Assembly: GCA_946413655.1 (NCBI GenBank) | Contig: CAMKLO010000005.1 | Span: 1-64,000 of the forward strand | Source: an uncultured Fibrobacter sp. | Lineage (GTDB): Bacteria; Fibrobacterota; Fibrobacteria; Fibrobacterales; Fibrobacteraceae | DNA: 64,000 nucleotides | Reading direction: 5' to 3' | Shown: piece by piece, positions 1 to 64,000 of the stretch | Layout of the letters: each line of letters opens with the position of its first letter | How positions within the stretch are numbered: position 1 is the stretch's first letter | Notes under the pieces: model-generated | What the model was told of the DNA's origin: nothing | The model's database searches: none | Seen by the model: the letters and a program-made list of their open reading frames with translations, nothing else | Program-made: the position numbers and the translations under genes

Positions 1-2741
1 CGCTCCATGCATTGACCGATTTGAAGGACCGCAAGAATGTGAACATCAACTTGCTTACGGAACTGGAATACGAACGTGTAATGAACTTGGTTATGGTTGA
101 GAAAATGTCTTTTGCCGATGCGAAGGAGCAGGCCGAGAAAGAAGTGCTCGCCGCATTTAACGTGAAATCGAAAGACGGTGAATTTGCGCAGTTTGAAGAC
201 CTGAGCATCTTGGAAAAAGGCGATGACAATGCGGCACTCTTGGCGGTAAGCGTGATGGTGCAATCGGATTTGAAAGTCGCAAAGCTTGTTGAACGCGTGA
301 ACGATGTTGCCGCGGACATTGCGAAAGACGGTTCGTGGGACGACGATAAGACTAAAACGGAAATTGCGGAATGGGCTGCAACTGCCGACAAGAATGGAGA
401 ACTTGCAAATGTTGGCAAGAACATCGAGAAATGGGGCGGTTCAGATGATGTCTCTGCGTTTGAAACCGTTGTAGAAAAGTTTGCTGAGAATGTCGCCTCG
501 GACGGAGCCTGCACTGAGTCTGCCGAATGTGTTCCGGGAACGTCTAGTAGTTCGGTCACTTCGGCAGGCTCAGTGACCTTGAACTCGTCCTCCTCCAAAA
601 ACGTTCTGAGCAGCGGTAGCCGCGAAGAATCCAGTGACAGTAAGAAAGTATCTTCGTCGTCTTGGACAGGTAAATTAACTTATGGTACAGGGGAATATTT
701 GAATCCAAATATCAAATATGATTCCATCGTTGATTCCCGCGACGGGCATGTTTACAGGACTGTTAAAATAGGTAATCAAGTTTGGATGGCTGAAAATTTG
801 AATTTTGAAACGAAAAATAGCCATTGTCTATGGGATACGACAACGACTTGTGCAGAATTTGGACGCTATTATGATTGGATGACGGCGATGGATGTTGCCG
901 GAGTGTATAGCCCGAACGGCAAGGATTGTGGCGATAACAAGAGGTGTTTGCCGACTTATCCCGTGCGAGGCATTTGTCCTGAAGGTTTTCATTTGCCCGA
1001 CTCGACGGAATGGAATATTTTGATTGCTGAGGCAGGCGGAAAATCTGTAGCAAGTACGAAACTTAAGTCTAAAGAAGGTTGGTACAAAAGTAGTGATGAT
1101 AAAGATTATGTCGCTGGCTCGGACGATTATGGATTTTCAGCGGCCCCTGGTGGTGGCAGAAACGATGCCAATTTCGACCGTGAAGGTCATGAAGCGTTCT
1201 TCTGGAGTGCTTCAGAGAATGGCTTTACTACTGCAAAACTTATGAATTTGGATAATCTTGATTATTTGTCATCATTTCTTACGGGTTACGCCAAAGAGTA
1301 TTTCTTTAATATTCGTTGTGTGAATGACGAATCTTATGTTCCAACGCCTCGTCCTAGCATTAAATACGATTCAATCGTTGATTCTCGTGACGGGCAGGTC
1401 TATAAGACCGTGAAAATCGGAAATCTAAATTGGATGGCGCAGAATTTGAATTACGAGGCTAAAGATAGTCATTGTTATGACGATTCTTTGAAATATTGCG
1501 ATGTGTATGGTCGCCTTTATTCGTGGGCTTCGGCTATTGATTCGGCGAAGCTTGCAATTGATAAAGCGAATCCTCAAGATTGCGGTTATGGTAAAACCTG
1601 CAAACTCCCGGAGGTTGTTCAGGGCGTTTGTCCGGACGGATGGCATTTGCCAACTTCAGATGAATGGAGTGTCTTGTTTACTGAAGTTGGGGGTCAGGGG
1701 AGCGCGGCAAAATATCTCAAGTCAATGATGAAGTGGAATGGAACGGATAGCGTTGGTTTTTCTGTGTTGCCTGCAGGTTCCTCTACCCAAAATGGATATA
1801 GATTTTCTTCTGAAGGCCGCGATGCTTATTTTTGGACGGCGACAGAAATTTATGATGGTGATGACGCTTATTTTGTACATATGGAAACATCTAACTCCTA
1901 TGTATTCTTGTATTCAGTAGAAAAAACTAATGGCTATAGCGTTCGTTGTGTCGAAGATGGAGGCGTTATTGCCTCAACTGTTCCTGACGAAGGTTTTGAT
2001 TGGGAACTTTCTAGAGATTCTTATTTGAATCCTAATATCAATTACGATTCCATTGTCGATAGCCGTGACGGACAAGTTTACAAGACCGTGAAAATCGGGG
2101 ATCAGATTTGGATGGCTCAGAATTTGAATTATTCTGATAGCGTTAAAACTCCGAGCCTCAAGGGGAGTAGTTGGTGCAGAAAGATTATTTATCGTAATGG
2201 GGCTGCTATATTCCTTGATGACTCTAAGTCTTGTGCCGTTGCAGGGCGTTTATATACATGGGCGGCTGCTATTGATTCGGTTTCGCTTGTGAATGATCCG
2301 AAAAATCCGTTGGATTGTGGCATGGGTAAAAGTTGTCGCTTTGAACTCCCGGAACCGATTCGTGGAATTTGTCCTGAAGGTTTTCATTTGCCGACGGACG
2401 ATGAATGGAATGTCTTGTTTGCCAAGGTGGGAGGGAATGAAAGAACTGGTAAGGAGACTGCTGGCAAGGCTCTCAAATCGCAATCGGGATGGAAAAATTC
2501 CGGTTATGTTGGAGTTGGCGGCAATGGCACAGATGCTTACGGTTTTTCGGCAATGCCGGTAGGTGGATGGGAGGGATTGTCGTTTAGCGATGATGATGGG
2601 GTATATGCCTTCTTCTGGAGTGCTTCTGAAGGTGGTACTGATACGGCGTATCGTAATCGATTGGGGAACGACTATGATGCTTCGGCGTTGTATGCTTATA
2701 GTAAGGCAAACGGCTATTCTGTCCGCTGCCTCAAGGACTAG
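1..2741 (+). CDS. FISUMP-domain lipoprotein with three tandem FISUMP domains, 5'-truncated by window edge
   Basis: Frame is open upstream of the listed TTG start (LHALTDLKDRKNVN...). Aligns with the internal part of the paralogs at 2788 and 14126. Three copies of YDSIVDSRDGxVYKTVKIGxQxWMAxNLNY ... GFSVLP/AxPGG ... YSVRC (Fibrobacter major paralogous domain). Confidence 0.9.
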   Translation, partial: LHALTDLKDRKNVNINLLTELEYERVMNLVMVEKMSFADAKEQAEKEVLAAFNVKSKDGEFAQFEDLSILEKGDDNAALLAVSVMVQSDLKVAKLVERVNDVAADIAKDGSWDDDKTKTEIAEWAATADKNGELANVGKNIEKWGGSDDVSAFETVVEKFAENVASDGACTESAECVPGTSSSSVTSAGSVTLNSSSSKNVLSSGSREESSDSKKVSSSSWTGKLTYGTGEYLNPNIKYDSIVDSRDGHVYRTVKIGNQVWMAENLNFETKNSHCLWDTTTTCAEFGRYYDWMTAMDVAGVYSPNGKDCGDNKRCLPTYPVRGICPEGFHLPDSTEWNILIAEAGGKSVASTKLKSKEGWYKSSDDKDYVAGSDDYGFSAAPGGGRNDANFDREGHEAFFWSASENGFTTAKLMNLDNLDYLSSFLTGYAKEYFFNIRCVNDESYVPTPRPSIKYDSIVDSRDGQVYKTVKIGNLNWMAQNLNYEAKDSHCYDDSLKYCDVYGRLYSWASAIDSAKLAIDKANPQDCGYGKTCKLPEVVQGVCPDGWHLPTSDEWSVLFTEVGGQGSAAKYLKSMMKWNGTDSVGFSVLPAGSSTQNGYRFSSEGRDAYFWTATEIYDGDDAYFVHMETSNSYVFLYSVEKTNGYSVRCVEDGGVIASTVPDEGFDWELSRDSYLNPNINYDSIVDSRDGQVYKTVKIGDQIWMAQNLNYSDSVKTPSLKGSSWCRKIIYRNGAAIFLDDSKSCAVAGRLYTWAAAIDSVSLVNDPKNPLDCGMGKSCRFELPEPIRGICPEGFHLPTDDEWNVLFAKVGGNERTGKETAGKALKSQSGWKNSGYVGVGGNGTDAYGFSAMPVGGWEGLSFSDDDGVYAFFWSASEGGTDTAYRNRLGNDYDASALYAYSKANGYSVRCLKD

Positions 2742-2787
2742 TTAATAGTAGGTCGAAGTCCGTTAGTTGTTGGTCTATAGTCATTAG

Positions 2788-5127
2788 ATGGAAATGCGTA
2801 TGAAATTGAATAAACTATTTAACGTCATGGCGGGCTCGATCCGCCATCTGAGTGCATTCGTTGCGTTTGCTGTTGTGCCGATGTTTTTTGTGGCGTGTTC
2901 CGACGGCGACAAGAGTGCTGGCGGCACCACGGAAGATGCGGGCATCATCGCGGACTTGAACGTGGCTGGCGTAACGCAGAAAGGTCCGTTTGCAAAGGGT
3001 TCCGCTGTGACGGTGCAGGGTATTGATTGCAAGACGATGGCATTGACGGGCGAAGTGTTCGAAGGTAAAGTTGAAAACGATAAAGGTGAATTTGCTGTTA
3101 ATAATGTTAATTTGTCCTCGACGTGTGCCGTGTTTGAAGTTTCGGGCTATTACTTCAACGAAGTTACAGGCGAAAAGACTAAAGGCGAATTGATACTTCG
3201 TGTGGCAACCAATCTCAAGAATCGAAAAAAAGTGAACGTCAACATTCTTACGAACTTGGAATACGAACGTGTGAAGAAACTGGTGGATAATAAGGTGGTT
3301 GATTTTGATGATGCAAAAAATCAGGCAGAGAAAGAAATCCTTTCGGCATTTAATGTTGATGATGTTGCAAGTGGTGTCTCGGAATTCGAAAACTTGAACA
3401 TTTTTGAAAAAGGCGATGGCAATGCGGCGCTCTTGGCTGTGAGCGTAATGATGCAAGGCGATGAAAATGTAGATACGCTTGCAAAACGTTTGGAAAACTT
3501 TGCTGACGATTTTGCAGAAGACGGCAAATGGGACGATGAAAAAATGAAAAATGAAATTGCGCAATGGGCTGCAACCGCTAAGGCCAATGGCAAACTCGAT
3601 GCTATCCGCAAGAACATCGAAAGTATGAACGACGGCGAAAAAGTTGCCGAATTCGAAACATTCGTGAAAGAATTTACGGAGAGCGGCGGTGTCGAAGGGT
3701 CTAGCAGCAGCTCCGTGAAAGCGAATGCGTCCAGTGATTCTAAATCCAGTAGTAGCAGCGGCTTTAACTGGAGTATTCCCAAAGAAACTTATTTGAATCA
3801 AAGTGTAGAGTATGATTCTATTGTTGATGCTCGCGATGGAAATGTTTACAAAACTGTGAAAATTGGAAACCAGACATGGATGGCGGAGAATTTGAACTAT
3901 GCGGATAGTACACAAACGCCGAGTCTTTTGAATAACAATTGGTGCTATGAAGATGATCCCCAGAAGTGCAAAGTTGTGGGGCGTTTGTATTCGTGGACTG
4001 CCGCGATTGATTCTGTAAAACTTGCTTCGAACGATACTGATGCTGACGCACCGCAAAAATGTGGCATATTTAAACAGTGTACGCTTCCATATCAATTGCA
4101 GGGGATTTGTCCTGATGGGTTCCATTTGCCGGATACAACGGAGTGGAGTATTTTGCTTACTTCGATTGGTGCGAAAAATCATTATGGTGATTTGCTTAGA
4201 TCGCAGATTGGATGGAATTATGGAGAGTATGCTGATGAATATGGCTTTTCTGTGATTTATGCTGGTGATAGATACAGAGATGGAACTTATTCTTATAGCG
4301 GAATGAGGTCTGATTTTTGGACTGCTGAACAATATCAAGGGAATGATGGTGCCCTGGCCCATACGTATAACATGGTGGATATTACAAGTTCGTTCAAGGA
4401 TTGCGGTAAGTATATTCGTTGCGTCAAGAATGAAATTGTTCCTCAAACTCAATCGTCTTTGCCCGCTTGCAAGACTGCAACAGAAGATAGTTGTGAATAC
4501 GGTTCATTGACGGATGCTCGTGACGGAAAAACTTACAGGACTGTGAAAATTGGAGACCAAACTTGGATGGCGGAAAATTTGAATTATGCGGATAGTGCTC
4601 AAACGCCGAGCCTTTTAAATCGAAACTGGTGCTATGGCGATAATCCAGAAAATTGCAAGACTTATGGACGACTTTACTCATGGACTGCAGCAATAGATTC
4701 TGTGAAACTTTCACAAGATCCAGATGATCCGCTTGATTGTGGATATGCGAAACGATGCTTCCTTTGGGGGCGTGTACAGGGAATTTGTCCTGAAGGTTAC
4801 CATTTGCCTGATACGACCGAGTGGAGTACTTTGGTGACGACTGTTGGAGGCTGGAATAATGCGGGTAAGGTTCTAAAGTCGCGAGTAGGCTGGCCTTATT
4901 TTAAAGGTTCTGATGATTACGGTTTCTCGGCGCTTGCTGGAGGTATAAGACATCATAATAAGGATTTTGAATCGATTGATGGTAGCACTTATTTTTGGGC
5001 TGCTACTGAAAAAACATCGGAAAATACGACTCAAGTTTATAGCATTCACATAGGAAATAATAGGATAAATTCATTTGTCGATGGCTATAAGGATAACGGA
5101 TACTCCATTCGTTGTATCAAGGATTAA
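2788..5127 (+). CDS. FISUMP-domain lipoprotein, two FISUMP domains
   Basis: N-terminal signal with lipobox (..FFVACSDGD), N-terminal module VAGVTQKGPFAKGSAVTVQG, poly-Ser linker, two FISUMP domains. Confidence 0.92.
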   Translation: MEMRMKLNKLFNVMAGSIRHLSAFVAFAVVPMFFVACSDGDKSAGGTTEDAGIIADLNVAGVTQKGPFAKGSAVTVQGIDCKTMALTGEVFEGKVENDKGEFAVNNVNLSSTCAVFEVSGYYFNEVTGEKTKGELILRVATNLKNRKKVNVNILTNLEYERVKKLVDNKVVDFDDAKNQAEKEILSAFNVDDVASGVSEFENLNIFEKGDGNAALLAVSVMMQGDENVDTLAKRLENFADDFAEDGKWDDEKMKNEIAQWAATAKANGKLDAIRKNIESMNDGEKVAEFETFVKEFTESGGVEGSSSSSVKANASSDSKSSSSSGFNWSIPKETYLNQSVEYDSIVDARDGNVYKTVKIGNQTWMAENLNYADSTQTPSLLNNNWCYEDDPQKCKVVGRLYSWTAAIDSVKLASNDTDADAPQKCGIFKQCTLPYQLQGICPDGFHLPDTTEWSILLTSIGAKNHYGDLLRSQIGWNYGEYADEYGFSVIYAGDRYRDGTYSYSGMRSDFWTAEQYQGNDGALAHTYNMVDITSSFKDCGKYIRCVKNEIVPQTQSSLPACKTATEDSCEYGSLTDARDGKTYRTVKIGDQTWMAENLNYADSAQTPSLLNRNWCYGDNPENCKTYGRLYSWTAAIDSVKLSQDPDDPLDCGYAKRCFLWGRVQGICPEGYHLPDTTEWSTLVTTVGGWNNAGKVLKSRVGWPYFKGSDDYGFSALAGGIRHHNKDFESIDGSTYFWAATEKTSENTTQVYSIHIGNNRINSFVDGYKDNGYSIRCIKD

Positions 5128-5217
5128 AGATGGATGAGGTATGATATGAAAGTCAAATATTTTAATCGTTGCGTAGAGAACTAAAAGATTGTGTCTTACG
5201 CAAAAAGGAGCTTGTAA

Positions 5218-8200
5218 ATGAAAAGAATAGTTTTGCTTATTTGTATGGCTTGTGCAATTGTCGGTGCGAAAGTGACCCCGACTGCGCCCACCGTAAAGGA
5301 TGGTTGCTATTCCATTTCGACTGCGGATGAACTGTATGGTTTCGCCGCCATTGTTAACGGAACACTCGAAGCAGGACGCGCTGCAGAAAGTTCTGCCTGC
5401 GGTATGCTTACCCAAGACATTTTGGCAAACGATACAACGACAATCGAATGCTATTATAAAAAAGAAACCAATAGCAAAGATTCCGTTTACACTTGCTATA
5501 AGATTGATTACGAGAACGATTCCAAAAGAATTGATATCGACCCCGCGACAATCGTACCCCACACCCAGTGGACTCCGCTCAAGAATTTCTCCGGACGATT
5601 TGACGGCCAGGGCCATACGATTTGGAAACTTGAAAATATTAAAGATTCCACCCAAAACAACCTGGGCTTTATCGCCTTGGTCTCTGGCGGGACAGAAGCT
5701 AGCCCTGTTGTCATCAAGGATTTAACCATCAGGCATACCAAGTTCTATGGACACGATACCGTGGGTGGTATTGTCGCCAAGAATAGCGGCAACCTCCTGT
5801 TAGATAACGTGATGTATCTGTCTCAGGTAAAGGGTCGTAGACAAGTTGCATCCCTTGTTGGCCGAAACGAAAATCAACTTACCATCAAAAAAGGGGTTGC
5901 CACAAACGTCACTGGTCAAAAGTTTATTGGTAGCGCGGTCGGTTCCAATTCCGGGACAATCGACATCGACAGTTTATCTTTCATTCATAAGTTTAATGTT
6001 GAAGGAAGTGCCTATCCAATAGTTTATAGAACCGATTTAATAGGAGTCAGTCACGTAGGCCTGATTCTCGGCGTCAATGAAAAATCAGCAAAAGTAAACA
6101 TAAAGAATGTCACAACAGGTATTGACGACTCCTACATTGTAGAGGACGCTTTCGTAGATGCCGATTCTGTATTGGGAGGTTTTGTTGGTTTAAACGATAA
6201 AAACGCTACAATTACCATTTCAGCGTCATCTATGCTGAAAATTTCTACTCTTGGCGGAGAGAATCGGCCTTATATTGGCGGTTTTGTGGGTATAAATCGA
6301 GGAACGGTGGATATAACGAACTCCTACGCCAAGGGGCCCGTAGCTGGAATTTCTTCAGGTTGCTTTGTCGGACTTAACCAGGATTCGCTTTCTGTAACCA
6401 ACTCCTACAGCGATTGCCTTAGTGATCTTAAAACAAAGGACCCGGTTGTTGGCGAATGCCGCGTTGGCCATGTTTCGCTCAAGAACACATTCTATAAAGA
6501 TAATTCCAATACGTATTCTTGCGCCAAGAAATACGGAGCAAAACCCATATCCTCTCAAGAAGTTTCCAATGGCGTGTTGACGATTATGTTGCACAATTAC
6601 AAGGGTGGCGAAGTTTGGGGGCAAGACAATGCCGCTAGAGACAACTGGCCCAAGCAAAATGTGGCTTTTGGACCTTTTTCGTTTAAGTTGAATCTTTGCA
6701 CAACGGCGTACTATCACGATTTCGAGATAAACGGGCCAAGTTGCCGTCCGGACACTTCCATAACAACCTACACTTACGGGAAAGGTATTGCCCAGCTGCC
6801 GGTTCATACAAAGTACGGCTACAAGTTCTTGGGTTGGAGCTATGAAAACAAACAAGATTCCATTTTGGTATCGATTAGCAAAGATTCTTATGGCGATATT
6901 GAACTTTTTAACAGGTGGGATGGTGATGCAAAGGTGCCGCCAAAAGATAAAGATGGTTGCTATCTGATTTCAACCATCAGTGATCTTTACGGGATTGGAA
7001 TTGCACCAGATAAAAAATGCGTAAAGCTCGTGAATGACATAGTTGTCAATCAGAATATGGAAAACATGATTCTTGATGGTTTGTATACAGGCGATCCTAA
7101 TCCCCAAAGATCGTGGGATGGAATCAAAGGCTTTAATGGAGTCTTTGATGGACAAGGGCATAAGATATCCGGGTTGTACAATAAAGTCTTTTTCTCGGAA
7201 GTCAATAAAGGCGATACGCTCACTATCAAGAATTTAGGTATCGTAAATTCAGCCTTTAAGAATGCACCTGTTTTTGTCGAGCAAAACAACGGTGTTCTTA
7301 ATATAACCCATAGCTATAGTACAGCAATCAGCAATGGCTTTGTCGGAACAAATAGTGGCGAAGTTTATATATCGGACTCCTACAATACTGGGTTAATTCG
7401 TGTTGGTGCCAGCATGATTGGTACCAACAACAAAAAAGCCGTCCTTGACAATGTCTATAATTCCGGCGCGGTACAACGTGGTGCAGGTATCATCAGCACC
7501 AATTTGGGAACCGCAATTATTAGCAATTCCTATAACGTCGGCTCAATCAGTGATGAAACGTTACGGGAGAAATCTACAGCCGGTTTAGTGGGATACAGCA
7601 AAGGCAAAACGACTATTATCAACTGCTTTAATGCAGCACCGGTTTATGGATATGCCGTTGTCGGCGGCCTTGTCGGGGCTCATTGGACAGACACATTGAC
7701 TATCATAAACTCTTACAATGCAGGCCCGGTAAAGGATGCATATTCCGAACACAACTATGGTATTGTCGGAATGGCAGAAGTTTATAATAGCTGGAACAGC
7801 AAGACCCACGAATACGACAAACTTGTTCACGATGACAAATACGCCGTTTATATGTACAATGTATTTTCGCTCATGGGACTTGAGGATCATACGCAGCTGA
7901 GCATACAGGCATCGCCTGCCGTGTTCAAGAACGGCTACGTCGCAAAACTTCTTCACGATTACGTGCAAAAAGACGCTGATGGCAATGTTGTCAAAGGTGG
8001 CATTAATGGTGAAATTTGGGGTCAAGAAGTCGGCAAAGATTCTTTGCCGGTATTCAAAGGAAAATTGGTTGGCGTTGCAGAAAAGGCAAACGAAGGTGAT
8101 ATCATTATGCCTTCTAGTTCGTCAATGGCCATTTCAAGTTCTTCGTCGAGCGTAGAATCTAGCAGTAGCATTAGTGTTGAATATTCTTTTGTTTTGCCCA

Positions 8201-11200
8201 AAGTGGTTGACGGATGCTATCAGGTATCAACAGCTCAAGAATTGCATGGCTTTGCAACCATTGTAAACGGAACACATGGGGCAAAAAAGAATTCCGCAGC
8301 TTGCGGCATCTTGACATCAGACATCGCTCTTGACGCCAGCAAATACGGCCTCTGGGAACCTATCGAAAATTTTGCAGGTTCCCTAGACGGTCAGGGCCAT
8401 ACGATTTCCAACTTGGAAATCGATGCCTATCGCTACGGAGCCAACGCTTCGTTTATCGCCTCCATTAACGGCGGGACAAAGAAAAATCCTGTTGCTATAA
8501 AGAACATTGCGTGGGATAACTCGACGATTTCAGCCAAAACCGGAGCCGCGCTAATCAATACGGTGAAAACAGGCTCCTATGTCGAAATAGATCATGTCCA
8601 TAATGGAATGGACTTTACAATAGATAGCGGGCGTGTCGCTGCGTTTATAGCAACTACAGAAGAAAATTCTGACTTGAATATTTCGTATTCCTACAATACC
8701 GGGAATATCAAAAACAATTCCTCCTCTTATTTTGGCTGCATTGTTAACGTTGCAAATGGCAAAGTAACATTAAAGAATGTGTATAATACAGGTACCGGAG
8801 AAAGCCTCATTGGAACTGCTCGTGATAGTGTTACAATCATCAATTCTTATAACAACCCGAAAAACTTCAGCTATTCATTGCTACTTGGCTTTTGCGAAGA
8901 AAATAAGAACGACGTTATCATAGAAAATTCATATATCATGCAAGCGTCAACAGATTTCTGCCGCCGCCGTTCCTCAAACGTGCATAAAGACGAATTTGCT
9001 GACGGTTATGTAGCCATGAGATTGCATTACCATTTCAATGGTTACGGTTATGACGGAATGGAATGGGGGCAGAACATCGGTGTAGATGCAAACCCTAACT
9101 TTAGCGGAGTTATCACGGGAGATGTAAGACCCTATTCAAAGGTTGTTTCGCTAAATGTTGTTTCTTATAGTGGCGATAAAACGAATTATCCGCGATACTA
9201 TGTATCCCAAACGGTATTAACATTGCCAGATCCAACACCTCGAACGGGCTACGCTTTTGCCGGTTGGTTCGATGATACTACGAGTTCTGTGCCTATCGAC
9301 AATCGTATAGGCATCTCTTTTGCTGAAGAAGACCTGACTTACTATACAAGGTGGTGGCCATTACCAACACGTGATGGCAAGTGCTATAAAATCAATTCGG
9401 CAGAAGAAATGCTTGGATTTAGCGCCATTGTGAACGGAGGCCTCGGCATAAAGAAAGATTCTACGGCATGCGCAATATTAACCGCAGACATCGTTCTTGA
9501 TTCGAGCAAGTTCTTGCAGTGGACTCCACTTGAAGAATTTGCGGGTTCATTAGACGGTCAGGGACATTCAATTTCGTTCACGTGGACAAAGCTCCAAAAG
9601 AGCGATGGCAATAAGTCGTTTATCAGTTCTATTAGCGGAGGCTCAAAAGACAAGCCTATAATCATAAAAAATATAGATTGGAAGAACGCATCCGCTGATG
9701 GTTTATTTGGAGCAGATTTGATAGATTACATAAGGGATAGTTCTTACGTCATAATAGACTCCATCCATAACGGCATTAATTTTAGTGAAAACGCAAGATT
9801 CATAGGTTCCACTGGCGAAAATTCTCATTTAACCATATCCAACTCCTATAACACCGGAAGCTTCTCTGGGAAAAACGGTTATTTCATTGATTATGTTTGG
9901 GGACAGGTTTCTTTCCTAAATTTCTATGATGTTGGAAGTTCCAATGGTATTGTGGGGATAGCCAACGATAGTGTAAAAATTGAAAATTCCTATAGTTTAT
10001 CCAAAAATCAAAAAGTCGGATTTATTGATTCCACAAAATATTCGAAAAAGGTTTCGATTATCAATTCTTATTATCTGGACACCCTTAAATCTCGTTTTGG
10101 CGGTACACAGGCCACTGCAGAAGAATTCGCGAATGGAACAATCGCTGTAAAATTGCATTATGATTATGACTACGACGGCTCCATTTGGGGGCAAAAAGTC
10201 GGTACCGACTTAAGTCCGAATTTCAGCAAGAAAATTGCCGGAGCAAACGATTCTACGACGGGACTTTATTCTATAGAAATGGTCACTCATAGCGAAGACA
10301 CGACTCAGTACAAAAAAGTCTATGCTAAGGGAATAGGCTTGACGCTACAGAATCCGTCGCCAAAGAAGGGATATGCCTTTGGTGGCTGGTTCAAGAACCC
10401 CAGCTATTTGGGCCATGCCATCAAGAAAATCACCCCGAACGATTCCGGAGACGTAAAACTTTATGGTAAATGGTGGCCGCTCCCGAAACAGAAAGCAGGG
10501 TGTTACGAAATTGGTTCTGTTGATGATTTGTTCGGCTTTGCGGCAATCGTGAACGGAAATATCGGTGCGAAAAAAGATTCCACGGCTTGCGGAAAACTTG
10601 TTGCGGATATCGAATTTAAAGAGATCGGAGAACTCTGGACGGACAGCCTCTTGGTTTGGGTTCCGATGTGGAATTTTGCGGGATCCTTTGACGGAAACGG
10701 ATTTTCCATCAAGAACATTTTCATCAGTAATCCCAGCAACTATTATCCGGAAGATACTGAAGGAGCAGGCCTGTTCGGAACAATTTCTGGCGGTACGGCT
10801 GAAAAACCGGTTGTCATCAAGAATCTGACACTCTACGAAGGCTACATCGATGGTGGATGGAACACAGGATCCATCGCCGGTCTCATTAACGAATCCAATG
10901 TTATCTTGGATAGCATTACCGCAGACCTTTATGTTTCTGGCTACATTAAAGTCGGCGGAATCGTAGGTGTTATCTCATCATCGACGGTCTCTTTGACCAA
11001 TTCCCGCAAGATTTTTAGCAATGCAAAAATGATACCGGCATATTATCCTGGCGATGAGCCAAGCATCGAAAAAAGTTTGTATGGTACATACAATATCGGT
11101 GGCCTTATCAGCACCATCACGAACCATTCGCATGTGCGCATTGTCAATAACTATGTCAAGGGTAAACTGTTAGCTTGGAATTGCGGGATCGGTGCCGCTG

Positions 11201-12915
11201 TTGGCATCGATGATGCAGATACTTACATTAGCCAGTTCTATGCGGAAAGTGACATTGAAGCGGAGAGCTATGCGGGAGGCATTCTCGGTAGTGCCGGTGG
11301 TGATGTTCGCATAGAAAATTCCTACCATATCGGTAAAGTCTCTAGCAATATTTCTAACTTTGATGGCGCAGGAAATGTTCGTGGCGTTGCCGTTGGTGGT
11401 ATTGTCGGCGTCAACGAATCGTATGCAAATATTCACCTTGTAAATTCGTACCACATGGGCGATGTTACTGCAGTAAACGACTACCGTAGTATAGATGGCG
11501 TCATTGGCGTCAATCATTCCGACGAAGTGCATATTGATAACGTATTCTACCCGTCGTCGTTATATTCGGAATTCCCTGCAAACGCAGCAGATTCTGCGAT
11601 GTTTGCGAATGGCTCTGTTGCACATAACTTGCACAATTACGATAACGGAAGCATGACAGGCGCTATTTGGGGACAAAAGGTTGGAGTAGATCCCTACCCC
11701 GTGTTCACCTCCAAAGTAGATGGCTACCAAACAGACAAGAAAGTTTCAAACTTGGTTTTGCACACGTTTGAGGGCGATTCCAACAACTACATCAACCATT
11801 ACACAGAAGGTCAAGTCACTTCGTTGCCCACTGTTGCACGAGAAGGACACATTTTCCATGGTTGGTTTACAGAACCCCAATTCTTGGAGGACTCGCTGCT
11901 GTTCATTGATTCCTCAGCTTCCGGAGATTTGGAACTTTACGCAAAACTCCAAATTAAAAAATTCGTTATATCCACAAGGATTTTTGTAGAGGATGGCTGT
12001 TCTGGATACGTAGAAGGAACAGGTTATTTCGACTACGGAACAAAGACTGTGTTGAAAGTGGTTCCCGATTCAGGATGCGGATTGTCGTCTAGTTACATTC
12101 ATACACCATTTGATGAATTTGGGGTATATACTATAGACAAAGTTACAAAGAATGAATCCTACAATGTCCACATTGGCAAGGGCGTTTATAAAATCTGGTA
12201 TTACGTAGATGAAGATGTATCGTTGCCAAACGCCACCAATACACGCACCTTGGAAGATGCAGTTACATTGCCGATTCCTTCAAAGCAATGCTATGAATTT
12301 GAGGGATGGTACGACAATGAAAACCTGGAAGGCTCCCCCGTTAAAAACATAAGCAAAGGCGCTTATGGCGACAGAAAATTCTGGCCCAAGTGGAAAGAGA
12401 ATGCTTCGGAATGCTTGGAATCATCGTCGTCCTCGATTCAAACATCGTCGTCATCCTCGACACTGATCGAAAATCTGTCCAGTAGCAGTGTTGCAAAATC
12501 GTCGTCGTCTTCGATTCAAACATCGTCGTCATCCTCGACACTGATCGAGAATCTGTCCAGTAGCGGTGTTGCAAAATCGTCGTCTTCGACTAAAGTATCT
12601 TCGTCATCCAACGTCGCAAAGTCTAGCTCGTCGAAAGCAAAATCCAGCTCTAGCAGCGTCAAGAAATCGTCTTCGTCTAGCAAAACAGATGCCATTGATT
12701 ATGTCGTTAACTCTAACGTGAAAATAGATGTTATTGGCCGCTACATCCAAATTGACGGAGTACAGTCTGATGCAAATTATACGTTGTTCGATTTGCAAGG
12801 GAAGATTCTTTTATCAGGTTCTGTTGAAAATGGTTCTTGGCAAATTGCTGTGCCGAGGGCGGGAACCTATTTGCTTCGCGTCGGCATGCAAATGCAAAGG
12901 GTGACTGTGAAATAA
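5218..12915 (+). CDS. Giant secreted repeat protein (GLUG-like/InlB B-repeat-like modules, poly-Ser linkers, T9SS-like C-terminus)
   Basis: 2565 aa ORF. Signal peptide MKRIVLLICMACAIVGAK. Five modules starting DGCYxISTAxELYGFAAIVNG, each followed by a GYxFxGWF-type Listeria-Bacteroides-like repeat. C-terminus NYTLFDLQGKILLSG...AGTYLLRV resembles a sorting domain. Confidence 0.88.
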   Translation: MKRIVLLICMACAIVGAKVTPTAPTVKDGCYSISTADELYGFAAIVNGTLEAGRAAESSACGMLTQDILANDTTTIECYYKKETNSKDSVYTCYKIDYENDSKRIDIDPATIVPHTQWTPLKNFSGRFDGQGHTIWKLENIKDSTQNNLGFIALVSGGTEASPVVIKDLTIRHTKFYGHDTVGGIVAKNSGNLLLDNVMYLSQVKGRRQVASLVGRNENQLTIKKGVATNVTGQKFIGSAVGSNSGTIDIDSLSFIHKFNVEGSAYPIVYRTDLIGVSHVGLILGVNEKSAKVNIKNVTTGIDDSYIVEDAFVDADSVLGGFVGLNDKNATITISASSMLKISTLGGENRPYIGGFVGINRGTVDITNSYAKGPVAGISSGCFVGLNQDSLSVTNSYSDCLSDLKTKDPVVGECRVGHVSLKNTFYKDNSNTYSCAKKYGAKPISSQEVSNGVLTIMLHNYKGGEVWGQDNAARDNWPKQNVAFGPFSFKLNLCTTAYYHDFEINGPSCRPDTSITTYTYGKGIAQLPVHTKYGYKFLGWSYENKQDSILVSISKDSYGDIELFNRWDGDAKVPPKDKDGCYLISTISDLYGIGIAPDKKCVKLVNDIVVNQNMENMILDGLYTGDPNPQRSWDGIKGFNGVFDGQGHKISGLYNKVFFSEVNKGDTLTIKNLGIVNSAFKNAPVFVEQNNGVLNITHSYSTAISNGFVGTNSGEVYISDSYNTGLIRVGASMIGTNNKKAVLDNVYNSGAVQRGAGIISTNLGTAIISNSYNVGSISDETLREKSTAGLVGYSKGKTTIINCFNAAPVYGYAVVGGLVGAHWTDTLTIINSYNAGPVKDAYSEHNYGIVGMAEVYNSWNSKTHEYDKLVHDDKYAVYMYNVFSLMGLEDHTQLSIQASPAVFKNGYVAKLLHDYVQKDADGNVVKGGINGEIWGQEVGKDSLPVFKGKLVGVAEKANEGDIIMPSSSSMAISSSSSSVESSSSISVEYSFVLPKVVDGCYQVSTAQELHGFATIVNGTHGAKKNSAACGILTSDIALDASKYGLWEPIENFAGSLDGQGHTISNLEIDAYRYGANASFIASINGGTKKNPVAIKNIAWDNSTISAKTGAALINTVKTGSYVEIDHVHNGMDFTIDSGRVAAFIATTEENSDLNISYSYNTGNIKNNSSSYFGCIVNVANGKVTLKNVYNTGTGESLIGTARDSVTIINSYNNPKNFSYSLLLGFCEENKNDVIIENSYIMQASTDFCRRRSSNVHKDEFADGYVAMRLHYHFNGYGYDGMEWGQNIGVDANPNFSGVITGDVRPYSKVVSLNVVSYSGDKTNYPRYYVSQTVLTLPDPTPRTGYAFAGWFDDTTSSVPIDNRIGISFAEEDLTYYTRWWPLPTRDGKCYKINSAEEMLGFSAIVNGGLGIKKDSTACAILTADIVLDSSKFLQWTPLEEFAGSLDGQGHSISFTWTKLQKSDGNKSFISSISGGSKDKPIIIKNIDWKNASADGLFGADLIDYIRDSSYVIIDSIHNGINFSENARFIGSTGENSHLTISNSYNTGSFSGKNGYFIDYVWGQVSFLNFYDVGSSNGIVGIANDSVKIENSYSLSKNQKVGFIDSTKYSKKVSIINSYYLDTLKSRFGGTQATAEEFANGTIAVKLHYDYDYDGSIWGQKVGTDLSPNFSKKIAGANDSTTGLYSIEMVTHSEDTTQYKKVYAKGIGLTLQNPSPKKGYAFGGWFKNPSYLGHAIKKITPNDSGDVKLYGKWWPLPKQKAGCYEIGSVDDLFGFAAIVNGNIGAKKDSTACGKLVADIEFKEIGELWTDSLLVWVPMWNFAGSFDGNGFSIKNIFISNPSNYYPEDTEGAGLFGTISGGTAEKPVVIKNLTLYEGYIDGGWNTGSIAGLINESNVILDSITADLYVSGYIKVGGIVGVISSSTVSLTNSRKIFSNAKMIPAYYPGDEPSIEKSLYGTYNIGGLISTITNHSHVRIVNNYVKGKLLAWNCGIGAAVGIDDADTYISQFYAESDIEAESYAGGILGSAGGDVRIENSYHIGKVSSNISNFDGAGNVRGVAVGGIVGVNESYANIHLVNSYHMGDVTAVNDYRSIDGVIGVNHSDEVHIDNVFYPSSLYSEFPANAADSAMFANGSVAHNLHNYDNGSMTGAIWGQKVGVDPYPVFTSKVDGYQTDKKVSNLVLHTFEGDSNNYINHYTEGQVTSLPTVAREGHIFHGWFTEPQFLEDSLLFIDSSASGDLELYAKLQIKKFVISTRIFVEDGCSGYVEGTGYFDYGTKTVLKVVPDSGCGLSSSYIHTPFDEFGVYTIDKVTKNESYNVHIGKGVYKIWYYVDEDVSLPNATNTRTLEDAVTLPIPSKQCYEFEGWYDNENLEGSPVKNISKGAYGDRKFWPKWKENASECLESSSSSIQTSSSSSTLIENLSSSSVAKSSSSSIQTSSSSSTLIENLSSSGVAKSSSSTKVSSSSNVAKSSSSKAKSSSSSVKKSSSSSKTDAIDYVVNSNVKIDVIGRYIQIDGVQSDANYTLFDLQGKILLSGSVENGSWQIAVPRAGTYLLRVGMQMQRVTVK
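12425..12585 (+). repeat. In-frame tandem duplication of a 78-bp poly-Ser linker unit
   Basis: tcgattcaaacatcgtcgtcatcctcgacactgatcga(a/g)aatctgtccagtagc(a/g)gtgttgcaaaa occurs twice, 78 bp apart (tcgattcaaa at 12433 and 12511). Confidence 0.9.
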
Positions 12916-12947
12916 ACCCTAAATTTTGGGTTGGTTGATGGTATAAG

Positions 12948-12991
12948 GGTGAAAGTCTTTAAAAACAATTTAAATTTTGAATACTTTCACC
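12948..12991. other. Inverted repeat GGTGAAAGT...ACTTTCACC downstream of the giant gene
   Basis: 9-bp perfect arms at 12948-12956 and 12983-12991 with AT-rich spacer. Confidence 0.6.
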
Positions 12992-13034
12992 TCTAAATGA
13001 AGTTCTTTTGAATTTGTGTGGTGCTAATCGCAAA

Positions 13035-13061
13035 AACCTCGCATTTCTGCGGGGCTTTTTT
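13035..13061 (+). terminator. Rho-independent terminator-like hairpin
   Basis: acctcgcatttctgcggggctttttt: GC stem, short loop, T-tract; A-tract 5' so possibly bidirectional. Confidence 0.75.
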
Positions 13062-13177
13062 GTGTTCTTAGGATACATTTTGTATTCTGAAATATGTCGT
13101 ATTTTGTATAAAAATGGCTAAAACGTAAAATTTAAGCTAAAAACGGCAATATTTGTATTCCAATGTTATTGAAAAGC

Positions 13178-13185
13178 TATATTTG
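13178..13185 (+). promoter_or_regulatory. Bacteroidetes-like -7 box TATATTTG, 5 nt before ATG of the TIGR02147-family gene
   Basis: TATATTTG followed by N5-ATG. An identical 12-mer atatttgtattc occurs at 13149-13160 and 13179-13190 (30-bp period). Confidence 0.5.
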
Positions 13186-13190
13186 TATTC

Positions 13191-14090
13191 ATGAAGGCGA
13201 TTATTGAATATACAGATTATCGCAAGTTCATTCAGGATTACTATGATGAACGTAAGCGCAGCTCCGCTTTTACTTGGCGTGAGTTTGCTCGGAATGCCGG
13301 ATTTTCGTCGGCAGTTTTTTTGAAGTACGTTTGTGAAGGGAAAAAGAATCTGAGCATCAGTGCCGCAGGGTCGGTCGCAAATGCCATGGGGCTTGCCGGT
13401 TTCGAGAAGACGTATTTTGTTCTGATGGTTACGTATGCCCATGCAAAAGGGGACGAGGCGAAAATGGAGGCTTTTGAAAAACGCTGTGCATTGGCGAGGT
13501 CGCATAAGGTTCGTGTGCTTGGGGGTGAAGAATTCGATTATTACAAGTCCTGGAAAAATCCGTTGCTCCGTGAACTCGCTCCACACATGCCGGGAGCTAG
13601 GCCTGCTGAAATGGCTCGTGCGTGCAAACCGAAAATTTCTGCGGCAGAAGTCTCTGAAACGCTCGACTTTCTGGAAGATGCAAATCTTTTGAGAAAGAAC
13701 AGAGATGGGAATTACGTGCAGACGGACAAGTCTATTTCGATGGGTTCTGTGGATGCTGTGCCGCTTGCCGCGAAGGATTTGCAACGGCAGATGGGTGAAC
13801 TTGCCGTGAAGGCTTTGGACTTGCCGCTTGCGGAGCGCGCGATGTCGGGTGTTGTGCTTGGGCTTACGGAGGAATCTTATGAACAGATTAAGAAAGAGCT
13901 TCTGGAATTCCGTCGCCGCATTATCGCGATTGCTACGGAAAGCGACAAAACGCAGAGGGTTTATCGCTTGAACTTGCAACTGTTCCCGATAAGTGAACGG
14001 CTTGATCAATGTGAAGAAAACGAGAAAGTCGATGAGTCTGGATGTCATCCCGGACTTGTTCCGGGATCAGTTGGCTCAAGAATGGAGTGA
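13191..14090 (+). CDS. TIGR02147-family protein (putative HTH regulator)
   Basis: Starts MKAIIEYTDYRKFIQDYYDERK, matching the paralog at 58306 (MKPIFEYTDYREWIRDAFEDFK). HTH-like N-terminal region and ...YRLNLQLFP ending typical of the family. Confidence 0.85.
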   Translation: MKAIIEYTDYRKFIQDYYDERKRSSAFTWREFARNAGFSSAVFLKYVCEGKKNLSISAAGSVANAMGLAGFEKTYFVLMVTYAHAKGDEAKMEAFEKRCALARSHKVRVLGGEEFDYYKSWKNPLLRELAPHMPGARPAEMARACKPKISAAEVSETLDFLEDANLLRKNRDGNYVQTDKSISMGSVDAVPLAAKDLQRQMGELAVKALDLPLAERAMSGVVLGLTEESYEQIKKELLEFRRRIIAIATESDKTQRVYRLNLQLFPISERLDQCEENEKVDESGCHPGLVPGSVGSRME

Positions 14091-14125
14091 GATAGTTGGG
14101 AGTGACGAAAGTGAAAGAAATTTTT

Positions 14126-15553
14126 ATGAATTTGAATAAACTATTTACTTTTTTGTTTGCGCTGATTTCGGGCATTTTTGTGGCGTGCTCGGATTCCGAG
14201 GTCGCGGGCGGTTCTTCGGACGATGCCGGCATTTACGCTGTCAAGGATTTGGACGTGGCGGGCGTTTCGCAGAAGGGTCCGTTTGCGACGGGGTCTGTTG
14301 TGAGCGTGCAGGGCGTGGATTGCAAGACGCTAGAGCTGACGGGCGAAAAATTTACAGGCAACGTTAAAAGCGACAAGGGCGACTTTGCTATAGATGGCGT
14401 CAATCTCAAATCTTCGTGTGCTTTGTTCGAAGTGACGGGCTATTACCTTAACGAAGTGACCGGAAAAGAGTCTTCGGGTAAGCTCTCGCTCAAGGCTCTG
14501 ACCGACCTTAGCGTTCGAAAGACTGTGAACGTCAACTTGCTCACGCATTTGGAGTACGAACGTGTGAAGTACCTCGTGACGGTTGAAAAAATGGACTTTG
14601 CGGTGGCAAAAGCCCAAGCGGAACGCGAGGTGCTCACATCGTTTGATATTGCGAATAATGTTGACGAATTTGAAAACTTGAACATCTTCGAAAAGGGCGA
14701 CGGAAACGCGGCTCTCCTTGCGGTGAGCGTGCTGATGCAAACCGATGCGGATGTAGCAAAGCTTGAAGAACGTACAAACGAAGTCAGCTCCGCCATTGCG
14801 AAAAACGGTTTGTGGGACGATGAAGAAACGAAGTCGGAAGTCGCAGAATGGGTCGCCGCCGCAAAAGAAAACGGTCAAATTGAAAAAATCCGCCAAAATC
14901 TCGAAAGCTTGAATTATGCAAGCGAGATTCCTGCGTTTGAAACGTATGTGGAAAGCTTTGGCGAAGGCTTGACACGGGAATCTTTTTTAAATCCGCAATT
15001 GCAGTACGATTCCATTGTCGATAACCGCGATGGACAAGTTTATAAAACCGTAAAAATCGGTGAGCAAGTTTGGATGGCCCAGAACTTGAACTATGCAGAT
15101 GACGTAAAAATGCCGGAATTGAAAGGGAATATGTGGTGCTATGATAACAATCCCGAAAAGTGTAGCCTGATGGGCCGTCTTTACACTTGGAATGTGGCAA
15201 AAGATTCGCTTTGCCCTGATGGTTACCGCTTGCCGGATACGACTGCGTGGAATACGTTGATTGTTGTGGCTGGCGGAGAGGCCAAGGCGGCTGCTGTGCT
15301 CAAGTCGCAATTTGGCTGGGATGCTTTGGGCGGTACGAACGATTATGGCTTTTCGGTTGTTGCCGATGGCGAAAGGTATCGTAGCGGCTCCTTCGATTCT
15401 GAGGGGCTTAAAGCTTATATCTGGAGTTCCGCTGAATATCCAGAGGCTAGCGAGAATGCTGCATACGCCATTTATTTTGGAAACGACGGTTCCGTTTCTG
15501 TGAAAAATTTCCCGAAGAATAACGGATTCTCGGTCCGTTGCCTTAAAAACTAG
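14126..15553 (+). CDS. FISUMP-domain lipoprotein, single FISUMP domain
   Basis: MNLNKLFTFLFALISGIFVACSDSE lipobox; module VAGVSQKGPFATGSVVSVQG; one FISUMP domain ending FSVRCLKN. Confidence 0.92.
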   Translation: MNLNKLFTFLFALISGIFVACSDSEVAGGSSDDAGIYAVKDLDVAGVSQKGPFATGSVVSVQGVDCKTLELTGEKFTGNVKSDKGDFAIDGVNLKSSCALFEVTGYYLNEVTGKESSGKLSLKALTDLSVRKTVNVNLLTHLEYERVKYLVTVEKMDFAVAKAQAEREVLTSFDIANNVDEFENLNIFEKGDGNAALLAVSVLMQTDADVAKLEERTNEVSSAIAKNGLWDDEETKSEVAEWVAAAKENGQIEKIRQNLESLNYASEIPAFETYVESFGEGLTRESFLNPQLQYDSIVDNRDGQVYKTVKIGEQVWMAQNLNYADDVKMPELKGNMWCYDNNPEKCSLMGRLYTWNVAKDSLCPDGYRLPDTTAWNTLIVVAGGEAKAAAVLKSQFGWDALGGTNDYGFSVVADGERYRSGSFDSEGLKAYIWSSAEYPEASENAAYAIYFGNDGSVSVKNFPKNNGFSVRCLKN

Positions 15554-15561
15554 GAGCTTTT

Positions 15562-18500
15562 ATGTTGTTTAAACCTATGAGGAAGACCATGAAACCGCGA
15601 TTTATTTTTACTGTTGTTTTATCGCTGTTTGCGATTCACTCTTTTGCGGCAAACGGCTCCATGAAGGGTGACGGCTCTGCAACTAGCCCATTCCAAATCG
15701 AGGACTATGAAGACCTCAAGGCGATAGGCAAGGGCGCTTATCTATACTCTTTGGATTACGTTCTGACAAAAGATATCGACGCTTCGGCCTCCAAGAACGA
15801 AATGTGTAACGAGGACGGCTGCAATGGCTTTATTTCAATCGGTAAGTACAAAGATGCCGCCGATAGCATTATATTCTGGGGGAATATTGATGGCCAAAAC
15901 CATACTATCAGCGACTTGACCATTTGGCTTCCGTGTGAAAATGATGTTGCATTTATCTCTTATTTGGGTGGTTCTGTTTCTAACTTGAAATTCGACCGTA
16001 TTCATGTGACCGGTCGCGTAACAGAATCGAATTTTGTGGCAAGTGTTGCCGCTAAGCAGATGGGTACTATCAGGAATGTGCATGTGACGAACGGCTTTGT
16101 CCAAGGGCAAAATTATGTTGGTGGTATTGTTGGTGAGGGTACGAGACGCTATGATGAGAACGCCATTATAGACAGCGTCTCCTTCCAAGGCGACATCAAG
16201 GGTTCGCAAAGGGTCGGTGGCATTGTCGGTGAAACGGATATGGATGTTTTACGTGCAGAAACCGATGTGAACATCGTCGTTATGGATCAGGATGCGGGTG
16301 GCATTGTCGGATATTTGACCGGTCATGTATTTCAGTCTCGTTCTAGCGGAACGATTACTCCAGATGCGTATGAGGTGGACGAAGTCGGCGGTATCGCTGG
16401 TTATTCTAAAGGCGGAATCAGTGAATGTGTTTCGACAATGGACCTGATACGTTCGGGAAGCTTTTATCTTGATGAGAGTATTGGCGGTATTGTCGGTGAA
16501 GGTGGTTTAGTCAGTGCGTCTTATGCCCTTGGAACCGTCGAAGGCAAACGGTATGTGGGTGGCATTGCCGGAAATGGTGCGGTGGAGTATTCTTATGCGA
16601 TGGGCACGGTACATGGCAGTGAATATGTAGGTGGCCTTGTGGGATACGGAACGGTCCGAAATTCCTATGCTGCGAATATCGTTCAGGGGGATAGTCGCGT
16701 TGGTGGGCTCATCGGAATGGCTGCCGATACTGTTGTGAGTTCGTACTGGAATACCGATATTTCTGGGCTCGATACGAGTGCTGGCGGCACGGGGCTTACG
16801 ACTGCAAAGATGATGAAGTTTTCTTCGTTTGCAGGCTGGGATACTTTAGGTTATAATGAATATGTCATTGACGGTACAGATACTTGCGATTATTATAAGG
16901 ATTTCGGAGTCTGCTATAGCCCTACGGGAAAATTTATTCGCCATTGGGCCATTGACGAAGGAAAATCTTTCCCCTACTTGGCAAATCATCCTTTCTTGAA
17001 AAAAACTTTGGTTCCGATAGCGGTGCCGACCGTAGCAGCAAAGTGGCAAGAAATTCCTGTAGTCGCGTCTCTTATGAAAGTTGATGGTGAACTTGTTGGC
17101 AAATGGCTTGGTTGGGCAAAGCCAAACATGCCAGGAGATCCGATTGAACGCGATTCGCTTTACTATGGCTATCGAATCGGTGTGGTTGCTGGTAAGGATA
17201 CGATTTGGGGTACATCGAGCTACATGGCCGTTCCGAACAAGATTGAAATTTCATCTTTTGAAGAACTTCAGAAAATCGGAAACGATATTGCGTATCCGCT
17301 CACGGCGAACTATGAACTTATAAAAGATATTGATGCTTCGGGTTCGAATTTTAAACCGATTGGAGACGGTGTCCATGCTTTTTCGGGAATGTTCGATGGC
17401 AAGAACCATACCATCAGTAACCTGACTATAGACGAACCGAACCGCGACTTTACGGGTATGTTCGGCTATACACAGATGGCGCGCATCAAGAATTTGACGT
17501 TAAAGAATGCGAAAGTGACAGGTTCATGGTATGTCGGTGCTTTGGGTGGCGAGATGAAGCGGACTGTTGTTAAAAATGTCGTTTCGTTGAATGGCGATGT
17601 CGTTGGAGATTCATATGTGGGCGGCTTGATTGGGTCTGCTCGCGAAGACTCGATTGAAGTGGTGGCGACAACCGGAAACGTTACAGGCGTAGAAGGGGTT
17701 GGAGGGCTTATCGGGGCGAGTTCGTCAGTACTGCGCGATGCCTTTGCGATTGATGTTGTTAAGGGACATGAACCGGTAGCAGGTGCTATTGCGCACATGC
17801 AGCATTTTGATATAACGCCTGTGGTCGAACGAGTTTATTCGGCCAGCATGCTCAAAGCTTTCAAGGCTAGCGGAATTATTGCTTCTGATTTCTGGTGGAG
17901 CGGCGATCCCGAATACTGCTTCTTCGACAGCACTGTTGCTAAAATTGCAAGCGGCGGTCTCAGCACTAACGCGATGCTGAAAAAGACGACTTATGAGACA
18001 TTCGATTTTGAAAACGTTTGGGAAATCCAAGAAGGAAAATCCTATCCGTACTTCAAGGGCATGGATCCGATGCTTCCGGGAATGCTTAAGGATGACGGTA
18101 AGGTAAATGTTCTTGCTGGATTTGGAACTGAAAAAAGTCCGTATAAAATATCGACTTACGAAGATCTCAAACTTATCGGCAAGCATGAATATGCGACAAA
18201 TCTTTATTACAAGTTATCTGGAAATATTAATGCTTATGCCTCGTTAAATGAAAACTGTAATGCAGGCGTCTGCAAGGGCTTTGAACCGATTCCTGAATTT
18301 AGCGGCACATTCATTGGTGGAGGCCGGATTATTGGGAACCTGAATATCAACCGCCCAGATGAGGATTCCGTAGGACTCTTCCGTGTATTGACTTCAACGG
18401 CTAAGGTAACGGGAATTGTTGTGGATTCGTCTTCTAACTTTACCGGGGATAATTTTGACACCCAAAGAAAGACATTCAAGCCGATTATTCGTGGCAAAAA

Positions 18501-21249
18501 CAATGTGGGCGCTATTGCTGGTGTCGATGAAGGTGCCGTGCTAGACAGTATCTTTATTCATGTAAATATGTTTGGCGCAAATGATGTCGGTGCTATTGTA
18601 GGTGCCAAAAATGGCGGAACCATCCAGCGCTCAGCTTCAAAAGGAACTGTTGAAGGTGGTGATAATGTTGGCGGACTTGCAGGTGATTTGAATAAAGTAA
18701 CCGTTTCGGATTGCTATTCCCTTGCCTACGTGTCAGGAACAAAGAATGTTGGCGGCCTAGTGGGTTATGCAAAATCGGCGACGGTTTCAAATTCTTTTGC
18801 TGCTAACAATGTCAAGGGGTCTTCGAAATGGGGTAACTTGGTGGGCGATGTTTCCGGTTCAACCTTTACGTCGGTCTATGGTGATAGTACCGCATGGTTT
18901 GTGAATGTCACGGCTGCGGGCGACCTTCGAGGAACATGGGATATGGTCCGAAAGGAAAATTACAAAAATTGGAATTTTGCCAAGACATGGAATATGCTTG
19001 CTGATTCAACGTATCCATATCTTGTTTGGAAAAAGGACCCCCTCTACGCAGATATCTATAAAGATTCGACATTGATGCGTATGACGGGCTCTGGCACAGA
19101 GAAAGACCCGTTCCTCGTCAAGACATATGCAGATTTGAAATCTATCGGATGGGGTAAGTACAAACTTTCAGCGGTTTATAGAATTGCTAATGATATTGAT
19201 GCGTCTGCATCTCAGACCGAAACTTTCCGCAATGGATACGGGAAAGGTTTCAAGCCTATTGGCAAGTATTTGTTGCTTAACGAAAACTATTTAGTAAACG
19301 ACAGCAAACAGGATACTTCTGCATTCTCGGGAAAAATTCATGGTGGTGGACATGTCATTAAAGACTTGAATGTCGGTTATGTTGATTACCTCAAATATTG
19401 GACTGGTTTTATTGATGGAATTGCTTCTTCGGGTTTGGTTGATAGTTTGTCCTTTACGGGCTATTCCATCAACGGAAAAAATGTGGGTGGCGTTACGGCC
19501 AAGAATGAGGGAACTCTTAGGGATGTGTCTATTTCAGGTCAGTTGAAAGCGGAAGAAAGTGGCGGTGGACTTGTCGTTTGGAACGAAGGTACGATTGAAA
19601 ATAGTTCGTTTAAGGGAACTATTTTGAGTACTGAAAAATATATTTCTGCATATGATTATCCTCTCGCTGGAATTGCTACTCGGAATAACGGAAAAATAAA
19701 GAATGTAAATGTTGACGCTGAAATAAAAAGCGTTTATGGGGGAGCTGGTGTTTCGTATGATAATGCCGGTTCTATTGAAAAATCGAATGTATTGGTAAAA
19801 ATGGACGTCGGCTCAGATTATGCGGGTGGTGTCGCGGCGAAGAACTTTGGAACCGTATCGGTGTGCTCTGCTTCAGTGGAAATTGTCTCGAAGGCTTCCT
19901 ACGTTGGCGGCATTGCTGGAATTGATAGCGGACTTGTTGAAACCTCGACTGCAACAGGTTCTATTTCGGCAGTTGATTATGCTGGTGGCTTGATTGGTGT
20001 CGCTCGTGGTAAGAGTATAACGAATTCCCATGCCTCCGTTAATGTTTCAGGGAAAAAATGGATTGGTGGTTTGGTTGGCGAAAACAATGTGCATATTTCA
20101 AGATCGTATGCAACGGGAAACGTTCGTGGAGCCCGTCGCGAAGGTGAAGAGTATTTATTTGCAAATGCTTATTACGCGGGTGGTTTAGTTGGCTTGAATA
20201 ACGCATCTATTGACAGTTCTTATACAACGGGTGAGTATTCATATGCAAGTGGATTTGTTGGAATGAATTTATCTAAAATTAGTACGAGCTATACTTTGGG
20301 CCGTGTAAAGGATGGTGACGGTTTTGCCGGAGTGAATAAGGGCACTATTGCTAATTCTTATTGTGCGGGCGAACAGACCTATGGAGGTTTTGTCGGTGAA
20401 AATCGAAATGGGGGCGTTATATTGAATTCCTATATAGTCACGGGAAATCAATTTGCCAGTTGGAATTATGTAAATTCTACCATCGAAAATTGCTACATGT
20501 TGGGGGCTAGTGATCAAAGAATTGCAGGTAATGAAGGTACGATAAAAGATTCCTCTAGGATCGGTTATGGATTTAGTGATTCCGAGATGAAAAAACAGGC
20601 TACTTTTGAAGGCTTCAATTTCGATTCCGTTTGGTACATTAAGGAAGGTGTGTCTTATCCGATGTTGCGTGGAATGCCGAATATCCCGTTTGCAGTGGAG
20701 GCTGAAATGAATTTCGGTGAATCGATGCGAGTGAAGGATGTTCGCGAGAGTTTGCTCGACCACGCTTTCGTGATGGATTCATCTTATGCAAAGGTGGTAA
20801 AATTTGCGTCTGTTAGCGAAAAACTGCTTGATTCTCTTGAAAAGGTTGAAGGGAAAGCTGTGGGTGAGTTTGTCATAAGTTACCGCGTCGGGATGTTGTT
20901 TGGTCAAGATACCATCTGGAGTTCTCTTGCACAAGCGAAAATTAATTTGAGTGGAAAGACGACGGATATTCGCGCTCATGAACTTGCGACGAAATCTGGT
21001 TTACGTTTCGGTGCTGTATTCCAAGACTGTAGCATTGCACTCCGTTTTGGAATCCCCGCTGCGGGTGCGGTAAAGTTCTCGCTTGTGGATATGCAGGGCC
21101 GTGTTGTCCGTGCGTTTAATCTCGGGAACCGAACCGCCGGTACACATTTTGAAACTCGTTCTGTCGAAAATTTGCCTCGCGGTCGCTACGTCGGTGTGCT
21201 GCAAGTGAACGGCAAGGCGACCGAAAAGACGATGCTCTTGAAAAAGTAA
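15562..21249 (+). CDS. Giant secreted GLUG-motif protein with putative T9SS C-terminal domain
   Basis: 1895 aa; many GGIVG/GGLVG GLUG-like repeats; C-terminus VKFSLVDMQGRVVRAFNLG...RGRYVGVLQVNGKATEKTMLLKK. Confidence 0.88.
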   Translation: MLFKPMRKTMKPRFIFTVVLSLFAIHSFAANGSMKGDGSATSPFQIEDYEDLKAIGKGAYLYSLDYVLTKDIDASASKNEMCNEDGCNGFISIGKYKDAADSIIFWGNIDGQNHTISDLTIWLPCENDVAFISYLGGSVSNLKFDRIHVTGRVTESNFVASVAAKQMGTIRNVHVTNGFVQGQNYVGGIVGEGTRRYDENAIIDSVSFQGDIKGSQRVGGIVGETDMDVLRAETDVNIVVMDQDAGGIVGYLTGHVFQSRSSGTITPDAYEVDEVGGIAGYSKGGISECVSTMDLIRSGSFYLDESIGGIVGEGGLVSASYALGTVEGKRYVGGIAGNGAVEYSYAMGTVHGSEYVGGLVGYGTVRNSYAANIVQGDSRVGGLIGMAADTVVSSYWNTDISGLDTSAGGTGLTTAKMMKFSSFAGWDTLGYNEYVIDGTDTCDYYKDFGVCYSPTGKFIRHWAIDEGKSFPYLANHPFLKKTLVPIAVPTVAAKWQEIPVVASLMKVDGELVGKWLGWAKPNMPGDPIERDSLYYGYRIGVVAGKDTIWGTSSYMAVPNKIEISSFEELQKIGNDIAYPLTANYELIKDIDASGSNFKPIGDGVHAFSGMFDGKNHTISNLTIDEPNRDFTGMFGYTQMARIKNLTLKNAKVTGSWYVGALGGEMKRTVVKNVVSLNGDVVGDSYVGGLIGSAREDSIEVVATTGNVTGVEGVGGLIGASSSVLRDAFAIDVVKGHEPVAGAIAHMQHFDITPVVERVYSASMLKAFKASGIIASDFWWSGDPEYCFFDSTVAKIASGGLSTNAMLKKTTYETFDFENVWEIQEGKSYPYFKGMDPMLPGMLKDDGKVNVLAGFGTEKSPYKISTYEDLKLIGKHEYATNLYYKLSGNINAYASLNENCNAGVCKGFEPIPEFSGTFIGGGRIIGNLNINRPDEDSVGLFRVLTSTAKVTGIVVDSSSNFTGDNFDTQRKTFKPIIRGKNNVGAIAGVDEGAVLDSIFIHVNMFGANDVGAIVGAKNGGTIQRSASKGTVEGGDNVGGLAGDLNKVTVSDCYSLAYVSGTKNVGGLVGYAKSATVSNSFAANNVKGSSKWGNLVGDVSGSTFTSVYGDSTAWFVNVTAAGDLRGTWDMVRKENYKNWNFAKTWNMLADSTYPYLVWKKDPLYADIYKDSTLMRMTGSGTEKDPFLVKTYADLKSIGWGKYKLSAVYRIANDIDASASQTETFRNGYGKGFKPIGKYLLLNENYLVNDSKQDTSAFSGKIHGGGHVIKDLNVGYVDYLKYWTGFIDGIASSGLVDSLSFTGYSINGKNVGGVTAKNEGTLRDVSISGQLKAEESGGGLVVWNEGTIENSSFKGTILSTEKYISAYDYPLAGIATRNNGKIKNVNVDAEIKSVYGGAGVSYDNAGSIEKSNVLVKMDVGSDYAGGVAAKNFGTVSVCSASVEIVSKASYVGGIAGIDSGLVETSTATGSISAVDYAGGLIGVARGKSITNSHASVNVSGKKWIGGLVGENNVHISRSYATGNVRGARREGEEYLFANAYYAGGLVGLNNASIDSSYTTGEYSYASGFVGMNLSKISTSYTLGRVKDGDGFAGVNKGTIANSYCAGEQTYGGFVGENRNGGVILNSYIVTGNQFASWNYVNSTIENCYMLGASDQRIAGNEGTIKDSSRIGYGFSDSEMKKQATFEGFNFDSVWYIKEGVSYPMLRGMPNIPFAVEAEMNFGESMRVKDVRESLLDHAFVMDSSYAKVVKFASVSEKLLDSLEKVEGKAVGEFVISYRVGMLFGQDTIWSSLAQAKINLSGKTTDIRAHELATKSGLRFGAVFQDCSIALRFGIPAAGAVKFSLVDMQGRVVRAFNLGNRTAGTHFETRSVENLPRGRYVGVLQVNGKATEKTMLLKK

Positions 21250-21265
21250 ACTCTTACACCTTCGA

Positions 21266-21300
21266 AGAAAGTCCCGTAATTGTGTTGCGGGCCTTTTTCT
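21266..21300 (+). terminator. Terminator after the GLUG gene
   Basis: gaagaaagtcccgtaattgtgttgcgggcctttttcttc stem-loop with T-tract. Confidence 0.65.
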
Positions 21301-21320
21301 TCGGTACTGTAAAAAACAAA

Positions 21321-21348
21321 AAACCTCGCATTTCTGCGAGGCTTTTTT
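21321..21348. terminator. Terminator-like hairpin (probably bidirectional), serves tRNA-His on the minus strand
   Basis: aaacctcgcatttctgcgaggctttttt: CCTCGCA/TGCGAGG stem with A-tract upstream and T-tract downstream. Confidence 0.7.
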
Positions 21349-21351
21349 GCG

Positions 21352-21426
21352 GGTGGATGACCGGACTCGAACCGGCAACATCCAGAATCACAATCTGGGA
21401 CTCTAACCAATTGAGCTACATCCACC
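21352..21426 (-). tRNA. tRNA-His(GTG)
   Basis: Reverse complement GGTGGATGTAGCTCAATTGGTTAGAGTCCCAGATTGTGATTCTGGATGTTGCCGGTTCGAGTCCGGTCATCCACC. Acceptor GTGGATG/CATCCAC with extra 5' G, anticodon loop TTGTGAT, T-arm GGTTCGAGTCC. CCA not encoded. Confidence 0.95.
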
Positions 21427-21518
21427 ATGTAGCGAGACCAAATATAAAAAAGCCACCCCAAATTTCAAGGGATGGCGGTAACTTTTTTCCAAAAAAACCG
21501 TATTTGCGGCGCAAACGG

Positions 21519-21875
21519 TTACTTTTTCTGCATGATTCTGAGGAAGTTGGCGCGTTTGAAGTCGTTCCTGTGCTCCATGCAGAAGCGCGGGTAAACGTAT
21601 TGCTTCGGGAAAATGCGGATGGTGAAGGTGTTGTCGCAACCGTCGAGGCAGCACTTGAATTCCAGGTCCATGGCTTCGGCGTAGTTGTGGCGGAAGATGA
21701 TGTTCTTGGATTCGATGTTCTCGATATCTTTTTTCTGCTTCTGGCGCTGCTTGATGTCGCGGTGCAGTTCGCAGTACTTGGCAATCGGGTGGCCCCAGAA
21801 TTCGCGGCCGCAGCCGGGTTCCTGGCAAACTTTGAGCTTGATGCGCTTTTTCTTTTTGTACTTAGGTAATTGCAT
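21519..21875 (-). CDS. Small protein with two putative zinc-finger motifs
   Basis: 118 aa; two C-x4-C...C-x2-H motifs: CQEPGC...YCELH and CLDGC...FCMEH. Confidence 0.75.
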   Translation of the reverse strand: MQLPKYKKKKRIKLKVCQEPGCGREFWGHPIAKYCELHRDIKQRQKQKKDIENIESKNIIFRHNYAEAMDLEFKCCLDGCDNTFTIRIFPKQYVYPRFCMEHRNDFKRANFLRIMQKK

Positions 21876-22010
21876 AGTGACCTCGATTAGTGGTAAAGAT
21901 AATAAAAAAAGGGATTTTTGTAAAAAACTTCAATTTTGTTGTGGAAATTTTGGTCAAAATTCCTGAAAAAAGCGTGTTATATAAGAGGAACTTTCAAAAA
22001 AAGGATGCTT

Positions 22011-22850
22011 ATGAAAGGAATTTGGACTTTAGTCGTGGCTGTATCGGTAATTTTCGTCGGTTGCATGTACGTGAGCGGAACTCCGGAGGGAGATTCGTCC
22101 GTGAGGCTAACGGCGGTGGATGTGGGGCAGGGGCTTGCGGTGCTTCTGGAACGGGAGGGGCGTTTTGCACTTTACGATTTCGGGCCGGATTCGGTGGGAG
22201 TGGTGGATACGCTTTTGAATCGCGGGGCGGATACGCTGGAATGGGTGGTGCTGAGCCATTTTCATCGCGACCATATTGGCGGGTTCATGGAACTCGTCGG
22301 GCGGGGCGTTTTTGTGCGGCGGCTTTACGTGGGGCCGGATTTGTCGAGCAGTTTTTTTCGTGACAGTGTCTATCGCGTGGCGGGTCGGTTGGCTATACCG
22401 GTGGATACGCTTGTGCGTGGGGAGCGTGTCTGGTTTGGCGGGGCGCGGTTTGACGTGCTTTGGCCGACGGATTACGCGAAGGTGGAGGGGAACGGGGCGA
22501 GTTTGGTGTTGCTCGGGCGCTATGGCGAGGCGCGGGTGCTGTTGACGGGCGACTTGGATTCGCTTGGCGAGCGGCGGTTGCTGGAGATGAACCCGACGCT
22601 TTCGGCGGAACTTTTGCAGGTCGGGCATCACGGGTCGGCAGGGAGCAGCACGCTCAAGTTCTTGTCGCAGGTGGCGCCGAAGTATGCATTTGTGAGCGTG
22701 GGGGCGGGGAACAGTTATGGGCACCCGGTAGAGTCTGTTGTTCGTAAACTGAACTTGGTGCTTGGGGATTCGGCGAAGTTGTTCCGCACGGATTTGCGGG
22801 GGAGCGTTGCTTTTGAATTGGATTCGGCGATGGGTGTGGTGGTGCCGTAG
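22011..22850 (+). CDS. ComEC/Rec2-like metallo-beta-lactamase-fold hydrolase, putative lipoprotein
   Basis: MKGIWTLVVAVSVIFVGC signal/lipobox; VDVGQGLAVLL..., SHFHRDHIGG, LLTGDLDSLGE, LLQVGHHGSAGSST motifs. Start moved downstream of the ORF-track start. Confidence 0.85.
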   Translation: MKGIWTLVVAVSVIFVGCMYVSGTPEGDSSVRLTAVDVGQGLAVLLEREGRFALYDFGPDSVGVVDTLLNRGADTLEWVVLSHFHRDHIGGFMELVGRGVFVRRLYVGPDLSSSFFRDSVYRVAGRLAIPVDTLVRGERVWFGGARFDVLWPTDYAKVEGNGASLVLLGRYGEARVLLTGDLDSLGERRLLEMNPTLSAELLQVGHHGSAGSSTLKFLSQVAPKYAFVSVGAGNSYGHPVESVVRKLNLVLGDSAKLFRTDLRGSVAFELDSAMGVVVP

Positions 22851-22920
22851 GGGAATGGGGGGGTGAGGTATGGGCACGCTCCCTTCGGTCGCTTTGGGCT
22901 ATGAGGTTATAGGAGGCTTT

Positions 22921-23020
22921 GTCATTCCCGCCACTGAGCAGGAATCACCTTCTTGTCGAGCACGCTTCCTACTTCCGGTTATCTTCTCTAAGTTCTAGGC
23001 TCTAAGTTCTAAGTTCTTTT
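22921..23020. repeat. Intergenic mosaic: GTCATTCCCGCC... palindromic remnant plus ctaagttct short tandem repeat
   Basis: gtcattcccgccactgagcaggaatcacc, then ctaagttctaggctctaagttctaagttctttttatatattg. Confidence 0.6.
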
Positions 23021-23051
23021 TATATATTGATTCCGCAATTTCGAGAGGTTT

Positions 23052-24764
23052 ATGGTTCACAAGATTCACATACCGGTCATGGGAATTTGCTATACGGCGG
23101 ACACGCCGATTCGCGTGGCTCATTTTGGCATTACGTCCGTGATTTCGCTTGTCGATGATGGGCTTCTTGAAGAATACCGCATGGCTTATGCAGAACGCCT
23201 GGGACTTGACTTGGGTTCTCCGCAGACGGCCCGGATTGGGCGCATCCGTTCTTATTTGGATTTTGTGGCAGACGAGGTGGAGCGCAAGTTCAATAGGCTT
23301 TGTGCGGGGCGGTTTGATGGCGGGAGCGATAAGGATCTGTATTTTTTGATGCTTCCGTTGGATTCGCCGCTCCGCGTGGAATATGATGGAGTTTTTGCAA
23401 AGACGGGGCTTGCACGGCTTGCCGCCGAGGCTGCGCTCACCGAGAAGATGGAACCGGGCGAAATCCAGGCGAATATCATGGTGGGGTTGAATCACGAGGA
23501 GGCGGCGTTCGATGCGGTTCGCGGCTTTGCTGCCTCGAAGGTGAAGGGCTCGCTTGTGCTGAGTGCGGGCGTGAATTTGGCTGTATTCGAGGAAATCGCG
23601 AAATGCAAGGACTTTTACAGGACGGCGACGCATGTGCCTACGAAGAAAGTTATCCTTAAGGTTTCAGATTACCGTTCGGCGCTTGTTCAGGGGCGCTATT
23701 TGGCGAAAAAGGGCGTGGAGGTTTATGAATACCGCATTGAATCCGGCGTGAACTGTGGCGGCCATGCGTTCTTTGAGTCGAAAAAATTGCTGCTTGACGT
23801 TGTCCGTGAATTTGTCGAAAAACGCGAAGAATTGTTTGAAACTACGCGTGCGATGATAGCGAAGTTCGCATCGTCTAGTGCGGCTGTAAATGCGCCGGTG
23901 CAAATGATTGTTCCGCCGCCGTCTCCAGCCCGCATTACGGCTCAGGGTGGACTTTGCTCTCCCGAAGATATCGAAAAAGTCATGTCGTTTGGAATTGACG
24001 GTGTGGGTGTCGGGACTCCGTTTTTACTTGTGCCGCAGGCGACAAGTGTCGATAAAGAAACGCGGAGTTTGCTAGTAGCTGCAAAGCCTGAAGATGTCTA
24101 TATAAGCAATGCTTCGCCACTTGAAATTCCGTTCGTGAATTTGCGGACTTCAACTGCTGCGGAACTTTGTCAGGAAAAAATTCGGGAGTATTTTGCCCCG
24201 CAAGGGGAAAAATCCGGGGCGCCGGAATTGAAACCGGGATTCCCGTGCTGTCAGCATTACCTTTGCCGTGCGGTACCTGGCTTTGACCATCCAGTTTGCA
24301 TGGCATCCCGCGAGTACGTGATGCATCGCCTGGCCGAAATCGACAAGCTGGAACGCGATGAACTCGCGGCTTCTTGTTATCCTGAAGAGGTTGCTGGCCT
24401 CGATAAGCTCCATAAAGATGTTGCAAAAATTCATGGAAAGTATAATGACCTTCGCCGAAAAACATTGGAACGCGAATGCATCTGTCGTTTTCTCGGAAAT
24501 GCGGGCCGTGAAGAAATCCGCGAGAAAAGTCCGTCTCTCCATTACCAGCCGGAGTGTGTCGCTGTCGCCCGCGGTTCGCAACCCGCCCGCGTGCGTGAAC
24601 CCGTAACCATTTGCCCGAATCCGGACATCGGCTACTTTGACCGTGAATATACGCTGTTCGAAATGATGCGCCACCTCTACGGCACCGGCCCGCGCCTTAC
24701 GCCCAAAGACAAACCGAGCGCATTTGAGGTTGAAGAAAAAATTTTAAAGTCGGTGACTTGTTAA
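23052..24764 (+). CDS. Conserved hypothetical protein; possible FMN-type TIM barrel plus Cys-rich C-terminal segment
   Basis: 570 aa; ITAQGGLCSPEDIEKVMSFGIDGVGVGTPFLL resembles a nitronate-monooxygenase-like phosphate-binding region; CCQHYLCRAVPGFDHPVC Cys cluster. Function tentative. Confidence 0.6.
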   Translation: MVHKIHIPVMGICYTADTPIRVAHFGITSVISLVDDGLLEEYRMAYAERLGLDLGSPQTARIGRIRSYLDFVADEVERKFNRLCAGRFDGGSDKDLYFLMLPLDSPLRVEYDGVFAKTGLARLAAEAALTEKMEPGEIQANIMVGLNHEEAAFDAVRGFAASKVKGSLVLSAGVNLAVFEEIAKCKDFYRTATHVPTKKVILKVSDYRSALVQGRYLAKKGVEVYEYRIESGVNCGGHAFFESKKLLLDVVREFVEKREELFETTRAMIAKFASSSAAVNAPVQMIVPPPSPARITAQGGLCSPEDIEKVMSFGIDGVGVGTPFLLVPQATSVDKETRSLLVAAKPEDVYISNASPLEIPFVNLRTSTAAELCQEKIREYFAPQGEKSGAPELKPGFPCCQHYLCRAVPGFDHPVCMASREYVMHRLAEIDKLERDELAASCYPEEVAGLDKLHKDVAKIHGKYNDLRRKTLERECICRFLGNAGREEIREKSPSLHYQPECVAVARGSQPARVREPVTICPNPDIGYFDREYTLFEMMRHLYGTGPRLTPKDKPSAFEVEEKILKSVTC

Positions 24765-25507
24765 TCCGCGAATCCGATTCTCGCTTGGAAGTGGCATTGC
24801 GTCATGTCGTCGGCGTTCATTCCGAAAATGTAGGCGTGGTGGTTCGTGTTCTTGAACCGCACGATATTCACCTTGCCGCCGAGCGGAATCTGTGAAATGT
24901 AATTTATCTGTATTGAGCGGATTCTGCGGCTTTTAATTTCTTGCGGGTCGAGCGTGTCCGTGACCCAATCGACATAGCGGCAGTGGTTCACGTGGTTGTT
25001 CATGTCGAGGTCGCTGTATTTCGCCATTTCGGTACGCACAATCTTGGGCTCGATTTGCGGGTCGAGTATGTCCATCATCTCGGGGAGCGCGTTCTTCCCT
25101 TGAATGAGCGGAATCGGGTAGGGCGAGTTTGCCGGGTTTTCGGACTTGCCGGTTTTCATGTTCACCAAGAGCCACGACGATGTCGCCTGTGCGATGGAAT
25201 GCCCTTGCGCATCGAGGACGGAGTAGTCCTTGAGATAGACTTTGTCCTTGATGATGTCTTTTGCCCACGTGGAGATGGAGAGCTTTTCGCCCCACACCGG
25301 GTGGTGCAACAGGCGAATCTTCATGCGCGTGATGACCGTGGTGTAGCCTGCCTTCATCATCTTCCAGATGCCGAATCCGTTTTGCTCGGCATCGGCGATG
25401 GCGGTTTCTTCCATGAATAGGAATAGGTTTGAAAGTTTGAGTCGGCTGTGGTGGTCGCAGTCCGAGAAACGTACTTCAAAGTTTTTTGTGGTTACTTCCT
25501 GTTCCAT
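24761..25507 (-). CDS. Acyl-ACP thioesterase (hotdog fold)
   Basis: MEQEVTTKNFEVRFSDCDHHSRLKLSNLFLFMEETA ... KYSDLDMNNHVNHCRYVDWVTD typical of the FatA/acyl-ACP thioesterase family. Confidence 0.88.
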   Translation of the reverse strand: MEQEVTTKNFEVRFSDCDHHSRLKLSNLFLFMEETAIADAEQNGFGIWKMMKAGYTTVITRMKIRLLHHPVWGEKLSISTWAKDIIKDKVYLKDYSVLDAQGHSIAQATSSWLLVNMKTGKSENPANSPYPIPLIQGKNALPEMMDILDPQIEPKIVRTEMAKYSDLDMNNHVNHCRYVDWVTDTLDPQEIKSRRIRSIQINYISQIPLGGKVNIVRFKNTNHHAYIFGMNADDMTQCHFQARIGFAD

Positions 25508-25597
25508 GGTTATCCTCACGTAGTTTATTGAATTTTGGCGTGGCTTTCGTCACATGCGAACGAATCCGTGTTAATAAAAATGTATAATTTTTCTTGT

Positions 25598-26905
25598 ATG
25601 AACGACTTTCAATTTCGCCCTAGTTTTATCCAGCTTCCTGCTTATCATTCTTTCGAAGGGTCTCTTTGCCTACCGGGTTCCAAGAGTATTACTAATCGTG
25701 TCTTTTTGATTTCGGCTTTGGCTGATGGAACGACCACGCTGACGAATTTGCTGAAAAGTGACGATACGCGCTACATGGGCGAGGCGTTGCAGCGACTGGG
25801 TGCGAAAATCAATTTTACGGACGATTTTACCAATGCCGTTGTGGAAGGCCATGGCGGCCCGTTCGACGGCCCGAGTCCGTCTATTGAACTGTTCCTTGGC
25901 AATGCCGGTACGGCGATGCGCTCGTTGACGGCGGCTCTTTCGCTTGGCTGGGGCAAGTTCATATTGCGCGGCGAAGAACGCATGGCCGAACGCCCGATTC
26001 AAGACCTTGTCGAGGCGCTCCGCACGCTCGGGGCCGATATAAAGTATCTGGAATCCGAAGGCTACCCTCCGGTCCGCATCAAGGCGGACGGTCTCAATGG
26101 CGGTGACGTGAGTGTCCGCGGGAATATTTCGAGCCAGTACCTCACTGCGCTTTTGATTTGTGCTCCGTACTGCAAGACTCCGCTGCACATCCATGTGGAT
26201 GGCGAACTGATCTCGGCACCTTACATTGAGCTCACGCTCGACGTGATGAAGCGCTTTGGTATTGTCGTGCGGCACGACGACTTGAGAGAATTTTATGTTC
26301 CGCAGGGGCACTACAAGTCTCCCGGAAAGTTTTTTGTTGAAGGTGATGCGAGTTCCGCGAGTTACCCGCTGGCGGCGGCGGCGATTGCGAAGGGCAAGGT
26401 GCGCGTGCTCGGCGTCGGTAGCAACAGCCACCAGGGCGATGTGGGCTTTGCGAAGGTTCTCGAAAAGATGGGCGCGAAGGTGACGATTGGCCCGGACTGG
26501 ATTGAATGTGACGGTTGCGGTTGCGAACTCACGGGGATTGACATGAACTTGAACGACATCCCGGATGCGGCGATGACTGTCTCCGTGCTCGCGCTTTTTG
26601 CGAAGGGTACGACTACGATTCGCGGCATTGGCAGCTGGCGCGTGAAGGAGACCGACCGCATTGCCGCTATTTCTGCGGAGCTACAGAAAGTGGGCGCCCG
26701 TGTTGTGGCCGACATGGACACGATTACGATTGAACCGCCGGAGCAGTTGATGCCGGCGACGATTGAAACTTACAACGACCACCGCATGGCGATGTGCTTT
26801 AGCCTTGTGTCCTTGGGTGGCGTGCCTATCAAGATTCTTGACCCTGCGTGCGTGAACAAGACTTATCCCCATTTCTTTGAAGATTTCGGAAGACTTGCCC
26901 AGTGA
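25598..26905 (+). CDS. aroA: 3-phosphoshikimate 1-carboxyvinyltransferase
   Basis: LPGSKSITNRVFLISALADG, LGNAGTAMRSLTAALSL, GDASSASYPLAAAAIAKG, WRVKETDRIAAISAELQKVGA, YNDHRMAMCFSL motifs. Confidence 0.96.
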   Translation: MNDFQFRPSFIQLPAYHSFEGSLCLPGSKSITNRVFLISALADGTTTLTNLLKSDDTRYMGEALQRLGAKINFTDDFTNAVVEGHGGPFDGPSPSIELFLGNAGTAMRSLTAALSLGWGKFILRGEERMAERPIQDLVEALRTLGADIKYLESEGYPPVRIKADGLNGGDVSVRGNISSQYLTALLICAPYCKTPLHIHVDGELISAPYIELTLDVMKRFGIVVRHDDLREFYVPQGHYKSPGKFFVEGDASSASYPLAAAAIAKGKVRVLGVGSNSHQGDVGFAKVLEKMGAKVTIGPDWIECDGCGCELTGIDMNLNDIPDAAMTVSVLALFAKGTTTIRGIGSWRVKETDRIAAISAELQKVGARVVADMDTITIEPPEQLMPATIETYNDHRMAMCFSLVSLGGVPIKILDPACVNKTYPHFFEDFGRLAQ

Positions 26906-28512
26906 TAGAGTTTACCCGAAAGATGGCTGGATTCACAGGTCTCGCAAGGCTTCTTTTGTTTGCAAGCCTTGTGCTTGGCCTTGTGACTTCGTCCGTTGCT
27001 GCGGATTCGCTTTCTGTTTGGGTTATGGATAACGGTCGGGGTTCAAAGATTGCGTTGAATCGCCTTGTGAAAAAGTTCTATCGGGAGACGCATATTCCGG
27101 TGAAGTTGACTTCGCTTAGCTGGGGCGAGGCGTTTGACAAAATCACGAGGACGTTTACGGATTCGATTTCGCAGGCTCCCGATGTCCTCCAGCTAGGTTC
27201 GACGTGGGTTCCACATTTTGCAAAGGCGGGGGTAATCCGTCCGATTGATTTTTTGATGGCCGAAATTGATTCGAGCCGTTTTTTGGGTGAAGGTTTCCGC
27301 AGTTCGCATATCCCGGGGAGCTCGCTGACTTACGCGGTTCCGTGGTTTATTGATGTTCGTGGCTTATTTGTAAACGACCGCTTGTGGCAGGAACTCGGTT
27401 TCGATGATTCTGACGTGGAAACGTACGCACAGTTCGTCGGTGTGTTGAAGACAATCGCGAAGGCCGATTTGAAAAATGCCGATGGCGTCAAGGTGACTCC
27501 TTTTGCCGTCCCTGGCAAGGATGACTGGTCTGGGCAACAGTGTATGGCTCCGATTATTTGGGGACATGGCGGTGATTTTGTTTTGCCTTCGGGCAAGAAG
27601 GGCTATCGCAGTGCGCTTTTGGATTCGAATACGCTTGTCGGTCTTGCTCTCTATGCCGAAATCATGGGCGATTCGCAAATGGCGCCTTATAGCTTGTCCG
27701 AAAATTCCGCGGACAACGCGAATGGCTTTGTTCGTTCGGAACGTGTATTCCTTTACGGAACATCGGAATTGATAAAGCAACTGGACTACCCCGAAGAAGC
27801 CGGAGGTCTTGCCAATTCTGCCATCGCAAAGGACGGCATCAAGGTGTTGAAACTGCTTTCGGGACCCGCAGGCCGATTCTCGTTTATGGGCGGAAGCCAT
27901 TTGGCGCTTGGCAAAAAGAAGGATGCCTCCAAAAATGCCATGGCGGAGCGGTTCCTAGCCTACATGCTCCGTGCGGACAATATCGATGCCTATTCACGCC
28001 AGGTGGGGTTCTTGCCGGCGGATAGGAGCATTCTCCATATTTGGAATCGCGATTCCCGTTACTCCAAATTGGTTGCCGAGCTGGAACATGGCCGCAGTTT
28101 CCCTAATATTCCGGAATGGGGCGAGGTCGAAAGCATCTTGATGGAACTGTCGAACAATATGGGCAGTTTGTTCTTGAATACGGCAAACCGCAAAACGCGT
28201 AGCGCTCATCTTGCCCAGATGGTCTATAAGGCCCACAAGAAAATCAATGAAGCCTTGAAACATTCCGAGGAATTGAACGAAGCGGAAATGCTGCACTGGA
28301 TACAGCATATCTTTTTACAGAATTACAATGTAATTTATCCAAAGAATTCTGCCGATTTTATCAGTCGCGAAGAAGTGCCTATAGCCGGTGAAATTTCGGA
28401 TAAGGTAGTCTCTCCGAAATACTTGATTGTTGCTGGTGCGGGATTTTTGGTTATCTGTTTCATAGTTGTTTTTTGCGTTGCAAGAAAAAGGAAAATCAAG
28501 TCTCGCCAATGA
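26902..28512 (+). CDS. Extracellular solute-binding protein (family 1-like) with C-terminal transmembrane segment
   Basis: LSVWVMDNGRGSKIALNRLVKKFYRETHIPVKLTSLSWGEAFDKI; TM segment YLIVAGAGFLVICFIVVFCVARKRK at the C-terminus; overlaps the aroA stop. Confidence 0.8.
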   Translation: MIEFTRKMAGFTGLARLLLFASLVLGLVTSSVAADSLSVWVMDNGRGSKIALNRLVKKFYRETHIPVKLTSLSWGEAFDKITRTFTDSISQAPDVLQLGSTWVPHFAKAGVIRPIDFLMAEIDSSRFLGEGFRSSHIPGSSLTYAVPWFIDVRGLFVNDRLWQELGFDDSDVETYAQFVGVLKTIAKADLKNADGVKVTPFAVPGKDDWSGQQCMAPIIWGHGGDFVLPSGKKGYRSALLDSNTLVGLALYAEIMGDSQMAPYSLSENSADNANGFVRSERVFLYGTSELIKQLDYPEEAGGLANSAIAKDGIKVLKLLSGPAGRFSFMGGSHLALGKKKDASKNAMAERFLAYMLRADNIDAYSRQVGFLPADRSILHIWNRDSRYSKLVAELEHGRSFPNIPEWGEVESILMELSNNMGSLFLNTANRKTRSAHLAQMVYKAHKKINEALKHSEELNEAEMLHWIQHIFLQNYNVIYPKNSADFISREEVPIAGEISDKVVSPKYLIVAGAGFLVICFIVVFCVARKRKIKSRQ

Positions 28513-30650
28513 ATAAGTTGTTTAAAGTTACTTTCCGGCTGTTGCCGTTCCTTGTGGTGCCTCTATTTGCCCATGTGAATGTGGCGTCGTTCAAGAGCTA
28601 TGTGGATTCGATTATTCCGGGAGTGCGTTACGGAATGGCACTTCGCTCTGTCAAGTCGGGGCAGGAAATTGGCAACGTCAATGGGGATGAACAGTTTACC
28701 CCGGCAAGTACGCTCAAGACTTTGACGACGGCGGCGGCGCTCCATTTTTTACCCTTGGATTACGGGCCAAAAACAGATGTAACGGTTCTTGGCGATATCA
28801 AAAAACATACGTTGACGGGGGCGCTCAAGATTCGCGGTGAAGGGGACCCGAACATATCGGCTAGATTTTACGATGACATGTTTTTTGTCTTGAATTCCAT
28901 GGCGGATTCCATCCGTGCGATGGGTATCGATACTATCAACGGTCATATCGATTTGGATACCAGCTATTACACGGGTCCGTGGAAACCTGAAAATTGGCGT
29001 AGGAACTATTACGATTCCTGGTACGGTGCCGAAGTCGGACCTCTCGGATTTAACGACAACTGCGTGACAATACGCTTTTGGCCAGGACGCCGTGGAGATA
29101 CGGCAAATGTTAGCATCATTCCCGATATAGGTTATGTCAAGGTTGTAAACAACTTAAAGACCGTCAAGGGAAGGAAGAAAAAGTGGGTATATGGAATTGA
29201 TCCTGAAAAGTCCGTGATTACGCTTGGCGGGACAATCGGCGAAGGGGTCGATTCGGCGAGCATGGTACTCCCGATTCGCAATCCGGTGGGGTATTTTAGG
29301 GCCGCGTTCATGTATGCGCTCAAGAATCGTGGAATAGTCTTTAAAGAAAACAACTTGGTTACATCAAAAAATGAATTGAAAAAGTTTTCGTTCTCGGCGG
29401 CGCCCTTGTTGAGTATCCTTGACGAAATCAATCAGCGCAGCCAGAATTTCCACGCCGAGACGCTTTTGCGAAATCTCGGAGCGCAAGTTGTGGGTGAGGG
29501 CAGTGTCGAAGGTGGACGCAAGGCGGAACGCAGGTTTCTTTTGGAAATGGACCTGAACCCGACGCATTTTGACGTGTGGGACGGCAGCGGCCTTTCACCT
29601 GAAAACAAGGTGCAGCCTTCTACGATTGCGCACATGCTCGCGAAAATGGCGCGACATCCGAAGGGCCAATATTATATCAACAGTTTTGCGAGTCCCGGCG
29701 TGGGTTCCGGAGCAAAGCGCATGCAGAATTTGGACGCCATATGGCTTACCCGTTTCAAGACGGGCTTTATTTCAGAAGTCTATGGCTTGGTCGGATACAT
29801 TTACACAATTGACGAAGATACGCTTGCTGTTGCCATGTATTTGAACGGCACGAATGAAACTCCGGATATCAAGAGCAAGGACGTTCTCGACACGCTCTGG
29901 ATGAGGATAATCGATTATACGAACAAAGGCCGTCAGTCGCTTATGGAGATGAAGACCATGTGGCTAGAAGCGCAGGGAATCATCGGATTGAACAAGCGCC
30001 TGGATTATTTTTCGCAGCAACTCTTGGGACGCCCCTACAAGCTTGGGCCGATGGGCGAAGGCCATTTTGACCGCATTGACGATAAACCGTTAGTTTATTT
30101 AGACTCCGTCGATTGCATGACGTACGTGGAAAACGTCGTTGCGCTTGCCATGGCGAAAAGCGAAAAGTCGCTATTCAAGCAACTCCAGCGCCTCCGCTAT
30201 AAGGGCGGCAATATCAGCTATATGACGCGTAAACATTACATGCTCGACGACTGGGTCGGTGAAGGGAAATATGCGAAAGTCGTCCCGATGGAAGGCGAAG
30301 TCTCGGTGACGCGCACAATGCCCAAGAAGGAATTTTTCAAGAGCCACAACCTCAAATATACGGGGAAGGAAAAGCCGCTCAAAATTCGCTACATGCCTTT
30401 GGACAAGGCAATCGAAATGGCGAAAAAGCCGTACACCGGAGCGATGAAAGTTCTCGGTGTGGCGTTTGTTGCTTCTTCCGACAAAATCGATGTGACGCAT
30501 ACGGGATTAGTCGTGTTTACGCCGGGGAAAAAGCCTGTTCTACGCCATGCGTCTTCCATCAAGAAGCAGGTTGTCGAGCTCCCGCTTGCCGATTATCTCG
30601 CTACCCGCAAAATTCCGGGAATTACGTTCTTTAAGTTTATACAACATTAG
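28509..30650 (+). CDS. D-Ala-D-Ala carboxypeptidase (PBP4/S13) fused to a DUF1460-like amidase domain
   Basis: FTPASTLKTLTTAAAL (SxxK), ETLLRNLG, WDGSGLSPENK, RFKTGFI for S13; C-terminal half YLDSVDCMTYVENVVALA...GGNISYMTRKHYMLDDWV...THTGLVV for DUF1460. ATGA overlap with the preceding gene. Confidence 0.87.
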   Translation: MNKLFKVTFRLLPFLVVPLFAHVNVASFKSYVDSIIPGVRYGMALRSVKSGQEIGNVNGDEQFTPASTLKTLTTAAALHFLPLDYGPKTDVTVLGDIKKHTLTGALKIRGEGDPNISARFYDDMFFVLNSMADSIRAMGIDTINGHIDLDTSYYTGPWKPENWRRNYYDSWYGAEVGPLGFNDNCVTIRFWPGRRGDTANVSIIPDIGYVKVVNNLKTVKGRKKKWVYGIDPEKSVITLGGTIGEGVDSASMVLPIRNPVGYFRAAFMYALKNRGIVFKENNLVTSKNELKKFSFSAAPLLSILDEINQRSQNFHAETLLRNLGAQVVGEGSVEGGRKAERRFLLEMDLNPTHFDVWDGSGLSPENKVQPSTIAHMLAKMARHPKGQYYINSFASPGVGSGAKRMQNLDAIWLTRFKTGFISEVYGLVGYIYTIDEDTLAVAMYLNGTNETPDIKSKDVLDTLWMRIIDYTNKGRQSLMEMKTMWLEAQGIIGLNKRLDYFSQQLLGRPYKLGPMGEGHFDRIDDKPLVYLDSVDCMTYVENVVALAMAKSEKSLFKQLQRLRYKGGNISYMTRKHYMLDDWVGEGKYAKVVPMEGEVSVTRTMPKKEFFKSHNLKYTGKEKPLKIRYMPLDKAIEMAKKPYTGAMKVLGVAFVASSDKIDVTHTGLVVFTPGKKPVLRHASSIKKQVVELPLADYLATRKIPGITFFKFIQH

Positions 30651-30660
30651 TTTTAAACAG

Positions 30661-30770
30661 TCATCCCGGCGGAGCTGTATTTGAATTGTCATCCCGGACT
30701 TGTTCCGGGCTCGGCTTATACAATCCGTCATCCTGAACGAATGTGAAGGATCCAGTGACAGAACATGGAC
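30661..30770. repeat. Intergenic palindromic repeats (GTCATCCCGGACTTGTTCCGGG and GTCATCCTGA...AGGATCCAGTGAC types)
   Basis: tgtcatcccggacttgttccgggctc, then cgtcatcctgaacgaatgtgaaggatccagtgac. Confidence 0.75.
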
Positions 30771-30775
30771 TGTGT

Positions 30776-31243
30776 TTACAACAGCGAGTCCAAAGCGACA
30801 ATCGCCACGAGGCTGTAGTCGCCTTTTTTGTCTTCTGGTGCGGTTGCTTCGTCCAAGGCGCTTGGAGCAAAGACGGTCCAGGCATCGGGCGCCCAGCCGT
30901 AAGCGTTCATGGTGAGCTCGTTGCCCATGGCGATTTCGGCGGCTTCGATTTCTTCCCACTGGATGTTCCCTGTGGGTGCTTTGTAGTAGCGCAGCATGCC
31001 GATGGCGTCCATCATTTCGGGATAGTTATCGACAAATTCATAGACGCAGTCCTTGTAGCTTTTGCCGCTGACACGGACGACTTGGTACGTTCTGTTGTCC
31101 TTAAGAAACTTGGGTAGATCGCCGTGGTGCATCTCGATTTTGGCGCTTTTGCTGAAGAACGTCTCGAGTTCGCGGAAAACGTCTGAATCTTCTTCGAGGA
31201 GTGGCGAATGATTTTTGATGAGCGTTTTGATTTCTTCGGACAT
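30776..31243 (-). CDS. Hypothetical protein
   Basis: 155 aa ORF with plausible composition, divergent from purA; opposite strand lacks a better ORF. Confidence 0.6.
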   Translation of the reverse strand: MSEEIKTLIKNHSPLLEEDSDVFRELETFFSKSAKIEMHHGDLPKFLKDNRTYQVVRVSGKSYKDCVYEFVDNYPEMMDAIGMLRYYKAPTGNIQWEEIEAAEIAMGNELTMNAYGWAPDAWTVFAPSALDEATAPEDKKGDYSLVAIVALDSLL

Positions 31244-31389
31244 GCCGTAAAGATAAGAAATTTGTAATTTGTAAGGGTTGCCGGAAAAGGTGAGACTTGA
31301 AATACCCCCGTTTTTTCGGGTGAATTTGGGGTAGATTCGGGGGTGAAAGTTCGCATTTTTGGCTTGTACTTACTATCTTTAAAATGAAA

Positions 31390-31448
31390 AAGGGCTCCAG
31401 GGAGGTACCTTGGGGCAACCGTTTCGATTTTAAGATTAAAACGAAGGA
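31390..31448 (+). promoter_or_regulatory. purA leader with two predicted hairpins
   Basis: ccaggg-aggta-ccttgg and ttcgattttaagattaaaacgaa, immediately before the ribosome-binding region of purA. Confidence 0.4.
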
Positions 31449-31451
31449 AAT

Positions 31452-32735
31452 ATGGCAAATCGTGTAGTTATCGGCTCCCAGTGGGGCGACGAAGGAAAAG
31501 CCAAGGTTGTAGATTTCTTGACGCTCGATGCAGATATCATCGTGCGTTTTCAGGGCGGCGCCAATGCCGGCCATACTGTGGAAGTTGGTGACAAGAAGTT
31601 CGTCTTCCACTTGATTCCCTCGGGCATTATGCACCCGGACAAGATTTGCGTCATCGGTAACGGCGTTGTGCTCGACCCGATTCAGACTCTCAATGAAATT
31701 GCTGACCTCCATACGAAGGGTATCAACCCGGAAGGTCGTCTGTTTATCGCGAACAATGCTCATGTTGTGCTTCCGTACCACTCCACGCTCGACAAGGCCA
31801 AGGAGAAGAAGGCGGGCAAGGCTGCTATCGGTACTACGGGCCGCGGTATCGGTCCGTGCTATAGCGACAAGGTGAACCGTATCGGTGTCCGCGTGGGTGA
31901 CCTCATGGACGAACGCGAACTCCGCCCGCGTGTCGAAGCGATGGCGAAGGTCCACAACGAAGAATTCAAGGTGATGTACGATGTTCCGGAAATCGACCCG
32001 GAAGTGGTGATCAAGGACTATCTCGAACTGGGCCAGAAGATCAAGCCGTTCGTCGCCGACGTGAGCGAGATGCTCTACAAGGCCGTGAAGGAAGGCAAGC
32101 GTCTCGTGTTCGAAGGCGCCCAGGGCACTATCCTCGATGTCGATCAGGGCACGTACCCGTTCGTGACTTCGAGCAACACTGTTGCCGGTTACGCAAGCTG
32201 CGGCGCTGGCATCGGCCCCACGGTCCTCGACCAGGTTGTCGGTGTCGTCAAGGCTTACACGACTCGCGTGGGCAACGGTCCGTTCCCGACGGAACTTCTG
32301 GACGAGACGGGCGACAAGCTCCGCAACATCGGTAACGAATTCGGTGCAACGACGGGCCGCAACCGCCGCTGCGGCTGGTTCGATGCTCCGGTGGTCCGCA
32401 AGGCGACGGTCGTGAATGGTCTTACTCACCTCGCTATCACCAAACTCGATGTGCTCGACACGTTCGACACCATCAAGATTTGCACGCACTACATGTGCGA
32501 TGGCGAAAAGCTCGATTTGATTCCGAACCAGCTCTCCAAGGTCGGACGCTGCACGCCGGTCTATGAAGAAATGCCGGGTTGGAAGGTCGATACGAGCAAG
32601 TGCCGCAAGTTCGATGAACTTCCGGAAAACGCAAAGAAGTATTTAAACCGTATGGCGGAACTCGTGGGCGTGAAGATTGGCATGGTCTCTATCGGTGCCA
32701 AGCGCGACCAGAGTATCGTCGTAGATCTGGATTAA
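31452..32735 (+). CDS. purA: Adenylosuccinate synthetase
   Basis: VVIGSQWGDEGKAKVVDFL, GGANAGHTV, GTTGRGIGPCYSDK, EGAQGTILDVDQGTYPFVTSSNTVAG, GRNRRCGWFD. Confidence 0.97.
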   Translation: MANRVVIGSQWGDEGKAKVVDFLTLDADIIVRFQGGANAGHTVEVGDKKFVFHLIPSGIMHPDKICVIGNGVVLDPIQTLNEIADLHTKGINPEGRLFIANNAHVVLPYHSTLDKAKEKKAGKAAIGTTGRGIGPCYSDKVNRIGVRVGDLMDERELRPRVEAMAKVHNEEFKVMYDVPEIDPEVVIKDYLELGQKIKPFVADVSEMLYKAVKEGKRLVFEGAQGTILDVDQGTYPFVTSSNTVAGYASCGAGIGPTVLDQVVGVVKAYTTRVGNGPFPTELLDETGDKLRNIGNEFGATTGRNRRCGWFDAPVVRKATVVNGLTHLAITKLDVLDTFDTIKICTHYMCDGEKLDLIPNQLSKVGRCTPVYEEMPGWKVDTSKCRKFDELPENAKKYLNRMAELVGVKIGMVSIGAKRDQSIVVDLD

Positions 32736-32757
32736 TCAAAAACAAGGGGAAAATAAA

Positions 32758-33468
32758 ATGGACGCATCCACAGTTGATTTGTTGAAGGGGGTTGAACTCT
32801 TTTCGGAGCTCAATGAAGAACAGTTGGGGATGATTGCCAATCTGGTAATCGTCAAAAACTTCAATCGTGATGAGACTGTGGTCTTGGAAGGAGACGATTC
32901 GGTACAGGCTCTGTACTTGATCGCCACCGGTTCCGTGCAAGTCTATATGACGGGCATCGACGGCCGCGAAACCATTTTGTCTTTCCTTGAACGCGGGGAC
33001 TTTTTCGGGGAAATGTCGCTTATCGACGGCGAACCCCGGTCTGCCTCCGTCCGTACCGTGACTGACGCTAAGTTGCTTGTCATTCACCGTGAATCTTTCT
33101 TGAGCCTTATCCGCAAGTCGCCGGAGATTGCGATGGCGCTCATGAGCGAACTTTGCAAGAGGCTCCGCAAGGCGAACAAGCAAATCGGTTCACTTTCGAC
33201 GATGTCTGTGTCTGGCCGCGTGGCCGGTACGCTCCTGAACTTGATGCAGGAACGCGGTGTGCGCATCCATACGGACAACGGAAACATGGTGACGGTCATC
33301 CACAACCGCCCGACGCAGCAGCAACTCGCCGACATGTCTGGGACGACTCGTGAAACAGTGAGCCGTATCTGTTCCTTGTTGGTGCGTACAAATGCGATTG
33401 CGATGACCGGCAAGGATATCGTCATCTTTGACGAGGACGTGCTTCAGGAAAAAGCTACCAAGGGCTAG
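32758..33468 (+). CDS. Crp/Fnr-family transcriptional regulator
   Basis: cNMP-binding domain (GDFFGEMSLIDGEPRSASVRT) and C-terminal HTH (TQQQLADMSGTTRETVSRICSLL). Confidence 0.93.
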   Translation: MDASTVDLLKGVELFSELNEEQLGMIANLVIVKNFNRDETVVLEGDDSVQALYLIATGSVQVYMTGIDGRETILSFLERGDFFGEMSLIDGEPRSASVRTVTDAKLLVIHRESFLSLIRKSPEIAMALMSELCKRLRKANKQIGSLSTMSVSGRVAGTLLNLMQERGVRIHTDNGNMVTVIHNRPTQQQLADMSGTTRETVSRICSLLVRTNAIAMTGKDIVIFDEDVLQEKATKG

Positions 33469-33488
33469 GCCCGCTAAATAGAATTGAT

Positions 33489-34250
33489 ATGAATAAAATA
33501 AAGTCGCTTTGGAACAAGGTTAGGCAAACCGCCATTTTCAAGGCTTTTGTCATCTGGATTGTTGTCGTAGTTGTGCTTGTCTTTTTGGTCGATAAGCTTT
33601 TGATGCCTGCGTTTGCCGGGGCGTTTGCGAGTACGGGTACAGTCCCGAATCTCGAAGGGCTTTCGGAACAGGCCGCGGATTCCGTGTTGAAAAAGGCTGG
33701 CTTTAAGTATGAATGGACTGAAGAAGGCCGCTACAGCGCTCAGGTCCCGGCGGGCATGGTGCTTGTGCAGATGCCGAAGGCTGGGCGTACGGCAAAGATC
33801 GGCCGCACGGTGAAGCTCACGAAGAGCCTCGGCCTTCGCAAGGTCGTGATTCCCGACTTGCGTGGCAAAAGCCAGAAGCAGGCGGATATTTCGCTTGCCC
33901 GTGCAGGTCTTGTCCAAGGTGAAGTTGTCAAGGGCGCCCACCAGAGTATTCCTCGCGGTGTTGTGATTCGCACGATTCCGATTGCTGGCGACACGGTACG
34001 CGTAGGCGATACGGTGAAGGTTGTTATTTCTGCTGGCGTTACGACAGGTCGAATTTTGCTCCCCAATTTCGAAGGAATCCTCATGGACGAAGTTTATCCG
34101 CACATGGATAGGCTTGGATTCAAGGTGGGTTCTATCAAGCGCATGAAAAGTGAAGATGGCGCTCGTCCTGGTTCCGTCATCGAAACCTCTCCGAAATATG
34201 GCGACTATCTGAAGCCGGGTTCGAGGGTTGACTTTATCATTGCGGACTAG
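33489..34250 (+). CDS. PASTA-domain membrane protein
   Basis: N-terminal TM then three PASTA-like repeats (VPNLEGLSEQAADSVLKKAGF; IPDLRGKSQKQADISLARAGL; LPNFEGILMDEVYPHMDRLGF). Confidence 0.88.
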   Translation: MNKIKSLWNKVRQTAIFKAFVIWIVVVVVLVFLVDKLLMPAFAGAFASTGTVPNLEGLSEQAADSVLKKAGFKYEWTEEGRYSAQVPAGMVLVQMPKAGRTAKIGRTVKLTKSLGLRKVVIPDLRGKSQKQADISLARAGLVQGEVVKGAHQSIPRGVVIRTIPIAGDTVRVGDTVKVVISAGVTTGRILLPNFEGILMDEVYPHMDRLGFKVGSIKRMKSEDGARPGSVIETSPKYGDYLKPGSRVDFIIAD

Positions 34251-34267
34251 AACTGTTTAGGGAGATT

Positions 34268-36190
34268 TTGATGCTTCGTATCTTTTTTACGTGGTTGCTT
34301 TTTTGGGGAATGGTGTCTTTGTGCGCCTGCAGCTCTGCGCCTGCGAAAAAAAAGAACGATGTACATCCCGCTACTACAATGAATGCGGCCGATTCCGCTT
34401 TGGTCGAAAAGGTGGTGGCCGATGTGGCCGCGAAGCCCAAGGTCGAAGTTGATTTGGAAGCCGCCCATGAATTTTTCTTCCTTGCGAAGAATATGGAATT
34501 GCATGGCGACCAGCGTCAGGCCGATTTCTTCTGGAAGCAGGCTTATAAGGCGGACCCGACGAGCCGTTATTTGGGCTTTGGCGTTGCCGAACGTCTCGTT
34601 GCCGCTGGCGAAGATTCCTTGGCTTTAATCGAAGCGCAAAAGGCATCCAAGCTTAGGGGTAAACGCACGGCTTCGCAATATGCGTTGCTTGCCCGCCTTT
34701 ATGTGAAAACCGGCGAATCCGATTCGTGCCGCAAGTATTTTAATTTGGGTTTGGATTCTTCGCGTTACCAGGACATGGCTTTGCTTTACGATTACAGCCT
34801 GTACCTCGAAGCTGTCCGTGACGAGAAAGAACTTGTCCGTATTTACGACCTGCTTTTGCCGAAGGTCAATTACATTCCTACTTTGTTTCAACGTCAGCTG
34901 TCGCTTCTCCTGGATTTAGGGCGCGATTCTGCTGTGGTTGATCTTTTTGGTAAGGCGCACGAGGCCACTGGCGACAAGCAGATGCTTTTGCAGAAAGTAC
35001 GCGGCCTCATGGCGATGAAACGCTACAAGGAAGCCATTGCCATTGTGGATACGCTCACGAGCGCAAAACCCGAAGACGAGGAGATGACAATTATGGTGCT
35101 CTCTTCGATGCCGGGTGATAGTGCTTATGCATTTGCCATGAAGAAATATTATGAGGATGGCGTGAAAACGCCTGCGGTTCTCTGCTTTATTGGCCAGTAT
35201 GAATATGACATTGGCAACCGCGATAGCGCGAAGGTTCACTTGCTAGAATCCGTAGGTAAGTTGCAGGGTCAACCGAAATACGCAAACCGCGCCTACCTTG
35301 GACTCGTGAACATCTTTGCGAGCGAACAAAAGTTTGCCGAAGCCATCAAGTACGCCGAAAAGTCCGATTCCGTCAGCAACGGCGACACGAGAATGCTGCT
35401 TGCGTCTGTGTATGCGTTGGCCGACAAGTACGACAAGGCTTACCCCCTGCTTGATTCGCTCATGCAGTTCTGGGGAACATGGAAACCGCTTCCTGGCGTT
35501 GTGGATTCCGTAAATCTTGCGCAGATGCAGAACGAAGCGCAGATAAAGTATTTGCAGGTCCTCGACATTTATTCGAGAGCTCTCATCGGCGAAGCCTTGG
35601 ATATCGAAAAGAACGTGCGCGCAGATTCTCTCAAGAAGGCTCGTGCTCTCGACAATCGCACTCGTGCGCAGCAAATGCTCGAAACCTTCTTTGCGAAGGA
35701 TTCGACATATATGAGGGTTCGCCTTTCGATGGCGATGAACCTGGAACGTCTCAAACGCTACGACGAATCGTTCCTCCAATTTGAAGCCTTGTTGAAACAA
35801 CCTGGGTTCTCTCCGCATGAGACGGCTTCGACCTTGAACTATTACGGTTATTCGCTGATTGATTTGAACCGCTCGACGGATGAAGTCGAGAAGGGTTACA
35901 AACTTGTTCTCGAAGCCCTCGTTCTCGAAAAGGACGGTGAAGGGAAGGATGCCTATTTGGATTCCAAGGCGTGGGGCCTGTACCGCCTGGGCCGTTTTGA
36001 CGAAGCCTATCAGGTGATGCAGCTGATTGATAGCAAGATGATGGATCGTGACGATGTCTTCTGGGAACACATGGCCGCAATCCAGGATGCACTTGGTTTG
36101 AAAAAGAATGCTCGCAAGTCCTATAAGAAATTGCTGAAACTCAACCCCAAGCACCCTGCCGCATTGAAGTTCTTTGGCAAAAAGAAGTAG
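34268..36190 (+). CDS. TPR-repeat lipoprotein
   Basis: Lipobox CACSSAPAKKK; multiple TPR-like helices across 640 aa. Confidence 0.85.
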   Translation: MMLRIFFTWLLFWGMVSLCACSSAPAKKKNDVHPATTMNAADSALVEKVVADVAAKPKVEVDLEAAHEFFFLAKNMELHGDQRQADFFWKQAYKADPTSRYLGFGVAERLVAAGEDSLALIEAQKASKLRGKRTASQYALLARLYVKTGESDSCRKYFNLGLDSSRYQDMALLYDYSLYLEAVRDEKELVRIYDLLLPKVNYIPTLFQRQLSLLLDLGRDSAVVDLFGKAHEATGDKQMLLQKVRGLMAMKRYKEAIAIVDTLTSAKPEDEEMTIMVLSSMPGDSAYAFAMKKYYEDGVKTPAVLCFIGQYEYDIGNRDSAKVHLLESVGKLQGQPKYANRAYLGLVNIFASEQKFAEAIKYAEKSDSVSNGDTRMLLASVYALADKYDKAYPLLDSLMQFWGTWKPLPGVVDSVNLAQMQNEAQIKYLQVLDIYSRALIGEALDIEKNVRADSLKKARALDNRTRAQQMLETFFAKDSTYMRVRLSMAMNLERLKRYDESFLQFEALLKQPGFSPHETASTLNYYGYSLIDLNRSTDEVEKGYKLVLEALVLEKDGEGKDAYLDSKAWGLYRLGRFDEAYQVMQLIDSKMMDRDDVFWEHMAAIQDALGLKKNARKSYKKLLKLNPKHPAALKFFGKKK

Positions 36191-36196
36191 GTTCGT

Positions 36197-36988
36197 ATGA
36201 CCGCGGTATTTGACAAGGGTGCCTGTTTGCAAAAATTTTGGCGGGAATTTTTTTTACTGCTGTTGCTCACTCTCTTTTTGACAGGTTGTACCGGCGGGCG
36301 TCAGGCTGCGTCGAAAGCTGCAGAAAATGTCGAAGCTCCGCTCGATAGCCTCAAGGCCGTCTTTTCGCTTACAATTCAATCCCCGGATGGTGTAGAACAT
36401 GATTTGGATGCCGTGCTGTTCTCGGTTCCGAACAAACGCTACCGCATGGAATTGACGGGTACGCTTGGCATCGGTGTCGCATCGCTCCTCTGGCTCCCCG
36501 AAGGCTGGCAGATGGTGTTCCCGATAGAAAAAATGTACGTGAAGGGAGCCGGTTACATGGTTGGGCTTTTGAACGATCCGTCGCTTCCGCTAGTACATAT
36601 CCATCAGGTGGCCGGACTTTTTGACGGGAAAGTTATCCCCGACAATCTCGAAGAAATCTCTGTGCGCGATTCCGTGATTGTTGGCTCGGTAAATTCTGTT
36701 GTCTTGAAGATCCACGAAGCTCGTGACGCGATGACACGCCGTTATACTTACGCCGAAAAAGACGGCGAAGTGCTCTGGCTACAGACGCTTGGCCGTGACG
36801 GCAAGGACGAAAAACTTGTCATTGAAGAATACAAGGAATTCAAGGGAGTAAAGACCCCCTCGCATATTTTATTTGTTCGTGATACGACAAAATTCCTCGA
36901 ACTCCGCGTAAAACGTGTGACCCGCGGTAAATCATTTGGTTTTGGCACCTGGCGCCTGAATATCCCGAGAAGCTATAAGCAGATTTAA
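36197..36988 (+). CDS. Outer-membrane lipoprotein (LolB/DUF4292-like)
   Basis: Lipobox LFLTGCTGG; LSLTIQSPDGVEHDLDAVLFSVPNKRYRMELTGTLGIGVASLLWLPEGWQMVFP beta pattern. Confidence 0.65.
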   Translation: MTAVFDKGACLQKFWREFFLLLLLTLFLTGCTGGRQAASKAAENVEAPLDSLKAVFSLTIQSPDGVEHDLDAVLFSVPNKRYRMELTGTLGIGVASLLWLPEGWQMVFPIEKMYVKGAGYMVGLLNDPSLPLVHIHQVAGLFDGKVIPDNLEEISVRDSVIVGSVNSVVLKIHEARDAMTRRYTYAEKDGEVLWLQTLGRDGKDEKLVIEEYKEFKGVKTPSHILFVRDTTKFLELRVKRVTRGKSFGFGTWRLNIPRSYKQI

Positions 36989-37052
36989 GTAACGGGCGAA
37001 AGACATCCCCTTGTATCACTATAAAAGGTAAAGTTGAGAAGTGGCTTCCCAG

Positions 37053-37112
37053 CTTACACCGTTCAGGATGACGTTTCTAAGCCCTAAGCTCTAAGTTCTA
37101 AGTTCTTTTTTT
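37053..37112. repeat. Intergenic mosaic: TTCAGGATGACG element plus ctaagttct short tandem repeat
   Basis: cttacaccgttcaggatgacgtttctaagccctaagctctaagttctaagttctttt. Confidence 0.65.
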
Positions 37113-37126
37113 TGTAAATTATAACC

Positions 37127-40100
37127 ATGAAGTTAAATGCTACCGTTCTTGCATTGTTTTTTGGCGTGTTCTCTTTGGCACATGCCGTAGATACACTTGA
37201 CGTTTTTGTGCTGCGCGTGCAGTTCAAGAAGGAATCTCCGGACAACTCGCTTACGACGGGGACGGGGGTTTTCGATTCCGATACGGCGACGTATAAACTG
37301 GACCCGTCGGGCAGCCGCGGGAGCAAGCATTATTGGAAAAAGCATCTGGATTTTGCGAACTCCTATTATCAGGCGGCGAGCGGCGGAGAACTTGTCGTTA
37401 GGGCGACGGTGTTCCCGGAAGACGGAACGGCTTACGAACTGGACAAGCCGATAATCGACTACAATCGCACGCAGAAGTTGAAGGGCGAAAAGACTGCCGA
37501 ATACGACGTGGCTCGATTCCGCGATTATATGCGCTTTGTTTATGATGCCGTGATGAAGGCTCACGAGTCCAAAAATTCCCCGTTTAAGGTTCCGCTTTCC
37601 AAGAATCCGAATACCAGGCGTGCCTTCATGATTGCGCATGCCGGAGCGAGCAACTTGATTGACGGCGGAAGCATGGGGACGAAGGGCGCCAATACTCCGG
37701 GCGATTTCTTGGATATTTACGTTTCGAGGCCTGATTTTGCGTATCTGCAAGACACGCTTCCGGGTGTCGTTGTAGATAAAGTGGATTCCTTGAAGAACGG
37801 GATTGTGCTGAAGGGCGCTACGATTGATACGCTCACGTCGATGATGGTGGTGAGCGAAACGGCGTCGCAGGACGGGCTCAACTGGGGTATCAACGGTATC
37901 GTGGTGAACCAGATCGGCCGTGAACTCGGAATGCCCAATACGTTCGACGTGGGCAAGGGCATTTCGCGTCTGGGCTTTTTCGACATGATGGACTTTGCGG
38001 GTTACAATGCGGGTAACGGGTTCTTCCCGGTTCTGCCTGCGGCTTGGGAACGCGCTTACATGGGCTGGTCCAAGGTTAAGGAAGTGCGCCCGACGGCGGG
38101 GCATCCGGTGACGGTCGATATTGCTGCTGCGGGTAGCGGTCTTGGTACCGAGATTGTGAAGGTTGCCTTGAATGCCAGCGAATACATTTTGATTGAAAAC
38201 CGCCAGCGTTCCTGGGATAAGGACGGTATGGTGGATGTGTATCTCGGCGAGGCCAAGCAGAATAACGATATCACGACGAAGTCCATTTTGGTTGATAGTT
38301 TGAGTACCGTGTTTGAAGATAGCATCTGTGTTAAGAACAAATGCGAGCGTAACAAGAAAAAGGCGGAAGGCCTTATTATGGGCGTGAGCAGTTTTGACGC
38401 TGGCCTCCCGGCGAGCGGCATTGCCGTGTGGAAGGTGAACGACTGGTACTTGCGCGAATCGTTGCGGTTGGGAACAGCGAACATTTGGGGTGGTGAACAG
38501 TATCGCGACCACCAGTTTGGTCTTTCGCTTGTGGAGTCCGACGGTGTGCTGAGTATCGGCAAGACGTTCAAGAACGCACTTGGCGAAGACACATACGATT
38601 ACGGTAGCGGTACGGACTTGCTCCCGCATTTGCGTTATGCTAAGGACAAAAAGTTCGATACGATAAAGACGATTTTGCCGACAGGTTATGCAAATACGGC
38701 GACAACGCAGGGCGGCTACACTGGCATCAAGATTACGGTGGATGTGCCGAAGGACGCCCGCATCGAAAAGACTTCGAACGCATTTATGGGTGATAGCGTC
38801 AAGAGTTTTGCGGCTCCGGTGATTCGCGTGACCATCAGCGTCGATGAAGGAAGTATTGAAAATTCGAAATTCCCCCGCGATATTGGCCTGAATTCGGCGG
38901 TACGCGGTGCGGTGTTTGTGGATGACCCTGAAAACGTTGGCGAAAAAATCATAGTCGTGGGTGCCGAAGATGGAACTTTGCAGGCATTTAGCTCTTTGGG
39001 CGATACGCTTTTCGTTGCCGATACTGCGATTGTGCAGAAGTCGCTGACTCGCGATAGCGCCGAGCGTGAAGTGCCGCTGTACCGCGTAGGTGCAAGTTAT
39101 GGTCCGCTTGTCGGGCTTGCTAGCAATGGAGAACGCATTATCAGTTTGCATAAGGAAAAGCTTGTGATGACTTCGTTCAATAGCGGCATTCCGGAGCAGA
39201 CTGTCTTGGATTTGAAGAAGAGTGCTGGAGGGCTTCCTGGCATGAATTCTGCAATTGCTGGCCCGATTATGTATAAGAACGATGTGTATTTTGCTTCGGA
39301 TTCGACGATGTGGACGGCTCGTTGGAATAATGACGGCTATATATCAAGATCGTCTATGAAGAAATTGTCAAAGATTGCTCATGTGGATGACATGGCTCTT
39401 TGCAAAATTGAAAGTGTCTATAGAGTCAATGGTGACCAGCCTGATTGGGTCAGCGTTGGCGACGGACATGTCTATGTTCAGGAAATGATTATAGGGGATG
39501 GCAAATTTGGTTCAACACCTGCTTATGGAAAGGGCAGGGTTGTCTCGATCCCCAATGCCCAAGCCGATGAAAAGTTCCGCGTGGCTTGTACAGACTTGGA
39601 TCGCGATGGCTCGAACGAAGTGGTTGTGCTGGGTAGCCGTGGAACGATTGCTGGCTTCAAGATTGTCGAAGGTGGCGATATAAAGACGCTTTGGACCAAG
39701 AACTACAAGCGCGGTGCCGCGGGCACGAGCGGCCTCAAGGACGAAACGTCTGGTATTGCTCTTGGCGATATCAACGACGACGGCTACCCTGAAATTGTGT
39801 TCCTCGGAGACAACCTCGTTTATGCGCTTGACCGCTTTGGCGTGCCGATAGACGGCTTCCCGGTGACGATTAATCGCGGTGCGCCAATTGTTGGATTCCA
39901 CAGTGATCCGCTTCTTGTCGATGTCACGGGTGACAAAATTCCGGAAATTCTCGTGCCGTCGAGCGATGGGTTAGTTTATGCTTACACGGGCAAGGGCAAG
40001 CGCGTCTCGGAACGTTTCCCGATTGCGGCGGGCAGTTTCGAAATGGTGGATTCTCTCGAACAAGTCGTTCCGATGAGCATCTTTGTGACGGATGCGGTGA

Positions 40101-40570
40101 AAAAATCCAAGGGTCCTGAACTTTATGCATTCCACAGGAACAGCGTGTCGGCGTTCCGTTTGGACAAGGCTGCAAATGGCGCCGAAAAGGCTGCCGCTGC
40201 GTGGTCGCTCCCAGCTGGCGGCAACGAACGCACTGGATTCTTCGATGCTTCCAAGCTCGGCGATGTCGAGGCTGCTAAGGCAAAAGACGAAATATCGGAC
40301 TTCTTCATCTACCCGAACCCGGTTCGCGGTGGCGATGCGAAAGTGCGTATGGAACTGGGCGCGAAGCCGCAGTCCATCAAGCTCGAACTGTACGATATCA
40401 CTGGCTTGTGCGTGTTCAAGACGAACATCCCGGATGGTGTTGCCGGCATGAACCAGGCGAATCTCGATTTGCACAATTTGGGATCGGACGTTTATACGGC
40501 CCGCCTCAAAGTCAAGTTCGAGAGCGGCAAGACAAAACAGAAACTATATCGCGTAGGTGTTGTTCGCTAG
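37127..40570 (+). CDS. M6-like metallopeptidase-fold protein with FG-GAP-like repeats and T9SS sorting domain
   Basis: Signal peptide; M6-like region but NQIGRELGMP in place of HExxHxLGLP; FG-GAP-like repeats (ACTDLDRDGSNEVVVLG, ALGDINDDGYPEIVFLG, DVTGDKIPEILVPSSDG); C-terminus FFIYPNPVRGGDAKVRMEL...YRVGVVR. Confidence 0.83.
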   Translation: MKLNATVLALFFGVFSLAHAVDTLDVFVLRVQFKKESPDNSLTTGTGVFDSDTATYKLDPSGSRGSKHYWKKHLDFANSYYQAASGGELVVRATVFPEDGTAYELDKPIIDYNRTQKLKGEKTAEYDVARFRDYMRFVYDAVMKAHESKNSPFKVPLSKNPNTRRAFMIAHAGASNLIDGGSMGTKGANTPGDFLDIYVSRPDFAYLQDTLPGVVVDKVDSLKNGIVLKGATIDTLTSMMVVSETASQDGLNWGINGIVVNQIGRELGMPNTFDVGKGISRLGFFDMMDFAGYNAGNGFFPVLPAAWERAYMGWSKVKEVRPTAGHPVTVDIAAAGSGLGTEIVKVALNASEYILIENRQRSWDKDGMVDVYLGEAKQNNDITTKSILVDSLSTVFEDSICVKNKCERNKKKAEGLIMGVSSFDAGLPASGIAVWKVNDWYLRESLRLGTANIWGGEQYRDHQFGLSLVESDGVLSIGKTFKNALGEDTYDYGSGTDLLPHLRYAKDKKFDTIKTILPTGYANTATTQGGYTGIKITVDVPKDARIEKTSNAFMGDSVKSFAAPVIRVTISVDEGSIENSKFPRDIGLNSAVRGAVFVDDPENVGEKIIVVGAEDGTLQAFSSLGDTLFVADTAIVQKSLTRDSAEREVPLYRVGASYGPLVGLASNGERIISLHKEKLVMTSFNSGIPEQTVLDLKKSAGGLPGMNSAIAGPIMYKNDVYFASDSTMWTARWNNDGYISRSSMKKLSKIAHVDDMALCKIESVYRVNGDQPDWVSVGDGHVYVQEMIIGDGKFGSTPAYGKGRVVSIPNAQADEKFRVACTDLDRDGSNEVVVLGSRGTIAGFKIVEGGDIKTLWTKNYKRGAAGTSGLKDETSGIALGDINDDGYPEIVFLGDNLVYALDRFGVPIDGFPVTINRGAPIVGFHSDPLLVDVTGDKIPEILVPSSDGLVYAYTGKGKRVSERFPIAAGSFEMVDSLEQVVPMSIFVTDAVKKSKGPELYAFHRNSVSAFRLDKAANGAEKAAAAWSLPAGGNERTGFFDASKLGDVEAAKAKDEISDFFIYPNPVRGGDAKVRMELGAKPQSIKLELYDITGLCVFKTNIPDGVAGMNQANLDLHNLGSDVYTARLKVKFESGKTKQKLYRVGVVR

Positions 40571-40597
40571 CGTTGTAATGGTGGAAGGGGCAGGACC

Positions 40598-41473
40598 ATG
40601 TGGCAGAAACTTTGCTTGTTACTTTGTGCGTCGTTAGCGCTTGTTGCGTGTACGGCGACGGGTGAGCCCGCCGAAGGTCAGGATATTTCGCCTGATGGCG
40701 GCATCGCGTCTTCCGGTTCTGTTTCCAAGTCGTCTTCGAGCACGGATGCCCCCGATGGAAAATCTGATGTTTTCGATAAGCTGGATTGGGTGAAAATCCC
40801 CAATGCCTTTATTACCCGTGGTATCAATGAATTCTCTGTGAATTCGTTCTCTATTGCGACGACGGAAGTAACGCAAAAGCTGTATGAACTTGTGATGGGC
40901 GGCTTGCCGAAACAGTCCAAGGCAGGTGATGAACGCGCTGTTTCCAATGTCAGCTGGTATCGCGCTGCCTTATTTTGCAATGAGTTTTCCAAACTTTCTG
41001 GATTTGATACGGCTTACGTTTATAAGTCGATTGCTGGCGATTCAACATTGGTGGACTTGACGATTGACTATTCCGTGAAAGCCGTTCGACTCCCGACTGA
41101 AAATGAATGGGAAATTGCCGCTCACGGAGGCACTACAACGACTTATTATTGGGATACGGATGTTGCGTCCAAATATGCGTATTACGGACAAACTGCGGGT
41201 CCTGATGAGGTTGCCCAAAAATTGCCGAACGAGTATGGACTTTATGATATGGCTGGTAACGTTGCCGAATGGATGAACGACTGGTATGACACTTATCCGA
41301 AAAGCAAGATTGCCAATTATACCGGGCCAGCAAAGGGAACGTATCGCGTTATCCGCGGTGGTGGCTGGTCGGACAAGGTAACTGTACTTGCTCCGAAGGA
41401 ACGTGAAAAACTCAATCCAGCACAATCTAAAGAGACCATTGGCTTTAGACTGGTCTATTCTACCGGATTTTAA
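40598..41473 (+). CDS. SUMF1/FGE-sulfatase-domain lipoprotein
   Basis: Lipobox LALVACTATG; ATTEVTQKLYELVMG, VSNVSWYRAALFCNEFSKLSG, LPTENEWEIAAHGG, NEYGLYDMAGNVAEWMNDWY, RVIRGGGW. Confidence 0.92.
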   Translation: MWQKLCLLLCASLALVACTATGEPAEGQDISPDGGIASSGSVSKSSSSTDAPDGKSDVFDKLDWVKIPNAFITRGINEFSVNSFSIATTEVTQKLYELVMGGLPKQSKAGDERAVSNVSWYRAALFCNEFSKLSGFDTAYVYKSIAGDSTLVDLTIDYSVKAVRLPTENEWEIAAHGGTTTTYYWDTDVASKYAYYGQTAGPDEVAQKLPNEYGLYDMAGNVAEWMNDWYDTYPKSKIANYTGPAKGTYRVIRGGGWSDKVTVLAPKEREKLNPAQSKETIGFRLVYSTGF

Positions 41474-41518
41474 ACTTGCGGTCCTTTTGTCTTGATTGAA
41501 AATTTTTAGATTTTCAGC

Positions 41519-41947
41519 ATGAAGTTTGCCTATGTGCTATCCGCATTGCTTTGCGGACTTTTTGTGGCTTGCTCTGAAGAAAAAAAAGAGCCGCTCCCTG
41601 ACTTGCCGCCTGTGGATATCCCAGCGACTGTTTTCGGTTTTTATTCCGGGCGCCTGCCGTGTGACGACTGCAAGTTGCTCAAGGTTGATATGGACCTGTT
41701 TGAAGACGGAACGATTCTCGCCGTGCGGACAAAAGTTCTGGATTCTGTATTTGTCGATACGTTACATGGAACATATGTCTATGCGGATAGCGTCGTGAAG
41801 ATGGAACTTTCGGAGAACTCGGCTCATTGGGCGTTCAAGCGCGACAAGGTGGGAAATCTCGCCTTCATGAAGTCGGGAGAGATTTATCGCGACGCGGACG
41901 GCTTGAAATCGGTCATGGTGCGTTTCTATAAAAAGATTCTCAAGTAA
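41519..41947 (+). CDS. NlpE-like lipoprotein
   Basis: Lipobox LFVACSEE; FGFYSGRLPCDDCKLLKVDMDLFEDGT is the NlpE N-terminal signature (CxxC). Confidence 0.85.
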   Translation: MKFAYVLSALLCGLFVACSEEKKEPLPDLPPVDIPATVFGFYSGRLPCDDCKLLKVDMDLFEDGTILAVRTKVLDSVFVDTLHGTYVYADSVVKMELSENSAHWAFKRDKVGNLAFMKSGEIYRDADGLKSVMVRFYKKILK

Positions 41948-41959
41948 GGGGTTGAAAAT

Positions 41960-42724
41960 ATGTTTACTGTCTTGATTGCTGATGATGAACCTCTTGCACG
42001 TGTGCGCATGCGCTCTCTGCTTGAAGCGTATTCGGGCGAAATCGAGATTCTGGGCGAAGCTGGTTCCGGTGCGCAGACTATCCAGAAAATTCATGACCTT
42101 GATCCTGATGTCGTTTTCTTGGATATCCAGATGCCGGATATGGATGCGTTCGAAGTCCTCCGCTCGCTGAACGAAGACGATATCCCGCTTATTGTGTTTA
42201 CGACGGCTTACGACAACTTTGCGTTGCGCGCTTTCGAAGAGAATACTGTCGATTACCTTTTGAAACCGATTGACCCGGAACGCCTCGCTGCGACGATGGC
42301 GAAACTCCACAAACGCATGCCGCACGAAGGCGGGCAAGGCATGCCTGCGGATTTCTCCTGGGACAAGTTCAAGGAATTGATGAGCATAGGCGGGATTTAT
42401 ATGCAACGTTTGCAGGTAAAGCAGTCCGACCGCATTCTGCTTGTGAACATGGACGAAGTTATCCGTTTCCAGAGCGAAGAAAAATATACGACGGCTTACA
42501 CCACTACGACGCAGTACGTGATTGACCAGACGCTTGTGGAACTGGAAAAGCGACTTGATCCGAACCAGTTTGTTCGAGTTCACCGTGCGCATTTGGTGGC
42601 CATTGACTATATTGCCGAAATTCGAAAGAATGAAGCGGGCCGCTTGTGCATTGTGCTTCGCGACAAGAACCGGACCCAGATCACCGTGAGCCGTAATTTT
42701 GTAAAAACAGTCAAGAGTCTGTAA
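41960..42724 (+). CDS. LytTR-family response regulator
   Basis: Receiver VLIADDEPLARVRMRSLL...DVVFLDIQMPDMDAFEVL; LytTR VDEV..FQSEEKYTTAYT...QFVRVHRAHLVAIDYI. Confidence 0.93.
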   Translation: MFTVLIADDEPLARVRMRSLLEAYSGEIEILGEAGSGAQTIQKIHDLDPDVVFLDIQMPDMDAFEVLRSLNEDDIPLIVFTTAYDNFALRAFEENTVDYLLKPIDPERLAATMAKLHKRMPHEGGQGMPADFSWDKFKELMSIGGIYMQRLQVKQSDRILLVNMDEVIRFQSEEKYTTAYTTTTQYVIDQTLVELEKRLDPNQFVRVHRAHLVAIDYIAEIRKNEAGRLCIVLRDKNRTQITVSRNFVKTVKSL

Positions 42725-42736
42725 TTGGGAGTTTTG

Positions 42737-44092
42737 ATGGAACAGGCACCTCAAAAAAAATCAACGAAGAAATTTTTAAAATCATTTACTCGTGAAGTCA
42801 TTGTACCGGTAGTCCTTGCGTTAATCGTTATCCAGTACGTCATTCAGGCGTTCCAGATTCCGAGCGGCTCCATGGAAGATTCCCTCAAAACGGGAGACTT
42901 TTTGCTTGGCCTCAAGTTTACTTACGGTTCACCGATTCCCTTCTCGAACCAGAAGTTCCCGGGGTATGCAGAACCGACGCATGGCGATGTCGTTATTTTC
43001 CGCTATCCTGGCGAACCGGAATATCCCGATAACAATCCCAAGCGTTACACGCACTTGTTCAATGCTCTCATGCTGGGCAATTACTACTGGGATCATTCTC
43101 CCGAGAAAGGTCAGCCGCATTTGGTGCATTACGCCGACGGCCCGAAGGATTACATCAAGCGCTGTGTCGCTGTGAGTGGCGATACTGTTGCGGTGCACGG
43201 TGGCAAGCTTTTCTTGAACGGCAAGCGTCAGGATTCGCTCCCGGCATTCGGCAAATGGACGGCTAGCGTTCGCACGCTTTCGCCGAGAGACGAAGTTGCA
43301 GAATTTGTCGTGCCTTCCGTTGGCGATACGCTGTATGTCGATTCGCTGCCGATGATAAAACTCTGGTGGCTGCGTTCGCTTGTCGCACAGGAGAATCCGG
43401 ATTCTTCCGTGCATTTGGAACTCTCGCTCTTGCGCGATGGTCACGAGAACAACAATTACGTATTCAAGGACTTTAGATTCCCTGTGGAAAACGACCGCGG
43501 TCTTTTGCTGAACGCGATGCTTTCCCGGAACCAGACTGTTGTCCAGCAGCGTCTCACGCTTGGCGATACGTTGTCCGGTGCCATGCCGTTCAGCTATTTT
43601 AAGGAACTCGCGAAGATTGGCTTTTTGCCAATGCTCGACCCGCATGATCCGAATTTGAATAGCGGCTTTACCCGCCCCGTGAGCTACGTGTCTTTCGAAG
43701 GTTCCATTCTTCAGGATCTCGAAGGCAACGTGAAGCGCTTGAATATGGCTGTGCCCGCTGTTGCCGATTCAGCCGATTCCGTAGCGGCGGCTCCAGAAAC
43801 TTCGCATTTCGAAATACAGCGCAACCTCTATTTGGGCTCCGAGAAAATCGATCGTTATGTTGTAAAGTATCCGCAATATTTTATGATGGGCGACAACCGC
43901 GACAATTCTGCTGATAGCCGCTATTGGGGACTTGTCTCGCTCCGCAACATCCGTGCAAAAGCGTTTGTCATCTATTTCTCCTTTGAAAACGATGACCAAA
44001 AATTTGCTCTTGGAAATCCGTTTACTTGGTGGCGCATTCCGTTCCGTATCCGTTACACCCGCATTGGTAAAATCATTGACTTGATCAAGTGA
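42737..44092 (+). CDS. lepB: Signal peptidase I with large internal insertion
   Basis: IPSGSMEDSLKTGDFLL, YIKRCVAVSGDTV, YFMMGDNRDNSADSRYWGLV. Confidence 0.93.
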   Translation: MEQAPQKKSTKKFLKSFTREVIVPVVLALIVIQYVIQAFQIPSGSMEDSLKTGDFLLGLKFTYGSPIPFSNQKFPGYAEPTHGDVVIFRYPGEPEYPDNNPKRYTHLFNALMLGNYYWDHSPEKGQPHLVHYADGPKDYIKRCVAVSGDTVAVHGGKLFLNGKRQDSLPAFGKWTASVRTLSPRDEVAEFVVPSVGDTLYVDSLPMIKLWWLRSLVAQENPDSSVHLELSLLRDGHENNNYVFKDFRFPVENDRGLLLNAMLSRNQTVVQQRLTLGDTLSGAMPFSYFKELAKIGFLPMLDPHDPNLNSGFTRPVSYVSFEGSILQDLEGNVKRLNMAVPAVADSADSVAAAPETSHFEIQRNLYLGSEKIDRYVVKYPQYFMMGDNRDNSADSRYWGLVSLRNIRAKAFVIYFSFENDDQKFALGNPFTWWRIPFRIRYTRIGKIIDLIK

Positions 44093-44094
44093 GA

Positions 44095-45864
44095 ATGAAG
44101 TTCTCGAAGGTTGCATATTTTTTGGCGTCATGCCTGATGATGGCCGCTTGCGCAACGCAGGTGGCTCCGTCTGGCGGTCCCGAAGATAAGCTCCCGCCAC
44201 GCGTGGCTGCGGTTTCTCCTGCACCCAAGACGGCGAACCATCCGAATGAACTTTATGTAAAACTGGAATTTGATGAATGGATTAATGCTTCGATTCCGCG
44301 AGGGGCTATTTCTATTTCGCCTCCGATAGAAAAAAGATTGAAACACGAAGTCCACGGTAAAACGCTCGAAGTTTATTCGAAAGCGGAACTGGATACGGGT
44401 ACGACCTACACGGTCACCTTCGCAGGCGGCATCAAGGACTTGCATGGGAATGCTCTTGCAAAACCGTTCCAGGTGGTGTTTTCGACAGGCGCTACCATTG
44501 ATTCGCTTACGCTTAGTGGTCGCGTGATGGTTCCGGATTCGCTTGTCCGCAAGAAATCGTACCCGAGCGTCGGGCTTTATTTGATGGGCGCCGATCGCGA
44601 AACAAAACGGTTCTTGCAAAAGTATCGCGATACGGTGACACATGTGCTGGACTCGCTTCCGTTGCTGACCAAAGAAGAACCGCTCTACCTCACGGCGGCA
44701 GACAGCATAGGAAACTTCACCTTTACAGGCCTCAAGGCTGGGCGCTACCGCGTCGTCGCGTTCGTCGATATGAACGGGAACCACAAGATTGAACCTTCGT
44801 CGGAGTTGGCGGGCGTATGGGTTTCTGACTTACTGTTGAGCGAATCAACACAAGACACCATGTGGATTGCGTTAGCGGATCAGGACACGACGCTTCTGGA
44901 ACTGGATAACGTAACACAGCCTTTCAAGAATGTGCTCGAAGCGAATTTTACGCGCCACGTGTATTTTGATTCTGCCTTTGCGGACACTTCGAACTGCTAT
45001 CTTGCTTCGCCTGATGGCGATACGCTTTATCCGCAACTTGTGTATCTCGGGACAACAAGTGCGCCGCGCTTTTACTTTGACCCTAAACCGAAAGACGAGG
45101 TTTTGTACAAGTTTGTCTGTCGTAGCGCCAAGGATTCGCTCTCCCGCGCACTTGACTCCGCAAGGAACTTTGCCGAAATCGAATGGAAGGAAATGGAAGC
45201 CGATACGCTTGATCCGAAAATCCAGACGGTTCAGGTTACAGGCAAGGCGAAAAATGCATTCCCGGATGATTCCTTGATCGTGATTTTCAACAGGCCAGTG
45301 CTCGATTCCCTGACGGACATGTTCTTTATCGTCGAAGGCAAGGACACCGTCCAAGTCCCGGTTGCGAAAATGGACCCGATTCGTTTTGTTGTAAAGCGCG
45401 ATACCCCTTGGCCTACAGATACCAAGTTCAACCTGTTGCGTGGTTACCGCGATACGACTTTGGCGAAAGCGGACAGCAATGGCGTCCGCGATACCGTGAT
45501 AGAGATAAAGTATGAAAATAAGCTTATGTTCGAGACTATATCCAAGTTGAAGCTTGCTTCGCTTGTGGGGAAAATCCCCGGTGCCAAGACGGGATCCTTT
45601 GTTCGACTTAAGTCTGTAGAGACCGGCAAGTACGAATACGCGAAGTGTTCCGCTTATGGGGCCTTTTCTTTCAGTGACCTTGTTGAGGGAGGCTACATTA
45701 TTGACTATTATTACACAGAAGAAGGGGCGGATTCGCCAAGTGGTGGATCTTTGCACCCATTCAAATACGGTTCTGCATGGCGAGCTCCGCTTGATACTTT
45801 AAAGATAAAGAGCGGGGCGAACGATCTAGAACAATTGATGCCGCAATTGCCGGCATTACCTTAA
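44095..45864 (+). CDS. Ig-like (Big_5) domain lipoprotein
   Basis: Lipobox MMAACATQVAPSGGPEDKLPPRV; ELYVKLEFDEWINASIPRGAISISPP...TYTVTFAGGIKDLHGNALAKPFQVVFSTG. Confidence 0.85.
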   Translation: MKFSKVAYFLASCLMMAACATQVAPSGGPEDKLPPRVAAVSPAPKTANHPNELYVKLEFDEWINASIPRGAISISPPIEKRLKHEVHGKTLEVYSKAELDTGTTYTVTFAGGIKDLHGNALAKPFQVVFSTGATIDSLTLSGRVMVPDSLVRKKSYPSVGLYLMGADRETKRFLQKYRDTVTHVLDSLPLLTKEEPLYLTAADSIGNFTFTGLKAGRYRVVAFVDMNGNHKIEPSSELAGVWVSDLLLSESTQDTMWIALADQDTTLLELDNVTQPFKNVLEANFTRHVYFDSAFADTSNCYLASPDGDTLYPQLVYLGTTSAPRFYFDPKPKDEVLYKFVCRSAKDSLSRALDSARNFAEIEWKEMEADTLDPKIQTVQVTGKAKNAFPDDSLIVIFNRPVLDSLTDMFFIVEGKDTVQVPVAKMDPIRFVVKRDTPWPTDTKFNLLRGYRDTTLAKADSNGVRDTVIEIKYENKLMFETISKLKLASLVGKIPGAKTGSFVRLKSVETGKYEYAKCSAYGAFSFSDLVEGGYIIDYYYTEEGADSPSGGSLHPFKYGSAWRAPLDTLKIKSGANDLEQLMPQLPALP

Positions 45865-45877
45865 AGGATGGAAAAAC

Positions 45878-48589
45878 ATGGAAAGAGTTCCTGCATTTGT
45901 AGCGCTTGACTTGGAAACGACGGGTCTGGATTTCGAAAAAGATGAAATCATAGAAGTTGCGCTTGTTCGTTTTGAGAACGGTGAGCCGAAAGAAAATATT
46001 GATTTCTTGGTCAAGCCCTCTGCTGCGGAGCTCCGCCCCTTTATTGAAACGCTTACTGGCATCAGCGAAAAGGATTTAGCTGACGCCCCGGATTTTGCGA
46101 CGGTAGCCGGACAGATTTGCTCGTTTATCGGCGAACTCCCGATTGTCGCACACAATGCTGTTTTCGATTCCAAGTTCCTCAAGCAGACTTTTGCCAAGGT
46201 CGGGATTTCTTACGACTCCCATGTGTTCTGGGATTCGCTCACGCTTTCGCGCATTGCGTTTCAGGATGTTCCGAACCACCGTCTCGATACATTAGTGCAA
46301 GAACTGAACATTGAACGTAGCCGTGCCCACCGTGCCTTGCCCGATGCCGATGCTTGCGGACGTTTGTTTGTAAAGGCTCTCGAAAAGATTTCTTCGATGG
46401 ATCCTTGGATTTACGAAGCCCTTTCTAAAGTGGCCAAAGGCTCTGGTTACGAGACCCTTTTTAGTTCGAATGCCGAAACGCTTGCTGCTCCAAAGTACAA
46501 ACTGCCTGCTGCTCCCGCTCAGGAGGCCTTGCCCAAGTCCAAGGCTCCGCGTGTAAGCGAGTTCTTCAAGGAAGGCGGATTCATCTCATTTTTCATTGAA
46601 GGATACAAGCCCCGCCACAACCAGCAGGATTTTGCCTCGGTCATGGAACGCAACATGTACAAAGGCGGTCTCTGCGTACTCGAAGCTCCGACCGGTTCTG
46701 GCAAGACTTTGTCTTACCTCGTTACGGCGGCGAACAAGGCAATTACGGGCGAACGCGTGATTATCAGTACAGCAACGCGCACCCTGCAGGAACAGCTCTG
46801 GACAGAAGCAATCCCGCAGATTGCAAAGATTTACAATGGCGAACTCCGCCCGGCGATTTTGAAAGGCCGCGACAATTATCTTTGTCTCCGCAAGTTCGAA
46901 GAACTGCTGATGCACCCGCAGACGCTTCTCTCCACCGAAGAACGCGATTCCTTCATGGCGCTCATCCCGTGGGTTCTGACAACTGAAACAGGCGACATCA
47001 ACGAATGCAATTCGTTTAGCCCGAGCCGTAATCGTGTACTTTGGTCTAAACTCTCGTGCAGTGCCTCGTGCTGCAACGGCGAAAATCACACGCATCACGA
47101 AAACTGCCCGGCGCTTATCGCGAAACGCAAGGCGATGAATGCGAACATGGTGCTTGTGAACCATTCACTTTTCCTTGCGGACCTGCAACTCGATTTTGCG
47201 TTGCTCCCGGCATACGAACACATCGTCTTTGACGAAGCGCACCGCCTGCCCGAAATCAGCAACCAGGTGTTTGGCCGCTCCATCTCGTTCTTTGGATTCA
47301 GGAACATCGCAAAGACACTCGAACCTTCCAAGGCCGGTGGCGATGGCCTCCTTGTAGAAATTGCAAGCCGCATCCCGGCGGAACAGCCGGAACTTCATGA
47401 ACTTTGTGACAAACTCTCCGAAGCTTTGGGCGAAGCCGAAAAGGCCCTGCACCGCTTCTTCATGAAAATCGGCAAGAAACTTGCCAAGCAGAAAAACAGC
47501 CGCAGCGGCTTTACATATACAAACAGCATCCTCGCAGAATTCGAAGCTGACCCGGCCGCCTTCCTCGAACAGTACGCGACTGCCCGCGATTTGGCAGAAA
47601 AACTTGTTGCAGGAACTAAAGACTCTCTCAAAGGCATCGTGAGCGATCTCGAAGGCCGTATGACCGAAATCAGCCACTTTGTTTCTGACTTTGAATTTGT
47701 AACAAAGGCGGGCCGTGCCGATTGGGTATTCTACATGGAAGAACCCTTCAATCCGCATACCATCAAGCTGCATGCGCTCCCGCTCCATTCCGGCAACATC
47801 TGGAGAGAAAAATTCTATCCGTGGATCAAGTCCGCGACATTCACCTCGGCGACGCTTTCTGTGCAGGCCGACCTCACGTACTATTTGCAGAAAATGGGCA
47901 TGGACAATCTGCGTTTGAGTAAACAGCCGTTCGTGCGCGTTTATACGGAACCCTCCGATGTGAACGAGCGCCGTTCCGTGATGGTCGCAAAATTCTTGCC
48001 GAAGCCCTCCGCTCCGGAATTTGGCGACGCCTTGAACGACACGCTCTTGAAGGTGCTCCCGTCGATTGAAGAAAATACGATGGTGCTCTTTACAAGCGTT
48101 GCGACAATGATGAAAGCACAGGCCGCACTTGCTCCCGCATTCGCCGAACGTAAGAAACTTTTGCTTTGCCAGCACGTCGATGGTTCGCTCGATGGCCTCG
48201 TTGCGATGTTCCGCAAGGAACGCGGCGCTTGCCTCCTTGGCTGCCAGAGCCTCTGGGAAGGCGTCGATTTCCCGGGCGATGCGCTCAAGCTGCTCGTCAT
48301 CACGAAGCTCCCGTTCCCGAACCCGACAGACCCGCTTGTCGCAGGTCTCACGAACGAGATGAAAGCCACCAACAAGAACTTCTTCAAGGATTTCTTTGTT
48401 CCTGAAGCCTACATGGAACTCCGTCAGGGAATGGGTCGCCTGCTGCGCTCCGATTCCGATTCAGGCAAGGTTCTCATCTTGGACAACCGCGTTATCCTCG
48501 AACGTTACGGCAAGACCTTCGCCCGCATCTGGAATTTCAAGAACCGCATCGCGAATTCCATCGCCGACATCGAGCGCTTCGTGAAGTAA
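45878..48589 (+). CDS. DnaQ-like exonuclease / DinG-family helicase fusion
   Basis: ALDLETTGLDFEKDEIIEVALV exonuclease motif; EAPTGSGKTLSYLV Walker A; FDEAHR; LLGCQSLWEGVDFPGDALKLLVITKLPF; QGMGRLLRSDSDSGKVLILDNR. Confidence 0.94.
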   Translation: MERVPAFVALDLETTGLDFEKDEIIEVALVRFENGEPKENIDFLVKPSAAELRPFIETLTGISEKDLADAPDFATVAGQICSFIGELPIVAHNAVFDSKFLKQTFAKVGISYDSHVFWDSLTLSRIAFQDVPNHRLDTLVQELNIERSRAHRALPDADACGRLFVKALEKISSMDPWIYEALSKVAKGSGYETLFSSNAETLAAPKYKLPAAPAQEALPKSKAPRVSEFFKEGGFISFFIEGYKPRHNQQDFASVMERNMYKGGLCVLEAPTGSGKTLSYLVTAANKAITGERVIISTATRTLQEQLWTEAIPQIAKIYNGELRPAILKGRDNYLCLRKFEELLMHPQTLLSTEERDSFMALIPWVLTTETGDINECNSFSPSRNRVLWSKLSCSASCCNGENHTHHENCPALIAKRKAMNANMVLVNHSLFLADLQLDFALLPAYEHIVFDEAHRLPEISNQVFGRSISFFGFRNIAKTLEPSKAGGDGLLVEIASRIPAEQPELHELCDKLSEALGEAEKALHRFFMKIGKKLAKQKNSRSGFTYTNSILAEFEADPAAFLEQYATARDLAEKLVAGTKDSLKGIVSDLEGRMTEISHFVSDFEFVTKAGRADWVFYMEEPFNPHTIKLHALPLHSGNIWREKFYPWIKSATFTSATLSVQADLTYYLQKMGMDNLRLSKQPFVRVYTEPSDVNERRSVMVAKFLPKPSAPEFGDALNDTLLKVLPSIEENTMVLFTSVATMMKAQAALAPAFAERKKLLLCQHVDGSLDGLVAMFRKERGACLLGCQSLWEGVDFPGDALKLLVITKLPFPNPTDPLVAGLTNEMKATNKNFFKDFFVPEAYMELRQGMGRLLRSDSDSGKVLILDNRVILERYGKTFARIWNFKNRIANSIADIERFVK

Positions 48590-48760
48590 CCCCGCTCCTT
48601 TTTGTGGTTTGTCATGCCCGCCGCTGAGCGGGCATCTCCTTTTTATACCGGAACAAACGAATTTTTTGTATATTCCGTAATAGCGGTTTATAAAGTTAGA
48701 GAATTTCCCCGTTGCCGATTATTTGATGCTTCACAAATTTTATTCGCTGTTGGAATTTTT

Positions 48761-49309
48761 ATGATGCGCCCTTTGATGCTCTATATTAGTTTGTTGTCTT
48801 TACTCTTGTTGGGGTGTGGCTTGAGTGAAAACCGCGATAAGCCTAAAGTTGAATCTTTATATGATGCCCGTGGAGAATGTTATCGCTATGAGATGTGTCT
48901 GTACAAGGATGTTGAATATCATTGCATTATGGATACAACTGTAGTAGATGAGATTGTTCAATTTATTGAAAAGGTAGAACATAATATAAAGGATTGCCAA
49001 AATTGTTTTATGGATACAACATTGGTAAATGAAATGCTTCAGTATGCGGAAAGATATGGATATAATACAGAATCTGATGCGAGTGCTATATATAAAATCC
49101 ATTCTATTGAAGGAACTTATGATCCACAAAAAACAAAGCATGTCAACCATTCTTGTTGTTATGCAATGAATAAAAGGAATGGCTGTGATACATTAAAGGT
49201 AATAACTGTTATCAAAGACAGAATGTTCGTGCCTCATGGAAGCGAATATGAAATTACAAAGGATTCTTCGGGATGGAAAATAATCAAGATGAACCTTTGG
49301 GTACATTGA
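48761..49309 (+). CDS. Orphan putative lipoprotein
   Basis: MMRPLMLYISLLSLLLLGCGLSEN lipobox; rest without recognised domain. Confidence 0.7.
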   Translation: MMRPLMLYISLLSLLLLGCGLSENRDKPKVESLYDARGECYRYEMCLYKDVEYHCIMDTTVVDEIVQFIEKVEHNIKDCQNCFMDTTLVNEMLQYAERYGYNTESDASAIYKIHSIEGTYDPQKTKHVNHSCCYAMNKRNGCDTLKVITVIKDRMFVPHGSEYEITKDSSGWKIIKMNLWVH

Positions 49310-49387
49310 TTTCGTCGGTTCGAAGCTCTTGTTCGCGACGTGCTGACCCTACCCAGCCTATCAATGCTAGGCGTACATTTTAAAATT

Positions 49388-50524
49388 ATGGATGGAATTA
49401 TGGTATTTTGCACTAGAATGTTCTTTTGGCTTGGATGTTTGCTTTTTGTTCTATCGTCATGCGTCTCCCACGAATGGGTACGAAAGACTTGGACTGAGAA
49501 ACTCTTTGACGATGTAAAAGCAGCGAATGAGAGCGAGTACCTTTTTAGAAACGAAAAGCAAAAGCTAATAACTTATGCATTCTGTGAAGAAAAAGATGAC
49601 GACATAATTTTTCGTCATCCGTGTGATTTGGATTCTGCTTATATATCGCGAATCAAAGAAAAAGTGTATTCCTATGATTCGACGACGGGTTTGAAGATAT
49701 CGGTACAGTCGCTATATTATGCATCGCATGTTGAAGACTACAAATATTTGTATTACAACAAGGGTCTTGCTAGCCTTCCCGATATAACTCCACTCATCTT
49801 TAGGATTACACCAAGGAATAGTGGCGTTAGAGTCAGAAATGATGGCTCGATGGAGTCTTACTGCGCATCGGCTGACAGTGTGAAATGCAGCTATCTTTTT
49901 GCCGAAATCCAGGTGTCTAAAAAACTGACTGACAGCATTCATTTAATGCAACTATATGATGTTTTTCTAGATACAACATTTGAATCAGCTTTCTCGAGAA
50001 AAATGTTGATTGACTACATTGCCGATGCCCGTGGATGGGGAAAATTAGATTCAGGTTATATACCGTATGAATTGTGTTGGCAAGAAGGCGGACTTTCAAT
50101 TCCGTGTCATTTGGAACCAGAAACGAAAGCTCTTATTGACAAATGTGTATCCTCGATTAAAGGAGAAAAATTGCTGATGATAAGTTTTGGGCCATATTGG
50201 ATGTATGACATAATTTCAGATGCTATGATCTCAAAGCATGTATGCCGTTCAGATGATGGAGTCAAATGTAAAGAGGGCTTTTTTTGGATAGAGAATGAGA
50301 AACATTATATAGAATCGTATAGAATTGATTTGCAGAAAGGTTCAATAGAAGAGGAACGTTATCCCCCTCTTGATAAGTTTGTAGATAGTTGGACCTATTA
50401 TGATGAAAATGATAAATATGTGAGAGTCTATGACGAAACAGGTCAAAACGAACGTTACCTGGAATATTACCGTGTTGAAAACGCTCCATTGCCTATTCAT
50501 TCTAAATATTATTCTCCGTACTAA
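49388..50524 (+). CDS. Orphan lipoprotein, paralog of 51831-52961
   Basis: MDGIMVFCTRMFFWLGCLLFVLSSCVSHEW; shares IIFRHPCDLDSAYI, LKISVQSLYYA, MESYCASADSVKCSYLFAEI with 51831 product. Confidence 0.8.
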   Translation: MDGIMVFCTRMFFWLGCLLFVLSSCVSHEWVRKTWTEKLFDDVKAANESEYLFRNEKQKLITYAFCEEKDDDIIFRHPCDLDSAYISRIKEKVYSYDSTTGLKISVQSLYYASHVEDYKYLYYNKGLASLPDITPLIFRITPRNSGVRVRNDGSMESYCASADSVKCSYLFAEIQVSKKLTDSIHLMQLYDVFLDTTFESAFSRKMLIDYIADARGWGKLDSGYIPYELCWQEGGLSIPCHLEPETKALIDKCVSSIKGEKLLMISFGPYWMYDIISDAMISKHVCRSDDGVKCKEGFFWIENEKHYIESYRIDLQKGSIEEERYPPLDKFVDSWTYYDENDKYVRVYDETGQNERYLEYYRVENAPLPIHSKYYSPY

Positions 50525-50604
50525 AGAATATATTTGTTATTAAACTCGCTGTTAAAAAACAACAAATCCAGAATGTTAAAATATTATGAAAATTTGGGGT
50601 ACTA

Positions 50605-51132
50605 ATGAAGATATTTACTTTCTTTATATTTGCAGTTTTCTTCACCGGATGCGCAATACATTCTTCTAGCGAATGCAGGACTGATTCATGTAAATCCCAT
50701 AAAGAGACGGAACAATTTTGTAGGCAAATGCTGGCAGAAGGTGTATTTTGCTTGGAGTACAATTTCTTTGATTATTGCGAGATAAAGGGTGGTAACAACC
50801 AGAAAATCGGCACTCCATGTTTAGATTCATTAATTTATAAGGAAATTCTTGAAACCTTTGACGGAAAATGGGTTGGCGGGGGAACGGTTGGGACAGCCCG
50901 GCCATCTTCAGAGCCCACGGAAGTGGGACCTTATTGGGTAAACGATATTAGCTATAGCTATAGTTCTTTTACTAGAGATATTGTACAAGATGATGAAATT
51001 TACCATCATTATTGCAGATCAAAAAACAACCAAAACTGCGATATGATATTTGAGATCCATACCGACGGTGGCCCGATGTACCAATACAATTATGAAACAA
51101 AAGAAATAAAGGCGGCGGGTTGGCCGATGTAG
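50605..51132 (+). CDS. Orphan lipoprotein, partial relative of the same family
   Basis: MKIFTFFIFAVFFTGCAIHSSS lipobox; VGPYWVNDIS and HHYCRSKNNQNC resemble GPYWMYDIIS/KHVCRSDDGVKC. Confidence 0.7.
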   Translation: MKIFTFFIFAVFFTGCAIHSSSECRTDSCKSHKETEQFCRQMLAEGVFCLEYNFFDYCEIKGGNNQKIGTPCLDSLIYKEILETFDGKWVGGGTVGTARPSSEPTEVGPYWVNDISYSYSSFTRDIVQDDEIYHHYCRSKNNQNCDMIFEIHTDGGPMYQYNYETKEIKAAGWPM

Positions 51133-51141
51133 TTTCCCAAA

Positions 51142-51861
51142 ATGCATATGGATATTAGAATTATGCAGAAATATTTCTTTATAATATATCTTCTTTTAAT
51201 CCTTTGCGGTTGTTCTAATCGCGAAAAGGCGGTACCTGCTCCAAACTATGGCTATCGGTATTTTGTAAATAAGGTTGTTTTTATTGATGAATCTACTGCT
51301 GGAATAATTAGTATTCCGGAAGCTTGTGAATATCAGTTTTCTAGACAATGGGAGTTGATGTCTTTAAATATACCTCAGACAGAATGGCATAATTACATGA
51401 AAATGAATAAAAGGTGTTCTTCTTTGTTTAACGGTCAACCAGACTCTACCACCTATTCATTGCGGAATTCGTCCGATAAAGAATTATGCGATTTTGAGGG
51501 GGTATGTATTGTCAAGCCGGAAATCTACTTGAAAGAGAACAATGTGTTTCAAGTCTCCTTCTGCGATTCTAAATACTATACTCAAATGCGCTACGACAGT
51601 TTGAATGTGCTGAAGGATTTTGTAGGTGAAAATGCAGTATGGGAACCTTTTAGCAGTTCTCCTTACGATATGATTGTTTCCGACTCCCTTATCGTTCTGA
51701 AAAGTCGGCGCGAATATTCGTATAAAATTCTTTTCTATGTAGAGAAAAAAGAATGGTGTAAGGATTGTCCGCTAGAGAAGGATGTTTCAATGTATGTGCC
51801 GCTTCCTTTTGGTTATGTAAATAGTTCCGAATGCCACAAAAGAAAACCTTTTTCGTTCTAG
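51142..51861 (+). CDS. Orphan putative lipoprotein
   Basis: Start ambiguous (51142 or an ATG at 51163); IIYLLLILCGCSNREK lipobox. Confidence 0.7.
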   Translation: MHMDIRIMQKYFFIIYLLLILCGCSNREKAVPAPNYGYRYFVNKVVFIDESTAGIISIPEACEYQFSRQWELMSLNIPQTEWHNYMKMNKRCSSLFNGQPDSTTYSLRNSSDKELCDFEGVCIVKPEIYLKENNVFQVSFCDSKYYTQMRYDSLNVLKDFVGENAVWEPFSSSPYDMIVSDSLIVLKSRREYSYKILFYVEKKEWCKDCPLEKDVSMYVPLPFGYVNSSECHKRKPFSF

Positions 51862-52961
51862 TTATAATCGGTTTTTTTGTTATGCAAATAATGAAGTTCT
51901 TACTAAACTTGATAATCGCGTGTTTACTCCTTGTGGCTTGTGCCTCTCAAGAAAAAATTAATAAATCTTGGGAAGCAAAACTTGCAAGCGATGTTGAACA
52001 AATAAACAAGTCTGATTTTCTTTATAAGAATGCTCCACAAAAGCTGAAACTTTATGATTTCTGCGAGAAAAACAATGACGGAATAATTTTTCGGTATCCG
52101 TGCGATTTGGATTCCGCTTATATTGCAAATGTATTGAATAGAGTGTACTACTTTGATTCAACAAAGGGTTTGAAATTTATGGTACAGTCTCTTTATTATG
52201 CTCCGTTTGTTATTGATTATCCCCAAAATGCGTATGGGGATTCTGTTCCATCGTTATTTAGGTATCATACTGAAAAAAGCGGTATCAAGATAAAAAAAGA
52301 TGGAGGAATGCAATCGTATTGCGCAACATCGGACGGAGAAAAATGCAGCTATCTTTTTGCTGAAATCAGCGCACAGAAACAATTGACTGAAACCAGAAAT
52401 TATTCGGAATTTTACGATATGTTTGTCGATTCGTCGTTTGAAACATCTTTTTCCATGAAAAAAACTTTAGATGACTTGTCTGATTTTATTTATGTGCTGG
52501 ATGAGAGATTTAAGTCCGATAAAAAGTTTCTGGTCTCTTATGACCTGTGCTGGCAAGAAGACGGAACATTTGCTCCGTGCGACCTGGATTTTGCAACCAA
52601 GCAGGCAATTGCAGATTTTGTATCCAAGATTGAAGGCGGAACGCTAAAAATGGTGACTTATCGCGGGAATCGTATTTTCAAAGCGGCTTATGAAGAAGCC
52701 GTATTAGAAAAGCATGTTTGTGAATCTACAGACGGCGAAAAATGTGAAAAGGCCTGGTTCTTGGTGGATACACCTAGGGGAGCCCGTGAATTTACGATTG
52801 ATTTGAAAAAAAATACAATAAATGAAATAGTTGATAGCGAATATGTTGTGGATTTTGTTTGGAGATGCGGATGGTGTTATTACGATGAAAATGGGACGAT
52901 TAAGAAAAATTATGATGAATCTGGACAAAAAGAATATGATTTGAAATATTTTATGAAGTAG
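51831..52961 (+). CDS. Orphan lipoprotein, paralog of 49388-50524
   Basis: LLNLIIACLLLVACASQEK lipobox; strong similarity to upstream paralog throughout; start may be internal (MQIMKF.. near 51882). Confidence 0.82.
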   Translation: MPQKKTFFVLVIIGFFVMQIMKFLLNLIIACLLLVACASQEKINKSWEAKLASDVEQINKSDFLYKNAPQKLKLYDFCEKNNDGIIFRYPCDLDSAYIANVLNRVYYFDSTKGLKFMVQSLYYAPFVIDYPQNAYGDSVPSLFRYHTEKSGIKIKKDGGMQSYCATSDGEKCSYLFAEISAQKQLTETRNYSEFYDMFVDSSFETSFSMKKTLDDLSDFIYVLDERFKSDKKFLVSYDLCWQEDGTFAPCDLDFATKQAIADFVSKIEGGTLKMVTYRGNRIFKAAYEEAVLEKHVCESTDGEKCEKAWFLVDTPRGAREFTIDLKKNTINEIVDSEYVVDFVWRCGWCYYDENGTIKKNYDESGQKEYDLKYFMK

Positions 52962-52988
52962 TTGATTGTATATCGCAATTTTCCCCAT

Positions 52989-53125
52989 GCCTTCACTGGA
53001 TCCTTCGCATTGCTCAGGATGACGTTTTTCCCATAGCCCATACTTTCACTGGATCCTTCGTCACTACGTTCCTCAGGATGACGGTTACTTCCTACCGCCT
53101 ACTGTCTACTTCCTACTGCTCGGCA
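52989..53125. repeat. Two CTGGATCCTTCG...CTCAGGATGACG elements followed by (cttcctac)n-like short tandem repeat
   Basis: cactggatccttcgcattgctcaggatgacg and cactggatccttcgtcactacgttcctcaggatgacgg, then cttcctaccgcctactgtctacttcctactgc. Confidence 0.75.
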
Positions 53126-53166
53126 CCTGTTCACGTGTGTAGCCCCTTAACGAACCGCGTGATTTT

Positions 53167-53174
53167 TATTATAT
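53167..53174 (+). promoter_or_regulatory. Bacteroidetes-like -7 box TATATTTG upstream of 53200
   Basis: ttattaTATATTTGgcatcc about 25 nt before the ATG; coordinates approximate to 1-2 nt. Confidence 0.45.
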
Positions 53175-53199
53175 TTGGCATCCTGTTTCAAGGTGCATA

Positions 53200-55095
53200 A
53201 TGTTTGATTTAAGTGCTTTTTTTGATGGAATGTCAAAGCCCTTGCTTCGCAACGCCCATGCCAAGGCGTTCGGCAAAAAGGGACTTTTAAACAATGCTCT
53301 CATCCAGTCCGAAACACTGTCCTATTACTCCGACAAGAAGCGTGTTACGGGCTTGTTCTCCAAGATGGAGCCGTGGCAACGCCGTTGCCTCAACTTGATT
53401 TATAACAGCGGGTCCAGGGGACTTGCGTTCAATGAACTTCGACTGACGGTCCCCGTGAGCAAGAACCGCGAGCTCCAGACGTTTCTCCTCACGATGTGCC
53501 GTGCGTTCATCCTTTACCGCTCTTTTGTGGGCGGGACCCCTATTTACACGGGCTTTAGCGATTTTGCCGGCTGCTTTGAAATTAAGCCAGAGGGCGAAAT
53601 TGATACGGTGTCTCCGTTGATTTCGTACCAGAATCTTTTGGACTGGCATGTTTGCATGGTGCTTGCGACGGCGAAGAAAAAGCAACTCCGCATCAATACC
53701 AACGGAACGCTACACCGTCGTGGACGTCAGATTTGTACGGAATCGTTTGCATCGGCGCGTCATATTTCCGAAAAGGCCTGCGAACACGAGACTTCGCTTA
53801 TTTTCAGTTTCCTTGTGCAAAACGGCTGGCTGGAACGCGAGAATACGTTCTTGCTTCCGTCGGTGGCGGCAATTGATTTTATCCACAAGAACGGATTCCG
53901 TCTGCATCAGGATGTCATTGCGTGGTGGATCAAGGAACGTTTCCATGGCGACCGGAACCTTTGCGTCTTGTTGCTAAGAGGCGTTGGTGATGGGCTTTCG
54001 GTAACTGATGCCGCTTTGCGTTTTTGGGTGATGGACCCGTCCTACCGTATTCAGGAAAAGTGCAAGGCGCTTGCCTGGGAACATCTGCCGCGTCCGCTCT
54101 GCGAACTTTGGCTGTTGGGACTTGTCGATTTCCGCATGGCGCAGAACAAGATAACTTCTGTTGTCCTGAGCAAGTCGGGCAGGGATTGGCTCGAAACGTC
54201 TATCGCGTCGATTCCCGAGGCGAACCTTACTGCTCTCCCGAACTTTGACTTGGTTGTCTCTACGGGCATGGCACCGCGCGTGCTCTACTCCCTCGCGTGC
54301 CTTGCTAAAGTCAAGAACGACGAGACGTTCCTCTGCTTTACGCTCGAAAAGGAAACTTACGTGGCGGGTCTCAAGTGCGGCTTCCCCGAATCCGAAATCG
54401 AAAATCTCCGCAACTGGCTTAAGCCTCCCGAGAACGTGTCTTCGACGATTGCCGAATGGAACGCTTCGTTTTACGGGGCGAAGGTGCGCACGGCTAGACT
54501 CCTGAAGGTCGAAAGCAAGGACGTGCTGAACGAGCTTTCCCGTTTCCCGCAGTTCATGGAATGCACCGAGGAATACATCCCGGGATACGGCTTTATCCTC
54601 AATCCCGAACTGGAGGCGCGTGCGCTCGAAATTCTCGAGAATTACGGGTTCTTCCCGTACGTGGGCGAATCGACGGAAAACCGCACGCCGGCATCCCTTG
54701 ATGAATGGCGCGCCGAATTTGCGATTGCATGGCCCGATGCAAAGAAGATTGACTACGAGCTGCGCGACGAAGCTGACGAGGCATCTGCCCAGGCGACGAT
54801 GGATTCTACCAAGTACGGTAGCGTTTATCAGAAATTGAGCACGTTCGATCTCGTGAAGGTTCTCCGTTACGCAAAGACCGTGGGTACTCCGCTTGCCGCG
54901 AAAATCATGGACAAGACCAAGCGAAACGCAAAACTCGAAGAAAAGATGTTCTACGTGCATGCGCTCCATTTGGCCAAGTCCCCGTCAATGGTTGAAATTC
55001 AGGAAAACGGCAAGGAAGAAAAATTCTCGCTGGACCTTTCCTTTATTCAAGAAATCAAGGTTCTGAGCAAGAAGGCTGCCGCTCCGCAAGTGTAG
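53200..55095 (+). CDS. XPB/Ssl2 N-terminal (Helicase_C_3)-like domain protein without helicase motor
   Basis: LTALPNFDLVVSTGMAPRVLYSLACLAKVKNDETFLCFTLEKETYVAGLKCGFPESEIENLRNWL matches the pattern of the XPB/Ssl2-N family; no Walker motifs seen. Confidence 0.6.
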   Translation: MFDLSAFFDGMSKPLLRNAHAKAFGKKGLLNNALIQSETLSYYSDKKRVTGLFSKMEPWQRRCLNLIYNSGSRGLAFNELRLTVPVSKNRELQTFLLTMCRAFILYRSFVGGTPIYTGFSDFAGCFEIKPEGEIDTVSPLISYQNLLDWHVCMVLATAKKKQLRINTNGTLHRRGRQICTESFASARHISEKACEHETSLIFSFLVQNGWLERENTFLLPSVAAIDFIHKNGFRLHQDVIAWWIKERFHGDRNLCVLLLRGVGDGLSVTDAALRFWVMDPSYRIQEKCKALAWEHLPRPLCELWLLGLVDFRMAQNKITSVVLSKSGRDWLETSIASIPEANLTALPNFDLVVSTGMAPRVLYSLACLAKVKNDETFLCFTLEKETYVAGLKCGFPESEIENLRNWLKPPENVSSTIAEWNASFYGAKVRTARLLKVESKDVLNELSRFPQFMECTEEYIPGYGFILNPELEARALEILENYGFFPYVGESTENRTPASLDEWRAEFAIAWPDAKKIDYELRDEADEASAQATMDSTKYGSVYQKLSTFDLVKVLRYAKTVGTPLAAKIMDKTKRNAKLEEKMFYVHALHLAKSPSMVEIQENGKEEKFSLDLSFIQEIKVLSKKAAAPQV

Positions 55096-55121
55096 TCTTT
55101 GTGTTGTCGTTTTTTTTCTAC

Positions 55122-55290
55122 TGTCATGCCGGCCTGAGCCTGTCCCGGACGAGTTCCGGGGTTGCGGGGTCTTCTTTTTGTTGTATATAAAAAGTTACGT
55201 CTGACTTGACTGGATTCTTCGCGGTTTACACCGCTCAGAATGACGTTGCTAGTAACTATGGACTAGTAACTAGTAACTAAAAAATTCTAT
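55122..55290. repeat. Intergenic mosaic of palindromic elements and (actagta)n short tandem repeat
   Basis: tgtcatgccggcctgagcctgtcccggacgagttccgggg; gactggattcttcgcggtttacaccgctcagaatgac; ctagtaactatggactagtaactagtaactaa. Confidence 0.7.
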
Positions 55291-55300
55291 CATTCCTCAA

Positions 55301-56353
55301 ATGAATCTTGTCCGCATATTTCTTTTGCTGGGGACGCTTGCCGCGTTCTCGTTCGGAGCATCTTCGACTATGGAAAACTTTCTGTTCAATGGCCGTTGGT
55401 CCCATGCCGATGGCGTGAGCCGCGTGAGTGCGCCTGCCTCGTCCATTACGTTCAACGCCAAGGCGTCCTCGATTACGGTCACGCTCGAAGGCCAGTCCCG
55501 CTGGCGTCTCGACCGCGACGGCAAGCAGGTTGACCAGTTCGAAATCGGCTCGAAGGAAGAACACACGACCAAGGTCGAAGACGACGGCTCGTTCCACAAG
55601 TACCGCCTCATCAAGATTAGCGAAAGCGGCGCTCCCGAAGTCAAGTTCTACGGAGTGCAGCTCGAAGGCGAATTCGGCGATGCTCCCAAGCCTTCTCAAC
55701 GCCGCATCGAGTTCATCGGCGATTCCTTTACGGTGGGCTTTGGCTGCGAAGGTTCGTCGGCGGATGACGGTTCCCTCGAGTTCGAGAAGACGAACGCGTC
55801 CAAGAGCTACGCCTACCTTCTGGCGAGCGGCTTTGGCGCCGACTATCAGGTGAACGCGTTCAGCGGTCGCGGTCTCGTGCGCAACTACGATAATATTGTG
55901 CCCAAATGGACACTAGAACGCCTTTACGACTATACGGTAATGGGCTCGGTGACGGAGTACCCGAAGCCGGAACGCTGGAACTTCGAAAATTTCCACCCGC
56001 AGGTGATTGTCGTCTTTGTCGGAATCAACGATTTCCAGGGGAATCCGCCTTATGCGGACAAGGGTAAATTCAAGAAAGCTTATGCCGCCCTGCTCGCAAA
56101 GCTCCGCAAGGCGCACCCGGGCGTAAAGTTCCTGCTCGTTTCTACGAAAATCTGGCCCAACGATGATCTCGGCCCGACCGTCAAGGCGATTTACGATGCC
56201 GAAATTGCCGCAGGGCATAAGGATTTGGAGTACAAACACGTCTATACGTCGAACGTCGCCCTGCTCGGACACCCCGATACGCACTCCCAGGAGGAACTTG
56301 CTAACACTTTGAGACCCATAATAGCCCGTCTTGGACGATGGCTTTCAAGATAA
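55301..56353 (+). CDS. SGNH/GDSL carbohydrate esterase (CE2-like)
   Basis: Signal peptide; N-terminal jelly-roll-like region; IEFIGDSFTVGFGCEG, VIVVFVGINDFQGNPPY, GHPDTHSQEELA catalytic blocks. Confidence 0.87.
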   Translation: MNLVRIFLLLGTLAAFSFGASSTMENFLFNGRWSHADGVSRVSAPASSITFNAKASSITVTLEGQSRWRLDRDGKQVDQFEIGSKEEHTTKVEDDGSFHKYRLIKISESGAPEVKFYGVQLEGEFGDAPKPSQRRIEFIGDSFTVGFGCEGSSADDGSLEFEKTNASKSYAYLLASGFGADYQVNAFSGRGLVRNYDNIVPKWTLERLYDYTVMGSVTEYPKPERWNFENFHPQVIVVFVGINDFQGNPPYADKGKFKKAYAALLAKLRKAHPGVKFLLVSTKIWPNDDLGPTVKAIYDAEIAAGHKDLEYKHVYTSNVALLGHPDTHSQEELANTLRPIIARLGRWLSR

Positions 56354-56420
56354 TTTAATACACTGAAAAACCTTTTTTGTATATTTAAAAAGGCTTTATG
56401 TCTAAAACGGATATGTGATT

Positions 56421-57752
56421 ATGTCTTCAAAGGTTATGCGGAAAGTTTACGCCCTATTCAGGATGAATTTCCTGATTGTAGTGCTCTTGGTGGTTACTGC
56501 CGTAGCCATGTTTGCGTATAGGCATTTCCTGGATGAAGTCCTGGACATAAACCTCGCCGAGTACCCTTATGTGGTCGCTAGCGCGGATTCCGTGGATGGG
56601 GGTACGTCCGCCATTTCCATGAGCCGTACCGACACTTCCGTCGTCATTGAATATGAACTTCGCGAGGGGTACGCCTACCCGTACGTGGGCATCAAGATTT
56701 ATCTCGGCGACGGAAAGACGATGGGCCGCGATCTTTCCAAGTACGATAGCATTTTCGTGTGGCTCAAGCCGCGTAACGAGGGCTCCGTGCGCCTTTACAT
56801 GCGCGGTTACGACAGAGACATCTACCGCAAGAACGATGAGACGTCGCTCAAGTTCAACGAAATCGAGTTTTCTCCGACCAAGGAACCTTATCCGGCCGTG
56901 TTCGTGCCGCAGGAATTCCGTGTGGCGGGCTGGTGGGTTTCCCAGAACGAAATCAACGTGCACAAGGCGCGAGTCGATCTTTCGAATATTCCGCTTATCG
57001 AAATCCAGACCGGCACAAATGCTCCGCTGGGCTACGGCGGAATGGAAATCAAGATGCTTCGCTTCAAGGGCAAGAAGATTTCTCAGGTCGATCTTGTGAC
57101 GACGCTTGTCGCCCTCTGGTTTGTCACCTTCCTTATCATTCTTATCATCAGATTCTTTGACTACAGCCGTGAACGTGCGGTCAATAAGAAAAAGCAAGAA
57201 GAACTCAGGAAGAATCTCCGCGCTCTCGAAATCGAAAAGAGCGAATACGAAAAGTCCAGCAAGGAAGACCCGCTCACGGGTTGCCTCAACCGCGCTGGTT
57301 TCAGCGGCGTTCTTCTCCGCGAACAGGAAGAACTGAACAGAATCGGACGCCCTGTTTCGTTCATGATTTTTGATATCGACCATTTCAAGAACATCAACGA
57401 TACTTACGGTCACCTGGTCGGCGATGAAGTTTTGGTGAACCTCGCGAAGCTTGTGCAGAGCATGATTCGCAATACCGATTCGCTTGTGCGTTGGGGCGGC
57501 GAAGAGTTTGTCATCTTGAGCGACGACACCAGCATCCAGAATGCTGCGTTCCTTGCCGAGAAGTTACGCAAGGCGATTGAAGCATCGACGCTCATTACGC
57601 AGCAGCGAGTGACGTGCTCCTTCGGCGTGACTGAGATGGTGCCGGGCGAAGACCCGAAGTCCCTCATTGCCCGTGCAGACAAGGCCTTGTATTCTTCCAA
57701 GGAAAGCGGGCGCAACCGCGTTACCGTGGCAACGTTCAGACGGAGCCGTTAA
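56421..57752 (+). CDS. Membrane diguanylate cyclase with periplasmic jelly-roll-like sensor
   Basis: GGDEF domain (DPLTGCLNRAGFSGVL, FDIDHFKNINDTYGHLVGDEVL, RWGGEEFVIL); two TM segments flanking a ~170 aa beta-rich region. ATG at 56421 is MSSKVMRK. Confidence 0.92.
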   Translation: MSSKVMRKVYALFRMNFLIVVLLVVTAVAMFAYRHFLDEVLDINLAEYPYVVASADSVDGGTSAISMSRTDTSVVIEYELREGYAYPYVGIKIYLGDGKTMGRDLSKYDSIFVWLKPRNEGSVRLYMRGYDRDIYRKNDETSLKFNEIEFSPTKEPYPAVFVPQEFRVAGWWVSQNEINVHKARVDLSNIPLIEIQTGTNAPLGYGGMEIKMLRFKGKKISQVDLVTTLVALWFVTFLIILIIRFFDYSRERAVNKKKQEELRKNLRALEIEKSEYEKSSKEDPLTGCLNRAGFSGVLLREQEELNRIGRPVSFMIFDIDHFKNINDTYGHLVGDEVLVNLAKLVQSMIRNTDSLVRWGGEEFVILSDDTSIQNAAFLAEKLRKAIEASTLITQQRVTCSFGVTEMVPGEDPKSLIARADKALYSSKESGRNRVTVATFRRSR

Positions 57753-57766
57753 GACGTGGGCGCTTG

Positions 57767-58168
57767 ATGAAACGCTTTTCGAAAATTCATGCGTTGATGG
57801 CTTGCGCCCCAGTAGTTATAGCTTTTTCTGTGGCGCTCCTTTTGTCGTGCACGAAACAACCTGAAGTAGAAAATTTCAAGCAAATTCAGTTGCAGTGGAA
57901 CGCGGCTGATGATGCTGCCGAGCAATCCGAATCCAAGGACAACTGCGTGATTGAAATCACATCGAAGATCATGCGTCATCCGGTGGTGCTCAAGTCAAAG
58001 CTTGTCGAAATCTCTTACGAAGTGAAATACACCCTTGGCGAGAATGGCGTTCTGGCCTTTGATGCACGTTGTAGCGACAATCGTTTTGCCGATTTGGACG
58101 AGTGTTCGTGGCAGGCGACCTGTGGTGGCGGTTCGGGTTCTGTTGTAAAGTTCCACAACGAACGATAA
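57767..58168 (+). CDS. Hypothetical lipoprotein
   Basis: MKRFSKIHALMACAPVVIAFSVALLLSCTKQ lipobox. Confidence 0.7.
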   Translation: MKRFSKIHALMACAPVVIAFSVALLLSCTKQPEVENFKQIQLQWNAADDAAEQSESKDNCVIEITSKIMRHPVVLKSKLVEISYEVKYTLGENGVLAFDARCSDNRFADLDECSWQATCGGGSGSVVKFHNER

Positions 58169-58199
58169 TGGCGAACACTAACCTATTGAGGTGTATAAA

Positions 58200-58207
58200 G
58201 ATATCTT
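58200..58207 (+). promoter_or_regulatory. Bacteroidetes-like -7 box TATCTTTG
   Basis: ataaagaTATCTTTGtatatgg, about 100 nt upstream of the TIGR02147-type gene. Confidence 0.4.
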
Positions 58208-58305
58208 TGTATATGGTTCAGACCGCCCGTATTGTCTCATAATGGATGAGAATGGGAGAAAGTGATTGGAGAAATACGAAGAGCTGTCTGATGTGAGGAT
58301 TTTCT

Positions 58306-59142
58306 GTGAAACCGATTTTTGAATACACCGACTATCGCGAATGGATTAGGGACGCTTTTGAGGATTTCAAAAAGCGTAAGACTGTTATATCCTGGCGATA
58401 CATGGCGATGAAGCTCGGTGCGGATCCCGGAAACCTTCTGCGTATTTCCCAGGGCAAAATTCACCTTGCCGTGAATTTCATCAAGCCCATGGCGGATTTT
58501 TTCGAACTGGACGAAAAGGAAGCCGCCTACTGGACGGAACTTGTCTATTTCGGTCGTGCCAAGAGCGATCAGGAAGCTTTAAACCATTATGAAAAGATGC
58601 AGGCGCTCAAGGGCATCCCATTGAAGCGTCTTGCCAAAAAAGAACTCGAATTTTATCGTCATTGGTATTATAACGCTATCCGTTCCGTCATTGGTATTTG
58701 TAATTTTAAAGATGATTATGAGGGTCTTGCGGAATGCTGTACGCCGGCAATCACGGTGGAGCAGGCCAAGGATGCTATCAAGCTCCTGCATGACCTGAAT
58801 ATGATTTCTGAGGGGAAGGACGGATTCTGGAAAGTGAACGATACGTTTGTGAGTACTGGTGGTAACTGGAGGTCCGAAGCTGTTCGGGCTTTCCAGAAGG
58901 AGACGATTCGCCTCGCGGGCGAATCGCTTGAACGCCATGCGCCGCCACTTCGCGATATTAGCACCGTTACGATGACGTTCAACATGAACGATATCCAGCT
59001 GCTCCGTGAAAAGGTCAAGGAATTCCGTGCGGACTTGCTTCGCCTCTCGCAAGACGGCACCGGTGATGACACGGTGTTCCAGTTGAACGTGCAGCTATTC
59101 CCGCTTGCGTTTACCAAAAAATTGCAGGAGAAGTCAAAATGA
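58306..59142 (+). CDS. TIGR02147-family protein (putative HTH regulator), GTG start
   Basis: MKPIFEYTDYREWI start aligned with 13191 product; HTH-like ISWRYMAMKLGADPGNLLRISQGKIHLAVNFIKPMADFFELDEKEAAYW. Confidence 0.87.
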   Translation: MKPIFEYTDYREWIRDAFEDFKKRKTVISWRYMAMKLGADPGNLLRISQGKIHLAVNFIKPMADFFELDEKEAAYWTELVYFGRAKSDQEALNHYEKMQALKGIPLKRLAKKELEFYRHWYYNAIRSVIGICNFKDDYEGLAECCTPAITVEQAKDAIKLLHDLNMISEGKDGFWKVNDTFVSTGGNWRSEAVRAFQKETIRLAGESLERHAPPLRDISTVTMTFNMNDIQLLREKVKEFRADLLRLSQDGTGDDTVFQLNVQLFPLAFTKKLQEKSK

Positions 59143-60791
59143 AACGGCTAGCCTGCATATTCTCAGTTTTTCTGCTCTGGAGTTGCTCCGATCCTGTTGC
59201 CGGTGGCCCCGGTAGCGAGACGACCAACGGTATCGCCTACGTGGGCGATGGGGCCGCCGCTTCTTATGCTAGCGTGGCGGTCAGGAGCGTCGATTATACT
59301 TCGTCTGTCGATAGCGCGACGAATGCGCTCGTGAATGCGGACTTCTACGCCGATGCGGACGGACGTTTCTCGTTCGAGGCGCCGGAAGGCAAATACCGCT
59401 TGACGATTGTGCATGGTGGCTCTGCTTATACTGGACTTTATAAGACCAAGGGCGATACGAGTATTGGCTCTATCAATCTCGAACCGACAGCATCTCTTGG
59501 CGGTTTTGCCGAAGTTCCTAAAAAGTGTGAATTTGTGTGGGTTGGTGTGCGCGGCATGGATGTGCTTGTGCGTTCCGATTCTGTTGGGCGTTTCCAGCTT
59601 TCGCAGTTGCCGTCCAACGATTCGCTGCAGGTCTATTTCTTGCGCGGTGACAACAATAAAGTCTATGATGACGTGTCGGTGAAGCTCGGCCCGAACGAAA
59701 CGGAAGTAATCGACTTGCAGCCGGATACGCTCAAGAACAAGATCAAGTTCGTTGCCGTTGCCGATGGTAAGGTAGTCCCGTTTGCATCGCTTGCTATACG
59801 CAAGGTGGACTGGCGTCCCGATTCCCTGCATGTGAATAACGTTGTTGCCGAGGCTGATGCTTTTGCCGACAAGAATGGCATGTTTGCAATCGATTCCCTC
59901 AAGTCTGGCAATTATCGCGTAACGGTCACGCAGTCCGGGCTCGCTTATTCCAAGGTGCTTTCTGCAAAGCAGATTGCAAAACTCGATACCGTCAAGTTGC
60001 AGGAAACTGCAAACTACATGAGCCGCGTGACGCTCCATGCAGGCGATGATTTCGCTTGGGTCGGCGTATATGGCTTGGATGTGTTGACGAAGACGAATGC
60101 GGAAGGCGTGTTCTCGCTCCCAATGCTTCCGTCCAAAGATACGCTAGATGTTTATTTTATAAGTAAAAAAGATAGTTTGTATGCTGAAAATCGAATATTC
60201 CTCTCCGGAGGTACTGCCGATTTCGACTATCCATCTTTCGTGTTGCAGAACTTTGAAAAGGATACTGCTAGCTGGTACTTCGATGCTGATACTAATGGTT
60301 TTGGTTCGAAGATTGTGTCCAAAGCGTTTGAAACCGATAAGGACCGCAAGTCCAAAGTGTTCCATGGCAAGTACAGTATGCCTGTAACGAACAATTTCGG
60401 TGCATGGGTCGTTACAGGAAAGGATCTCCGGCTTCCTTCTAATCTTGCTAAGAAAGATTCTGCTGGTTGGAATCTTTCATCGCTCGATTCCATTTCGTTC
60501 TATGCGAAGGGTTCCGGGCAGATTCGCGTATCGCTTGAAAATTGGGACAAGAAGTCCGAAGATGCGGGGCTCTCGCTTAAGGCAGCCTCGGAATGGAAAG
60601 ATTTGAATGCGCAGAAATGGACTCGCTATGTCGTAAAATTCGACGACTTGTGCTATACCGCACAAGATGTGAGCTACTGCTATGTCGCATGGAATTTCCT
60701 GAAGGATGATGTTCGCCAGTTGAACTTCTTCGTAAGAAATGGAACAGAATTCTATCTGGACGATATAGCGCTTTATGGCGTATATTTCTAA
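59139..60791 (+). CDS. Lipoprotein with repeated carboxypeptidase-regulatory-like domains and C-terminal jelly-roll/CBM-like domain
   Basis: MKRLACIFSVFLLWSCSDPVAGGPGSETTNG lipobox; repeats FAWVGVYGLDVLTKTNAEGVFSLPMLPS / FVWVGVRGMDVLVRSDSVGRFQLSQLPS; ATGA overlap with 58306 gene. Confidence 0.83.
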   Translation: MKRLACIFSVFLLWSCSDPVAGGPGSETTNGIAYVGDGAAASYASVAVRSVDYTSSVDSATNALVNADFYADADGRFSFEAPEGKYRLTIVHGGSAYTGLYKTKGDTSIGSINLEPTASLGGFAEVPKKCEFVWVGVRGMDVLVRSDSVGRFQLSQLPSNDSLQVYFLRGDNNKVYDDVSVKLGPNETEVIDLQPDTLKNKIKFVAVADGKVVPFASLAIRKVDWRPDSLHVNNVVAEADAFADKNGMFAIDSLKSGNYRVTVTQSGLAYSKVLSAKQIAKLDTVKLQETANYMSRVTLHAGDDFAWVGVYGLDVLTKTNAEGVFSLPMLPSKDTLDVYFISKKDSLYAENRIFLSGGTADFDYPSFVLQNFEKDTASWYFDADTNGFGSKIVSKAFETDKDRKSKVFHGKYSMPVTNNFGAWVVTGKDLRLPSNLAKKDSAGWNLSSLDSISFYAKGSGQIRVSLENWDKKSEDAGLSLKAASEWKDLNAQKWTRYVVKFDDLCYTAQDVSYCYVAWNFLKDDVRQLNFFVRNGTEFYLDDIALYGVYF

Positions 60792-60827
60792 AGATTTAGA
60801 AATAACTTTTTACAAATAAATTAAAAT

Positions 60828-60869
60828 TAACAAGTTTCTCGGTAATAAGCGAGGACTTGTTATTTTTTT
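60828..60869 (+). terminator. Rho-independent terminator
   Basis: TAACAAGT-ttctcggtaataagcgagg-ACTTGTTA followed by ttttttt. Confidence 0.85.
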
Positions 60870-60902
60870 GTTATGTATGTGGGCTCGTTTAGAGAAAAAA
60901 GC

Positions 60903-61150
60903 GTCGGCCACAACCTTAAAAGGTGAGTGCCGCGACCATGCTTGTGTGGTCATGGTCGAGCCGTAAGGTTGGCGCTTGCGCCAGGTATTTTCTTCGCAGT
61001 AGCGTGCAAAACGAGTGTCGCTTTAATTTCGTTATGAATGTAGCTAGGTACTGCTGACGCCATAGGCGTCAAAAGCATCAAAGGCGAATGCTGCGGTTGC
61101 ACTTGTGCAAACATAGCTGAGCCGTAATTGCTGATGCTGAAAGCATCCAC
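60903..61150 (+). ncRNA. Candidate structured RNA: two tandem copies of a 48-nt core in flanking stems
   Basis: Cores at 60919-60966 and 61080-61127 align without gaps (32/48 identical, nearly all differences transitions). Conserved AAAGGYGARTGCYGCG, loop CTTGTG and GAGCCGTAA. Closing stems CAACCTTA/TAAGGTTG and AGCATCA/TGATGCT differ in sequence but pair. Strand inferred from ispA-dxs context. Confidence 0.7.
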
Positions 61151-61249
61151 TCCGAGCTGGGGCCCCTCCCGCATGCTAAACTTCTTAAATTAAAGATTTA
61201 AAACTCTAGTTTTAGTGGTAAAGCCCTTTTAAGTGCGCGTCGAATTAAG

Positions 61250-61257
61250 TATCTTTG
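61250..61257 (+). promoter_or_regulatory. Bacteroidetes-like -7 box TATCTTTG, 5 nt before ispA ATG
   Basis: TATCTTTG-tgcac-ATG; same box-to-ATG geometry as at 13178. Confidence 0.5.
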
Positions 61258-61262
61258 TGCAC

Positions 61263-62150
61263 ATGCAGTCTATTGAATCAGAAGCAAAAATTGCTCAGGA
61301 TTATCTCGCCCGCATCGCAAAGGATGCCGAGGCGAAGTTTGATGAACATCTCCCTCCAGTAACGGACCGTCCGTGCCGTTTGCACGAAGCCATGCGCTAT
61401 TCCATGTTCGCAGGCGGTAAGCGTTTGCGTCCGGGCCTTGCGAAGGCCACGTTCGACATGTTTGGCGGTAAGGGAGACAAGATTTGGCTTGCGACGAGTG
61501 CTCTCGAAATGCTCCACACGTTCAGCCTTATTCATGATGACCTTCCGTGTGTCGATAATGACGACTACCGCCGTGGCAAGCTCACGAGTCACAAGAAGTT
61601 TGGCGAAGCTACAGCCGTAATGGCGGGCGATGCCCTCTGTGTGCATGCTTTCGAGATGATGGGCAAGACCGGCAACGCGAAGGCTATCGAACTCCTCGCG
61701 CACCTGCTCGGCACCTACGGCATGATTGGCGGCGAGATGACCGACATCGAATGCGAAGGTAAGTCTGTCGATCTCGAAATTGTCGATTACATTCATTACC
61801 ACAAGACGGCGGCCCTCATCGAGGCTTCGCTCCTCGTGGGTGCGATGCTTGCAGATGCAAGCGAAAAGGATATGGAAATCATCCGCAACTATGGCCGCTC
61901 CATCGGGCTTGCCTTCCAGATTGTGGATGATATTTTGGACATCGTCTCTACGACTGAAGAATTGGGCAAGGACGCCGGGTCCGACATTGAAAACGGCAAG
62001 GCGACTTACCCGTCCATCGTGGGCTTGGAAAAGTCTAGGGAACGTGCCAAGGAACTTTACGAGGAATCCATCAAGGTCCTGGAAGGGCTGAAGTGCGATA
62101 CCTCCATCCTCCGTTCTATAGCGGCATACATCATTACCCGAGTGAAATAA
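61263..62150 (+). CDS. ispA: Polyprenyl (farnesyl) diphosphate synthase
   Basis: MQSIESEAKIAQDYL start; GGKRLRPGL, SLIHDDLPCVDNDDYRRGKLTSHKKFGEATAVMAGDAL, LAFQIVDDILDI motifs. Confidence 0.93.
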   Translation: MQSIESEAKIAQDYLARIAKDAEAKFDEHLPPVTDRPCRLHEAMRYSMFAGGKRLRPGLAKATFDMFGGKGDKIWLATSALEMLHTFSLIHDDLPCVDNDDYRRGKLTSHKKFGEATAVMAGDALCVHAFEMMGKTGNAKAIELLAHLLGTYGMIGGEMTDIECEGKSVDLEIVDYIHYHKTAALIEASLLVGAMLADASEKDMEIIRNYGRSIGLAFQIVDDILDIVSTTEELGKDAGSDIENGKATYPSIVGLEKSRERAKELYEESIKVLEGLKCDTSILRSIAAYIITRVK

Positions 62151-64000
62151 ATGGAACTGAAAGACGTTAAGTCGCCTCAGGACTTGAAGCACTGTTCCGT
62201 CGAGGAACTGAACCGCTTGGCTTCGCAGATTCGCGAGACCATTATTGGGCAGGTGGCCAAACATGGCGGTCACCTGGCGTCGAGCCTTGGCGTTGTTGAA
62301 CTGACTCTTGCGCTTCACTATGTGTTCAACGCACCGGACGATAAGATTGTCTGGGACGTGGGGCACCAGGCGTACGTGCACAAGTTATTGACCGGTCGTT
62401 TCGACCGCTTCGATACTTTGCGCCAGCAGGGCGGTATTTCCGGGTTCCTGAAAAGGAACGAAAGCGTTTACGACTGCTTTGGAGCGGGGCATGCCACGAC
62501 ATCTATTTCGGCAGCTCTTGGCTTTGCGGTTGCACGTGACCGTTTCAATCGTAACAACAACGTGGTTGCCGTCATTGGCGATGGCTCCATGACGGGCGGT
62601 ATGGCGTATGAAGCGCTCAACAATGTGGGTGCCTCCAAGCAGAACATGACCATCATCCTGAACGATAACAGGATGAGCATTGCGCCGAACGTCGGCGGGT
62701 TCAGCAAGTACTTGAACCGCGTGATTTCGGATCCGGTTTACAATAAGATGCGTACGGACTTGGACCGCTTGATGACGCGTTTGCCGGGTATTCTGGGTTC
62801 ACGATTCCGTGACCTCTTCTTGCAGGTCGAGAACGCTGCAAAGAACGCCGTGAAGCCGGGACGTTTCTTCGAGGACTTGGGCATCCGCTATTTCGGTCCG
62901 ATTGACGGTCATGACATCAACGAATTGGTCATGATTCTCGAACGCGTCAAGAACCAGCAGGGGCCGTGCCTCGTGCATGTGGTTACAGAAAAGGGCCGCG
63001 GTTTTTCTGCTGCTGAAAAGAATCCGACAAAGTATCACGGTTGTGGTGCATTCGACCCAGAAAGCGGGCTTCCGCTTGCTCCGGGCAATCCGAATCCGTC
63101 CCTCACGAGCGTGTTTGGCAATACGCTTTTGCAGCTTGCCAAGAAGGACAAGCGCATCATGGGTATCACGGCTGCAATGCCTACGGGCTGCGGCATGGAT
63201 ATCGTGATGAAGGAACTTCCGGAACGCGTGATTGACGTGGGCATTGCCGAAGAACATGCGGTGACGTTTGCCGCCGGGCTTGCCTGCGATGGCGTTGTCC
63301 CCGTGGTGGCGATTTATTCGTCGTTCATGCAGCGTGCCTACGACCAGATTATCCATGATATCGCCTTGCAGAATTTGCATGTGGTGCTAGTTCTTGACCG
63401 TGCGGGCCTTGTCGGTGCCGACGGCCCGACGCATCACGGTGCTTTTGACTTGTCGTTCTTGCGCACGGTTCCTGGCCTTACTCTCATGGCTCCTTCCAAC
63501 GAAAATGAACTGCGCGACATGTTGACTGCCGCGATTGATATGGAAGGCGTGGTGGCTATTCGCTATCCGAGAGGGACCTCGCTGGCCGCTGAACCCGTGC
63601 CTTCGGAAGGACCGTTCGACGGCAAGAGCCCGAAAATTCTTGAGAAGGGTTCCGGCATACTCCTTTTGGGCGCCGGCTTCATGACAAATGAACTCAAGAA
63701 GACTGCCTCCGTGCTTCGTGAAAACGGATACAACCCGACGCTTGTGGATGCCCGTTTTATCAAGCCGCTGGACCAGGAATGCTACCGTTCGCTGTTTGAC
63801 AGCCACGATGTTATCGTGACATTGGAAGACAACACACGGGTGGGTGGTTACGGTTCGGCTATAGCGGAACTGTTGTCCGATCTGGGCTATACGGACAAGA
63901 AACTGTACCGGTTCGGTCTTCCGGACAGATTCGTTGAACAGGGAGAAATCAAAGCTCTCTACAAGATTCTAGAAATTGACGGGGAATCCGTCGCCAAACA
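62151..64000 (+). CDS. dxs: 1-deoxy-D-xylulose-5-phosphate synthase, 3'-truncated by window edge
   Basis: Open frame from ATG at 62151 with no stop before 64000 (so absent from the ORF track). MELKDVKSPQDLKHCSVEELNRLASQIRETI; VWDVGHQAYVHKLLTGR; GDGSMTGGMAYEALNN; DVGIAEEHAVTFAAGLA; AGLVGADGPTHHGAFDLSFLR. Confidence 0.95.
   Translation, partial: MELKDVKSPQDLKHCSVEELNRLASQIRETIIGQVAKHGGHLASSLGVVELTLALHYVFNAPDDKIVWDVGHQAYVHKLLTGRFDRFDTLRQQGGISGFLKRNESVYDCFGAGHATTSISAALGFAVARDRFNRNNNVVAVIGDGSMTGGMAYEALNNVGASKQNMTIILNDNRMSIAPNVGGFSKYLNRVISDPVYNKMRTDLDRLMTRLPGILGSRFRDLFLQVENAAKNAVKPGRFFEDLGIRYFGPIDGHDINELVMILERVKNQQGPCLVHVVTEKGRGFSAAEKNPTKYHGCGAFDPESGLPLAPGNPNPSLTSVFGNTLLQLAKKDKRIMGITAAMPTGCGMDIVMKELPERVIDVGIAEEHAVTFAAGLACDGVVPVVAIYSSFMQRAYDQIIHDIALQNLHVVLVLDRAGLVGADGPTHHGAFDLSFLRTVPGLTLMAPSNENELRDMLTAAIDMEGVVAIRYPRGTSLAAEPVPSEGPFDGKSPKILEKGSGILLLGAGFMTNELKKTASVLRENGYNPTLVDARFIKPLDQECYRSLFDSHDVIVTLEDNTRVGGYGSAIAELLSDLGYTDKKLYRFGLPDRFVEQGEIKALYKILEIDGESVAK

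Follow-up and report, generated by a model that had tools for sequence, protein, structure and literature searches.

A replaced M6-type active site in a predicted surface protein conserved across the phylum of Fibrobacter

M6 peptidases carry an active-site motif of the form HExxHxLGLPD, and the question raised by this locus is what an M6-like protein might do once that motif has been replaced. The window, by which we mean the whole 64,000-nucleotide stretch of DNA analysed from an uncultured Fibrobacter sp., holds one open reading frame that an earlier note had described as a probably exported M6-like protein with H, E and H exchanged for N, Q and R, a putative pseudoprotease that might act as a binding scaffold or a decoy. 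We call its product M6i; its parts and conserved neighbours are as follows.

34268..36190, + strand: TPR lipoprotein, a conserved neighbour upstream of M6i (synteny).
36197..36988, + strand: LolB-like outer-membrane lipoprotein candidate, a conserved upstream neighbour (synteny; no Pfam or NCBIfam match).
37127..40570, + strand: M6i, a predicted T9SS-type surface pseudo-metalloprotease of 1147 aa with an ATG start (open reading frame, NF052323 and orthologues).
37127..37186, + strand: Sec signal peptide, residues 1-20, ending AHA/V (inspection; helix 2-18 in the model).
37187..38746, + strand: pseudo-M6 (metzincin-like) domain, residues 21-540 (AlphaFold2, hhalign, TIGR03296).
37853..37912, + strand: signature SETASQDGLNWGINGIVVNQ, residues 243-262, the top-conserved 20-residue window of M6i (conservation profile).
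37907..37939, + strand: replaced zinc/catalytic motif NQIGRELGMPN, residues 261-271 (active form HExxHxLGLPD).
37982..37996, + strand: retained Met-turn segment DMMDF, residues 286-290 (M288 in 60/62 and D289 in 62/62 orthologues).
38759..40171, + strand: beta-propeller with FG-GAP repeats, residues 545-1015, the least conserved domain (PF13517, model, Foldseek).
40274..40567, + strand: T9SS type A-like C-terminal domain, residues 1050-1147 (PF18962 and TIGR04183 just under cut-off; seven predicted strands).
40598..41473, + strand: FGE-fold lipoprotein directly downstream of M6i after a 27 bp gap (PF03781; kept within the genus).

Profile alignment places the replaced segment over the active site of M6 peptidases. 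Comparison by hhalign of the N-terminal part of M6i (63 orthologues) with ten active M6 proteins, eight from this genome and two from relatives, gave a probability of 99.3 and an E-value of 1e-20, which bears out the M6-like label. Residues 261-274, NQIGRELGMPNTFD, align over HEFGHVLGLPDLYD, with NQIGRELGMPN over HEFGHVLGLPD, and the flanking GFFDMMDF, rightly described earlier as kept, falls over the WDIM (Met-turn) segment of active M6 proteins; per-sequence alignment gives the same placement of the dead motif. The exchange of H, E and H is thereby confirmed, and a fourth change had been missed: besides N261, Q262 and R265, N271 replaces the aspartate that is the third ligand. Because metzincins hold zinc through two histidines and the D or H of HExxHxxGxxD/H (PMC12237041), reading this pattern onto the aligned site leaves the window protein with none of these three ligands and without the glutamate, and it would be expected to have lost both zinc and activity. 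A motif scan of the whole window protein found no HExxH, HxxxH, HxxE or HxH, and HExxH is absent from the full length of all 62 aligned full-length orthologues. Metzincin features that are kept include G268 after the active-site helix (62/62) and the Met-turn methionine, and the models predict a helix at 255-267 at the former active site.

TIGR03296 matches M6i under its cut-off (E 2.6e-10) and also matches 63/63 orthologues; Pfam PF05547 does not match M6i. A PDB sequence search with the whole protein or the N-terminal alignment returned no match, and a Foldseek search of the pseudo-M6 N-terminal model against the PDB returned no meaningful one (best E 0.06, antibody fragments) and no hit to a solved M6 enzyme such as immune inhibitor A (4yu5), so the M6 assignment stands on sequence profiles and the predicted order of secondary structure.

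The replacement extends far beyond this genome. At the aligned site HExxH occurs in 0/80 non-redundant orthologues from the same phylum, in agreement with the predicted pseudoprotease; N is present in 76, Q in 78 and R in 75 of them (94-98%), and G268 and P270 in 80/80. Two orthologues of one family (L043 and L044, family f2) read HQxxR, the only ones with a first-position histidine, with E and the second H still missing. Between close pairs, dN/dS lies at 0.056-0.146 over the full length of M6i and at 0.000-0.064 within residues 240-300: the protein is under strong purifying selection, strongest around the dead site. A recent pseudogene or an assembly or sequencing error is ruled out by these low values together with the same replacement in about 80 independent genomes. 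Mean weighted conservation is 0.53 in the pseudo-M6 domain versus 0.36 in the propeller, and the top-conserved window, residues 243-262, leads into the dead helix. Near the old site E244, Q248, N252, G254 and G257 are invariant, as are the further polar residues D289, E352, E357 and R359, while H171, D179 and H501 are near-invariant.

M6i had been treated as one odd paralogue, a view that does not survive wider comparison. In the proposed survey of active-site state, HExxH proved intact in every other M6 protein of the genome (9/9), and in a tree a very long branch (2.3 substitutions per site, support 1.0) lies between the M6i orthologues and the active M6 proteins; M6i forms a separate orthologous group of ancient origin. 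Its best NCBIfam match is NF052323, an equivalog named ‘T9SS-dependent M6-like inactivated metalloprotease’ (E 1.1e-79, 268.6 bits), which also matches all 63 N-terminal orthologues. An inactivated T9SS-dependent M6 protein is thus already curated, and ‘pseudoprotease’ itself is not new. The model's cut-off is 600 bits, with M6i below it and 0/151 phylum genomes above it, and the M6i clade of this phylum falls outside the curated equivalog. NF052323 matches 150/151 phylum genomes, though some of the weakest matches, in incomplete genomes, may be other proteins, and 89/89 of those with completeness of 90% or more and contamination of 5% or less; it matches none of 14 control genomes, the Bacteroidota one among which does match the PorV and PorZ models. 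A whole-protein search with M6i matched 58/61 related genomes, and those with an intact gene have a single full-length copy. This phylum-wide presence, and the single full-length copy in the genomes checked, are new here. Searches of viral contigs and plasmids found no M6i, and a contig search beyond the phylum with a single sequence matched only that sequence's own genome, Candidatus Raymondbacteria. Our literature search found no paper combining ‘pseudoprotease’ and ‘type IX secretion’ and no experiment on M6i.

AlphaFold2 models full-length M6i (pLDDT 88, pTM 0.84; 87 and 0.89 for residues 1-600) as a pseudo-M6 domain at 21-540, a propeller at 545-1015 and a seven-stranded C-terminal domain at 1056-1146, and this predicted combination of pseudo-M6 domain, beta-propeller and seven-stranded T9SS C-terminal domain is new here. 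The signal peptide and FG-GAP repeats claimed before both stood, the former reading MKLNATVLALFFGVFSLAHA-V by inspection and the latter passing the Pfam cut-off (FG-GAP_3, E 1.8e-9). The claimed T9SS tail fared less clearly: PF18962 (24.2 bits, cut-off 27) and TIGR04183 (19.9 bits, cut-off 23) both fall just short, though the prediction has the seven strands typical of type A tails (PMC12618676); it lacks an extra hairpin of the type found in uncleaved PorU/PorZ tails. Foldseek matches the propeller to solved propellers, with a TM-score by target of 0.60-0.62 for YxaL. We regard predicted export and the suggested binding scaffold as supported, the binding itself being putative.

The window's genus, and part of its class, share the order purA, crp, PASTA, TPR lipoprotein, LolB-like lipoprotein, M6i, as read from genes called by a simple longest-ORF method, and the FGE-fold lipoprotein that follows M6i is conserved within the genus. 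This lipoprotein scores 79 of 350 bits with the PorK/GldK model, below cut-off, and 108.8 bits with TIGR02171. Positions 37079-37126, directly before the M6i start codon, hold short repeats (CTAAGCTCTAAGTTCTAAGTTCT) and a T run, with no clear ribosome-binding site; there is no Rfam family in 33000-46000, and no notable promoter signal was found at the M6i locus. Elsewhere in the window, a single open reading frame at 28509-30650 (+) fuses a PBP4-type D-Ala-D-Ala carboxypeptidase (PF02113) to an AmiA-like amidase (PF07313) as a peptidoglycan double hydrolase. Tandem lipoprotein-like open reading frames with no function assigned lie at 49340-52961 (+), where 49340-50524 and 51831-52961 have 70-76% identical DNA blocks in common, about 2470 bp apart.

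The deeper families of the phylum have a different gene order: an isocitrate-dehydrogenase-like gene, then c10, c5, M6i and c6. The c5 product, of about 800 aa, joins Reg_prop propeller repeats to a barrel of the PorV/PorQ family, which it matches at 178-192 bits (cut-off 90). Its gene lies directly upstream of M6i at 18 of the 20 deep-lineage loci with a callable upstream gene, and also in genome G052, a linkage that is new here. Further genomes tested all have c5 (9/9); in the window's class, its own genus included, it stands apart from M6i, and for this genus we infer the pairing from the other families. The window's own genome has a c5 match on contig C115, interrupted by the contig end; another candidate, C4:60885 (746 aa), was rejected as a barrel plus repeat protein. 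On contig C4, L116:6750-8987 (+) encodes a 746-aa PorV-family-like barrel joined to a long TPR-like repeat region, in a stretch that also carries ExbB- and ExbD-like genes. On the other side of M6i, immediately downstream, the deep lineages have c6, a protein of about 1100 aa that combines a peptidase-MA domain with PD40 propeller repeats; its HExxH is intact (HEFAH or HEYAH in the copies read), so an apparently live metalloprotease adjoins the dead one (L098:3969-7295, L087:3368-6817 and 16 further deep-lineage loci). T9SS genes in the window's genome encode SprA, a PorU-like C25 peptidase and PorV-family proteins, and this genome and most relatives searched have a PorZ-like gene, under the PorZ model's cut-off. 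On M6i itself the PorZ model NF052228 scores 11 bits, in the tail only, versus a cut-off of 260.

We propose, as a reading that seems to us reasonably probable, that M6i is a pseudoprotease anchored at the surface, with a putative binding site in its old cleft, and that a PorV/Q-type barrel holds it in much the way that PorQ holds PorZ. The computed basis for this is the residue loss, the purifying selection, the distribution, the predicted layout and the linkage to c5, from which location, inactivity, binding role and partner are inferred. A catalytically dead M6-type (metzincin) domain, followed by a beta-propeller and then by a T9SS C-terminal domain, would be exported by Sec and next by T9SS and come to lie on the outside of the outer membrane. 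There the old cleft, its zinc ligands lost, would be retained for binding a peptide segment, a glycan or a protein, and M6i would remain on the surface, contributing structurally or as an accessory to outer-membrane/T9SS surface assembly, neither secreted enzyme nor decoy. The most likely anchor would be a PorV/PorQ-family barrel gripping its C-terminal domain. Since nearly every phylum genome searched has M6i in one copy with its former cutting site almost unchanged, it probably binds a partner and does not cut. Much more tentatively, M6i and c5 might form a third T9SS barrel/surface-protein pair, beside PorV:PorU and PorQ:PorZ, serving as a phylum-specific core part of secretion or attachment in which the cleft of a retired protease recognises tails or anchors of secreted proteins.

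M6i could instead be ordinary T9SS cargo outside the machinery, an adhesin or glycan-binding protein with a lectin-like propeller and a dead protease as mere scaffold. In PDB searches its propeller resembles lectin and sensor propellers (PVL-type lectins; YxaL, BT4663-type), its tail is type A-like, and surface enzymes in such organisms have been proposed to leave by T9SS (PMC6851124). Cargo repertoires differ among species, however, whereas M6i was found in every genome checked that is complete enough; conservation peaks at the former cleft and is lowest in the propeller domain; and the barrel gene c5 adjoins M6i in deep lineages. We therefore consider cargo a possible explanation but an improbable one.

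Two further readings would keep the M6-like fold at work in other ways. That M6i is still an active hydrolase, through other metal ligands or a zinc-free mechanism, might be suggested by the invariant polar residues, from E244 to R359, near the old site in sequence and by near-invariant H171, D179 and H501, but the window protein has none of the scanned zinc-site motifs and the only two near-invariant histidines, H171 and H501, are distant in sequence; such activity seems very unlikely to us. Slightly less credible still is the decoy raised in the earlier note, a pseudoprotease that absorbs protease inhibitors or host factors. Lost catalysis with a retained flanking fold would suit it, but the binding face of a decoy against external agents should vary fast, whereas the former cleft of M6i is its most constrained part (dN/dS 0-0.06 around the dead site, 0.06-0.15 overall), and the gene spans lineages that differ widely in genome size and type. 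A housekeeping binding role is favoured over a decoy by purifying selection, by the gene's presence throughout the phylum and by the peak of conservation at the former cleft.

To our knowledge, nearly all that has been worked out about T9SS comes from Bacteroidota. For Fibrobacter-type bacteria, the system has been proposed to bring cellulose-degrading enzymes to the cell surface (PMC6851124). If our proposal is true, M6i would supply a missing part of the Fibrobacter-type T9SS machinery, as a surface protein without enzymatic activity that is conserved across the phylum and linked to a PorV/Q-type barrel, and it would show a route by which a metzincin protease retires into a binding module.

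Comparison with known systems sets M6i apart from each of them. With the M6 peptidases (immune inhibitor A, PF05547/TIGR03296) it has in common a homologous catalytic domain, the active-site helix, the glycine after that helix and the Met-turn; it differs in the replaced H, E and H, in the window protein also the third-ligand D, in its other C-terminal domains and in an extra conserved SETASQDGLNWG loop. NF052323 embodies the same concept, an inactivated M6 domain with T9SS type A sorting, but M6i scores far below that equivalog's cut-off. In Porphyromonas gingivalis, PorU and PorZ are exported by T9SS, keep uncleaved tails and are anchored by the barrels PorV and PorQ (PMC5562754, PMC8545088, PMC11285876). 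Like PorZ of that attachment complex, M6i appears to be a non-catalytic surface protein with a propeller and a T9SS-like tail that, judging by gene adjacency in deep lineages, may be paired with a PorV/Q-family barrel (PMC8545088, PMC5562754), whereas PorZ carries a second propeller and lacks an M6 domain. The idea of M6i as a PorZ substitute is weakened by the separate PorZ-like gene of this genome, though that gene is under the model cut-off; M6i thus looks like an addition, not the PorZ of the phylum. In Flavobacterium johnsoniae, genes for type B substrates often lie beside those of dedicated shuttle barrels, and these PorP/SprF pairs resemble the deep-lineage arrangement in that a surface-protein gene adjoins an outer-membrane barrel gene (PMC12618676). 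In M6i, by contrast, the tail is type A-like, and the neighbouring barrel belongs to the PorV/Q family, not to PorP/SprF.
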